Part shown: positions 1 through 64,000 of the stretch, in pieces | Position numbering within the stretch: position 1 is the stretch's first letter | Layout of the letters: each line of letters opens with the position of its first letter | Source: Turritopsis dohrnii | Lineage: Eukaryota > Cnidaria > Hydrozoa > Anthoathecata > Oceaniidae | Direction: 5' to 3' | NCBI GenBank assembly: GCA_027922465.2 | Contig: BQMF02000029.1 | Location: forward strand, 930,001-994,000 | Length of the DNA: 64,000 nucleotides | Notes under the pieces: generated by a model | The model's input: only the letters and a program-made list of their open reading frames with translations | Told to the model about the DNA's origin: nothing | The model's database searches: none | Made by a program: the position numbers and the translations under genes

Positions 1-639
1 AAACTTTTCAATTATTTTGACAAACTTAAACAAAATGTAAATGTAAATGTAAATGTGAATTTTCGAAACATTGAAATGTGAAACTATTATACTTTATCAG
101 TTCTTTTTATTTCCACTTTTCTTGTTGTTTATTGTCACCTAATTTCTTCACCCTGTATTAAGTTAATGTGCAGGCCTCTATATGCTCAGACCGCCCTGAT
201 ATCATCACAACAAGCTGCGCATAGCCGTCTAAAGCACAAATTAAATCTACCTCGTTCACTTTTCAAAATATTGGCATGTCTGCTTCAAAGATACGAATAG
301 GTAGGTAACCGTCATTTTTTCCTCGGCCGGACAGGGGTAATGCGAGGAGAGGGTGTAAGCGAAATATATTTGTTCACACCCAATCTCATGCAAACGCTAT
401 TACGAACGCCGTTGTTTTATATAAAACCTGCCGTTTTGGTCCAGTTGTTGAAAAGTTCATATTTTTGTTAATTTCTTCGGGTTCGAACATTTTCCCCTCA
501 AATTACTTGAACAAAAAAGAAATTATGTACCAGCGGATACAAAAAAACAAAAACAAAACAAAGTAACAATTTGCTGTCATTTTTTTAAAATTTGATACAA
601 ATATAAATTAAATGAGTTCTTCATGATTGACAGCATTAT
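1..639. other. Non-coding stretch, no feature recognised
   Basis: AT-rich sequence without a convincing reading frame. A short run of the hexamer ATGTAA lies near 35-60. A plus-strand reading frame at 623-844 only shadows the minus-strand LINE scrap. Confidence 0.5.
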
Positions 640-906
640 TTATTCCAAGATGCGAGAGACTAAACGAGTTGACGGTTTATATCGAAAAGATATCATCATT
701 AAATCAGATCTTAATTTTGGAAACAATAATCCGGTTTCCCGATTGTTGAAACAGCCTTCGTCATCAATATCTATGTTTTTATTGCTTCCAATCACTTTTT
801 CCGCTCTTCTTTTAATCGATTTGAACTTTCTCTGTTGGGTTTGAGTGAGTCGCAACTGTATGAACGTGCTGTATAGAAGGAGTGGAACGAAAGCTCTGTT
901 CGTCAC
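640..906 (-). pseudogene. LINE reverse transcriptase C-terminal scrap
   Basis: The minus-strand frame contains QLRLTQTQQ followed by SIKRRA, which closely matches KLQLTQTQQ and SIERRA in the larger LINE at 61070-62401. That region lies downstream of the RT catalytic domain in CR1/L2-like LINEs. Only about 85 residues survive and no catalytic motif is present. It is a fragment of the same LINE family in the same orientation. Confidence 0.55.
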
Positions 907-1831
907 TCGTCAATGTTGCGGACCGTATAAGTTATCTAGACAATGCATTTTTTGCATTATCTAGATTGCTTTGCAATCAACACTGGAGCGCAGAACATAA
1001 AAATCGTTTTACTTGTAAGATATCCTCATTCGTTCCCGAGACGTCTTTTCCGAAAAACAACTTGTGAGATTGGAGATGCAATGCAATGCATCTCTAATCC
1101 AGGAAAGAAAAGACTCCTCACCCTTATAATTAAAGCTCTATGCATTCCTGTTAAAGCAGTTTTACGTGTTCACTATTAACACTGGAGCTTTGAACAGAAA
1201 AGTCTACTTACTTGGAAAATCGAAAATACTTCAAAATATTCATAATAAATCCTTTGGCGATACCATATATATATAGGAATAATAAATTATGGATAGAGAA
1301 AAAAAACAGAAAGATTAAAATGACCGTCACAGTTCATGAAATCCACACCCAATCGTAAACAAAAGCCAAATTCGTAAGTCGTAAACGCGTCAAAATACGA
1401 ATTGTAAACAAATCTCTACCTTGCGATTTTCTTTGCACGAAGGTAAGATCGGATATCAATATAGAATTTGTTCTTCACCAACCCAGAACGTCATGATTTA
1501 AAGCCATCAGATTCATTTCTTCAATCGCGTAAATATTGTTTTTAGTTGTCTTCCCTAAGGGAAAAGTAATGATGCAGATCCATATTATAAGAAAAACAAA
1601 ACAAATAAAAAAAGTTCAAGAGCGTACTTACCCTAAAAAGATTATTAAATATTACTTTTGTTAATAACTTTGTTGTCTTGAAATTTCTTACCCTCGTATG
1701 TATCATTACCTGCTTTTCAAAATTGAAAATGAAAGCTTGCTGGCAAGCGAAGGTTGCTATCGTATTTTGATCTCGAGAACGAATGAAAACATCTAAAACG
1801 ATCAAATGCACTGCAAGGGTTGCTCCTTGTA

Positions 1832-2690
1832 TTTACCTAAAATAACGCGAGGTAAAAATAATTATTTTGACTGGCACGCGCAGAAAACTTTGTTAAAATA
1901 AATTACGAAGTTTTGAATATCCGAGCAAGCGTTGATAATTGGACGAAAATAAATTGAAAGTCATTCAAATAACATTCAATGTGTTTGCTGCTCATCTAAC
2001 TGATTCCGTCAACAACCAACTGTTGAACGCAAACAGCGACATACTGCAAATTCCAGCTGGCTGCACATCAAAGTGTCAGCCAATGGACGTTTGTATGAAC
2101 AAACCGTTTAAAGCAGTTTTAAGATGATGTTGGGTGGGCTACATTACCAGTGTTGTCGAACAATTTCCAAATTCAAGCAATGACCCCAACTTTAAAATAT
2201 CCATACCTACACGTTAGCAAATGGTGGATTGGGTGAAAGAAGCATTTGATCACATCGCCCAGAATGTCGACATGATTAAGCGGTCCTTTGAGGTTTGTGG
2301 AATTACCGTTTCGGATCCCCAAAAAGTTCGCAATGCAAACTTTTACAAGGAATGTATGAGGAATGCTTTGCGAAGCATTGAAAATGAAGTGGACAACGAC
2401 GATGACGATCCTTTTATCCTTGGTATTCAACCACTTGATTTGCAATGTAAGATAAATGTGATTTACGAAAGGAATTTCTTAAATTGTCTTTCTTCTTTTC
2501 TTTCTTCTTCTTTTTCAGCAAGAAAATACTTATTATTATTTTGCGACTACGCGAAATAATTAGATAAAAAAAATATTTACTCTGAATTTCGGCTACGCGT
2601 TAATAATTGGACGAAAATAAAATTACAAATTTTGCTGAAAATTGCCAGTGTGCGCTAATTAGATTACGCGTTATTTTAGGTGAATTACGG
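1832..2690 (+). mobile_element. pogo/Tigger-like DNA transposon, internally deleted
   Basis: The two ends form imperfect inverted repeats sharing ACCTAAAATAACGCG, followed by a second block near ACTGGCA. TA dinucleotides at 1830-1831 and 2691-2692 are the target duplication. The related Helitron near 59690 lacks the insertion and serves as an empty site, confirming the boundaries to within a few bases. The element is only 859 bp and keeps just the C-terminal part of a DDE transposase. Confidence 0.7.
1939..2445 (+). pseudogene. Tigger/Jerky-type DDE transposase, C-terminal fragment
   Basis: The frame reads ahLTDSVN, then IPAGCTSKCQPMDV and NKPFKAVLR. These match the C-terminal part of the DDE_1 (Tigger/CENP-B/Jerky) domain, where the motif is normally IPxGxTsxLQPLDV followed by NKPFK. 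The N-terminal DNA-binding domain and the first catalytic aspartates are missing. Two in-frame stops (TGA at 2125, TAG at 2215) break the frame, and a Ser/acidic-rich tail follows. The fragment is non-functional and lies within a TIR-bounded element with TA duplications. Confidence 0.75.
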
Positions 2691-2820
2691 TAATCGTGAA
2701 TTTGTCTTGCGTGGTCGAACTGACGCTATATGGCCATGATTAAGAAGATTTTGACCGTTAAAAAAACAAAAACATGCACTCTCTAAACTAAAAACTGTAT
2801 GCACACCGCTATAAATTATA

Positions 2821-3269
2821 TACACTTTCACTTTTCTGTCATCAATTCAAAGAGTGGTCATGGAATACATCTATCATTAACATCTTTGTCTTTTCATACT
2901 CAGGCAAGCTGGTATGTTTTCTTGTTTATCTTCCTTTTACTTTGCTTTGTTCACTCTTTATGTACTTATATTCAATAGTTGTATACTTATATTCTACTTT
3001 AAGGTTTGTCAAATTTTTCAGATAGTTTATTTATTTAAATTTCAGTTTGAACATATTCATACTGTTACAAACACTTGTGTCATCCATGACCCTTGACCCC
3101 ATAGTCACTCCTGTTAAAACAGTACACCAATAGAGAATTCAAAAGTTAATGGCAAAGAGAAGTTAGGTTTGCGCTAAAGTTGAATTGCAATTAAGAAAAA
3201 AAAAACAAAAAGAACTGTAAAAGAAGAGATCTAAAAGTAAGCCGATGCAAGGTATAATAAGGTGTTGAA
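2821..3269. other. Non-coding stretch, no feature recognised
   Basis: T-rich sequence with only a low-complexity hydrophobic reading frame at 2914-3096. I see no domain or repeat structure. Confidence 0.4.
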
Positions 3270-4548
3270 TCAGATACTAAATGCAGGTATGAAACTAAGT
3301 ACCACTGATGTTTCTGCAAATGCAAGGTCAAGTTGATATCGTTTGACTAAACGAGAAAATGTTTTATAATTCTTTTCTGACTTTAGATTAACTGGTAGGT
3401 CATCAAAACTTTTACTAATTGAGCCCTTGAATGTTTTTGTGTCCATATTTGATGGCAGTGTATACTCGTTAATACTACGAAGTCTTGCGTCTCTAGGTTT
3501 GAAAGTCAGCTTAAGATATTCTGGGAAAGTTTCATTGTAAATTGCCTTATGCACTAATTTTAATTGGTAATAGTTAATTCGTTCGATCGTTGGTATCCAG
3601 AGAAGATTTGTAACATCCGAAGTACTAGAATATCTTTGCATAACGATCGAAGCAGCTGATCTCATAGCTTTTTGTAAACGATTAATTTAAATTTGGTTAG
3701 CATTTGTAAGTAGTGGTAGAGCATAATATACTTTGGATAATACCAGTGTTTCAACTAGTTGCTTTTTTCTGTTGTAGTTAGCATATCGCTTTGATTTACG
3801 CAGCACAGTTTAGCACAGCATGATTTCACAACTCCATTTATATGAGTCTTCCAAGATCAGTTCTCATCAAAATTAACACCTAATACTTTCCAGTTTCTTA
3901 CTCTTTCGATGGATCCACTATCTACGACAATTTTATATGCATTAATGTCTGAAAGATTATGAAGGGTGTATATTATTCTTGTTGCAAATAACATCGATTT
4001 AGTTTTATCAAGATTGAAAATCATATTTTTGCTTTTGGCGTACTGCAACATATCTTGCATAACTTTTTCCAACTTTGAGATATTTTGATTTAATTGCGAA
4101 GGTTGGAAATGTTCGTAACAGGTAGTGTCATCAGCATATTGACAGATATTAGTTTCAATCACGTTTTACATGTCTTATACGTATAAATTAAAAAGAATTA
4201 GAGCCAACACAGAGCCTTGTGGATCACCAAATCTACTAGCTTTCTTTGTGAAGATTTCCCATTCACTTGAACAAACTGTGGTCTTTGACACTAATAACTA
4301 CAAATAAACTTAAATGAGCATTTATCAAAACCAAGGTTGATCAGGTTTTGTAGTATAGTTGATTACTCAACTACTGTATCGAATGCCTTTGAGTGGTCAG
4401 GAAATATGGCCATGGTGATTTCTCCCGGTTTATTGCTTTAATTATATCATCGCGTAGTTTCAGTAGTATTGCTGTTGTAGAGTGAGATTTTCGAAACCCA
4501 GACATGGATTCCTTTAAGATTTTTTCTTTTTCGATGTAGTCACATAAT
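3270..4548 (-). pseudogene. LINE reverse transcriptase remnant (3' half of an interrupted LINE)
   Basis: Read on the minus strand, this begins LCDYIEKEKIL, then SGFRKSHSTT, as in RT domain blocks 1-2 of CR1/L2-type LINEs. Next come a degraded FDHSKAFD-like block, the catalytic YADD motif at about 4130, and a typical LINE C-terminal region (3270-3665) rich in aromatic and charged residues. Stops and frameshifts separate the blocks. The upstream endonuclease half lies at 23785-24310. The two halves rejoin in frame (NQLC followed by DYIEKEK) if the 4549-23784 element and one target copy are removed. Confidence 0.8.
4542..4548. repeat. Left target-site duplication ACATAAT
   Basis: These seven bases are identical to 23785-23791 and directly abut the left terminal inverted repeat, which starts CAAC. 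In the LINE they encode part of the Gln-Leu-Cys in the RT. Confidence 0.85.
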
Positions 4549-4624
4549 CAACCCATCATCGCGAAAAAAACTATGATAATCATACTTCGTAAATTTTGGA
4601 AAATACTATGATAATCATACTTCT
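4549..4624 (+). repeat. Left terminal inverted repeat with paired palindromic 18-mers
   Basis: It matches the reverse complement of 23709-23784 with about nine mismatches and one indel. It contains two direct copies of ACTATGATAATCATACTT at 4570-4587 and 4605-4622, 35 bp apart. Each copy has the near-palindrome TATGATAATCATA at its core. Paired palindromic repeats at both tips are plausible transposase binding sites, which is inference. Confidence 0.85.
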
Positions 4625-5322
4625 GCGTGTCCCGCCGAGGCCTGGATATACATATTGCCGGCAACGACGAGCCCTTCTTATGTGGCAATTTATTGGTACA
4701 AATGGCCCGGATACCGTCAGTTTGATATAACTATGAAGGCATCAAGCTGCCTTGCTGGCCATTGAGGTATCCTCTCCTCTGACTTGATCTTGTGGATTCA
4801 GCTAGCTAGATAAGCAACATTACATCATGAACAGTGACGTGCGAAATAAAGTAGGAGGCTCTTCAACTTATAGTAAAGGTGAGTTGTATCATTATGCGCC
4901 AGTATGGTGCTAGAGTCGGAAGCTAGAAATAGAAATAGACTATACAACAAATTCTACCTGTAGACGCAGACCAGCTTCTCGTTCTATTGCTCTTTAACGC
5001 ACACACAATGTGATCCCTGATGACAAATATAGATGAATTCCTTCAAAAGTTTATGGCCAGGGCCCAAAAGCCTAATCTAAAATGTTTACGGTGTCAAGTC
5101 AAGTGCATATCAGATTTCTCTCCATGCAACCTGTTGAAAAATATTTTTCTTTTGTCCTTCTATACTTTTACTTTTCGGACTCAATATGTCAGATTTTGGG
5201 AAGTGAGAATAGGACTTTAACACCAGATATTTGTGACATTCACATATATGTGCGTGCCTAGATTTTCGTGGGAATATGTGAACAGTATATATATATATAT
5301 ATTTTTTTTTTTTGTCAATTAG
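4625..5322. other. Presumed 5' region of the transposase gene
   Basis: This 700-bp stretch lies between the left inverted repeat and the first recognisable exon. It should hold the promoter and the true first exon of the KDZ gene, but I find no convincing start exon. An AT dinucleotide run lies at 5286-5301, just before the first acceptor. Confidence 0.35.
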
Positions 5323-5514
5323 CACATGGACTGCTAAAGACGATGCTTAAACCGCATTCACGGTTGCAAAGAAAAGCTAGTTTTTATGAATTTGCACGAA
5401 GTTCGACAACAGGTAGAAGAATATTGAAAGACAGTGTTCCAACAAAGCGCAAGTATAAAAAGAAATTGAAACCAAGGAGCAGACCCACCGGAGTTTATTT
5501 TCCATTGGAATAAG
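5323..5514 (+). other. First recognised exon of the KDZ gene (basic N-terminal segment)
   Basis: It starts after the acceptor TTAG at 5319-5322 and ends at the donor GTATAT. An ATG lies at 5343. The peptide is strongly basic (KRKYKKKLKPRSRP), as expected of a nuclear localisation or DNA-contact segment. An in-frame TAA falls exactly before the donor, so translation would end here in this copy. The LLKTMLKP motif recurs as LLKTMVKP in the next exon, suggesting an internal duplication of a basic module. Exit phase 1 matches the entry phase of the next exon. Confidence 0.5.
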
Positions 5515-5609
5515 GTATATAAATAATTGCATTCCAATTGAGTGATACCACTTGTATCTGAATCAATGTTTTTGAATTATCAGTCTCAAACACATCTAAC
5601 TAATTTCAG

Positions 5610-6131
5610 CCTCAATCACATCTAACACTGTAATGAGTGAAGGTGAAGGTCTGAGTGTTATGGAACAACACAATGATGCTGAAATCAGTGATGAAAACTG
5701 TGACGGTGTCAGTAATGAAATTTGCGATAATGTTAGTGATGAAAAAGGAAGGAAGGAAGATGCATTTTTGAGGAGCAATGAACTTTTAAAAACCATGGTG
5801 AAACCTGTTTTGAAAAGGAGGAAAAAGTATAGAACGAAATCTTGATTTGAACGTAGAAAGTCGAATCAAAATCAATGGCGGAGAAATAGATCCATGGTTT
5901 GGGATGCGCTATTGGCTTTTGAAGAACTCAGTGAAATTTGTTCTATGTGCCAGGAGAGAAATGCAATAATCAGATGTGATGATTGTTACAATAGTGCCCT
6001 CTGTTTTGTTTGTGATAAAAATGTGCATGTAACTTATCCCTTGCACGACCGATGTGTTTTCATGGGTGGAATACAACAACGTTTAAACCCTCTAGAAGCA
6101 ATAAACGAATCGATGGAAATTGAACTTGCAG
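5610..6131 (+). other. KDZ exon with acidic leader and cysteine-cluster zinc region
   Basis: This phase-1 exon opens with an Asp/Glu-rich stretch with repeated ENCD/EICD/NVSDE elements. A basic segment and a Cys/His cluster (C-x2-C-x7-C-x2-C, then C-x2-C...H) follow. KDZ transposases usually carry such CxC clusters ahead of the catalytic domain. A single TGA at 5843-5845 interrupts an otherwise continuous frame, and downstream ATG 5894 is in the same frame. Confidence 0.65.
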
Positions 6132-6958
6132 GTATGTATTAGCTATATTTGTATGTATAAGTTTTCTTTGACTCATTTTATGTTCTTATTAAGCGATTTA
6201 TATATTTATTCTAATAGTGAAATCTGTTAAGCTCAAATGTTTTGCTTGTAAACATTGTAATGGAAGAAACATAACACAGAGATTTACTGAAGATATGTGC
6301 ATGGTAGTGACATTAAAAGGTTCGTATACTTGTTCCATAATACATTCGAACTTTGTCAGTATTAACCTTCTTGTCTTTTATTATAGTTTATATATACTCA
6401 CCTCTTGTATGTTCTATTTGTAAAAAGAGAATTTTTGCTGTTTCTTAATTTCTTTTTTTATTTTAGTCTTACTAGTTCCTTAATTTTCAAACTATTCTTC
6501 AGCCTCAAGTTCCTTACAAAGGTGTTCTTGAAAAAACATGTAATGAAAATGAAACAAGGGATTTCCTGACTTATTATGATTACTGTTGTACGCATTCACA
6601 TCATTTAGGACGTTATGATATATTCAAATACAAGATTATTTGTGAAGATTGTGGTGGCGCTACTGACCCATTCGAAGTTTGTTTGGTCCTTGGGACTGGA
6701 TTTTGGCCTGGCACTCCTTGTTCCATCAATTACCTGATCAAGGAGGAAGTATTCATACTTTGGGATGCATTTCGTAGCAGAATGCCTGGTAGCTCTATGA
6801 GATCTTTTCTGGCATCATTATGTGATATTGGTGGCTTTTACGGAAGGGTAGATTCATTCTTAACATTTACTTATATATTTTACTTTTTACATTTACTACT
6901 TATAGTTATATTTTTACATTATTTACTTATTTTATTTGTATGTATGTATATATTTTAG

Positions 6959-8090
6959 ACAAACATGATAAACGTCACAACATTTTCATCAGCCTTCAAA
7001 GAATGGAAATATTGGAAACACGAGAAAGATTCAATTCAACGGATGAACTGGCTTGAATGTCCTCCATGCACAATAAAGCAACACAGCTGCCATGTAGATG
7101 GCAATTGTAAATTGTATAGATATTCTTCTTCTGGAAAGTAAGTGTGTCAAATTTTGAGCCTTGTTGCCATTCGATAATTTAACCACATCTAATTTTGTTT
7201 TGTACTATTTTCGATGTGGTGTGATAATTATTTTTTTTTACGAAAAAAGGCGAAAAAGACCATCATATTATGGTGAATTACTGTTTGGATCAAATGAAAA
7301 AGTTGAAGCTTATTTAAAGCAATTATATGGAAATTGGTCATTTGTGAACAAGGTTTCTACTGCATTTTCGTTTATTTTATCATTTCCTCTGTTTTAAAAT
7401 TTCCGTAAGAGGTTTCAGTACTATTTGATTGGAGCATATTTCACCTATGTTCTCACGGAATACCAAACGTGCTACGTGCTACTCTGTGGGCTCATCTGAA
7501 TATCTATTTTCACCTTCCTGAATATCTACTTGTTATTATTTATTGTAAGGGTGACAGTCATTGTGGAGGAAGATGGTCTGCAGCAAGAAATGTTAAACAG
7601 AAAGCAAAATCATTGGACGAATCAGGAATTGAAGTTGCTACATGCAGACATAGAATTGGACAAAGGGCTGTAAACATGTTTCAAGGAGAGCTGTTCGGAT
7701 ATCCACTGTTCTTAATGAAAGAATTTATGATTCCTTCTCAAGTTTCCTTCTGTTTTGCTGATGTCATGTGCAAGCTCTGGAAATTTATATGCAAACATTC
7801 ACCTGATATTGCAAATTCAATTAAACCAGCTTTATCTGTCATGCATGCAAAAGGACACGCATATGACTGTCAAGTAAGCATTTTCATTCCCAATCCAAAT
7901 CTCAATTATTCAAAGTACCTGGAGTATTGTTCAAGTTGTCAGATTGCAATCTTGCATGTTGTTTATTTAAAGGTACTGTGGAGTGGCCAATGGTTAGAAG
8001 GAACTAGAAAATCTACAGGAGAGGAAACAGAACAACTATTTAGTTATTTATCTCGGTATGGAACAACTACGAAACATCAAACTCCAGAAA
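6959..8090 (+). CDS. KDZ transposase catalytic core (four exons, intact frame)
   Basis: Exons 6959-7137, 7250-7352, 7550-7873 and 7973-8090 join with compatible phases (0/2, 2/0, 0/0, 0/1) and contain no stop. The first exon ends with CPPC...HVDGNCKLYRY, the KDZ signature with the first catalytic Asp. The third has CGGRW, a LDESGI...CRHR block, then FCFADVMCKLW with the second Asp, and VMHAKGHAYDCQ. The fourth has STGEETEQLFSYLS with the presumed catalytic Glu. All three acidic residues survive, so the fold was functional recently. The inserted His/Cys residues around the core match the family pattern. Confidence 0.85.
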
Positions 8091-8327
8091 GTTAGTATAT
8101 TTCATTTGATTTTCCATTCATTTGCTTTTTATACTCTTTTGAATAATTCTTTGTGTCAAGTAAACACAAACACCTGAAAGTCATCAGTATAGCTAATGTG
8201 AATGTGCTCTTCTTTATCAACCCGCTAATATGCATTACATTATACAAAATATATATTCGTATGTACAACCAAGAGTAGTGAACAATAATACCAGTGTTTA
8301 ATGTTAGACAGTTTTTTATTTTATTAG

Positions 8328-9829
8328 ATCGTGAAAAACAATCACTGAAATGGTTCAGGCATGGAACAAACGCAAAATTACTAACATTATTGTTGATTTA
8401 AAGAAGCGTTATGAAAAGGTTACTGTCAAGACTTATTCAAACGAGTCTACTTAACTGTTAAAATCAGGTCTTGTTTAAACAGAATTTCACAGCCTATATT
8501 CACAGATATTTTACTACATTCAATTTCAGAATGAGAAGGATATAAAAAGTTCTATTCAAGTTCTACAGAAGCTCGAAAGAGAAACTAAATTGCAGATCCA
8601 AGAAAATGCAGCTGACTGGATACAAGAAATAAAAAACACTGCAAAAGGTATACTAGCTACAGAATTTTTAACAAATAATTTCCTTAACAAAGTACGGTAT
8701 TTCAAGCACTTCAAGAACTTTTTTTGAAATGATTGTAGGTATTAGACTTTCCAAACCCAGTAGAGTGTTAACAAATGCAGAAAAGGCCATCTTACTCCTA
8801 AACGATATCGACATACCAAGTAGAGTTGAATTGTTATCAGGAAAGTATTTTCCAAAACACCTCAAAAAGTCTTCATATTACTCGCTTTTGGATTTTGACA
8901 AAGTAGACAAGAGGAAAGAGTTTGAAAGGCTTGACAAGATTGTCAATTTATCAGCACACGTGGTTGACGATTCCTACGAAAAACTTAAAGATCTTGTTTT
9001 GAAACCGTTACTGCACAAAGAAATTGAAAAAATGTTCATGGAGAAAGTGGTGTGGGCAACTAATATAAAAAAAACAGCTGGTATGTATACACTGTATTAA
9101 GATAAAAGCAGTGTCTTATTAACATTTTTCAAATAAAATAATTATTTTTATATTGAAGTCTCTTCAATATAACATGCTGTCTGTCTACTCTGATATAGTT
9201 GAATCAAGGCAAAAGTTCCAGATAGCATTGAATAGAATGTAAACTTGAACTAAACACAGAATTCATACATTTCTTTACTGTAGTTTTTCTTCTGAAAAAT
9301 TATTAAATGAAGCAAAGACGGAAAAAGTGCTTAAATTGCCACTTAAATCTTGTATTGACTTTTCTGAGATGTATATTATTGTTTCAATCAGATACCAGTA
9401 AAAGACGTCATATTCTGAGGGGAAAACAGGCAGTTGTGAATAGTAAGTTCAAAGACATGTTGAACGAATATGCAGATTTATACAGTAATGTGGATCGACA
9501 AAAATTTTTTGAATCATGTGAGAAAGGTTCGTTTCCTTGGCTGGTAAATGATACAAACGTTTCCTCTGAAACAGGTCAGTACAGCTCTTTATTTAAGTAA
9601 TCATCACTCGCATTTCCTTTGATATATGTTATTGTTTAAAAAGAAAGTTCATACCGTCAAAAAAATCAATTCTTTTCCATAGCTGTTGATCGACGAATGT
9701 GTGTAGAAGCTTATCTTGACCATTCCCATCTGCGCGAAGAAAAAGAAATTCTTTTAAAAGAAATGCAAAGTTGTTTGGATTATTATTGTTCAAAAGTCAA
9801 GTCACTGGAAGAGGATTATAAGAGACATA
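8328..9829 (+). other. KDZ post-catalytic helical region (five exons)
   Basis: Exon 8328-8418 reads REKQSLK and, one frame over, WNKRKITNII, a typical KDZ post-catalytic segment. A single missing base near 8347-8352 explains the switch. Exons 8530-8647, 8739-9080, 9392-9574 and 9683-9829 are open, charged, and probably helical or coiled. They carry matching phases (0/1, then 1/1 throughout). Confidence 0.65.
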
Positions 9830-9928
9830 GTAAGTGTTCTACCTCATCCATTTCATTGTAACGAGACACTGCTATCAATCTGATGTTAGTCTAATTTTCT
9901 CATTTATTTTTGCGTTTATTATAAAATA

Positions 9929-11592
9929 CTAGCCGCCAAGGCGGCGTCGCTTGCCACCCATGTCCACCTTCAGTATGCGTTGGGTTCACGAAAAATAAAA
10001 TTAAGGATTTACCAATAATAAGTGTGCCCATGTTGCAGAGCTCGAAAAACTGATCAAAAAAATGTATGGGATCCTTTTCCTATGGTCAACCGTTAGAGAG
10101 ATATCTTCGTTCAAACATTTTGATGACGTCACAGACCCGTCCCCCAAAAAATTTGGCCTAAATTTGAGTTCACCGAAAATAAAATTAAGGAATTTGCAAT
10201 GATAAGTGTGCCCATGTTGTAGAGCTTGAAAAACTGATCAAACAAATGTATGGGATCGTTTTCCTACGATCAATCGTTTCGGAGATATCGTCGATCAAAA
10301 TTTTGATGACGTCATAGACCCATCCCCCCAAAAAATTAGACCCAAATTTTTCGTCACTCTATCGCCTGTATCGCGGACCCCAAAAAACGTCAGTTATCCA
10401 TATTGGTTACGGAGATAATTTTCCCTAAACGTCACATTCGATTAGGGTCTCAATACAATGGTTTCACACTGACGTCGCACAAAATAAAATAAAATAATCA
10501 CTCTCACAACTCAATCTACCATTTTGCGTGACTTACAAACAAACAAACGCACAAACAAACAAACAAACAAACAGAGAATCGGCTATTAATATATAGACTA
10601 GCCGCCAAGGCGGCGTCGCTCGCCGCCCATGTTCAGCATGCGTTGACTTCACGAAAAAAAAATTAAGGAATTGGCAACCAAAAGTGTTCCCATGTTGTAG
10701 AGCTCGAAAAACTGATCAAAAAAATGTATTGGATCGTTCAGTTACGACCAACCGTTACATAGATATCGTTGATCAAAAATTTTGATGACGTCACATGTCC
10801 GTCCCCCCAAAAAATTAGACCCAAATTTTTTGTCACCCCATCGCCTGTATCGCAGACCCCAAAAAACGTCAGTTATCCCTATTGATTACCGAGAAAATTT
10901 TCCCTAAACGTCGCATTTCGATTAGAGTCTCAATACAATGGTTTCACACTGACGTCGCGCACAAGAAGAGAAATAATTTATGTGTAATCTTACATTGCTG
11001 ACTCTTTTTCGCATTTCACATCTACCATTTTGCGTGACTTACAAACAAACAAACAGACAGACAGACAGAGAATCGGCTATTAATATATAGACTAGCCGCC
11101 AAGGCGGCGTCGTTCGCCGCCCATGTTCAGCATGCGTTGATTTCTCGAAAAATAAGATTAAGGAATTGGCAACCGAAAGTGTTCCCATGTTGTGGAGCTC
11201 GAAAAACTGATCAAAAAAATGTATGGGATCGTTCCGCTACGATCAACCGTTACAGAGATATCATTGTTCAAAGATTTTGATGACGTCACAGACCCCTCCC
11301 CAAAAAAATTAGACCCAAATTTTTTGTCAGCCCATCGCCTGTATCGCGGACCCCAAAAAACGTCAGTTATCCATATTGGTTACGGAGATAATTTTCCCTA
11401 AACGTCACATTCGATTAGGGTCTCAATACAATGGTTTCACACTGACGTCGCGCACAAGAAGAGAAATAATTTATGTGTGATCTTACATTGCTGACTCTCT
11501 TTCGCAGTTCACATCTACCATTTTGCGTGACTTACAAACAAACAAACAAACAGACAGACAGACAGACAGAGAATCGGCTATTAATATATAGA
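9929..11592 (-). mobile_element. Tandem triplet of non-autonomous Helitrons
   Basis: Three head-to-tail minus-strand copies lie at 9929-10597, 10598-11091 and 11092-11592. On the minus strand each starts TCTATATATTAATAGCC and ends with the hairpin CCGCCTTGGCGG directly followed by CTAG. At both internal junctions the CTAG of one copy abuts the TC of the next with no spacer. The outer flanks are A on the 5' side and T on the 3' side, the Helitron A-to-T insertion rule. Each copy has an (AAAC)n(AGAC)n microsatellite near the 5' end. The first copy contains an extra internal duplication of about 175 bp. The array lies in the intron between KDZ exons 13 and 14. Confidence 0.9.
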
Positions 11593-11761
11593 TTAACTCT
11601 TATCTGTCTTTAGTTGCGGATGTGGTATCTAGCTGTGATGAACAAGGTGATAATTCTCAAGATGTCGAAAACAGTACTTTTTCCATGGTCAGTCGAATAT
11701 TTTCTTTTCCATGCGTAGTTTCATATTGAGGATTTGTCTAACACTTCATTGTTTTTATTAG

Positions 11762-12649
11762 GATGCAGCTACTAAAGGAAAATTGGTTTTGATAAAAACT
11801 GCGATAGTTAATTATCGAAGCCAGATTGAAAAAGCATTGAAGGCTTTCCAAGGCTACTTCGATCACAACGGTTTGCGTGTTGATTTTTCTAAAGATAGCG
11901 ACATTATTAACAGTGACACGGACAGTGGAAGTGAAAATAACGATAGTGAAGATAACGACACTGTTACATCTGAGCAAGAAAGCAATGAAATATTCGATAT
12001 TACAGATATCTCATTCGATTTTATTTTGTCTATGGGAAAGGATCTCGGTGGTTCCTTCACATTTAACGAATGCAATTTGAATATACAAAACGACGTGATA
12101 AATGTATTTTTACCAAGTGAGTGTTGTCAGAGTAGGTTGGCAGGCGCAGAAGGAAGTAACGCGTGTGTCATTATTTCGTTGCTTGTTGGATTCATGGCCA
12201 CAAAATCGGATATTACATGGCAGAATTATACTGAAACAAAATTCATCGAAACTTTCATATCTATTATGTGTGGTGCTATTCATACTGGGAACTTATTATA
12301 CGACTATTATAATGCCAATGGTTTTCTTCATATTGCAGAAGCTATCAAGTTTATCCCGCCTTTTATATCACTAGACATAAGTGATGAACACAACATTTTG
12401 TCTTCGGGTGTGAAACATTTCATGGAAAATTCTGCTCAATTACAGCATAACAGTTTTTCGATTTTAATAGTGAATGATAAAGCTGTTTGTGTGCTATCAA
12501 GTGATAATAGTGTTTTGATTGTTGATAGTCATGCATGTGATCCATACGGTGGGAAACTATCATTTTTCGAACGAAACAATATACCTGAAGATTTACCGCT
12601 ATTCAAGGATAATGAACTTGGTTATGTATGTGTAGTTGAATGTAATTAA
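11762..12649 (+). CDS. C-terminal exon of the KDZ gene: acidic linker plus cysteine-protease-like domain
   Basis: The open exon begins DAATKGK after an AG acceptor and ends at TAA 12647-12649. It starts with a helical segment, then an acidic linker (SDTDSGSENNDSEDND). A globular domain of about 170 residues follows, with SRLAGAEGSNAC (Cys codon at 12164), an FSILIVNDKA strand, and VLIVDSHACDPYGG. A Cys after GSN and a DSH late in the domain resemble papain-fold deubiquitinase-like proteases such as the C76/USP groups; this is a pattern-based guess. The phase-0 join from exon 11614-11687 links it to the transposase. Alternatively it is a separate gene starting at ATG 11783. Confidence 0.65.
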   Translation, partial: DAATKGKLVLIKTAIVNYRSQIEKALKAFQGYFDHNGLRVDFSKDSDIINSDTDSGSENNDSEDNDTVTSEQESNEIFDITDISFDFILSMGKDLGGSFTFNECNLNIQNDVINVFLPSECCQSRLAGAEGSNACVIISLLVGFMATKSDITWQNYTETKFIETFISIMCGAIHTGNLLYDYYNANGFLHIAEAIKFIPPFISLDISDEHNILSSGVKHFMENSAQLQHNSFSILIVNDKAVCVLSSDNSVLIVDSHACDPYGGKLSFFERNNIPEDLPLFKDNELGYVCVVECN

Positions 12650-12719
12650 CTGACCCTATTTTATCTCCGTCTTTCCTATTTTAATTGTTAGTTTTATCAA
12701 AGCTTCTGTATAAACCATG

Positions 12720-12731
12720 TATGTTAATAAA
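12720..12731 (+). terminator. Likely polyadenylation signal of the KDZ gene
   Basis: AATAAA occurs about 75 bases after the stop codon at 12649, in a suitable position to end the transcript. Confidence 0.5.
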
Positions 12732-12739
12732 AAAAACTA

Positions 12740-13170
12740 AATATTTTCCCTTTTTTTATAATATAATCAAATCAAATTGACTGAACCGCAGGTGCCACAC
12801 CACTCTCGTTCTCATAGGACAGGCAGTCTCAATCCTCTACGCCGAAAAATGGCAATGCGCATGTTTCTAGCTACACCCGTCCACAAGATGATCAACTAAA
12901 TTCACATAAATGTGATAACGTCACTGACCGGCGTGTGTCCTTAATTCATCTAAACGGGCAATGGCGATTAAAAACAGGATTTGTCGACAATTTCGCCATG
13001 GATCTCTTGTGTTATCGCATCGTTAACGATACTCGAAAGAAGTGGTTATTATCAAAACAGAAAGTATATGACAACTTGATGTACTCAAAGAAGTATAAAG
13101 GTCGATATACATTCCTACGCGTCTTTCTACCTAACTTGCACATGCGGGTAGGTTAAATGCCGCTCGTTAA
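12740..13170. other. Spacer inside the transposon
   Basis: A short plus-strand frame at 12935-13156 looks moderately coding (many Lys/Tyr/Asp residues) but has no recognisable motif. Nothing else is seen. Confidence 0.3.
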
Positions 13171-13378
13171 TAGACCTTTCCCGAGTTTATTTTTTATCAC
13201 ACTCCGCCTCGTTTTCAATATGCTTTACTATGACAACCGAATCTCTTGCGCTCAATCATTAACACTTATTACACTTATTGCTCATTACTGAAATGAGTCC
13301 CGTGACATTTCGTTACCATGTTAACCCTTACGAAAACGAGACGGAGCTTGATAAAAAATAAACTCGGGAAAGGTCTAT
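13171..13378. mobile_element. 208-bp MITE with about 35-bp inverted repeats
   Basis: The left end TAGACCTTTCCCGAGTTTAT is the exact complement of the right end, and the match continues through TTTTTTATCA with a few mismatches. TA at each tip is the likely target site. No coding capacity. Confidence 0.8.
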
Positions 13379-15028
13379 AGTGTTTTCAGATGTTATTAAA
13401 GCAGCACGTGTGAGGATTTTAGAGTTCTATTACAAATACGGCCGACAATGTGCAATATTATCCTACTGGAATATCCCCATACCAATTGACAGTAATTAAA
13501 GTTACTAAAAACAAAAGAAATGTATTGGTATTTTCTAATAATGTTCATGGATGTAGGAGAGAGATGTTTGTTTGAAACACTACTTAGATTTTGGTCGTTT
13601 TTATCAAATTAGTTGTACAACACAGGCATGGGAGTTGTATAGCGCAGGCACGAAAAAAATTAATTATTTGAGGAAACAGCTTCGAACTCGAGATCAAACG
13701 TTTGCCTTTAACTTTTGATTTGTGCGAATGAGATACTTTTTTACTTGGCGATGATTTAATTTCGCGAATGGGGTATCAACAGAGATGGAAAATTAGGAAG
13801 TAGTGAAGAAGTATGTGCATGGCGTTATGTCACAAACAAATTCAAATTACCAGTCTGTAATGCCAAATACCGACTAAGAATACACAGTTCGATTACAAAC
13901 TCCAAGCTTAGAATCCTAAGGGCTATGCATTTCAACAGCTTGAAATTTAAAGTTCGATTGCAAAGTAGGAATGCATCCCAACCTCGTACCCAGTGCGTTT
14001 CGCCTTTTTTCAGCACTGGGTACGAGGTTGAATGCAAACCATTAATTTGAAATCCAGGTAAAAATTATAAGCACAATAATTTTTGCTTGGGCTTGAAATA
14101 CAGTGCTCTGAATTTGAAATAACATTTCTCGATTTGAAAAATCGGGCTTTCTTTCTATACAACTCGATAAGAAGCATTCCGTGAATCTTCTTTTCTCGAA
14201 ACAATGTTCTGGTCTGTAATTTTCAGCATGGGAAACATGTATGTTTGAAGCTAAAATTGCCGATAACAAGCTTTTCGATGTTTTTTCAAGGAAGTCTCGC
14301 TTAACTGTTCTGTGCCTGTTGTTAACACCGTAGAGAAATACAGAAGTGAAATACAGCCATGTTAAAACACACATGTATCTGCTATGTGTTGTACCAATCC
14401 AGTCAATGTCAAAATCAATGTTGAGAGAATTTTTCTAATATCGCGTATATCAAGCATTAGTTGCTGCGGCGCAGAGGCACAGAAACAAAATAAATGTCTG
14501 CGCGGTAATATTACTGACCAGAACTGAAGAAAGATACGTGGAGAAAAAGGTAATATATAATCTCACCGCGACCCAATTGTCTAGCAGTGGCTAGTTGCGT
14601 CAAACTTTTTCTTACTGCGAAGCCTAATTGTACACCTATCAAAATATGTGCGCCAACAAACAGCAGATTTTTTACCGAACGGTATGTGTACACTGCTGAC
14701 ACGATGAGAGTATTGACAAATGCATCGTTATGATTTGTTAAATATATATTTCAAAAGGAGTATAACATTATTACATAAGACGTAAACATCTTTCCATACG
14801 TTCGATTAACTTTCTATTGGGCATATTTGGTCAAATATTGTAATTAGGCTAGCTCGAGAATTTTGTCCAGAAAACTAAGACAGATTAGATAAAAGAGAAA
14901 TACTAAATATTTCTTGACAAATCCACGTATCTATTGATAAGCTTTCAGCGAAAAGTACAAATCTTTCTCAAGCGAAATTTCATACAAGTTCAAAAATTAG
15001 CTAGTCGCTAAATACAATTACACACGAA
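13379..15028. other. Region inside the transposon with weak minus-strand reading frames
   Basis: Minus-strand frames at 14042-14374 and 14511-14702 have reasonable composition, and the second ends near a GTGAGA donor. Neither shows a known domain. They could be exons of another minus-strand gene, but splice phases could not be tied together. Confidence 0.3.
13979..14030. repeat. Perfect 18-bp inverted repeat with 16-nt loop
   Basis: CAACCTCGTACCCAGTGC (13979-13996) is the exact reverse complement of 14013-14030. The homology continues weakly outward. It looks like the tip of a short fold-back element. Confidence 0.8.
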
Positions 15029-15788
15029 TCAAAATTTCCTATAAAAATATCTCAAACGTTTGTCGAACTTTTTTGCTACCGATATAGCTCGTTTCATATC
15101 GTTAACAACTGTTGGGTGCGTATTCTTGATGTGAACTGAGAATCTATCGAAATACCTAAAATTAATAAAATTATACCAAAAAATGGAAAAAAAAGTCCGA
15201 ACTCGACAACTACTCACCTATCACAGCCTCTACAAGGTAGAGGTTTTGTTTGACCAATGCGATAAACTTTCGTGTAATAGTTGAACAGACGAACTTGTTT
15301 AGATTTGAAAAGTTCGGCTATTCTGTCAGCCATTATGCCAAGGTGGACAGCTTTAATGTGTCTGTCAACTTTATCACCTTGATATTGACAGCCAGTGATT
15401 GGACATTTGACTTCGTACACATATCGACTGTTCGTTATCTTTATCTGTACAGCCTCAACACTACCAAGATGTTTTATCAGGTCTCCTGGAATCTGGTTGC
15501 AGCGTTTCAGCACAAAGTTGACAGCTTTGATGTGCCTAGCAATACAATCCACAGCTTAAATTATTTTTTTTCAGATCCGAGGTCTAAGTATCGTACTTTT
15601 CAGAAAAGCTTTCTTACCAATGAGTGCTAAGAATTTCTTGTACAGGCCCTCTGAAAATTGCCACTAGATAAATAGTACTAAACATACCTAGGAATATTAT
15701 CATCTGGTATGTTATGATTGAATAGTTGGCCCGGATAGTAGTTGCGATCACCAGAATATTTGAATTTCGTCACATTTGAATTTGACAT
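15029..15788 (-). CDS. Small HIKxxH zinc-finger protein (about four exons, partly resolved)
   Basis: A likely first exon 15788-15688 begins at an ATG (MSNSNVTKFKYSGD) and ends at a GTATGT donor. Exon 15554-15218 contains CPITGCQYQ...RHIKAVH, a C-x4-C-x9-H-x4-H finger. It ends inside a second finger completed by exon 15155-15029 (CRGC across the junction, then HIKNTH). Stop TGA is at 15031-15029. The last junction is in phase (2/2). A small exon near 15635-15600 is plausible, but the phase into 15554 does not match, so a sequence decay or unseen exon is possible. The earlier ARHIKAV block looks like a degenerate third finger. It is likely a nucleic-acid-binding accessory protein of the element, which is inference. 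Confidence 0.55.
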
Positions 15789-16269
15789 GTTATTAATATT
15801 TATTCTAATGACAAAAGATAAGTAAAAGTAAAGCTGTCATGGTAGTGTATCAATCACTGAATTTCATGAAACTGCTCATTTTTAAAAAATCAACCAGTAC
15901 TGGATTCCCAATAATAGTAAAAAGGATATTCCACTCTCATGCGAAGTGTATTTGCACTTAAAAACTATCAAATTTACAGCATACGTTTACATACTATATC
16001 TAATATCAAATTATAAACAGATCCGTTCTTCTTGATGAAAAGGTTATAATAAAAGTTGAGGAAAATGCTGCTTTCAATCCATCTTTCAATCTCGTATGCT
16101 TGTAAACAATCATCTTTAGTGCGAATTCTAGTTTTATTTCCAAAAGAAAAAATGAAAAGCCATTGCAGCAAAAAAGATTTTTGAATTTCAAATCATATTT
16201 CTTTCCGAATTAATTTCTTCAAACTTATTATTGAATATCAAAAGTGAACAACCTGATATAAAACTTGTG

Positions 16270-19200
16270 TTATGTACAATTGGACTGCAATAATTCTTCT
16301 GCTTCTTTTGAAATTTTGAAAACACCTGCCACATTTATCGCATGTAATACAAAACAGTTCTTTCCTGTCTTCGACACTCTTACAACATTGTTCCATATAA
16401 ATTTGCATGGATCGCCGAGTGTATAATGCCGATTCGAAATTTTGTTCAGCCACATTCCTTCGAACTTCTTCCCAGCCATTGACACAACTTTTAACAACCA
16501 AAATTGTTCACTGTCATCGGGTGGAGAATAAACGGATAAAATATTCCCAGCAGTTATTTCAGATTTCGATAAAACTGAAGAAAAATTAAAAAAAAGGTCA
16601 ACATGGAGACGTGATACATTGAGTGTTTATCAAAAGACAAATTATACTCACCAGACACTCCAGATACAAAACTCCCTTCATAAACCTCATCTTGTTCATT
16701 TCCAACACTTTCAATAGACGCTGTGTTACTTGCTGAAAATAGATTATTAGGAATTATAATTTCTTATTTTTGGACCAGAGTGATTTAAAAACTAACAAAA
16801 TGCACAATAAGTATTGGACACCTACAAAAATTATATCAGTGGGAGGTTCGCCACATTTTTTAAAATCATGGCATTTATTTCAGTGATGAAATAGTATATA
16901 CCATTGCTAGTAGAACCAGTCATTTGTTCATTATTGAAGTTTTGATCAGACGTATCATTATTTGTGTTTGATTCATTAATTCCTGCTACAAATTAGAAAG
17001 TGAAATTAGTTTTTCAAGAAATAAGCAATAACCCCTACCAGACAATATTGTTAAAAAGTACCTTTTGCTGTTTCACCTTGGCCATCACATACATCGTCTG
17101 TTGGCGGTATACCATTTATTTCTAGATAAAAATTTCAACTTAAGAGGTAAAGAAAGGGGAAAATGACACAGCATCTATACAGTTTGCTATGAGTTACGTG
17201 TAATAACAATCAAATTTACTACCATACTACTATCATTAATTCCTGCCACAAATTAGAAAGTGAAATTAGTTTTTCAAGAAATAAGCAATAACCCCTACCA
17301 AACAATATTATTAAAAAGTACCTTTTGCTGTTTCACCTTGGCCATCACATACATCGTCTGTTGGCGGTATACCATTTATTTCTAGATAAAAATTTCAACT
17401 TAAGAGGTAAAGAAAGGGGAAAATGACACAGCATCTATACAGTTTGCTATGAGTTACGTGTAATAACAATCAAATTTACTATATACCATGAAAACAATCT
17501 TTAATAGCTTCAATTATGATTTTCCCATTTGGGGTTCTATTTTGTTTAGGTCCAAGAAACTCCTCCGAAAAGCCAGGTGTTGCAAAGGAATCCATACTGA
17601 TGTTTCTTTTTCCCTTCTTAATCATAAACAGGATACTGTGATAACCATGCTGTTCATGTAAGCCAAGTAACTATGAGCATAAAATTCAAGGAGTTAGAAA
17701 AACCAGTGTGGTGGCCAGAAATTTTGGCAATTACTGAAATTGTGTTAGCAGACCTTTTCACTAGTTAGTCAGCGGCTTTAGCCAGATGACTATTGGAATA
17801 GGGTTTCGTCGTCGTCGTCGTCGTCGTCGTCGTGTATGATTTTTTTATTAAAAATATCTACGAAGGAGTGTCGTCTAATGGATTTTTATACTGAACACGT
17901 TTCATTTTAAGCTTGATCTCCGGCAAAACTTTCTATTATGTCATGGTGTTATGTTTTGATACTCTAGGGAATGAATTAATGAATAAAATTATTTTAAAAA
18001 AAGCATTAAAGAACTTGATCTTCTTTATAATAATATTGTTAAATTTATTGAACACATGTGAGCTCTAGAAAAATAATTCTGGATCAGAAAAGGTCATTCT
18101 GTAATTGTTTGGAAGTCTTACAGTCATTCGCAGGAATACTTGTGGCTGTTAGGGCATCTTGTTGTTCTTTCTCTGGTCAGTACTGTTCAAGTGAATGATG
18201 AAAAGATTTTGCAAGATTAACAAAAATGCCGCTGACTTGCTGCCGTAATCGGCTGCATTTTTAACACTTAAAGTTAATCAACGAAGATATATAGAGCTTG
18301 TGATAGATGAACAGCGGTAAATTCACGCATGCATAAGAAATGTACTAACACGTCCGTATACTATTACTATGTACAGTCTTCTACAAGTTTTAATGTAATA
18401 GCATTCAGCGGGTTGATTGTTTGCCTATTATTGTGTATATAGTCAATGGAATATAAACACAGGCGAAGAATTCAAACTTTTGATTTGATTTAGAAAGCAA
18501 GCCATGTGGAAATGTTGCTTGTATTCAAGATATCTCCGGCAAAGATTTTCAATTTCTATATGACTTTTTCACAGAATGGCGTGGAATTTACTTTCTCTCC
18601 AGACTGGTTTAGAAGAAATTTTCTGTATTTCATTTATCAATATTTTGGATTCTATGCTATTTCCTCTTATGAAAGCAGTGGGTGTGCCTTGTTAACTTAA
18701 CAGTCCTCTTATGACTGAAGCATTGTAACATAAAAGTATGACCGGGGCTTCCTAACTTCTTTTTTCACTGAAAAGGCTAGACCCTGGGAAGAAAAAAAAA
18801 CATTTGATTTCGACATTTGTGTACATTTGAGATTTGTATTTTTAAATCAACAAAACAATGTATATTTCGCTAATCACAACAATTCAGCATGTAATATTTT
18901 TTTTCTCATTTTTAACCAAAAGGTTATATATATACCAAAAAAGAACATGAGTAACATGAGTGGTAATCAACAAGAACAACACTGAAATTTCATTTTTGTT
19001 CTGAGATGGCAGATGTTACATAATTTTGTTGAAATCTTTTGTTGATTCTCACCCCCTCAAATATAAATCAAGTTACAAATATTATTTTTAACTGCATAGA
19101 GAACTGCAGGAAAACACAAAAAATAACTTGTTGCAAATTTAAGGTATCATCCACACATCAGTCATCACTGCCTCCTACTACAGTGAAAAAGAGGATAGAC

Positions 19201-22009
19201 AGCTGGGTTGGTAGTGTGATGGTAGACTTTCCTTCAAATATCCACTGATCTTCCAAAAAGCAACAAAGCATAAAAGGCATATGTGACGGTTTGAGGGAAA
19301 ATCATAACAAGTGATAATTTCTGATAAATTTATTAGTAAATTACTGATTAGAAAACAATAGATTTCGATGAATCAGTAATTCGTTCGATTTATCAGTAAT
19401 TTGTTTGATGAATCAGTATTACTGATAAAATAATTGGTAAATACTGATAAAGAATCAGTAATTTATCAGTATTACTGATTCATCGAACGAATTACTGATA
19501 AATCGAATGAATTACTGATTCATGGATAAATCAAACGAATTACTGATTATTTATCAGTATTACTGATTATTACTGATAAAGTTCTGATAAATTACTGATT
19601 AATTTATCAGTAATATCACTTGTTATGATTTTCCCTCAAACCGTCACATATATAAATATAATATAGGTACCATAAGATGAAATATAAGACAAAAAGAAAA
19701 TAGTCTACATTGTTCTCCAACCTATGTACTGCCTGTGTTAACTTAACAGCAACATTTATTTTAAAATGTTGCTGAGGGAGGCTCTTCAGTATTCTGTTGT
19801 TGTCAATTTTTAAATAAAAGATAGTGTAACACAGGGAATAGGGTGAAATCTATTAAAGGGATTCCTGCGTCCAAAATGATAATTTACAAATATGATAGAG
19901 CTGAAAAAGTTGCTTAACAAGTCTCTTTTCAGTATTTCAATTATTTATAGTTTCTGAGATATTTCGTTTTTAATATCTTATATTTAATTTATGCAATGCA
20001 TATTTATGATGTAATAAGATAGTAACTTACACTTTTTATCGCAATAACTTAAGATATGATTAATATTACATCGTTGTAAGTTACTATGAAGTAGAGGCTT
20101 CCACTCTGAGTTGATTTATAGAAGAATGAAGTCACAATATTTACTAATTCAGAAGTTATACACACTAACAAAATACTATCTTATTACATCATAATTATGC
20201 GTTACATAATTTGAACATTTTTAAATTGAAATATCTGCCCAAGGAAACAAAATTTCCAAAAACTGTAAAAAGAGTTCTTAAACAACTTTGTGAGTTCTAT
20301 CATCATCCCCTGAAATATCGTTTTGGACGCAGGAATATTTTCATAAAGGAGCAGGTTGATTGGCATAGATTGCTTTGATTTTTCGCGACTATTCATGTTT
20401 CCCCTAATTTAAAAAAAAATCAAGACACAGGACCCAGACGAGAAGAGCACTCTCTCCCTCTTCTCTTCTCTATATATACTTTTTTTCATTTTTGAATAAG
20501 AACTTAAGCGTTACAGCAGGATACATATATAAAACAATCTATGTCACCCTGCAACATATCCATATCTAAGCACGGACAGTAAATCGTATAAAGAATGATT
20601 TTAGTCATATTATTTCTAGCCTCTCTACTACTGTGAGTTTGTCCTTCCAACAACTCAATGTTGTCCATAATAAATTTTAAACATGACAATGTGTTAGGGA
20701 AGCTCATCGAGTTTTTAAAAAACAGAAAGCGCTCTGTTAAAGCCAAAGCCTCGTCACCTTCGCCCACATGTATTCTATATTTTTTTGCTGAGACCTTTTT
20801 CTTCTTTCTTACGGGAGAAGCGGTCGGAGCAAAGTCAGCTTTTACCGGCATGTGGTCCCGTCCTCGTCCGCCATTTTGTTTATTTTGATTTTTTCTATCT
20901 TTCTCCCAGCCGTCTCTGGTTTAACTAATGACGAAGGATTCCTTGTTGTAGATATTAATATGACTTTAGTGAGTGAAATCACGGTAAAATTTGCAAGTCA
21001 GCAGTTTTTAAAAATGAGGATCCTCGCTTCTTTTAGCTTCGTTGATTATCTTTAAAAACATTTCTAATACTGATCTTATAAATACACACATACCCTGCCA
21101 TTTATGATATCTTTTTGCAATGTGGGGTTGCTTTGACCAGCTGGAACATAGTCCCGTATACTTTTTCTTCTTCTTTCAAACACAACCCCACAGTTTATAC
21201 ACTTCCGCTTTGCTGCCTCATTATCAGTGTTACAGTCTTTGCATTTCTGAAAAAGCATATACTATTCTAATCGCATTGATGAATTCAACAAGAATGTGTC
21301 ATATGAAAGAAGGAACAGGGTGATCCTTGTCTTTTCATTTCAATCCGATATCAGGCGTATAAAAATGCATGTAAACATAAAGATAAATTACCTTCAAGCG
21401 CTTCCCAAATTTCATTTTCTGAACCTTTTTCTTTCTTTTATTTAACTGACTCGTGCCTGCTGTTAGAGTTAGATAAAAACTTAGATAGATAAGCCAATCA
21501 GATATGAACTCCGAACCTAGCAATTCGAATGTAGTACAAACCCATAACATACACAACTTCAACAAAAACCTGAGCAGGAAGAGTACAAAAACGTACACAC
21601 AACAGCTTCAAAACCAAACATATATACTTGTTCTAATAAATATATGAACAAATCCAACAGTTACAGTGTCAAGTCAACTATCTGGGAACTTGAGGTTTTC
21701 CTGCAGTTGAAGAGATTGCTGTTTCATTTAGAACACTATAATACGGTTAAAAATGTAGTACCTTCAATGTTGTCAGCGTTTTCAGTTGTTGTATTAATTT
21801 GAACTTCATTAGATGTTGCTGAAACGTTTAGAATATAAATCAGAATATAAATGGACAGAAAATGTTGAACAGGTATTTTATACATGATTAACGGATAACC
21901 TAAGATGTTGGAAAATTTTAATGAATATAAAAATTTTGATTACCTTGATCATTTACAGTAGTTTGAACTGTTGTTTCACTGATTTCTGCATTTTGTGTAT
22001 TGGATGTTT
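16270..22009 (-). CDS. Transposon-borne gene with zinc ribbon, variable exons and unknown C-terminal domain
   Basis: Ten exons run in minus order: 22009-21944, 21818-21762, 21456-21392, 21246-21094, 17670-17487, 17381-17322, 17121-17062, 16982-16902, 16732-16652 and 16574-16270. Phases fit throughout (1/1, 1/1, 1/0, 0/0, 0/1, then 1/1 to the end). The first two exons are Ser/Thr/Asn/Glu-rich; the third is basic (NKRKKKVQKMKFGKRLK). The fourth is a C-x2-C-x11-C-x2-C ribbon starting KCKDCNTDNEAAK, somewhat like RanBP2-type fingers. The fifth has HGYHSILFMIKKG. Four small acidic phase-1 exons follow, two of them near-identical. The last exon gives a domain of about 100 residues with FWLLKVV, FEGMWLNKI and FIWNNVVRV, ending at TAA 16270-16272. 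The start exon is not found. Function unknown. A 3.4-kb intron separates exons 4 and 5, so two genes are possible. Confidence 0.6.
16974..17480 (-). repeat. Tandem duplication of an exon with its flanking introns
   Basis: Block 16974-17220 is repeated at 17234-17480 with only a few differences and a 13-bp joint. Each copy holds one 60-bp symmetric phase-1 exon (17062-17121 and 17322-17381) encoding the same INGIPPTDDVCDGQGE peptide with intact AG and GT signals. The near-identity shows a recent event. Confidence 0.85.
17802..17832. repeat. (GTC)n trinucleotide microsatellite
   Basis: About ten consecutive GTC/TCG units. Confidence 0.9.
17840..18175 (+). mobile_element. Divergent copy of the Helentron/HINE-like repeat
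   Basis: It shares the TTTTAAGCTTGATCTCCGGC block and the terminal CGCAGGAATACTT...GGGCATCTTG block with the array at 32224-40484. It is strongly diverged and internally shortened, so it is an old copy. Confidence 0.6.
18790..19279. other. No supported feature
   Basis: A 69-residue plus-strand frame at 19039-19248 shows no motif; otherwise AT-rich intronic sequence. Confidence 0.3.
19280..19650. mobile_element. Fold-back MITE built from ACTGATAAAT-type repeats
   Basis: A 37-bp inverted repeat beginning TATGTGACGGTTTGAGGG marks both ends, with TA at the tips. The whole interior consists of alternating copies of TTACTGATT and AATCAGTAA, so both halves can pair along almost the full 371 bp. 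No coding capacity. Confidence 0.8.
20504..20851 (-). CDS. Hypothetical 115-residue protein, basic N-terminus
   Basis: The open frame starts at ATG 20851 and runs to TAA at 20504. It opens with a basic stretch (SPVRKKKKVSAKK) followed by a mixed helical region. An alternative upstream ATG in the context aaaATGGCGGACGAGG lies at 20885 and could be a short first exon ending at GTAAAA. It sits inside the long intron of the minus-strand gene. No family recognised; it could be a small regulator encoded by the element or a chance frame. Confidence 0.4.
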   Translation of the reverse strand: MPVKADFAPTASPVRKKKKVSAKKYRIHVGEGDEALALTERFLFFKNSMSFPNTLSCLKFIMDNIELLEGQTHSSREARNNMTKIILYTIYCPCLDMDMLQGDIDCFIYVSCCNA

Positions 22010-22121
22010 CTAAATTTTATTTTGAAGATTGTTTAGGAAATAGTAGCAAATGCAAGGATTTGTGAAGGATATCTCTCAAAGAGTGATGTCCCATAAAAGG
22101 TGAGCCTTTCACAAACATACT

Positions 22122-22561
22122 ACACGCTTTTTTTTATAAGCACCAGTAAATGTGAAACGAGAGTTGCTGGTGCTTAAGAATTTTCGAAATGTAGTCAGAA
22201 ATGGTGCTTAGTTGGTGCTTGTCTGGACCCATAGGATAACCATCATACTCCTACTCATGCACACTTCAGACAGAGAAACACAATGAAACAAGTAAAGCAA
22301 CTTTTCTAAACAATAACAAACTGACGACACTTTCGAAATTCATTCGAATGATCCTCATATAACGTGAGAACTTTTTGACGACACTTCTAAGCATGTGTAA
22401 ACATTCTATTGACAAGAATCGGACCATTATAGAAAATAATTCGAATGAATTTTTATTCAGTGAAGTGAGACTGAGGCTGGTGCTTAGGTGGTGCTTACCT
22501 TTTGATCAAATCTGAGGCTCGCGGTGCTTATAGAGGTGGTGTTTATAAAAAAAAAGCGTGT
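22122..22561. mobile_element. 440-bp TIR element rich in GGTGCTTA repeats
   Basis: The ends CACGCTTTTTTTTATAA and its complement, with TA at each tip, bound the element. GGTGCTTA occurs several times in one orientation and TAAGCACC at the left end. These clustered short repeats resemble multiple transposase-binding sites. Confidence 0.75.
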
Positions 22562-23708
22562 AGTCGGTACTCGAGACTCCCTGAACTCTGCGATCTCAAG
22601 GAAAAACTATAGGCCCAAATCCACAAAGTGATAGTTTGGTGTTTCCACAGAACTTTCCTCAAACACTTAGAATAATGCATTTCAAAAGAGTGAAAAACAG
22701 TAGAACAGTTCTACACACACATACAATGCTATATCGCAGACCATTCTTTCAGTACCATAAAAAAGTTAAGTGGGCCCACCTCTTTGTATCCAACAGAATG
22801 TTGACGTATACAAAATCTAAAACAGGTGGTCACAAACTCTATGACCCCACCGTCTTTGTGATTTTCCTTCGCCAGATACATATTGTAGTAAACATTGCAA
22901 TCATTGGCACACTGCTTTGAAGTCCATGGCAGGAGGCCTGTACTATTACCAGCTATTACTAATAATGCTAATACTTACTGCCAATGCCTTGCTTGTCTAC
23001 ATGTACCTTCTGATGTTTGGCCTCATATAACTATCAGGGATTTTTTACCCAGAGGAATGAGAAAAAAATAAATGTTTACTATGGAAACTGTCTGTCGATA
23101 AGTAGCGCTAGGTATATACTTTGCCAACCATTTTGTGGGAATATTAAAAAAAACACGCACACACAAGCCCTGCTATGGTATTAAAATATTTAGCCCCTTA
23201 TTTTGGCCCCTGTTTCACTGCACGGAATCCATCTATGTATGTAATACACCGCAGCATGGCAGAGCTTTCTTGTAGATTTATTTATTTCCCTGCCCCAGCA
23301 ACGACACCAAAAGACAATATGAATATTAGCTACAAGCTTAGAGAATGTTCCAAAAGTATATATCAGTTACTAACAACAAATGCTACATTTAGCTAAGTTC
23401 TATACACAATGCATATTTTTGTATTTCGTATCAACCAAAAACAACACCAAGCAAGCAAGGACTTTAGCTGGGAAATTGGTGTTGAGACCATGCAGACAAG
23501 AAATATTTTCATCATTCCTCTCAGTATCGGTTATTTTCAGCACTACCTACTTTGTTGTAAATCAGCTCCTTCCATTTCAAACAAAGAATGTAGATTGGTG
23601 CACGTATTAGTCCTTCTCTCGTGTTAAACCGCTATACTGCTAGAGAGACACGCTACTATGGGCCGCCATGTGTTCCGCTGCAATCGTGTTCTGTAAAATA
23701 TACTTCTG
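22562..23708. other. Right arm of the transposon, no confident gene
   Basis: Short plus-strand frames (22636-22920, 23175-23610) lack motifs. On the minus strand ATGGCGGCCC near 23670 could start the leading exon of the minus-strand gene, but no clean donor is visible. Confidence 0.3.
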
Positions 23709-23784
23709 TAACTATGATTATCATAGTATTTTCCAAAATTTACAAAGTATGATTATCATAGTATATTTTCCCGATGACATGTTG
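23709..23784 (-). repeat. Right terminal inverted repeat
   Basis: Reverse complement of the left end. It has two copies of the palindrome-cored 18-mer at 23711-23728 and 23745-23762, and ends GTTG next to the target duplication. Confidence 0.85.
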
Positions 23785-23791
23785 ACATAAT
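23785..23791. repeat. Right target-site duplication ACATAAT
   Basis: Identical to 4542-4548, immediately outside the right inverted repeat. Confidence 0.85.
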
Positions 23792-24310
23792 TGATTTGCC
23801 ACGTTCAAAGACTTTGAAAAGCACTGTTCTAAAACGTTTATATTCATGTCACCGGCTATAATTGTGATTACCCTCAATTTGGAAAGAGCAGCATTTAAAA
23901 TATGATGAAACTTGTCCAATCAAGATTTTACTGATGATGTATCAAAATTCGGCTAATAACAAACGCCAATAAGAACATCGCTGTTTCTATTTTTTCCTTT
24001 AATTTCAAACCATAATGTTCCAATATCAGTGTCTTTATTAGATAAATCATCTCTAGGTCTACATCGTCGCGTATATAGGCAGCTACACCACCTCCTTTTT
24101 TTATTTTTTCGATTTAGGTGAAGTAATTGAAGTCCAGGAATTTGGACATAGTCGGGTTGGTATTTATTTGATGTTAACCAAGTCTCACTTAATGTATACT
24201 CATCAAAAGGATGGTCATTCGCATATGTGGTGAATTCAGAGAATATTGATATGAGCGACTGTATATTTAAATGCATTACCTTTAAAGAAGATTTTTTTGA
24301 ACGTTTCTTG
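23785..24310 (-). pseudogene. LINE APE-type endonuclease remnant (5' half of the interrupted LINE)
   Basis: The minus-strand frame includes MHLNIQSL, LSETWL, an IGVCY-type strand and AGDMNIN, the order expected for an APE-like endonuclease. The usual catalytic Glu block and SDH block are damaged or missing. After GDMNIN the sequence jumps to an RT-like segment ending NQLC, so the LINE already had an internal deletion before the transposon landed in it. The continuation is at 4548-3270. Confidence 0.75.
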
Positions 24311-24429
24311 CAGAATTTGAAACACACCACAATATAGTTATTGGATAGTAACGTTGATGCTTCATCTCGTGACAAAATTATCGAAACGCAAGATAATCTT
24401 GACAAAGCATATGTCTTTATTATTCCCAC

Positions 24430-26392
24430 AAGTGTTAACGCTGAAATAGACCTGGCGAAAATACACCTTTTTTGTTCAATGTTCTCTCTTTGGTGATAAA
24501 AAGGATTTCTGACTTCTTTAAGTCGAGTATGAGGAGGGTTTAAACGTGTTGTTACACATTATCAATAAATCTCTAAATTGGATTTCTCTGTTATTAGATA
24601 ACACTGAAAGTCAGGAACGACTGACAAACGTTTTGTGCGTCGTCAAAGAGATGCCATGATAAAATATTTAATTCAATGATATCCATGGAATATTCACTTG
24701 TCGGTCGACATAACATGGATATCCATGATTCCATGAGATGGTGCCAAACGTGTACTATTTTTCCTAAAAATATAAGTTATTGAATACTTGCCCAAAGGAG
24801 AATTGCTATTGAAGATTATTCATCAAACTAAAAAGCCAAAGAGATTATTTTGTAGGTTTTTCTATTCACTATTGAGAAATTAACTTCATCAAAACTTTAT
24901 CATGGTGAAAAAAACGGCCTTTCAAAACCATAGCTACGTAAGAATTCAGTTTGTAGATACATTATGCACTGAAAACACAACACTAATTTTGATATTTATT
25001 CCTGAATGTTTTTTTAACCCACTTCGTTTTTTGACATCATAAAGTCTTAACCATGACTTTTGAAGTCACCACTCTATAAAATCAAAATTAAGAAAATGTC
25101 CAAAATAAAATCTCAGAAATATTTGATGTGATTACATTATGAAGCCATTAGTAGGTAAATGCAGATTTTTAGGCAGGAAAAGCCATTTTTTCATTCACCA
25201 AATTTCTGGTAGATGAAAGTAAAGATAGAGAAGCCCTGGGATCGAGATTTCAAGGTTGCCTATATACTTACCACATTATCTTTAAAAGCATTAATTATTG
25301 ATATGGCATTGATATGTAATACAAAGTTACCAATGATCTTTTTCATTCATATTTGTTGCGAACAACGGAAACATCTTGACATTTAGTTGAAAAGGAAAGC
25401 TGTCGTTGAAGTAAAATGATTGGTTTTAAGGTCTGTGTACTATTGTTAATCGAAATTGATATTATCTTAACTGCTTCATGATATGCATTTTAAATACTGC
25501 GCTTGTATTAACCTAGCATGAAACAGCTTTTTTAGCGAATTAATACATTGACTTGTTCGTTGTTATGATACAAGAAAATAAACAGGACACCACAAATGTT
25601 GTACAATAAATCAGAAAGACAGATGGGTCTGTTTGAAAAAAACAGTGATCATTTAAAATATAAATGAAGAAATGTTATCAGACTATGGATTAAAGGATTT
25701 CTAGATGGCACTGCTTTCAATACAACGTCAAAGCAAAACCTTTTTACGTTGTGACAATAGCGTAATAACGATGTGACCAACTTTTCCATTGCTATTTTTG
25801 TCCTGTTGTCTTCTTTTAGCAGATATACTTATTTGCGATATTGGTCGTTGTCATTTTTAACAAAGGTAAGTACGCATGAACATAGGTATATAAGTAGAGA
25901 AAGACTAACAGTCTTCAGATCTGTTGATTTACGAGTATTTGTGGTTACTAAAACTTTATTCATGCCCCATATTAATGAAATTGGTTGTTAGTTTTTCTCT
26001 TCCTTAACAGTTTTTGTATATTGACTTGATTGCATCTATAATCTATAATCCACTAACATACTTCAATTTTGTAACTATCATTATCTTGAAAATTTGTTTT
26101 AGTAGTGGTTGTTAAAGGCAATCTTTTCTTTTTATCAATCTAACTAAGTTTTATCAAAACACCTCAAGATGTGGGAAATTGGCAGAAGTTCGCAGAGCCT
26201 TTCTTGTTTTATGAGTCCAAGTTAGAGACGTCAGATTTAATTGCCATCTTTTAATTATTTAATCGTCATTCCCGACAACTCACAGATGACTATGTCCAAA
26301 CACTTAAAGCTGAAACAAAGTGGTAAAACACATAATGAAATCTTTTGTTTAATAAAGAAGATTGCATTAACAACAGAGTACTCTTATTTCAG
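24430..26392. other. Upstream region of the lectin gene
   Basis: No recognisable coding exon. The leader exon with a signal peptide is expected here but was not identified. A hydrophobic frame near 25773-25866 ends at a GTAAGT donor but lacks an ATG. Confidence 0.35.
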
Positions 26393-27317
26393 CATTCAAA
26401 TGTGAAATTCTTCCCAATTGCTACATTTACACTCCGGAACTTCCTTTGAAGTGGGAAGATGCTAAGACTGAATGCTTAAAAAAGGGGATGATATTGGCAG
26501 AATTGAATTCACAAGGTGAAACTGACTTTGTTCGGAGCCTTGTATCAGATGCAAGATTTTGGATAGGATTATCAGGAAATTATACAGTTTGGAACAACAC
26601 TGGTAAGATTTATCTACAACTTAAAGAAAGACATTGAATACATAAGTTTTATTTGTATTACTGAGTGTAGCCAAAAGTATCCTTTGTTCCATTATTCTTT
26701 CTTTTGCTAGCGTAAGTAGCCAGAATTAAGATCACAGCATTGTTGGCCCGAAGAAACACGATCTAAACATCGCCAAGTATCACGATAACCATTTGGGATA
26801 ATTTCCGTTAAGGGGGTCCACATTAGCTAGAAGGGTTAAGTGGCAAATTACTGGAAGAATGATTAAGAAAAAATAATCCAAATCCATTATGAAGAAACAA
26901 TGGATGAAATACAAATCAGTCAAAAAATGAAGGGTATTTGTGCAAAACCAAAAACTTTGTTCTTTTAATCATGAAAACACATTATTGACACAAAATGCTG
27001 CGTGATCATTTAAACAGCCATTTGTTGTCACTTGACTCTGGGGAATTGGGTCCACTCGAACAGCAATGAAGAATGGTGGAGTTTGACTGGCGCAATTACT
27101 TCTAAGGTCCTTGAAAGAACTCCGGATGTTAACTGCTTTGGTTAACAAGTTTCAGTTAACAATGTTTTTTGTTTCTAAGGAAATCCCGTGACTTGGACAA
27201 ATTGGAATACTAATGAACCGGGAAGTACATCGGGTAAATGCATCGAATATAAACATCATGGTTGGATCGATGAAGTATGCAGATATTCCAGAAAGTTTGT
27301 TTGTGAAAATTGGCCAG
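26393..27317 (+). CDS. C-type lectin-like domain 1 (two exons)
   Basis: The first half has the paired N-terminal cysteines, WEDAKTEC, a LAEL...ETDFV helix and FWIGLSG. The second half has WTNWNTNEPG, a WID in place of WND, and the terminal cysteines in DEVC and FVCE. The split after the WIGL strand is the usual intron position for this fold in invertebrates. Confidence 0.85.
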
Positions 27318-30300
27318 GTAAGTTTTATCTCTGCGGTTGCATTATAATTGAGTAGGAAATAGTTTGTTATCATAAAAGCTTTTCAAAGCAAAAGAAACAA
27401 AGAAAAATAATTTTTGAAACTATATTTAAGTTCGAATTTTTTCAAATTCGCATTTTACGAGAAAATCACAAACTTTTTCAATCTCCTGCGTGAAAATCCT
27501 AGTCGCTTCTCATGTAAATATTTCACTTATTCATACCCAATCATTATACATTATAAAATGCATATATCCTGTAAGTATTAAATTTAAGTAATAAATGATA
27601 CAGCAAATTGCCAGTTTTCTTGCATTGGGTGCATTGAATCATTGATGATTGAACATTGCAAGAATGCGAAACTGATTTTACTTTATGTGATTTATATCTC
27701 GTCTATATGTGCCCACATTGGATTTAGCCCTTTGCTTTTTAAGGCGTTAGTAAGGGAAACTTTCGTGAAAATTTTGCTTTTTCATTTTTTTCACTAATTC
27801 GATGTAAAATGGCCTGAATTTTCGAATGGGCAATTGTTTTTTGGAAAACTAATTTGGAAATTCTTTTTTTTTTCATTAAAACATTCTTTTTCCTGTTAAT
27901 CACTTCATTAATCATGTATCAAATAAACAAAACATACGATCAAATAATACAGTGCACGAGAACTCTCATTGAAAATAATTTGTGAAGGAAAGCCAACAAT
28001 TGTTTGTGTATTTTTATCAAATAAAAATGAATGAACACAAACACGCGTCAAACACAAGTCAGAGATCAAAGTAATGATTATATGTTCTGCATGTTTAGTT
28101 GTAAATTCTATAAAAACTTTAAAACGCTTTTTCGCCGTGTTCATTTTTTAAGAAAGTAGCTGATACACTTGAAGCCCCAATGTAAGAACGTAAAATCTAG
28201 CAATAATTCAAGCTGAATAACTGATTATTAATTCGTAAAAATTAACAGAAATTGAGTTATGATGTTGACTTTGATAAAAATATAGAAAAAAATAAGCTGT
28301 AAAAAAGAATTGAAAATACCTTCAAAAATACACAACTTTAGGAAAAAAGAAAAAAATAGTTTTTAGATGGGCATCTTATGATTTGAAAACGCCAAACAGT
28401 ATAACTGTAACTTCAGCCGTTTTGACAATGAAGCTTCAAATATAAAATACACACCCTTGTTTATTGGCCTGAAAAACCTGAATTAATAATTTTGATATTT
28501 TCTGATAGAGCAAATTCATGGTTTTCTAAAAATATATACTTTGATACCGAAATAATCGACTTTTACACTGAAATTTAGGATATAAAAAATCATGCTTTTC
28601 CCCTTACTCACGCCTTAAGGAATATAACTTTCTAGATCTCATCATCTTTTCATTCACTGATAAAAAAGGATACATTTTGTTGCCTTTGTTGCTTGAAGGC
28701 TTTTTTAAGCAACGAGAGGAATCTTGAAATGCTACTACGCACCAAACGAAAAATCCAATGTCTAGCTAACATTTTATAGGTTTATCTCACCAATATGAAC
28801 GAAATATTATGGAACATTAAGTATGTACAAAACACACCCTCTTCTTAAGTGAGAGAAATCTTACCCACAGCGTGATTTTTAAACCGCCTACATGTAAACG
28901 CAAAGCCACTGTCTGTAGTATAGAATGGCCATACGCAATTTATACTCTTTTAGTGTACCAAGACTTAAAAAAAATTGGCACAAATCATTCTATCGGGCAC
29001 TTCCAGAAAATAGGTCATTGTTTTATAGGAAACATATATCTTCACATACGTTCATTTCAGGAAGCTTATGTAAAGAAAGTGGAGAATGCTATATTTACCT
29101 TGACAAAAAAAGAACATGGGACGAATCGGAAGAAGAATGTAAAAAATATGGAATGATTTTGACAACATTAGCTTCTGAAGAAGAACAAAATTTTGTTTTA
29201 AGCTTTGCATTATCGGTAGAATTTTGGATTGGAATAAAGTGGGACTATACATCCTGGACTGACGGTATAACTATTTTCAGCTCTTTTGAAAAATAGATAA
29301 AATAAGGTTAAAAGTTTTCACGTAAAAATTTCCAATTTAATTCAGCTTCTGTCTTTTCAATGACTTATACTTTCGGTTATCTTTCGAAATTAACTTTTTG
29401 CAGTCATAATTTCAGTAGGTTTAATCACAGAAGTAATGTAGTTTAAACTTAAAGGGGATAAAGTCTAATTAGTCAGTTTCGTTCTTCCTTTAGGAAAACC
29501 AGTTGAATGGACTCCATGGAATATAGGTGAACCAACGCACACTTCTGGTCAATGTGTACGGTTTCATAACTCAGGTTGGAGCGACCATGATTGCAAAGTA
29601 AAGCACTTTGCCGTTTGCAAAAATACAGAAAGTAAGTTATATCAGCTAACAACATCGACGTCTTTCGTGCGTGTTTAATAGCAAAAGAAAGTAAATCATT
29701 TGATTCAACTTGATCAAAAGAGTCTTCAATTTGGTCAGAATTTCGTATTTTACTGCCATCATTTCTTTGAAAACATCCGTTATTAAAAGTCTACCATAAA
29801 AATCACAATAAAATCACAATAAAAACCTTTTTTGTAAATTTAGGAACTCCATGTCATCACTACGCTCAAGAAAAAAGCTCAAGGCTGACGACAACTGAAG
29901 GTATAATAGTTTTTTTAAATAAAATAAATATACATGTAAACTATTTAATCACTACTAACATGTAACGATGATCCACGTGTAGATGAGTTTGACAGTAAAG
30001 ATTTTAACCAGTAATGGTTGTAATATGTAAACATATGTCATGCATATAATAGGTGCAAATTGAGGAACCTGTCATTTATTATTCCAAGAGATTTTTTCAA
30101 CAAAACTGTGATGTAACTTGTAGGTAAGTGCAGAATACATCCGATAATAATACTGAAATTCGACTGGAATAATTCTTAATTTTAGTGCATCAAGAAATGC
30201 GTTCTACCTCAGTGACAACCACGGCATCAACAAAAAGCAACTCCCATGAATTATCATCGTTTGAAGGTAGTATTACTATTTTTTAACAGAACAGATAAAA

Positions 30301-33300
30301 AGAATATTTCCAAGAAAATTTATTGAAGTATCTACATTACATACTTTGCGCAACTCATGGGATTGTGCAATAACATGCTTTGCGGACTCCCATTGGTCGA
30401 AATGGTTCTAGTGTCGCCTCTATGTGGTTTTACACGCACATAAGAGGACGATGACCGTAAATTAAAACTAAATATATCATTCTCTAAAATAAAAGTGGTA
30501 TGTACACTCGCTATTATATATAAGACTAGCCCCCCCCCAGGCGGCGTTGCTCCCACCCATGTTCAGTATGCGTTGTGTCGCAGAATTTAACTCGTGTAAA
30601 AGTTTCTTTTCAAGCATTAATTTTTTAATTCATTTCTTACATTCAGAAGATTTAAAACAGAAACAAATAGCAACATGTCTCAGAATAAATATTTATACGC
30701 AGAAGAGAAGTAACTTTAACTAGCTGCCAAGGCGGCGTCGCTCGCCGCCCGTGTTCAACCTGCGTTGAGTTCACGAAAAATAAAATTAAGTAATTGGCAA
30801 TAATGAGTGTGCCTATTTTGTAGAGCTCGAAAAACTGATCAAAAAAATGTATGGGATCGTTTTGCTACGACCAACCGTTACGGAGATATCGGCGATCAAA
30901 AGATTTGATGACGTCACAGACCCGTCCCCGCAAAAAATTAGACCCAAATTTTTCGTTACCCTATCGCCTGTATCGCGGACCCCAAAAAACGTCAGTTATC
31001 CCTATTGGCTACCGAGATAATTTTCCCTAAACGTCGCATTTGATTAGGGTCTCAATACAATGGCTTCACACTGACGTCGCACAAAATAAAATAAAAAAAT
31101 TACTCTCGCAACAACTCAATCTACCATTTTGCGTGACTTACAAACAAACAAACAAACAAACAAACAGACAGACAGACAGACAGAGAATCGGCTATTAATA
31201 TATAGACTAGACGCCAAGGCGGCGTCGCTCGCCGCCCATGTCCACCTGCTCTGTATCACTGTATCAATAAACGTCAAATTTCCTTATAAACGGCTCGTAC
31301 AACTTGTGTTCAACCAGAAGCAGATTCGAAGTCACAACCTCTGGTAAAACCAATCTTTTATCAGTGTAACAATACACACAAAACGTATAGAGAGAAAATT
31401 TCAACTTTTTATTAACTTTTGTTTTAAAAAAAGTTACGCGCTCTAACATGGGTGCTATCAAACGTAAGGGAGAAATGGTTTCTCTTCTTAAAAAGTTCAC
31501 ACGGAGGAGAGAAGAAAGGCACGTGCTAAACGAATAAATAGAATAAAAAAACGTTCGATCAGAACGCTTAACAATTAAAAGAAGAAATTAATTTATTAAA
31601 AGAAAAGCAAAAAAAAAACAAACAAAAAACAAAAACATTTTGTTTTGATATGATACTCTTTTTTTACCTATCGGTTTTTAAACATTTTGATTGCTCAAAA
31701 AAAAGTTCATCCGTTTCAGACAGTCAGGCAAAAGTCAGTGGCAAACCGAACATATGCTGCCACGTTCTGCCACTGCTGCTTTTTGTCCAAAATGTTTAAT
31801 CAGTTTCTTTGTATTTAGTTGATGTACTGTTTTCAAAGCGAAGTCAACGTGGAATATAAAACTAACAATGATGATAAAAACAAAACGTTATTCCTATTAG
31901 TTCATCAGCCAAAAAAAGTCACGTTCGATTGGGGTTGCAATGTATTTGCTTCTAACTCACGTCGCACACAAAAAAAAGAAATAATTTCGCTCACAACTTA
32001 ATCTACCATTTTGCGTGACTTACAAACAAACGAACAAACAAACAAACAAACAAACAAACAGACGGAGAATCGGCTATTAATATATAGATGTAAAAATAAA
32101 CGGCTCGTACAACTTGTGCTCAACCAGAAGCAGATTCGAAGTCACAACCTCTGGTAAAACCAACCTTTTATCAGTGTAACAATACACACAAAACATATAG
32201 AGAGAAAATTTCAACTTTTTATTGTATTCCTGCGTAAGCAAGGAATACTTTGAAACCGTTCGTGTTTTTTTGTATTCCTGCGTAAGCAAGGAATACTTTG
32301 AAACCGTTCGTGTTTTTTTTTTTTTTTTTTTTTTTTTTTCACTGTCCAAACCTAGACCAATTTTTGTCGATGGGAAATAGCCACTCAAATCATTAATGTT
32401 ACCAACTTACATTCTTTTTATGATTTAACAGTCTAAACTCACACTATATTCATTGTATACAAGTACTTTGCTTGAAAAGACTCTAAAAGTGTAAAATATA
32501 AGCTCTAGTGAAAGGAATAACTAACATATGGCTAAATCGCAGATGCCAGGTAGAAATGTTGTTTCATGTGAGTCTTATGCAACGTTCTTAAGTTTTCCGT
32601 ATTTGTTTTAAAAATGGAAGCGAAGAAGCATGCGTAGATCTGTGAAAGTTTCTTTATTGAATATATGGATATAGAAGAGGTTGTAGTACAGCTGTAAAAC
32701 TTAAAAGAATCAAGAACATTTATGATCCAAGCTGATAATCTACGTGAAACTAATATTCTTAGTAGTCATTCTTGACAAATAAGCAGTTCTTGATGCTTCA
32801 AAACAGATATGAACGACTACCAATAGGGTATGTTTATATCGATTTAATGCGTAAGGTTTCTATTAGTCTTTCTAAATGTAATACAATTTTTTAATTCATG
32901 TTCCTAGATAAGCTACCCTGTTTTTATAAAGTTCTGCAATCTTGAAGCACAGCTTATCTTCCTCTTCAGCTTATACCCATTTTATTAATCAATAGATGAC
33001 CACTTTTTTAATTGACTAGTCGAATTTAAAATATTGTATGATTTTAAAATTTGTATACTATCAAGCTGACGATAAAAAGGAAACACAGATATTTTTATTA
33101 TTTCGCAAGGCCAAGTAAAAGTTTTTATTATGAAGTTCAGGTACAAACAACATAAAGATTTTCATACTGTATAGTTTTAAAAGTAGTATTTTGAAACGTC
33201 CACGGAAGAGTGTTCTCTAATGGATTTTTAAACTGACGGTGTTCCTTTTTAAGCTTGATCTCCGGCAAAATTTTTCAAAGTCTCTTAACGTTTATGATGC

Positions 33301-36300
33301 TCTCGGGAATGTAATTAAATGAATTAGAAGTTATTACTATTTACGCCACAGATTTTCCCTTCAAAACTTAATGTGACAAAGTTTTCATTACTTAATTACT
33401 TTTTGAAGATGCTTTAGGGAATATAACTATGAATAAAAAAGTTTTTGAAAAAATCTCTAAATGATGAAAACAGTGCAGTTTCCAGAAATAACAAATATTA
33501 CTTCTTTCACATTCACCTTTTAAAGCACAGATTATTCTTAACACGATAATCTTTTAATTAGTTAATTGCTTCTTGAAGATACTTTAGGGAGTACAACTTC
33601 GAATGGAAATCTTTTTAAAAAAATCTCGAAATTGATGCAAGACTGAAATTTTATATGAAACAACAGAGTTTAATAGTTATCGTAGCTAAAATGTAAAATG
33701 TAAAATACTGCAAACATCATTCCGCATTATGCATATGGTTTTAAAGCGTGAACTAACACTCATTTCTTTCTGAAAAGGCTCCAGAAAGTCTTACAGTCAT
33801 CCGCAGGAATACTTCTGCCCGGTAGGGCATCTTGTTTGTTTTTTTTTTTCACTGTCCAAACCTAGACCAATTTTTGTCGATGGGAAATAGCCACTCAAAT
33901 CATTAATGTTACCAACTTACATTCTTTTTATGATTTAACAGTCTAAACTCACACTATATTCATTGTATACAAGTACTTTGCTTGAAAAGACTCTAAAAGT
34001 GTAAAATATAAGCTCTAGTGAAAGGAATAACTAACATATGGCTAAATCGCAGATGCCAGGTAGAAATGTTGTTTCATGTGAGTCTTATGCAACGTTCTTA
34101 AGTTTTCCGTAGTTGTTTTAAAAATGGAAGCGAAGAAGCATGCGTAGATCTGTGAAAGTTTCTTTATTGAATATATGGATATAGAAGAGGTTGTAGTACA
34201 GCTGTAAAACTTAAAAGAATCAAGAACATTTATGATCCAAGCTGATAATCTACGTGAAACTAATATTCTTAGTAGTCATTCTTGACAAATAAGCAGTTCT
34301 TAATGCTTCAAAACAGATATGAACGACTACCAATAGGGTATGTTTATATCGATTTAATGCGTAAGGTTTCTATTAGTCTTTCTAAATGTAATACAATTTT
34401 TTAATTCATGTTCCTAGATAAGCTACCCTGTTTTTATAAAGTTCTGCAATCTTGAGCACAGCTTATCTTCCTCTTCAGCTTATACCCATTTTATTAATCA
34501 ATAGATGACCACTTTTTTAATTGACTAGTCGAATTTAAAATATTGTATGATTTTAAAATTTGTATACTATCAAGCTGACGATAAAAAGGAAACACAGATA
34601 TTTTTATTATTTCGCAAGGCCAAGTAAAAGTTTTTATTATGAAGTTCAGGTACAAACAACATAAAGATTTTCATACTGTATAGTTTTAAAAGGAGTATTT
34701 TGAAACGTCCACGGAAGAGTGTTCTCTAATGAATTTTTAAACTGACGGTGTTCCTTTTTAAGCTTGATCTCCGGCAAAATTTTTCAAAGTCTCTTAACTT
34801 TTATGATGCTCTCGGGAATGTAATTAAATGAATTCGAAGTTATTACTTGTTAAGCACAGACTTTTCTTGATGCGACAAACTTTTTATTACTTAACAAGAG
34901 CCAGATGGCGCAAAACGGTAGCAGCAATTTTACTTAAAGTTATGAAAAGTTACTACAAAGTTCTTTGAGGCTTGTGTTTTTTTATATTTCACTGGTGGAA
35001 AACAGGCATAAACGATAAATTTGTTAAAATTATTAGTTAGTGTAAAAAGGGTCTAATCATAAACCACCAGAAATTAATTTATTAGAGACAAAAGAATTAT
35101 ACATGCGTGATATGAGCTGTATATGATTTTTTTATAAGAAAATTTTTTGTAAGACTATGTGTAGAAAAAAAACACGCGTTTCGAAAAAAAAAAATATGTT
35201 TTTAATTATAATTTCATGAAACCAAAAATGAATTCAAACAAATAACTGCCTTTTCGAACTAGATCTTTGAAAGCCTTAATACAGAAACATATAGTGTATA
35301 GTTAGCTAACAACTGAGGTAATATGAAATTTTGAACTGATAAGCTTTACCGTCAAGAAAAGCAAAATATCAAGTATTTTCAGTTAGCGTAATGAACTAAA
35401 AGTTCCATTTTTATGTAGGGCTATTTGATAAGAATTCATTCTTTCATGGATTAAGCTACAAAATATCAGATTATGTACTTTTGAAACAAAACGCAATCTA
35501 CTTTTAAATGTTTGTTACAGAAAAGCTTCCAAAATTCGAAGGCTGCGTTCCTTCATTAAAACTTACATTGCGTTATTAGTAGAGTCTCGCAGACTCTAAA
35601 TCACAGACTAATTGCCATTTCGGCCGGAGTAGGAGGAGGAGTAGTAGGAGTAGGAGTCCCCGGGTGTTTTAATACGGTATTCGCTATCGCTGCTACCGTA
35701 ATTACTTCTTGAAGATTCTTTAGGGAATACAACTTTGAATTAAAATCTTTTTTAAAAAATCTCTAAATTGAAGCAAGACTGAAGTTTTATATGAGACAAC
35801 AAAGTTTAATTGTTATCGTTGTTAAAAGGTAAAGTGTAAAATACCGCAACATCATTCTGCATTATGCATATCTTTTTAAAGCGTGAACTAACATTCATTT
35901 CTTTCTGAAAAGCCTCCAGAAAGTCTTCCAGTCATCTGCAGGAATACTTCTGCCCGGTAGGGCATCTTGTTTGTTTTTTTTTTCTTTTTTTTTCACTGTC
36001 CAAACCTAGACCAATTTTTGTCGATGGGAAATAGCCACTCAAATCATTAATGTTCCCAACTTACATTCTTTTTATGATTTAACAGTCTAAACTCACACTA
36101 TATTCATTGTATACAAGTACTTTGCTTGAAAAGACTCTAAAAGTGTAAAATATAAGCTCTAGTGAAAGGAATAACTAACATATGGCTAAATCGCAGATGC
36201 CAGGTAGAAATGTTGTTTCATGTGAGTCTTATGCAACGTTCTTAAGTTTTCCGTAGTTGTTTTAAAAATGGAAGCAAAGAAGCATGCGTAGATCTGTGAA

Positions 36301-39300
36301 AGTTTCTTTATTGAATATATGGATATAGAAGAGGTTGTAGTACGGCTGTAAAACTTAAAAGAATCAAGAACATTTATGATCCTAGCTGATAATCTACGTG
36401 AAACTAATATTCTTAGTAGTCATTCTTGACAAATAAGCAGTTCTTGATGCTTCAAAACAGATATGAACGACTACCAATAGGGTATGTTTATATCGATTTA
36501 ATGCGTAAGGTTTCTATTAGTCTTTCTAAATGTAATACAATTTTTTAATTCATGTTCCTAGATAAGCTACCCTGTTTTTATAAAGCTCTGCAATCTTGAA
36601 GCACAGCTTATCTTCCTCATCAGCTTATACCCATTTTATTAATCAATAGATGACCACTTTTTTAATTGACTAGTCGAATTTAAAATATTGTATGATTTTA
36701 AAATTTGTATACTATCAAGCTGACGATAAAAAGGAAACACAGATATTTTTATTATTTCGCAAGGCCAAGTAAAAGTTTTTATTATGAAGTTCAGGTACAA
36801 ACAACATAAAGATTTTCATACTGTATAGTTTTAAAAGTAGTATTTTGAAACGTCCACGGAAGAGTGTTCTCTAATGGATTTTTAAACTGACGGTGTTCCT
36901 TTTTAAGCTTGATCTCCGGCAAAATTTTTCAAAGTCTCTTAACTTTTATGATGCTCTCGGGAATGTAATTAAATGAATTAGAAGTTATTACTATTTACGC
37001 CACAGATTTTCCCTTCAAAACTTAATGTGACAAAGTTTTCATTACTTAATTACTTTTTGATGATGCTTTAGGGAATATAACTATGAATAAAAAAGTTTTT
37101 GAAAAAATCTCTAAATGATGAAAACAGTGCAGTTTATATGAAATAACAAATATTACTTCTTTCACAGCTACAAGATAAACTGTAAAACACAAAGAACATC
37201 ATACCACATTATGCATATTGTTTTAAACCGTGAACAAACATTCACCTTTTAAAGCACAGATTATTCTTAACGCAATAATCTTTTAATTAGTTAATTGCTC
37301 CTTGAAGATGCTTTAGGGAGTGCAACTTCGAATGGAAATCTTTTTTAAAAAATCTCTAAATTGATGCAAGACTGAAGTTTTATATGAAACAACAAAGTTT
37401 AGTAGTTATCGTAGCTAAAAGATAAAATGTAAAATACTGCAAACATCATTCCGCATTATGCATATGGTTTTAAAGCGTGAACTAACACTCATTTCTTTCT
37501 GAAAAGGCCCCAGAAAGTCTTACAGTCATCCGCAGGAATACTTCTGCCCGGTAGGGCATCTTGTTTTTTTTTTTTTTTTTTTTTTTTCACTGTCCAAACC
37601 TAGACCAATTTTTGTCGATGGGAAATAGCCACTCAAATAATTAATGTTCCCAACTTAAATTCTTTTTATGATTTAACAGTCTAAACTCACACTATATTCA
37701 TTGTATACAAGTACTTTCCTTGAAAAGACTCTAAAAGTGTAAAATATAAGCTCTAGTGAAAGGAATAATTAACATATGGCTAAATCGCAGATGCCAAGGT
37801 AGAAACGTTGTTTCATGTGAGTCTTATGCAACGTTCTCACGTTTTCCGTAGTTGTTTTAAAAATGGAAGCGAAGAAGCACGCGTAGATCTGAGAAAATTT
37901 CTTGGTTGAATATATGGATATAGAAGAGGTTGTACGGCTGTCAAACTTAAAAGAATCAAGAACATTTATGATCCAAACTGATAATCTACGTGAAACTAAT
38001 ACTCTTAGTAGTTATTCGTGATAAATAAGAAGTTTTTGATGCTTCAAATCAGATATGAACAACCACAAAAACGGTATGCTTACATCGATTTAAAAAAATG
38101 CGTAAGGTTTCTACTAGTCTTTTTCTAAATATAATACAATTTTTTAATTCATGTTCCTAGATAAGCTACCCTGTTTTTATAAAGCTCTGGAATCATGAAG
38201 CACAGTTCATCTAACTCATCAACTTCTACCTTTTTTATTTATCATTTGATGACCACTTTTTTAATTGACTAGTCGAATTTAAAATATTGTATGATTCTAA
38301 AATTTGTATACTATCAAGCTGACGATAAAAAGGAAACACAGATATTTTTATTATTTCGCAAGGCCAAGTAAAAGTTTTTATTATGAAGTTCAGGTACAAA
38401 CAACATAAAGATTTTCATACTGTATAGTTTTAAAAGGAGTATTTTGAAACGTCCACGGAAGAGTGTTCTCTAATGGATTTTTAAACTGACGGTGTTCCTT
38501 TTTAAGCTTGATCTCCGGCAAAATTTTTCAAAGTCTCTTAACTTTAATGATGCTCTCGGGAATGTAATTAAATTACATTCTAAGTTATTACTTCTTAAGC
38601 ACAAACTTTTCTTGACGCGACAAACCTTTTATTACTTAATTACTTCTTGAATTAAAATCTTTTTTAAAAAATCTCTAAATTGAAGCAAGACTGAAGTTTT
38701 ATATGCGACAACAAAGTTTAATTGTTATCGTTGTTAAAAGGTAAAATGTAAAATACCGCAACATGATTCTGCATTACGCATATCTTTTTAAAGCGTGAAC
38801 TAATATCAGTTCTTTCTGAAAAACCTCCAGAAAGTCTTCCAGTGATCTGCAGGAATACTTCTGCCCGGTAGGGCATCTTGTTTTTTTTTTTTTTTTTTTC
38901 TTTTTTTTTCACTGTCCAAACCTAGACCAATTTTTGTCGATGGGAAATAGCCACTCAAATAATTAATGTTCCCAACTTACATTCTTTTTATGATTTAACA
39001 GTCTAAACTCACACTATATTCATTGTATACAAGTACTTTGCTTGAAAAGACTCTAAAAGTGTAAAATATAAGCTCAAGTGAAAGGAATAATTAACATATG
39101 GCTAAATCGCAGATGCCAAGGCAGAAATGTTGTTTCATGTGAGTCTTATGCAACGTTCTTACGTTTTCCGTAGTTGTTTTAAAAATGGAAGCGAAGAAGC
39201 ACGCGTAGATCTGAGAAAATTTTTTGGTTGAATATATGGATATAGAAGAGGTTATACGGCTGTCAAACTTAAAAGAATCAAGAACATTTATGATCTAAAC

Positions 39301-42300
39301 TGATAACCTACGCGAAACTAATACTGTTAGTAGTTATTCGTTATAAATAAGCAGTTTTCGATGCTTCAAATCAGATATTAACGACTACAAAAACGGTATG
39401 CTTACATCGATATAAAAAAATGCGTAAGGTTTCTATTAGTCATTTTCTAAATATAATACAATTTTCTATTTCATGTTCCTAGGTAAGCTATCCTGTTTTT
39501 ATAAAGCTCTGGAATCTTGAAGCACAGCTCATCTTCCTCATCAGCTTATACCCATTTTATTAATCAATAGATGACCACTTTTTTAATTGACTAGTCGAAT
39601 TTAAAATATTGTATGATTCTAAAATTTGTATACTATCAAGCTGACGATAAAAAGGAAACACAGATATTTTTATTATTTCGCAAGGCCAAGTAAAAGTTTT
39701 TATTATGAAGTTCAAGTACAAACAACATAAAGATTTTCATACTGTATAGTTTTAAAAGGAGTATTTTGAAACGTCCACGGAAGAGTGTTCTCTAATGGAT
39801 TTTCAAACTGACGGTGTTCCTTTTTAAGCTTGATCTCCGGCAAAATTTTTCAAAGTCTCTTAACTTTTATGATGCTCTCGGGAATGTAATTAAATGAATT
39901 AGAAGTTATTACTTCTTAAGCACAGATTTTCCCTTCAAAACTTAATGTGACAAAGTTTTCATTACTTAATTACTTTTTGAAGATGCTTTAGGGAATATAA
40001 CTATGAATAAAAAACTTTTTGAAAAAATCTCTAAATGATGCGAAACAGTGCAGTTTATATGAAATAACAAATATTACTTCTTTCACAGCTACAAGATAAA
40101 CTGTAAAACACAAAGAACATCATACCACATTATGCATATTGTTTTAAACCGTGAACAAACATTCACCTTTTAAAGCACAGATTATTCTTAACGCGATAAT
40201 CTTTTAATTAGTTAATTGCTTCTTGAAGATGCCTTAGGGAGTGCAACTTCGAATGGAAATCTTTTTAAAGAAATCTCTAAATTGATGCAAGACTGAAGTT
40301 TTATCTGAAACAACAAAGTTTAATAGTTATTGTAGTTAAAAGGTAAAATGTAAAATACTGCAAACATCATTCCGCATTATGCATATGGTTTTAAAGCGTG
40401 AACTAACACTCATTTCTTTCTGAAAAGGCTCCAGAAAGTCTGACAGTCATCCGCAGGAATACTTCTGCCCGGTAGGGCATCTTGTTAACTTTTGTTTTAA
40501 AAAAAGTTACGCGCTCTAACATGGGTGCTATCAAACGTAAGGGGGAAATGGTTTCTCTTCTTAAAATGTTCACACGGAGGAGAGCAAAAGGCACGTGCTA
40601 AACGAATAAATAGAATAAAAAAACGTTAGATCAGAATGCTTAACAATTAAAAGAAGAAATTAATTTATTAAAAGAAAGGCAAAAAAAACAAAACAAGATG
40701 CCTTTACGGGCAGAAAGATTTCTGCAAAATCAGCTGAAGTATGAAAATGGAAGACTAACAATAACATTCTTGAAACTTGAATGGTTTTGAATGATTGGAC
40801 AATAAAATACAATACAATACAACATTGACTGCTGCTCAGTGCAGACTGCACACAGCAGGTGGGAATTGTAACACACAAAATAAAATGAGTTGATATCTCG
40901 TATGAGTGTAGAAGAACTTAAGAAATGTTTAAAACTCAGAGCGCGGAAGGTTACTGGAAGAAAGCAAGAATTGGTTACTCGTGTTTTTGCTGCTGCTGAG
41001 ATGTTCAGCCTGTTATGTCTTCACCGAAATTGAGAAGGAATTGAAAATGGAATACCAACACAAGTTGAAGCTGGATGACATTACAGTTCCTGGTCCTAAT
41101 TCCCTTACTGATAACTGGTTAAATGAACAAGAGGGGATTAAATTCTGGCCTATGATATTGTATCCAGATATATTTTACTTTTTGTGTTTTTTTCCATCGA
41201 AACCTGGACTGGAGAAAATCTCAGAAGATTTGTGATACATTACTCTATTAATCACTTGACGATCCTGAAGCAAAACTGTCATACTTATAGAGAAAAGACG
41301 ACAAGCTTGTGTTGAGTAAAAGTCATTGATGCTACACACTATGCCTTGTCCAGACAGCCACTACAGAGTGGAATGTTCTTATTTTATGATATGGATACCC
41401 TCACAGTTATGTTATCGATCACAAGATTTTGACGGCAACATGTGGTATTTGGTTAAACTTGAACTAGTCTCCTGGAATCAAAAACAGTATTTAAAGCATA
41501 TTTTGATCAACCAAAAATCAAAGGGGAAAGAATCAACTCAAGAAAAATGGCTATTTTTATAGCCACACATTTATAAAAAATACATTATTTTGATTCAGAG
41601 TAAGGCTTGGCACCCTTACTTCTTTGTTGTTTGTTATTTCTTTCCCACCCCTTGAGGGCTTAGGCTTTTCATATCATAAAAAAACATACATTTTTAGATA
41701 AACATTCTTCTACTGACCAATAAAAAAGGTCTAAACATTTTTCTCTATAAAAATTTTTTCAAATCTTATCTCATATTTTGTTTGTACGATATTTTGATAT
41801 TTTCTTGCAAGATGATAGGCCAACTTTTTTTGGTCTTGAGTTTGATTGGTTAAAGGAATAATTCTTAGCTTTCTGAAATTCAGAGTAAGAAATACTACTT
41901 TGTTCACCTTTTATTTAAGTCTGATTAGATTAAAATGTCTGAGAGTGTGTGAATGGATAAAAAATCCGGAGTTTTTGTAAGAATAACAACATCTATGCAA
42001 CATTTATGCTTTCAACACATGTCATGTATAGTGCGTTCACTCTAACTTGGATAATCGTTAATGATTTTTATCAGACATGTTAAAGTAATGAAACAGAACG
42101 CTTATTAAAAGTTTAAAAATTCTTTTTCTACCCTTATCAAGACAAAAGACGATCAATGACTTTTAAGTGTTGTGGGAATTGACGCTCAATTTCCACCAGA
42201 TCGTGCAAAAGGACATTATCCAAGTTAGAGTGAACGCACTATAACATAAAAAGGAATGATTTGGCAACTAGCAAAGAGGACAGGGGAGAAATACAACACT

Positions 42301-45300
42301 TTCATTCACAAGTGTGTCCATACATAACTGTTTGTCATGTATTCAGCCAAAATAATGTGTTTTTGATATTTGCAATCATTATCTGTTTTTGTTGATAGCT
42401 GGACCAGATGACAGCAAGTTCTTCTTGTCTTTTTCACAGGTTTATCATAACCTAACTTCAAAGTAGGATCAGAGTAGTTAGCTGTGGTGGGATACCATTT
42501 TGATGATGATGTTGATATCAATAATTTACCAGAGAAAACAGATCACTTGAACAAGGTTTCCAAGCCGATCTATCCGCTTTAAAGTTTGTATCCATCTCCT
42601 CCTAGCTTCGCCATTCCTCAAAACACTAGGGAAACAACAAAGTTTGTATGGTGGTTCTAACACAAAAACAACAGCATTCCTTTCTAGTTTTCCCTCCATT
42701 GATGGGAAAAGATTCAGCTCTCCATTTTAAATCCTTGATGTGTCGTCACAACAACTGTTTACTGCACAATTTCATCCTTCCATAATACTGTATTGATAGT
42801 AATTAATACCGACTTAGGCATAATATTTCTACTTTATAAAGCATCTTAACAGCAACTGAAGTTTTCTAGCCAAAACTCTTAGTTCCCAGATCTTGACCGC
42901 GCAGAAATTAAAAATGGTAGAATGCCGTGTCGAATTGGTGTATTATTCAATCGTGATTAGGAAGAACATTCATAAATAGGGGCATTGTCAGTAAAACTTA
43001 GCTAGAAAATCATCAATCAAAAGTGGTGCAGAGCAGACAACCACTACTTAATGTTAGAGCTGAGGAGGAAACGGTATTAAAGTATTACAACGCAAACAAG
43101 AAATAAAAAAAAATCTTTTGTATCTAGAAAGGCTTAAACATTGAAACATTTTTCCCTAATACGAACACATAGCTCTTTGACTCAAAACTTCTTACTTTAC
43201 AACTTCTTAGTTAGAAAAGAATTATCACACTATAGAATATTATACATACTCCTCAGAGCTTCATAAAAGCATAATTGACACTACAAAAACTTTATTGACA
43301 CTACGAACACTTTAAACTATATATACCATCCGACTATATATTTATTTACATCTGAATGAAAAATACTTACTTTATTTTGGAATAAAGTATACAGAATAAT
43401 GAGTGTACATTGATCATTTCTGATTTCAAAGTAATTACGTAAGTAAATCATACACAAACTTCAAACATTTAAGATTGCTATCAATCTTCCTTTTTACGAA
43501 TGGACTAATTGCAAACAAAAAAGTAAACAAAAATTTTGATCATGAAAAATACAAAACTGAAAGTTGAATGTTTTTTACAGGATGTGAAGTGTTTCGAATT
43601 GTATATCAAAATTAGGAAGGCTGCCCATAATTAGAGACATTGATAACCTAAAAACTACTGATCACCAACAAAAAACAATACTGCATTTCAAAGTATTAGC
43701 TTACAAGCACATAAGCTTAAAATATAGCTAGAGTGAAACATTAAAGATATAAAAAGTGGTGCATAGTAGGCAGACAGTTGGAGCTGAGATGAAACTTAAG
43801 CTGAGCTGTACGCATCCAGAGCTTAAAAAGCATTACAGCCCACATTTGAAACAAACAATGATCTTTTTTTAGAAAAAATCTCAGACATTAATCTCAAAAA
43901 CAAAACATACCTTTTCATTCTGTTTATAAAATGAAACGAAAAATCACCATTGAATCATAATAATATAATATAAGATAATAATAAATTACTGCTACAGATT
44001 TTATTGTTCATCTTCAGTTTTGGAAATGTGCATCTTCTTTAATTATACTGACTAAAGCTGCTTTGGGATCCTTTTGGTTGGTTCTTTGTTGTGAGTTTCT
44101 TCGACTGAAATGCGTGACTTTGGCTTCGTGTAAACATTCGCACGAGATTTCAAAAAACCGCTAGGTTTGGACAGTAAGAAGAAGAAAAAGAACAGAGCCG
44201 GTTTTAAGGTATTTCTTGCTTTTGCAGAAATCCAAAAAAACATTTTGTTTTGATATGATACTCTTTTTTTACCTATCGGTTTTTAAACATTTTGATTGCT
44301 CAAAAAAAAGTTCACCCGTCTCAGACAGTCAGGCAAGAGTCAGTGGCAAACCGAACATATGCTGCCACGTTCTGCCACTGCTGCTTTTTGTCCAAAATGT
44401 TTAATCAGTTTCTTTGTATTTGGTTGATGTACTGTTTTCAAAGCCAAGTCAACGTGGAATATAAAACTAACAAAGATGATAAAAACAAAACGTTATTCCT
44501 ATTAGTTCATCAGCCAAAAAAGTCACGTTCGATTGGGGTTGCAATGTATTTGCTTCTAACTCACGTCGCACACAAAAAAAGAAATAATTTCGCTCACAAC
44601 TTAATCTACCATTTTGCGTGACTTACAAACAAACGAACAAACAAACAAACAAACAAACAAACAGAAGGAGAATCGGCTATTAATATATAGACTAGCCGCC
44701 AAGGCGGCGTCGCTCGCCGCCCATGTTCAGTTTGCGTTGTATCACCACCTGCTCCAAATTATTGCACTTAAAACCAGCGATAAGACTTCCTTTGCTGCTG
44801 GCTTTATCGCTTAATAAAGCTCGTTTGCACGTGAAGAGAAATACGTTCCTGGTGTTTCAAATCTTGCATGTTCTTAACTCACCCGTTCATTGTCGCGGTC
44901 GCATTTAAAATGTTAGTAGACTTTCTTGCTCTACACAATGCATTCCGAACGTGAACTTCACGTGGTTTTTATTTACGATTTTAAACCAATCAAATATCAG
45001 TTTAACAATACACTCAAAACGCAGAGAGAAAAAACTTTTCAACTTATTATTAGCTTTTGTTTTACGCGCTCTAACATGGGTGCTGTCAGAAGTAGGTGAA
45101 AAATGGTTTTTCTTCTTAAAAAGATCACACGGGAGGAGAAAAAAATGCACGTGCTAAATGAATGAATTGAATAGAAAACGTTCGATCAGATTAAAATAGA
45201 TTAAAAGAAATCGATTAAAAGAAATTAAGACAACTATTAAGACAAACGCAAAAAAAAAAATTTGTTTCATGATTCTCTTTTTTTATCGGTTTTTAAATAT

Positions 45301-48300
45301 TTTGATTGCTCGAAAAAAAGTTCACCCGTCTCAGACAGTCACGAAAGCGTTAGGATACACTGGCAAACCTAACATGCTGCCACGTTCTGCCACTGCTGCT
45401 TTTTGTCAAAAATGTTTAATCAGTTAGTTTCTTTGTATTTAGTTGATGTATTGTTTTCAAAGCCAAGTCAACGGTGGTCCTTGGAATATAAAACTAACAA
45501 TAATAATAAAAACAAAACGTTATCTCTATTGGTTCACCAGCCAAAAAAAGTCACGTTCGATTGGGGTTGCAGTGTATTTGTTTCGAACTCACGTCGCACA
45601 CAAAAAAAAGAAATAATTTCGCTCACAACTCAATCTACCATTTTGCGTGACAGACAAACAAACAAACAAACAGACAGACAGACAGAGAATCGGCTATTAA
45701 TATATAGATGTAAAAAAAACGGCAATATATAACACAGAACTGTTTACCCAGACATATAAAACCAAACGTTACAAAATGTTAAATCAAAACAAATTGATAC
45801 CTTCCAACTTTTTCTTTTGCTCCAAAGTTACTACTGGACTGCAACCATTAATGAATTTTTGAAATGATAAGTGTGTTCTTCCCAAAACCATCAACGTCAC
45901 GATTAAAACCATGAGTTTCATTTCTTTATGCTTTTTCAATTTCCGCGCTTATAGCGTAGGAAATTACTTGGTTTACACATTCTATCTATCTGTATGTAAC
46001 ACTTTTTTGCCGCTTTCGGAAAGTCCGTTCGGATTTCGGATTGTTTGTTAGTTAATGACAGAATAGTTAATGACTGACCAACTTAGGACAGGTTTGACTA
46101 AAATTGGGCAATTTAGACAAGGTACTGATTTAGAAGTTGACGGTCATTTTGTCAGACTTGACTAAAATTGGACAATTTGGGCCAAATTTGGACCAAATTT
46201 CAAAAGTTCTTCAAATTTCATGAAATTTTGCATGTATTACAATTGAAAGGTGCTGATTTCAATTTTGACAGTCATTTTGTCTGAATTGACTAAAATTGGA
46301 CAATTTGGGCCAAATTTGGACCAAATTTCAAAAGTTCTTCAAATTTCATGAAATTTTGCATGTATTACAATTGAAAGGTGCTGATTTCAAATTTGACAGT
46401 CATTTTGTCAGAATTGACTAAAATTGGACAATTTGGGCCAAATTTGGACCAAATTTTGAAAGTTCTTCAAACTTCATGAAATTTTGCATGGATTACATTT
46501 GAAAGGTGCTGATTTCGAATTTGACAGTCATTTTGTCAAATTTGACTAAAATTGGACGATTTGGATCAAATTTGGACCAAATTTCGAAAAATCTTCAATT
46601 TTCATGAAATTTTGCATGTATTACAATTGAAAGGTGCTGATTTCAAATTTGACAGTCATTTTGTCTGAATTGACTAAAATTGGACAATTTGGGCTAAATT
46701 TGGATCAAATTTCGACCAAATTTCGAAAGTTCTTCAAAATTCATGAAATTTTGCATTTATTACAATTGAAAGGTGCTGATTTCAAATTTGACAGTCATTT
46801 TGTCAGAATTGACTAAAATTGGACAATTTGGGCTAAATTTGGATCAAATTTCGACCAAATTTCGAAAGTTCTTCAAAATTCATGAAATTTTGCATTTATT
46901 ACAATTGAAAGGTGCTGATTTCAAATTTGACAGTCATTTTGTCAGAATTGACTAAAATTGGACAATTTGGGCCAAATTTGGACCAAATTTCAAAAGTTCT
47001 TCAAATTTCATGAAATTTTGCATGGGTTACATTTGAAAGGTGCTGATTTCAAATTTGACAGTCATTTTGTCACATTTGACTAAAATTGGACGATTTGGGC
47101 CAAATTTGGACCAAATTTCGAAAAATTTTCAATTTTCATGAATAAACATCATGTGTAAGATATTGGTGAACTGTTTATCTAGCCCCGAAACATCATAGTG
47201 AATTGCAAAGCTGTCAAGATTAAGTTAAATAAATTCAAGAAGGGAGTAATTTGATGAATTCCAGACTGTATCAAATTATTTGTCAGTGTACAAGTCATTC
47301 AGATATCTTGAAAATTAGCCTAAAGCAATTTCATCAAGGGCTGATGCGGAAATTGTTTAAGCCATGAGGCTTCTAGTTTATTATTACCTAAAAAGTTAAC
47401 ACTTCAATTGTAACACGGAAAACCTAATCATGCTATAACTATTGAAATAAAAAACAAAACAAAAAAACCCCAAAAAACAATAAGGAAATTCAAGTACGCA
47501 TTTATCCTAAAAACAATACTTTACCCAGAAGATAAAAAGCAACAAATAAAATTATAATGCCAAACTTACATACCCAGGCATAGTACGTAAACGATTACCA
47601 TAACACAAAATAATGCATAAACATGATAAAATATAAACTTAAGAAAAATCCAATAACGCGTCTTTTTTTGTAGGACAGTTTCATTGCACAGTCATAATTA
47701 ATGAACTTCTTAAATACATAATCCATTCTTCTCTTAACTAACTCTCTCAATATCTAATTTAACGGATGAACAGATAACAGATCATTTTTACAGATGAAAA
47801 TATTCAAAAAAAATACAAAAAACCTAATCATACTATGACGAAATCGAAAGAAAAGCCGAAACAAACTAAAAGAATCCTTGAAAACATATTTACCTTAAAA
47901 ATAATAATTACAAAATACAAATGTAATGACAGAATTTGTATAACTAAAGAACTTTTAACTTACAAAAACATTCACATATGTGGAGCCATTTTTTATTCCA
48001 GTTCAAAGCTCCTCCTTATTCAAAACACAACAGCAAACATCCCTCTTATCCTTTATTTATCTACATACTAACTGTGTTTTAACTAAATAGATACTATTTT
48101 AACTTTGGTTTACCTTTCAATACCAATTCACATCATCATGTTAGTAAACAATACTGATCATGCTTCTGGGGGGTAGCCATTATCAAACACTTCTAAACTT
48201 TCTATATTTCATACCTGTAAACAAATTAATAACACTCGATTTTCTTTCTAGCATACTTTACTGAAATTCCACTACCATTTTATACACTGAAAGGCATAAA

Positions 48301-51300
48301 TACTAAAAAAGATTTCAATTCATAACAGTGACAGACAGTGGCGGCAAGCTCTCCTTTGCAAACTTCATAACTGTGGAGCCATTTTGAAATAAATAAATTA
48401 AAGGACAGCCAGTTCGTTACCAAAACAAATCAGTAACTGCTCGTAGGGCATGTTGGAGGGCAAGTCTGTTTTTACTCTCTTTTAATGCTGTATTTATTAA
48501 ATGCGTTTGACTCATGTACTTACGTATATTACTTTATATCTTTTCCAAACGTTTTCCCACCGAAAAGAAGTTAAACTATTTTCACCAATGTAAATAAACA
48601 TCATTCTTTCTGCAGCCATTTTTAAACAACTTCACTTCAACTACACTACTTCACTGGTACACTCTCATAACTATTTGATAACTATAAAAAGAAATGCATA
48701 AAATCAACACACGTTTCTATCGTAAAAATATACTTTCTTCCACTTGTTCCTCGTTTGGTTTTCCTTCTGAAGAAACGTATACCTTATCGGGGAAAAAAAA
48801 ATCGGGATTTATTTTAGTCGGGGAAAATTTTGGTCGGGGAAAAATTTAGTCACCTCGAGAAATTTTAGTCACTTTTCCCCGACCAAAATTTCGAAATTAG
48901 TCGCTTTTCCCCGACTAAAATTTCGAAATTAGTCGCTTTTCCCTGACTAAAATTTCTAAATAAGTCACTTTTCCCTGACCAAAATTTGCAATACAAGTAG
49001 AAAATGGAACACAATTTTTGTCAACACTTTCAATTTGAACTATAAATTATATTACAAAATAACTAATTAAGAGTTCAATCTAATACAATAACAGTTTTTG
49101 AGGTTTGATCGTCATTATTTTCATCACTGACATCCATATTGCTTTCACAAACATCAATTATATCTTCACTGACATCCATTTTATTTTCACTGACATCAAT
49201 TTTGTTTCCCTTAATCGTAACAAAAAAATCTGTATCGTCCTCATTGACTGATTCAACTTCATTCGATTCCCCTTCCTTTGCTTGACCGTCATAATTCCAG
49301 TCGAAAATCGATAGATAGACTCTACTTGAGATTATCAAAAATCGGGGAAAAGTTTCGGTCGGGGACTAAAAAATCGGGGAAATGTTTTGGAAGGGAGTAA
49401 AAAAACCGGGGAAAATTTTTGGACGGGGAAATGAAAAATCGGGTGAAATTTTTGGACGGGTGTTGAAAAGTCGGGGGAAAATTTGGTCGGGGAAAATTTT
49501 AGTCACTAGCCCAAAAAATTAGTCACTTACCCCCGACTTTTTTTTCCCCGATAAGGTATATATAAAAAAAAACATCTATTCAAAAACTCACCTACGCATA
49601 TGTGGTACCTGTTCTTTTATCTTATTATACTAATTCGCTTTGTGCATCCCACTTTTATTTTAGAGAGTGTTGTGTTTTTTTATAATGAAAACAGTTATTA
49701 ACGAACTATTTTTTTGGAAATCGTCAACCAATCAAAATGGCGAAAAAAGAATTTCTTTCGTTTTGATTGGTTTAAAAATTTAGACGTCACACTTAGATTA
49801 CGTAAAATTAAAAAAAGTGTCTGTCGCCTCTATGTGGTTTTACGACGAAAAGGGGAAAAATAAGGTTTTGACCGTGAAAAAAAAAGTAAATATGTCACTC
49901 TCTAAAATAAAAGTGGGATGCACAATCGCGAATTAGTATAATAAGATAAACGATATGTCCGTAAGAAAACCATCCCATACATTTTTTCGATCAGTTTTTT
50001 GAGCTCTACAACATGGGCAAACTTATTATTGCTAAGTCCTATATTTTTTTCGTGAACTCAACGCAAGCTGAACATAGGTGACGAGCGACGCCGCCTTTGT
50101 GACTAGTATAATTAAATTTATCCGCTGATCTTTTAATTAATTTCAGTTTCACTCGGAGTTTCCCCTCCAAAAATAATTAAAAATTATTAAACAATTAAAA
50201 ACGTTTCACAAGAAAAATCCTGGTATTTGTAAATTGCACTTAAGGGAATGGTTTTATTTTAGTTGTTGAAGTGTCGAGTTCTTCTCACTTTCCAATATCG
50301 TCATCCCTTCACAGCTCTGCCAAAACCGAAAGAATATCATCGGTCATACCAATAGCGGGTAAGATCATTGAAATTTGAGGGTTCCCAAATCAGTCGAATT
50401 TTTGTCTAACCTTTTGCTATTTTGTTTAAACTTATGTTTGAAAATCTAGAAAAACACTTTTTAAATTTTTGTAAATGCTCTCTTCGTTTAAAAGTTATTA
50501 ATTCTTTTAAATGCTAAAAAATAAGATGTTTTTCAATTATAATATAGTTAAAACAGATGGTCATTATGAATGATAAAATGACATCATGTCGTGCAGAAAA
50601 AATATTTTACAGGAAGAAAGTTTGTTATGGTAACTCCACTCCATCAAAAATACTTATTAATTAGTTGTTTCGTCTATGCCGCTTTTGTTTTTCTCATTCA
50701 CGCAGTATTTTCTAATTCGCTTGCAATAGTGCCCTAACTATTCTCAATTCTCAGGAATATTGTGATCTACATATTCTGCAAAACTCATGCTTGTGAGGGT
50801 TGGTCCATAATCAGTTTAACTTCTTTAATAATCTATTTACAAGCTGTGTAACCAGATATACAGTCTAACGATTGAAATTTCAATGTAGCATGCAAGAATA
50901 TTGCAAATCTTGTGTAGCTAACGATCTTATGCTAATTTTGTTTCGTTTTATAATAGTTCAAATATCTCCAAGTTATTCATTATTTACGACTTCAATTCTG
51001 CAAAGCTTATCGAAAGCAGGTACATGTTAATCACAATTTACAAGATCACTCAAGGTTTGTGTCTAAATGTCAATTCAATTATAGGACTAGATACAGTTGC
51101 TAAGTCACGCATTAGCGCATCACCGTCCCTCTCTTCTTTTATGAAAAAAACAATACAGACACCACCAATTAAGAAAGCATTTTCTAAACGAGGTAATGTT
51201 ATATAAATTTATTTGCTTTCCGTATTGCCAAATATAAATTCTTTGCTAATTTCATGTTAAAACCATGTTTTGTTTATTTTTGTGATACTTTAGAAGTCTG

Positions 51301-51788
51301 TAATTATGTTGGTATTTTCATAACCATACGGTTTCAAAAAGCATGATTTTCTAAAACTATAAAATACTAACTGATATACCAAATAGAATATAGCCTTTAC
51401 ATTTACTTTATAAGCCATTTGAAAGGAAAACAGCTTACAAAATCATGTTTATCTAATTAGGATTAAACTAAATAGTGACAGGTAATTGGTGAACTATTTA
51501 AAGTGTGTTATGATTTTGTTCCTTTTAGTACGACTTAACGGTCGCGTGTACATTTCCTCTGATAAACATGCAAACAAAAGATGGAGTGGGCCTGTTATTC
51601 GTACAGAAAAGCGAGCAATCAATCAATTCGTTTGCATGAACTTGTACTGTGATAAAGAGGCAAAATGTGAAAGTATCAATTATAATTCGGAAACCAAAGA
51701 ATGCGAGCTTTTAGGAACAAAGACTACTGATGGGAAAGGCACTATGGAAAACGCAGCTGGATGGAAGTACTATGAAACAATGGAATAA
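26393..51788 (+). CDS. Secreted or surface protein with two C-type lectin domains, Ser/Thr stalk and PAN-like domain
   Basis: Ten exons: 26393-26602, 27180-27317, 29061-29264, 29494-29631, 29844-29899, 30186-30266, 50263-50358, 50957-51019, 51085-51192 and 51529-51788. All junctions are phase 1 with AG/GT signals. Exons 1-2 form lectin domain 1 (CYIY, WEDAKTEC, FWIGLSG, WTNW, EPG, GKCIEY, FVCEN). Exons 3-4 form domain 2 (CYIYLDKKRTWDESEEEC, FWIGIKW, WTPWN, EPT, GQCVRF, FAVCKN). The canonical EPN and WND calcium/sugar motifs are altered in both, so mannose-type binding is doubtful. Exons 5-9 are short and Ser/Thr-rich, like a mucin stalk. Exon 10 has cysteines spaced FVCMNLYC...CESINYN...CELLG, as in PAN/apple domains, and ends at TAA. 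A leader exon is missing. The 20-kb intron 6 could mean two adjacent genes; uniform phase and stalk composition favour one. Confidence 0.6.
29061..29631 (+). CDS. C-type lectin-like domain 2 (two exons)
   Basis: It has the same two-exon architecture as domain 1: CKESGECYIY, WDESEEEC, FWIGIKW, then WTPWNIGEP, SDHDC and FAVC. An intragenic duplication of the whole domain is the simplest origin. Confidence 0.85.
30400..32089 (-). mobile_element. Cluster of tandem Helitrons (four partial or complete copies)
   Basis: Copies on the minus strand: the 5' part of one copy at 30400-30524, a 5'-truncated copy at 30525-30719, a complete copy at 30720-31206 (487 bp) and a complete copy at 31207-32089 (883 bp). 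Perfect CTAG-to-TC junctions occur at 30524/30525 and 31206/31207. The right tip is preceded by A on the minus strand. The longer copy has a different interior that recurs at 44225-45708. Confidence 0.85.
32090..32223 (-). mobile_element. Helitron fragment split by the repeat array (left part)
   Basis: The sequence from AAACGGCTCGTACAACTTGT matches 31272-31404 and resumes at 40485-40690, so the array inserted into this Helitron fragment. Confidence 0.75.
32224..32321 (+). repeat. Two 49-bp tandem repeats each with a hairpin
   Basis: Both copies carry GTATTCCTGCGTAAGCAAGG, where GTATTCCT pairs with AGGAATAC, followed by TTTGAAACCGTTCGTG. Confidence 0.85.
34895..35697. mobile_element. About 800-bp insertion unique to array unit 2
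   Basis: Unit 2 is longer than the others because of this block. It has the inverted motif ACGGTAGCAGC near its left end and GCTGCTACCGT at its right end. A purine-rich GGAGTAGGAGGAGG stretch lies near 35625-35660. Probably a TIR element. Confidence 0.6.
40485..40690 (-). mobile_element. Helitron fragment split by the repeat array (right part)
   Basis: From AACTTTTGTTTTAAAAAAAG onward it matches 31403-31612, continuing the fragment that stops at 32223. Confidence 0.7.
40902..41235 (+). pseudogene. SAP-domain protein fragment
   Basis: ATG at 40902 opens MSVEELKKCLKLRARKVTG, then RKQELVTRVF, a good SAP DNA-binding motif. One frame over, TEIEKELKMEYQHKL and EGIKFWPMILYPDI follow (to 41235). 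In my recollection such a combination heads large SAP/SWIM/YqaJ-type proteins in cnidarian genomes, often of mobile origin. The frame change near 41005 and loss of the rest make this a remnant. Confidence 0.55.
41236..42028. other. Non-coding, possibly further decayed SAP-family sequence
   Basis: Short frames at 41326-41562 contain no motif I recognise; the rest is AT-rich. Confidence 0.3.
42029..42241. mobile_element. 213-bp MITE with 27-bp inverted repeats
   Basis: TAGTGCGTTCACTCTAACTT and its complement bound the element, extending through GGATAAT, with TA duplications outside. Confidence 0.85.
42242..44224. other. No supported feature
   Basis: AT-rich intronic sequence without coding signal or obvious repeats. 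The GGTTTGGACAGT string near 44165 is the reverse of the array unit start and may be a scrap of that repeat. Confidence 0.4.
44225..45708 (-). mobile_element. Tandem pair of Helitrons
   Basis: A partial copy at 44225-44691 abuts a complete copy at 44692-45708 (1017 bp) through a CTAG/TC junction. The tip at 45708 is preceded by A on the minus strand. The interiors resemble the 883-bp copy at 31207-32089, and the shared microsatellite (AAAC)n is present. Confidence 0.85.
46139..47150. repeat. Eight-copy 128-bp minisatellite
   Basis: The GACAGTCATTTTGTC block (first copy GACGGTC) recurs at 46139, 46267, 46395, 46523, 46651, 46790, 46929 and 47057. Spacing is 128 bp, except two 139-bp units that carry an identical 11-bp insertion. 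Apparent reading frames in it are repeat artefacts. Confidence 0.9.
47151..48779. other. No supported feature
   Basis: AT-rich intronic sequence without structure I can name. Confidence 0.4.
48780..49558. mobile_element. 779-bp TIR element made of TCGGGGAAAA-type repeats
   Basis: TACCTTATCGGGGAAAA and its complement form the ends, with TA duplications at 48778 and 49559. Dozens of TCGGGGAAAATTTTGGTC-like motifs occupy both arms in opposite orientation. The centre holds an 87-residue minus-strand frame (49075-49338) with repeated MDVSE-type units, probably a by-product of local repeats. Confidence 0.75.
49620..50106 (+). mobile_element. Composite Helitron with an inverted internal 5' end
   Basis: It starts TCTTATTATACTAATTCGC after an A, and ends with CTAG followed by T at 50107. 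The first 50 bases recur in inverted orientation ending at 49946, giving a terminal-inverted-repeat look to the left 327 bp. The right 160 bp match the 3' end of the other Helitrons, including the GCGACGCCGCC block. Confidence 0.75.
50263..51788 (+). CDS. Stalk exons and PAN/apple-like terminal domain of the lectin gene
   Basis: Exons 50263-50358, 50957-51019 and 51085-51192 encode Ser-rich segments such as VEVSSSSHFPISSS. Exon 51529-51788 encodes about 85 residues with the cysteine pattern of PAN domains and ends at TAA. There is no transmembrane segment after it, so the product is likely secreted. If the long intron is not spliced, this would be a separate gene with an unseen start. Confidence 0.6.
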
Positions 51789-53160
51789 CGATACAAAACA
51801 ATACCGAATTATTATTGACTTTCTTCGGATTAGCTACAAAAAAGTAAAAGGATTAGATGCTTGTTTTTGTTTTCGTGACGATTTTATCATGGAAACAAAA
51901 CCATTTTCTGAAAAAGTAGAGATGAATAGAAAAATGGAAAGATATGGCGCCGCACATGGTGAGATGGGGTGTTCCCTAAAACTACGACGATCAAAGAAAA
52001 AGCTCTAACCACAGCAGGCAACATGAAGTCGCAAAGAGGTCGTTATAACATCTTAATATGACTTGTGAAAACGTCATGATGGGGTCTGCTTCAGGTCATG
52101 GATAAAATCAACGGCGACGACATTATTCAGACGTCATGAAGACGTAACGATGACTTCAATTTCCAAGTTTAAGACGTTCGAGACGTTTATGGTGACTTCG
52201 ATTGAACCTGTCGTGATTGGAATAATAAAACGAAGGAAACAGGAAAGACATAAAAAAGTTACTTAAATAAGCATGTTGACAGTTACTGAAAATAAATGAC
52301 TTAGCGAAATAAATTATCAAAATAAATAACATAGATCAAATGTACAACAATTCCAGTGTGAATATACTTCAACGACTGCAATTTTAACTGGATTTCATGC
52401 TTTAAATGCCAACTTGAAGCTGTTCTGTTTTTTGAACACACCCAATCTTTGCAAAATAAATTCTTATTTCGGTGAACGGCAAGTCAGACTTTAGATTTTG
52501 TAAAATTCAATTAAATGATCGAATATTCGTTACTTTAGATTTAAAGATAAGATATTTACCAGAAAACGCGTCCAATATGTTTTGCCCATACATGCTGAAT
52601 TCTTCAACACTTCGTGAGTTGTAATACTAGAAGAAACAATTTGTATTTTCCAGCTCTTTGAACTTTCAAAAGGTTTAAAAGTTAGTTTAAGCTATTAAAA
52701 CGTAAGTAGGATATTTCTAACTGTTTCACGAACGTTCTTTCCACCTTCGTATGAAACCTTGCTAATCTGAAGGCAAAAAAAAAAGAAGTGCACAAATATG
52801 TTAATGCAAAAGTATTCATTTCACCACAAATTAAAACGAAAATAAAGACAATGTGCCTCCATGTTTTAGAATATGTGGACAACTGCTGCATAGGTATGGA
52901 GCACTGTATGCTAACTTTATATTTTCGAAGCTGCTAGTTCGCTTGAAATGTGTATACAAAACCCTTCCAATGCAGATTACAACAGAGAATTGATGGAGTG
53001 AATATAAATGGTCATTAGCTAATAGAGTTTCACCTCTGCAGCACAACTTGGCTCAGGTTGAACGGAATAAAAAAGAAAGGGCATTTTTATAATAATAGAC
53101 CAACCTAGGTAGTGGATATGTATATGCATGAATGCTCCACATCTCGAATAAATTGCAGCA
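51789..53160. other. 3' flank of the lectin gene, no further feature
   Basis: A possible AATAAA lies near 52223. Short frames at 51730-52008 and on the minus strand at 52682-53046 lack motifs. Confidence 0.4.
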
Positions 53161-53465
53161 ATTTTTGTAGGTAACAATGGTGCACCTCCCTCAGGTAGAA
53201 ATATTGTAGTTTATCCAAGAGATCAGCCCTTGCGTAATATTGCCTACACATCTGCAAACATTGGCTCCATGATGTATCCAATGATTTTTCCTCCAGGTGA
53301 TCCAGGATGGAATCCAAACATGAATCACGTACAACTGAAAGGCGGAACAAAATTACACAATTGCAGTATTATATCTATCGCAGTGCCATTACACGTGAAA
53401 TTCTGCTTTACATTTAGCTGGAAAACTATTACAACAGTTTGTTGTTGACAGCTATGAGTGGATTG
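53161..53465 (+). pseudogene. Helitron replicase N-terminal fragment
   Basis: The frame includes RNIVVYPRDQ, RNIAYTSANIGSMMYPMIFP and GDPGWNPNM. After a frame change it reads YYIYRSAITRE and LAGKLLQQFVVDSYEW. These follow the order of the Helitron-like N domain that precedes Rep. It is short and frameshifted, with no Rep or helicase part. Confidence 0.65.
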
Positions 53466-53589
53466 CTATGGTGACAGGCTGTGAAGATGGCTGCTCATGA
53501 TGGCGGATGTTTCTGTGAATCTCCCGAAAACCCAGAATTGGAAGATTATGAAGATTCAAAGAACGTAGAACATCCTGAAAACACAATTT

Positions 53590-54019
53590 GAAAGAAAGGG
53601 TGAAAGAAATGATTGTAAGGATACAAAAAGCCGATCTGGAATCTATAGCCATGCACTGCACAGAACACTCTTCTGATGAGGTAAATATTGTTGTTAGAAA
53701 AATGCTTGATGAAGGAAAATTAAGAGCTATACACAGACTTGGTACGACAAGTTATTGTCTTGTTTAGACAAACGATGAAGTGAGCAATACTAAACGGCAA
53801 CAACATTTGAGAGAGTGTTTTAAAAAATGAACTTCAAAGTTCTAAAAGTTTCTCAGAGCTTATTGAAATTATAAAAATGATTACAGATCTGAAAGAATTT
53901 GTTGCTTATGAAATGAACAAAATGGGTAATCTGGTCAACGATACTCTTGTGAAGCAACTTAAAGACGAAAATTTGTTTTTAAAACAAGAATTACAGAAAT
54001 TACAAACTTTAATTAGATA
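53590..54019 (+). pseudogene. LINE ORF1 leader and coiled coil
   Basis: The frame MIVRIQKADLESIA through RKMLDEGKLRAIHRLG is helical and charged. A later segment, ELIEIIKMITDLKEF, is followed by a leucine-spaced coiled coil. This is the kind of oligomerisation region seen at the start of ORF1 proteins. Stops at about 53768 and 53828 break it. Confidence 0.5.
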
Positions 54020-54299
54020 AGCTTTATATAATGGCGACCGAACGACCAACAATGGAAACGAGTATTGGAAACACGTCACTAAAGGTCCTCAGGGAAAAAC
54101 TGAAGACACCATTGAGAAGAGCTTCATTCATGAAAACCGATTTAATGTACTAACAAACGAAGTGACGCAAGTGTTATAGTTAACGAGTATCAGAAAAATC
54201 AGCAAATCCGCGAAGAAAGCCCTAAAAACGTGTGCCTCACGAAATCGAGCAATCAATCACGACCGTAAGTAGTTGTAAACAGGTTCCTAGAAAGACAAG

Positions 54300-55503
54300 A
54301 CACATTTTCAAGAGAAAACGCAAAACAAAATCCTCTTGCTGAAAAACGAAAAATTGCAATTTTCGGCGACAGTATTCCGAAGGGAATAAGACGATTTGAA
54401 TTTAACAGATACGGTGTGTTTCGTAATGTTGGAAATGGAAATTTTAAAGTTGTTTTTTTAAATGAATATATCGAATTTTAAAATAATTTTTACATCAATG
54501 GAAAGCCATTTTCAAGCTCTTTCGGCTATTATATTTTTGTGAAAAATGAAAAAGTGGGTTTTGAAAAAATAAGGAAAATGTCATCGAAAAATGTAATTAA
54601 ATTTTTAATGGTCGATTAACACGTAGTTTAATTACATCGTGCTTATTGTTTCAAAACACTGAATCCATTCAAATTTTGTATTAATTTTATTTTTGCGTTG
54701 AGACCCCCAAATTGATATTTTAAAACATAAAAGTTTAACGTTTTTTGTGAACACACAGCCCAAATTGCTGTCATTGTTTCAAAAAATCTTTTCTTTTCAT
54801 TCACATCTTAATCGACCATTAAAAATTTAATGACATTTTTCCAAGATATTTTCCTTATTTTTTCATAAACCACTTTTTCATTTTTCACAAAAAAACATGC
54901 TATCCGGAAGAACTTCAAAATGGCTTTCAAACGGTGTAAAAATTATTTTGAAATTCAGTATATTCATTTAAAAAAACAGCTTTAAAATTTCCATTTCCAA
55001 CATTACAAAACACACTGTACATAAGAAATGGAATTGCGACTTTTAAAACATTCCCTGGTTGCACATCAACTGAATTATAACATTATGTCGAACCCGCTCT
55101 TGCTGAACGTCCATTTCATTCCGTTGTGATTCACGTAAGTGTTAATGATGTATTAAATGCTAGGGCGGAAGATGACGTGGCCGAGGAAATCCCAAGAAAA
55201 ATAAAGAACATTGCAGAGAGATTTAAATTCCATGGTGTAATAGACGTTTTCATATCCGGTCTGGTTTACTCGAAAAGGTTGAATGTGCGTTCTGTAACAG
55301 CTACAAATACGGCCATTCAAAAGATGTGCGAAGAAAATGGTTTTTTATTTATAAACAGCGACAAAATAACAGGTAAAAATTTGTACCGACACGACCTTCA
55401 TCTTCTTGAATCTGGAAAATGTCTACTTGCAAACAATTTTATTAATTCATTGAATAATTTTTCATATTTTCGGAAACCGAATGTTCTGCAGCTGTCGGAG
55501 TAA
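54300..55503 (+). pseudogene. LINE ORF1 SGNH-type esterase, split by an insertion
   Basis: Before the insertion the frame reads KIAIFGDSIPKGIRRFE, with the GDS nucleophile block of SGNH hydrolases. It resumes after 55018 with IRNGIATFKTFPG, then HVSVNDV (block III Asn), and YRHDLHLLESG with a D-x2-H catalytic pair. An esterase in ORF1 is a known feature of CR1-type LINEs. A stop near 55078 and the insertion inactivate it. Confidence 0.75.
54412..55019. mobile_element. About 610-bp element with roughly 190-bp inverted repeats
   Basis: The ends GGTGTGTTTCGTAATGTTGG and the complement of the right end match for about 190 bp with scattered differences. TA flanks both sides. Removing it with one TA restores the esterase reading frame exactly, so the target is certain. 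Confidence 0.85.
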
Positions 55504-55547
55504 ACAATGAGAGCATTCAGCTGAATTGTTCTGCGGAACTGCAAAGA

Positions 55548-56351
55548 TTGCACAACACAAAACTTAAAAATAAACAGAATCCTTTGTTGGGCTACCTTAA
55601 CATTAACAGTCTGAGATATAAAATAAATGATTTGAAGGAAATTATGAAATACATACCTTTAGAACACTTGGTGATAGGGGAAACAAAACTAGACGAAAGC
55701 TTCCCTAATTTACAATTTGCTTTAGAAGGATACGAAATTAGAGCTAGAAGGGATAGAAATTCCCAAGGGGGAGGGATGATTGAATATGTAAAAAAGGGTC
55801 TCATTTGTAAAAGAAAAGTGGAATACGAAACTAAAATAAGCGAATCTATCTGTTCAGAAATAACTATAAACAAAAAGAAATGGCTGTGCTTAAGCATCTA
55901 TAGGCCCCCTCAGCATTCTAATATCGATACCTTTTTTGAAGAGTTAACAGACTGTATTAATCGTGCAAATGTGAAATACGAAAATTTTGTTATCATGGGA
56001 GACTTCAATATTGATATAAAGAAGAAAGATAATAACTATGGAAAATTATAGAAATTTATAAATTTGTTTAATCTGAAGAATCTGGTAAATGAGTATACTT
56101 GCTTCAGTGGCAGTCATAAATCAGTAATTGATCTGATTCTTACAAATAGGCCGAAACATTTTCAAAACACTATGGTAACAGAGACAGATCTAAGCGATCG
56201 CCATAAAATGATTTCTAGTTTTAGCAAATCCCATTACACACGATTAAAGCCAAAGATAATCCTTTATCGAGACTATAAAAAATTTGATGAGTCCGCTTTT
56301 CTAAAGGATTTGTTGACTGCAACTTTAATAAATCAGTCTAATCAAGTCTAA
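55548..56351 (+). pseudogene. LINE APE-type endonuclease domain
   Basis: The blocks LNINSLRYKI, IGETKLDESF, GGGMIEYV, SIYRPPQ, IMGDFNID and LSDRHKMI appear in the canonical order of APE endonucleases. The catalytic Glu in GETKLD is present; the SDH block reads SDRH. A stop at about 56049 separates GDFNID from the C-terminal part. Confidence 0.85.
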
Positions 56352-56469
56352 AAATCCCAACGCGAACTACGATTTTATAACCAATTCGTTATTAACATTA
56401 ATTGAAAGGCATGCTCCACAGAAGCAAAAATCTATCAGAGGAAATGACTCACCGTTCACGAACAAAACT

Positions 56470-58438
56470 TTGCGCAGAGAAATATATACTAGAAGTAGGC
56501 TTAAAAGTAGGTATAACAAACTTCCCACAAAGGGAAATGAAGATAATTACAAAAAGCAAAGGAATAAGTTTGTATCGCTTCGCAGAAAAGTAGTAAAAGA
56601 TTACTTTTCTAAAATTTGCAAAGAAAATGTAAATACAAATAAAAACTTTTGGAACACCATAAGACCTTTTCTTACAAACAAGGGTTCCATTGAATCAATA
56701 GATATAATGATTGTGAAGGATGATAAGATAATCACCGATGAACGACACTTGTCAGAAATGTTCAACAAATACTACATCAATATTGTCGAAACAACAACTG
56801 GCGTTACGCCTACAGATAGAACTAATAATTTTGAAAGTGCTGAAAGTCACTTAGAACAAATTATAAAAGACTTTGAAGACCACCAAAGCATTAAAATGAT
56901 TAAGGAGAAAGTGGAATCATGTAATTTTAGAAAGACACCTGTCTCGCTATTAGATTCAGCAAAAATTGAAAAACTTTTACAAAACATAAATTCAAAAAAA
57001 GCTACTGGGATTGACAAAATTCCACCAAAACTAGTAAAACTAGCAGCAGGAATTTTAGCACCACCACTGGAAACTGCAATTAAAAACAGTAGCGATCAAA
57101 ATATATTCCCAGCAAACGCAAAGCTAGCGACAGTTATTCCCTTGGACAAAGATACAAGACATAAAAACGAGATGTCAAATTTTCGCCTCATAAGCGTTCT
57201 AAACAGTTTTTCAAAAATATACGAAAAAGTATTAAGCGAATATTTACGAATGCAAATAGAGCCTTTCATGTCAAAATTTGTTGCTGCCTATAGAAAATGC
57301 TATAGTACTCAACATGTACTTATCTGGCTTATTGAAGAGTGGAAGGAAAAATAAGACAGCAATAACTTCGTTGGAGGAATTCTGATGGATCTTTCAAAAG
57401 CCTTTGATTGTGTCCCTCATGACCTGCTTATTGCAAAGCTGGCAACATACGGAGTCGATAAGAATATTTGCCTTTACCTATTGTCATATTTAACAAACAG
57501 GCAATGTGTAAAAGTCAACAATACAAAAAGTGGGTTCCATATTGGGGCCGATTTTGTTTAACATATTTATCAACGACTTATTTTTCTTTATAGAAAATGC
57601 TGTGATTCACAATTTTGCTGATGATAATATTTCTACCTGATCTTATTATTGTTCTAGAAAAGGAATCTAACAATGCAATCAACTGGTTTCACAGGAACAA
57701 AATGATTGTCAACCCTAATAAATTTCAAGCCATTCACATAGATAAAAGGAAAAACGATTTAACTGATAAAACTTTAAACATAGGAGGAAAGCAAATAAAA
57801 ACAGTTTTCTCAGTTAAACTGCTAGGTGTACAAATAGGTGATAAGTTAAATTTTAACTGTCACATTAAAAATATTTCCAGATCAGCATCAAACAGCTGAA
57901 TGCTCTCATGAGTTTTTACGGGTTTCTTAATTATGAAAAGAGGAAAGTTTTTATAAATAGCTTTATTCTGTCTAATTTCAACTACTGCCCTTTAGTATGG
58001 TGTCTCTCCAGTGCAAAATCATTACAACTGATAGAAAGCATTCACAAAAGATCAATTAGATTCCTTTATAATGATAATGAAACTCCATATCCCCTTCTCC
58101 TTCAACAGTCTGAAAGACCAACAATAAAACTCGCAATCGAAAGAAATATTTGTATTGAAATTTTTAAAACTATTAATGATTTAAATCCTGTTTTTATGAA
58201 AGAAATCTTCAAACTAAGAACTACGGATCGAGCAACTAAAGATCAATATAAACTAAATTTAGCAATTCATAAACGCAATCAAGTGACTTTTGGAATAAGG
58301 AGTCTTTCATATTTGGGTCCAAAGATTTGGAACAAATTACCTTATCATGTGAAATCCTCTGCAACTGTCTACGCTTTTAAAAATATCATAAAAATGTGGA
58401 ACTGTCAAAACTTTGAATGTAAAGAATGCCAATTGTAA
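56470..58438 (+). pseudogene. LINE reverse transcriptase and C-terminal region
   Basis: It contains KKATGIDKIPPKL, a degenerate RLISVLNSFSKIYEKV block and [16 protein letters not shown]. The FADD motif (about 57613-57624) is followed by NWFHRNKMIVNPNKF and LLGVQIGDKL. The C-terminal block is FNYCPLVW, IHKRSIRFLY and LGPKIWNKLP. The GVPQGS block is shortened by about ten bases near 57535, shifting the frame; stops occur at about 57352 and after FADD. Confidence 0.85.
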
Positions 58439-58489
58439 TTTCAAATCCTGAATGTCTTGTAGTTATGTGTTGGTATGATTTGCCATTAA

Positions 58490-58519
58490 AATTAAGCAAA
58501 AGCTTTTGCTTAATTTTAA
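58490..58519. repeat. 30-bp perfect palindrome just downstream of the LINE
   Basis: AAAATTAAGCAAAAG is followed directly by its reverse complement with no loop. Confidence 0.9.
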
Positions 58520-58642
58520 ACTTGTTGTTTGTTATTTTCTTTATCATCTTGTAGTTATCTATGCAAGTATTTATACCGTTAAAAGTAATTGTAAATATTT
58601 CAGTCGGGATAGATTAGCTATTTATATGCATATTTATATATA

Positions 58643-59828
58643 CTAGTAACCCGTGTAAAAAATTTTTATGAACTTTAATTCTGAAAATGACGTCTCAAAA
58701 ATTGTGTCGAAAAATTAATTTACAAAATGACAAACAGAAAGTGAATTAGTGTTGCAGTCATAACGCGGACCATAACAATACCAGTTATTTTCTTAGAGGT
58801 TTTAGAGATGTTTTACAAATAACTTCGAGTCTAATTTAAGAGGCAATGCGATGGTTCCCCTGATTTTAAAGAACTACTTAAACAGACAAAACCTAGATAA
58901 AACATTTTTCCAAGTTTGCAATCAACACTGGAGCGCAGAACAAAAAAAATCGTTTTACTCGGAAGAATAAAAAATACGCGCTGTGCATCCGTTATTTGCA
59001 CTCTCTAAAATAAATTGCATCTTGTAGGTATTCCAGATAAAGCATTTTACCTGTTCATTGTCAACACTGTACATCATAAACATCTTTTTACTCGGAAGAT
59101 CTGAAACACAAAAAATACTCATATTAAATCCTTTCACGATACGATATAGAAATAAATTGTGCGCACATGAAAACAACAGAAAGATTAAAATGGCTGTAAC
59201 TGTTCATGGAACCCACGATCCAAGGTAAACAGAAGCTATTTTGCTATTTTGAAAAGCCAAACCCGTAAGTCGTAAACGTGTCAAAACAAATTAATACCTT
59301 CGAGTGATTGTCTTTTTACGAAGCTAAGGTTGGATATTAATATAGAATATTGTTCTTCAACGTCATGATTTAAAATTCATTTCTTCCAATTTCATTGTTT
59401 TTATTGGTCTTCCCTAAAGGAGAAGTGATGGCACAGCAACCCTATTTATATTATAAGAAAAACAAAACAAACAAAAAAAGTTCAAGAGCGTACTTACCCT
59501 AAAAACATTAATAAATCTTCGTGCAATACTTTCGTTACTAACTTCGTTGTCTTTGAGATTTCTTACTCTTGTATGTTTCATTACCTCTTTTTCAAAATAG
59601 CAAATAAAAACGTCAACGCTATCGATTCTTGATCTTGCAAACAATCAAAACATTTGAACGATCAAATGCGCTGTGAGGGTTTCCGCTTATACTAATCGTG
59701 AATGTGTCATGTGCTGTCTAACTGCCGCTATATGACCACGATTAAGAAGGTTGTGACCGTGAAAAACGACCCGAAACATTCACTCTCTAAACTAAAAACT
59801 GGATGCACAGCGCGTATTAGAATATAGA
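58643..59828 (-). mobile_element. Complete 1186-bp non-autonomous Helitron
   Basis: On the minus strand it starts TCTATATTCTAATACGC after an A and ends CACGGGTTACTAG before a T. It shares its interior with the interrupted copy at 960-2820. The intact site near 59690 lacks the pogo insertion. Confidence 0.85.
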
Positions 59829-59889
59829 TATTCTTAGCTATGTTAAGTTAAAATCCGAATTTAAATAAATTGAACAAACAAAAAATACA

Positions 59890-61060
59890 CAGGCTAGATG
59901 GATTATTTAGAGGAAGCTGCCCATGTACGAAACCTCAGTGCGAGTAATATTGTTGTATTGTCATCTATCCTTTCGGTTTCACCGAGAAATATGCACTAAT
60001 TGTGCCTAAATTCTATGGCATTAGTTTCAGAAAAGGTAAACCAGATTTACTTTTAATTTTACATGCAATCCTAAATGGCCTAAAGTTGTTGAAAATGTTT
60101 TGCCTGGTCAAACCACACCAGATAGACCGGATCTGGTTGTATGTAGTCGGAAGCTCTCAAAAACGATATTATCAAAAATTCTGTTCTAGTTGTATCTGTT
60201 GCACAGTTCGATGTTATAGATTTTCAGAAAACCTCATGTGCACATGCTGTTGCATCTCGGCAACAAATTTAAGTTGCGAAATGCTGATGACATTGATTCA
60301 TTGATTCCAGCACGAATTCCGAATCGGGACCAAGAAACAGAACTTTAAGAAATCATCATGTCCTGTATGGTCTAAAGTCCGTCTGGCTATCCTTTATATC
60401 ACCGACCAGATGACGGAAGAACTGTTCGAATTCGAATTATGGATCTTGGCAACAGATGGATCGTCTCGTACAATCCTTTTCTCAGCAAAAAGTATAATGC
60501 ACATATAAATTTCGATGCCTGTGTTTCCATTAAAAACGTCAAGTATTTAAACAAATACATTTGAAAAGGACACGATACTGCTCATATTGAAATCAATGAA
60601 CGTTCAATCACGACGAAATCAAAATCTTTTTAGATGTAAGGAACGTATATTCTCTAGAAGCTTTATGGTGTTTATGCTCTTTTCCAATGCACACTCAAAT
60701 TCTTGCTATTTTACGACTTCCTGTTCACCTTCCAAATGAGCAGCAGATATTTTTCAGAAAAGGGCAGGAACAAGCAGCACTGGAAAGAGGACAAGAGCAC
60801 ACCTAGTTAACTGCTTGGTTTGAATTGAATCGTGTTGACGAACAGGCACGTCAATATTCATATCCCGGTAACTTGCACTTGGACTATTGGATGACAGTAC
60901 TTTGTGGATACAAACAATGGAAGAACTTCCCGCATCTGCAAGTCCCTTTAAAATTCGCGAATCCTTCTCCTTCATTCTGATTCATGGAGAGCCAAGCAAT
61001 TTGGCTGAGTTGTGGGAAAGATTCCGTGCTCACATGCTAGAAGATAATTTAAGACACCAG
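59890..61060 (+). pseudogene. Helitron Rep/helicase polyprotein, degraded
   Basis: Across shifting frames I can read CNPKWPKVVENVLPGQ then DRPDLVV. Further on are VSYNPFLSKKYNAHINFDAC and VKYLNKYI (the conserved Helitron link region). These are followed by a VHLPNEQQ and NRVDEQARQY block, and late a NLAELWERFRAHMLEDN helicase-region segment. The two HUH Rep motifs are not visible. Many stops show old decay. It lies right next to a non-autonomous Helitron and could represent its autonomous family. Confidence 0.7.
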
Positions 61061-61069
61061 CTGGACCTT

Positions 61070-62401
61070 GGTTTCTTGTGCGAAGGTTGTGCTCATTCAA
61101 CTCAAAATAGCTTTTTATCGGGCTACATACATTTTCATCAACACATTTCCGCACTGTAAGGCATGCTTTGACATTTCTTTTATGATAAATCGGTGTTATC
61201 TTTTTATCGTTTTCTGGACCATAAATTATTCGCGAAGCACGCCTTTCGATTGATTGTAGAGAAGACTGTTGAGTTTGAGTGAGTTGAAGTTTTGTTAAGC
61301 AGCAATAAGTTAATAAAGGTGCTATCATCAAGTTGAAAACCTTTTCAGCTGCCTCTTTAGTCAGGTATTGTCGAACTCTTTGCAGCAACCGGACACGGCC
61401 AGAAGCTTTTTTGCGTCGTTTCTCGAAGTTTTGACTCAGATTCACGGTTGGGTCGATATGGTTGCCAAGATATATATACGAGTTAGTGTTGTTAATGGTG
61501 CTTTCCCGATACTTGATTTTGAGAAGTTCGGATATCCTGTTGAGTTTGATGGATGTGCCGAAGAGCATAGATTCCGTTTTGCCCTTTTTTAAGTTGATGA
61601 CTAGTTCTGATTCTTCAAGGTACTTTGAAATTGCTGCGAAATCCGACTTGAGGCATTCTTCAATAACCGCTTTGTATTTGTGGGTAAAGTAGATTACTGT
61701 ATCGCATACATAATAACATTTGAATGAGTTATACAATCAGGGAAGTCATTAAAATAAATCAAAAACAACAAAGGTCCTAACAGTGACCCTTGTGGAACTC
61801 CAGTTGACACGGTGTATTCTGGTGAAAGCTCGTTTCCGATTTGGATGATCTGCTTCCTTAGAAAAAGGTAATCGTTAAGCCAGGTAATCTCATTTCCGCT
61901 GATTCCGTATGATTTCAGTTTAGCAATTAACGTGGAATGGCTGAGTGTGTCGAAGGCACGACTTAGGTCCATAAAGACTGCGCCCACCAACTTGCCTTGG
62001 TCAATATCTCCCCTGATGCTATCTAAGAATGAAGCGGCAGCAATTTCTGTAGATCTATTTGCACGATAGCCGAATTGTCTATTGGACAACAGTTTGTTTT
62101 GCTCAAGGTATTCTTTCAACTGGTTGTGAACGGCTTTTTCAAATATTTTTGACATAATTCCCAAAACTGATATTGGTCGATAATTGGCTTCATCACAGGT
62201 ATTGCCAGATTTATGTACAGGTGTCACTTTAGCTGTTTTCCATATGGTTGGCACAGTAGCTGTCTCGATCGATAAGTTGATTATATAATCAAGTGCCGGG
62301 GCGATCTCAGTAACGGCATCCTTTAACATTCCAGGTGGCAAGTTATTAATGCCTGCCGCTTTATTCCGTCGTAGTGATTTAAGATGTATCAGGAGATTCA
62401 T
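61070..62401 (-). pseudogene. LINE reverse transcriptase with a broken YADD motif
   Basis: The minus-strand frame 62401-61694 has KAAGINNLPPGML, YRPISVLGIMSKIFEKAV, RSTEIA, FMDLSRAFDTLSH and GVPQGSLLGPLLFLIYFND. At 61701-61712 the expected YADDT has lost four bases, ending the frame. Frame 61736-61070 continues with TVIYFTHK, the KGKTESMLFG and YIYLGNHIDP thumb blocks, and LTYCCLTKLQLTQTQQ. All other RT blocks are intact, so this is a fairly young copy. It is truncated at both ends. Confidence 0.85.
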
Positions 62402-62772
62402 TATCTACAGCAGGTATGCTCAAGGCATCTGTTATGGTATTGTCATATGCATTAGGTAGAGGCAATTTCCCGATCATTGTTCAGAATATTTTCATTCACA
62501 ACAAGAACAAGTCGTTCTGAGAAGGGAGAAAATTTATAGCCAAAGAACGCCTTGTCGATTCATGTGCACAACCAAATTCTTCTAGCGCTTGTAATCAGCC
62601 CATGCTTCTGTTGTGCCTAATCTATTGGCTAGTTTTTTCAGGTGAGATATTTTCTGAGGGGTTTGGTAACATGTGGCTGATTATTAGCGCGGAGAAGCTT
62701 GAATTTTATTGGTGTATGCCTATTAAAAGGGATGTAAATGTATCCTGAAAAAAGGAATAATTACCTACATTA
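62402..62772. other. No supported feature
   Basis: Sequence between the LINE fragment and the terminal Helitron; any LINE homology here is too weak to claim. Confidence 0.35.
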
Positions 62773-63958
62773 TCTTATTATACTAATTCGCTTTGTGCAT
62801 CCCACTTTTATTTTAGAGAGTGATATAGTTAGTTTTTCTTTAATGGTCAAAACCTTCTTATTTTTTCCCTTTTTGTTGTAAAACCACGTAGAGGCGAGAG
62901 CGTTTTTTACGATTACTATGTGGGGAAATCCCGTCGCTGATCGATTTCATTAGTGAGCTTAAGCAACTACGACGGCAACGTGGAGCAAAAAGAACAAAAT
63001 AATTATTACTTGTGAATAGTATTTTGAAGAACTTCTTTTTTATTGGAGAAATTATTCAATTGATAAACTTATAACGACTAGAAAGTTATCGGGCTTCTAT
63101 AAAATCTACATAAGAGAAAAAGACTTTCTCTGTAATCACGTCTCCGTTGCCAGTACGACTTCAAATCATGACTTTTCACGTTGTGCATAGAACGCGCTAA
63201 TATGTTAATGATGTAATTATCTTACAAAATTTTCCCAATGGTCTCATAAGTAGTAGCCTCCCTTTCGAAACAAATTCCAAATAGAAAACGAAGCTTTTGT
63301 TTTAAACACGTCGCCGTCTTCGTTGCCGTTGCGAATGCTTAAGCTTCCTATTGGCTAATAAAGGAAAACTCTTAAAATACGCTGTTTTGATTGGCTGACG
63401 ATTTCAAAAAAAATTAGTTCGTTAATAACGGTTTTCATTATTGTTTGTGAATTTGACATGAATTTTCTTTTTGTTTTTTATTTCAACCATGTCATAGCAT
63501 GATTATCTTTTTCTGCATTTTTATACAATTGAAATATTTTTTTAGGTAAGATTAATAATAAGAAATTAAACTCATGGTTTTTATCATGATGTTGATGGCT
63601 TTGGGAAGAACAGACAATATATCATTTCAAAAATTCATTGATGGTTGTTGTCCAATGTAACTTTGGCACAAAATAAACAGTTGGAAAGTATCAATTTGTT
63701 TTCAATTAACATTTTGTAATGTTATTCAATGTTTTGTATTTCTGGGTAAACAGTTCGGTGCTATTGCTATTTTTACACTAAAGTTACTTCTCTTTTGTGT
63801 ATAAATATATATTCTGAGCCATGTTGCTATTTGTTTCTGCTTTTAATCTTCTGAATGTAAGAAATGAATTAAAAAATTAATGCCTGTAAAAAACTTTTAC
63901 ACTAGCTAAATTCTGCGAGCTGAACATGGGTGGCAAGCGATGCCGCCTTGGTGGCTAG
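62773..63958 (+). mobile_element. Complete 1186-bp non-autonomous Helitron
   Basis: It starts TCTTATTATACTAATTCGC after an A, the same 5' end as the element at 49620. It ends with GATGCCGCCTTGGTGGCTAG before a T, with a 3' hairpin. The last 170 bases match the truncated copy at 30525-30719 in the opposite orientation. No protein encoded. Confidence 0.85.
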
Positions 63959-64000
63959 TTTTTTGCTAAAGATATAGCTAGTACATCCAAGAAGCAAGAT

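Follow-up and report, generated by a model that had tools for sequence, protein, structure and literature searches.

A probable three-gene KDZ transposon family with zinc-ribbon/BAH-like partner proteins and a predicted deubiquitinase domain in the hydrozoan Turritopsis dohrnii

As far as the accessible text of PMC12730594 goes, KDZ elements with extra genes have been described from fungi, some of them with TET/JBP demethylase genes. The element of T. dohrnii analyzed here shares with the fungal KDZ lineage Kyakuja a KDZ transposase, CA..TG termini, 7-bp target-site duplications and the possession of extra genes (TET/JBP in Kyakuja), but the two Laccaria families of that lineage are stated in the same accessible text to be without terminal inverted repeats (TIRs; PMC12730594), whereas TIRs of 77–79 bp with paired palindromes are present here. 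The accessory genes also differ from those of Kyakuja, and Pfam scans of 13 element ORFs named no TET/JBP gene. The Zisupton elements of fish, fungi and nematodes likewise belong to the KDZ superfamily and share with the present element the TIRs and a comparably long, multi-exon transposase (available sections of PMC12730594 and PMC9297572). However, 8-bp duplications are given for Zisupton (PMC12730594), whereas 7-bp duplications were found in six of eight two-ended elements of T. dohrnii, with no match in the other two, and the platyfish Zisupton has CxC7 according to the available part of PMC12062965, whereas the element described here has CxC3. The Cryptococcus elements KDZ1-3, for which movement has been shown, measure about 9–11 kb and also combine a KDZ transposase and cysteine cluster with long TIRs, but differ in the size of their duplications (8 bp in KDZ1, 4–8 bp in KDZ2/3) and in carrying CxC1, and the accessible text mentions no VTD or BAH-like gene (PMC12810828). 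Viral-tegument-like deubiquitinase domains (VTDs) have in common with the domain found here a papain-like fold, a Cys and an Asp-x-His motif and a location on transposons; the majority of the non-viral ones reside in Helitrons, and the main text of PMC9741609, in its available part, mentions cnidarian VTDs fused to transposon-associated domains but not KDZ. The literature searched, to which subscription papers, Repbase and the 2014 KDZ paper did not belong, held no description of a KDZ–VTD fusion in its accessible text, and an earlier description is possible. It yielded neither a cnidarian KDZ transposon nor CxC3 together with KDZ, and its matches for Zisupton and cnidarians concern, by title and abstract, other transposon groups. 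The nearest named relatives of the element proteins come from Hydractinia symbiolongicarpus and Clytia hemisphaerica.

The analyzed window is a stretch of 64,000 nucleotides (C29:930001–994000) of a 436-Mb assembly of 891 contigs, which was searched as a whole. Very probably, it contains a copy of a three-gene, cut-and-paste KDZ transposon family with zinc/BAH-like partners and a predicted VTD. A preliminary description, made from the sequence alone, had recognized a KDZ element with TIRs, an ACATAAT duplication and catalytic motifs, and all of these were confirmed. The ends and the target site comprise:

4389–4548, minus strand: left flank, a LINE-like repeat that was the target (from comparison with joined-flank matches)
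4542–4548, no strand: left copy of the duplication ACATAAT, identical to 23785–23791
4549–4625, plus strand: left TIR, starting CAACCC, with palindromes TATGATAATCATA at 4572–4584 and 4607–4619
23706–23784, minus strand: right TIR, ending TGTTG, with palindromes at 23713–23725 and 23748–23760
23785–23791, no strand: right copy of ACATAAT, directly outside the right end
23792–23951, minus strand: right flank, the same LINE-like repeat continued (from the same comparison)

The TIRs align in inverted orientation over 77 bp (left) and 79 bp (right), the first bases being CAAC and the last GTTG, and one ungapped stretch of 59 nt was 93% complementary in an inverted-repeat scan. Each end carries two copies of the 13-bp palindrome, spaced 35 bp from start to start. 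Joining both flanks with a single ACATAAT retained provided an empty-site query, for which 57 candidates and 40 scored rows were obtained. Query bases 8–195, which span the junction, were matched in 19 of the 40 rows at 78–90% identity, and the one row of these 19 that was inspected base by base had a single ACATATT at the junction; in a further row, from C88, the match breaks off just before the duplication. Empty sites in other individuals had been proposed as a check in the preliminary description; those recovered here, from the same genome, are paralogous sites of the target repeat and not allelic ones, and the element evidently inserted into a pre-existing repeat.

When the 80-bp left end was used as query, seven genomic places were found, two of them the window's own ends. 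The end pattern TATGATWATCATA-N20..24-TATGATWATCATA occurred at 25 places in 436 Mb versus 0 for the reversed control, and 22 of these lay less than 30 kb from one of 32 KDZ places (chance expectation 0.11). The places lacking KDZ within 30 kb were on C213, C291 and C472; C213 is probably the other haplotype of C196, since both have the same left flank. The palindrome-pair end at C472:204659–204926, which has no KDZ match nearby, is perhaps a non-autonomous or decayed relative. Eight elements were two-ended (the window element on C29, C45, C50, C193, C239, two on C332, and C482), the palindromes of a pair lying about 11.8 to 40.1 kb apart, and nine further ends were single, among them those on C196, C213, C291 and C591. 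Six of the eight, the window element included, had perfect 7-bp duplications, the other five being:

CATTATG (C45); AAAAGTT (C193); TTCCAAA and TTGTACA (C332); TTTCCAA (C482)

The C50 element is flanked by GAGTTAA versus GATTTGA and has an altered first base, and at C239, where one end is altered, no matching flanking duplication was seen. Judged by eye, CA stands at the start of 15 of the 16 termini in this set. An earlier placement of the right end of the C332/C239 family at the start of another insertion was wrong, and this end was re-placed by the end-pattern search. The six distinct duplications are taken as the firm count of independent insertions. Elements with ends of this type but other 7-bp duplications, which the preliminary description had proposed to look for, occur in the same genome and keep their minus-strand genes in a constant order. 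The window element is judged to be a real mobile element; its superfamily has been studied little, and it has relatives at other places in the genome.

The genes of the window copy are arranged as follows:

5633–12649, plus strand: gene 1, KDZ transposase with a C-terminal VTD, many exons, collinear with protein P0002
6613–6848, plus strand: CxC3 cysteine-cluster exon of gene 1 (PF18804, E = 1.5e-12; exon edges set by eye from the P0002 alignment)
6959–8090, plus strand: KDZ catalytic-core exons of gene 1 with introns between them (PF18758, E = 5e-18; motifs HVDGN, ADVMCK, GEETEQ)
12053–12649, plus strand: VTD of gene 1, with predicted Cys at 12164–12166, Asp at 12524–12526 and His at 12530–12532 (Asp-x-His)
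15029–15788, minus strand: gene 3, HIKxxH (C2H2-like), 181 aa, exons 15788–15688, 15535–15218 and 15155–15029
16273–21472, minus strand: gene 2, joined query matching protein P0001; start codon and small middle exons provisional
about 16273–16593, minus strand: BAH-like last exon of gene 2
17491–17670, minus strand: second conserved exon of gene 2
about 21091–21249, minus strand: zinc-ribbon exon of gene 2

The element is assigned to the KDZ superfamily. Gene 1 scored 66 bits for the KDZ domain (PF18758) and 47.8 bits for CxC3 (PF18804), each against a cut-off of 26.6, and P0002 (1119 aa) aligned over 100% of the joined gene 1 query. HVDGN, ADVMCK and GEETEQ, which we take to be the acidic catalytic motifs D, D and E in this order, align with P0002, and similar motifs were seen by eye in P0004, P0007 and P0008. 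The protease-like domain mentioned in the preliminary description is present, but its interpretation as a gene of its own was rejected because full-length relatives have this domain fused to the transposase. It conforms to the tegument-DUB fold, with deubiquitinase activity being predicted, and among 10 aligned domains the predicted catalytic Cys and His were invariant and the Asp was conserved in at least 90%. With the transposase profile as query, a PDB sequence search yielded one tegument row, which was weak (E = 0.15), as well as B-box rows, the best of them at E = 0.018. In the window copy, gene 1 is interrupted by a TGA in frame at 5843 and, as read by eye, by an apparent one-base frameshift near 8336, which could be a sequencing error; a further frameshift suspected at 6320–6612 turned out to be an intron on comparison with P0002. 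Because of the breaks in its transposase this copy may be immobile by itself, yet usable as a substrate.

The genes on the opposite strand run towards the transposase and comprise the zinc-ribbon/BAH-like gene 2 and, in a subset of families, the HIKxxH gene 3. P0001, which is the 329-aa protein LOC130629572 of H. symbiolongicarpus, had 57% identity to the joined gene 2 query over 100% of its length and covers both the zinc-ribbon and the BAH-like exon, which led to the rejection of a model with two separate genes. Gene 3 is a separate three-exon gene with GT-AG splice sites, open and without inner stops, and had 54% identity over 100% of the query to LOC130629573 of the same species. Since their locus numbers are consecutive and their contigs equal in size (39,956,072 bases), these Hydractinia relatives appear to be neighbors in that genome too. 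For genes 2 and 3 the Pfam scan named no family above cut-off, and a PDB sequence search with the BAH-like profile returned ribosomal eL6 rows only, all weak.

Searching for KDZ gave 52 rows at 32 places, since 20 rows were additional pieces of places already counted, and second pieces were also removed from the VTD (1 of 35) and HIKxxH (2 of 53) rows. Within 30 kb downstream of these 32 KDZ places, a VTD was found on the same strand at 26, and a BAH-like exon at 22, a zinc ribbon at 19 and HIKxxH at 12 on the opposite strand, these counts being lower bounds in that the best candidates alone were scored and inflated in that they include haplotype duplicates. None of the four occurred in any other orientation within 30 kb on either side of KDZ. 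Conversely, KDZ was nearby at 26 of 34 VTD, 22 of 34 BAH-like, 19 of 25 zinc-ribbon and 12 of 51 HIKxxH places, with about 0.11 or fewer expected by chance for each co-occurrence. Wherever at least two were present their order was VTD, HIKxxH, BAH-like, zinc ribbon, except on C235, where a HIKxxH match that may be foreign to the element lies 17 kb past the BAH-like exon. As the BAH-like exon stays with KDZ also in families with only 24–47% identity, gene 2 is best regarded as a core, standing accessory gene and not as stray cargo, and genes 1 and 2 are evidently inherited jointly. Gene 3 is part of a subset of families, with relatives elsewhere.

Between families, dN/dS ratios of 0.07 for the BAH-like exon (C332 versus C482; dN 0.17, dS 2.4) and 0.17 for the VTD (C799 versus C332; dN 0.20, dS 1.2) were obtained, both of which are rough because synonymous sites are near saturation. 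The other between-family ratios were 0.20 (window/C332) and 0.34 (C332/C83) for the BAH-like exon and 0.39 for the VTD (C83/C799), and 6 of 11 pairs were saturated. Within the window family the ratios of 1.37 (window/C76) and 1.10 (C591/C76) stem from 6 and 5 changes, respectively, which are too few.

The zinc-ribbon gene, the HIKxxH gene and an orphan ORF of the preliminary description are all present in the sequence, and its proposal that the extra genes move with the element is supported for genes 2 and 3 but neither for the protease-like domain, which is the C-terminus of the transposase, nor for the orphan ORF, which was rejected as a component because it lies in a nested insertion missing in the C591 and C76 copies. 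Of the two roles then offered, cargo or accessory, the latter suits gene 2, whereas gene 3 is still possibly cargo. That both are true cargo, namely host genes acquired once by one KDZ element and carried as passengers without a role in transposition, is improbable. Such a role is established for neither gene, and 39 of the 51 HIKxxH places lack KDZ within 30 kb, with C83 and C363 of these adjoining gene-2 exons, but the BAH-like exon accompanies KDZ at 22 places, always on the opposite strand and down to 24–25% identity, which suggests long joint descent, and dN/dS between families is low where measurable. The KDZ-free HIKxxH places would also suit a composite origin, in which a separate transposon with genes 2 and 3 entered a KDZ element that then spread, as would a sequence resembling a DDE transposase by eye downstream of the HIKxxH copy on C90 (3 kb examined). 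However, in several families the same arrangement is enclosed by KDZ ends that have perfect duplications, and no convincing second pair of ends was found around genes 2 and 3 among 25 inverted pairs in a scan of 4000–24500, so that this origin is very improbable. HIKxxH sequences 44–47% like gene 3 and KDZ-free within 30 kb were observed on C199, C90, C171, C114, C422, C112 and C34, and this gene family seems not to be confined to KDZ surroundings.

It is also rather unlikely that the element is a plain Zisupton-type transposon of ordinary anatomy, as in fish and fungi. Its KDZ domain, TIRs and multi-exon transposase of about 1100 aa do resemble the Pristionchus elements named Zisupton in the accessible text of PMC9297572, but the duplications of Zisupton are 8 bp (PMC12730594, available part) and those found here are 7 bp at six loci, and neither a convergent zinc-ribbon/BAH-like gene nor a tegument-like domain is named for KDZ in the accessible text of the literature searched.

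In the favored three-gene cut-and-paste family, the transposase, aided by the small zinc proteins, would bind both palindromes in each end, recognition being due to the transposase, the zinc proteins or both. It would then excise the element and join it to target cuts staggered by 7 bp, while the BAH-like protein might tether the complex to chromatin, and the predicted deubiquitinase could shield the transposase or its partners from degradation or strip ubiquitin off the target chromatin. Tentatively, these elements could represent an animal KDZ lineage with a Kyakuja-like 7-bp cut, long palindromic TIRs and a self-contained kit, consisting of a VTD-bearing transposase and a convergently transcribed protein that resembles chromatin readers (zinc ribbon plus BAH-like) and is inherited along with it. 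The element itself would then encode its targeting or its evasion of host control. The elements found here make up an animal KDZ branch in which the ends are complete, duplications are present and a partner gene is inherited. Its transposase is fused to a deubiquitinase domain elsewhere described chiefly from Helitrons and herpesviruses (PMC9741609, available part), and it offers a system for studying what ubiquitin-cleaving and chromatin-reading parts do for transposons.

Of the 19.2 kb spanned by the window element, about 4.7 kb are later insertions and a duplication:

9931–11592, no strand: repeat-cluster insertion (interspersed repeats), 1661 bp, missing in the C591 and C196 copies
17233–17481, no strand: tandem duplication of 16973–17221, 249 bp, single in C591 and C76
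about 18273–21051, no strand: nested insertion, 2779 bp, missing in C591 and C76

Minus these additions the element would measure about 14.5 kb. The nested insertion has short inverted ends (TAATCAACGAAG) with TTAAA on either side, and contains the orphan ORF (138 aa, 20504–20920) and a MITE-like stretch of 373 bp with perfect 38-bp inverted ends (19279–19651). The C591 copy was 98.4–98.6% identical to the window copy across the four longest blocks; its left end is replaced by sequence resembling a Penelope-type element by eye (C591:78500–84500). An 81-bp piece of the element (17852–17932) is 80–81% like part of each block of a repeat at 32313–40498 of the window, which consists of five copies of 1.3–2.1 kb each, and a tandem array with a 128-bp unit occupies 46046–47263.
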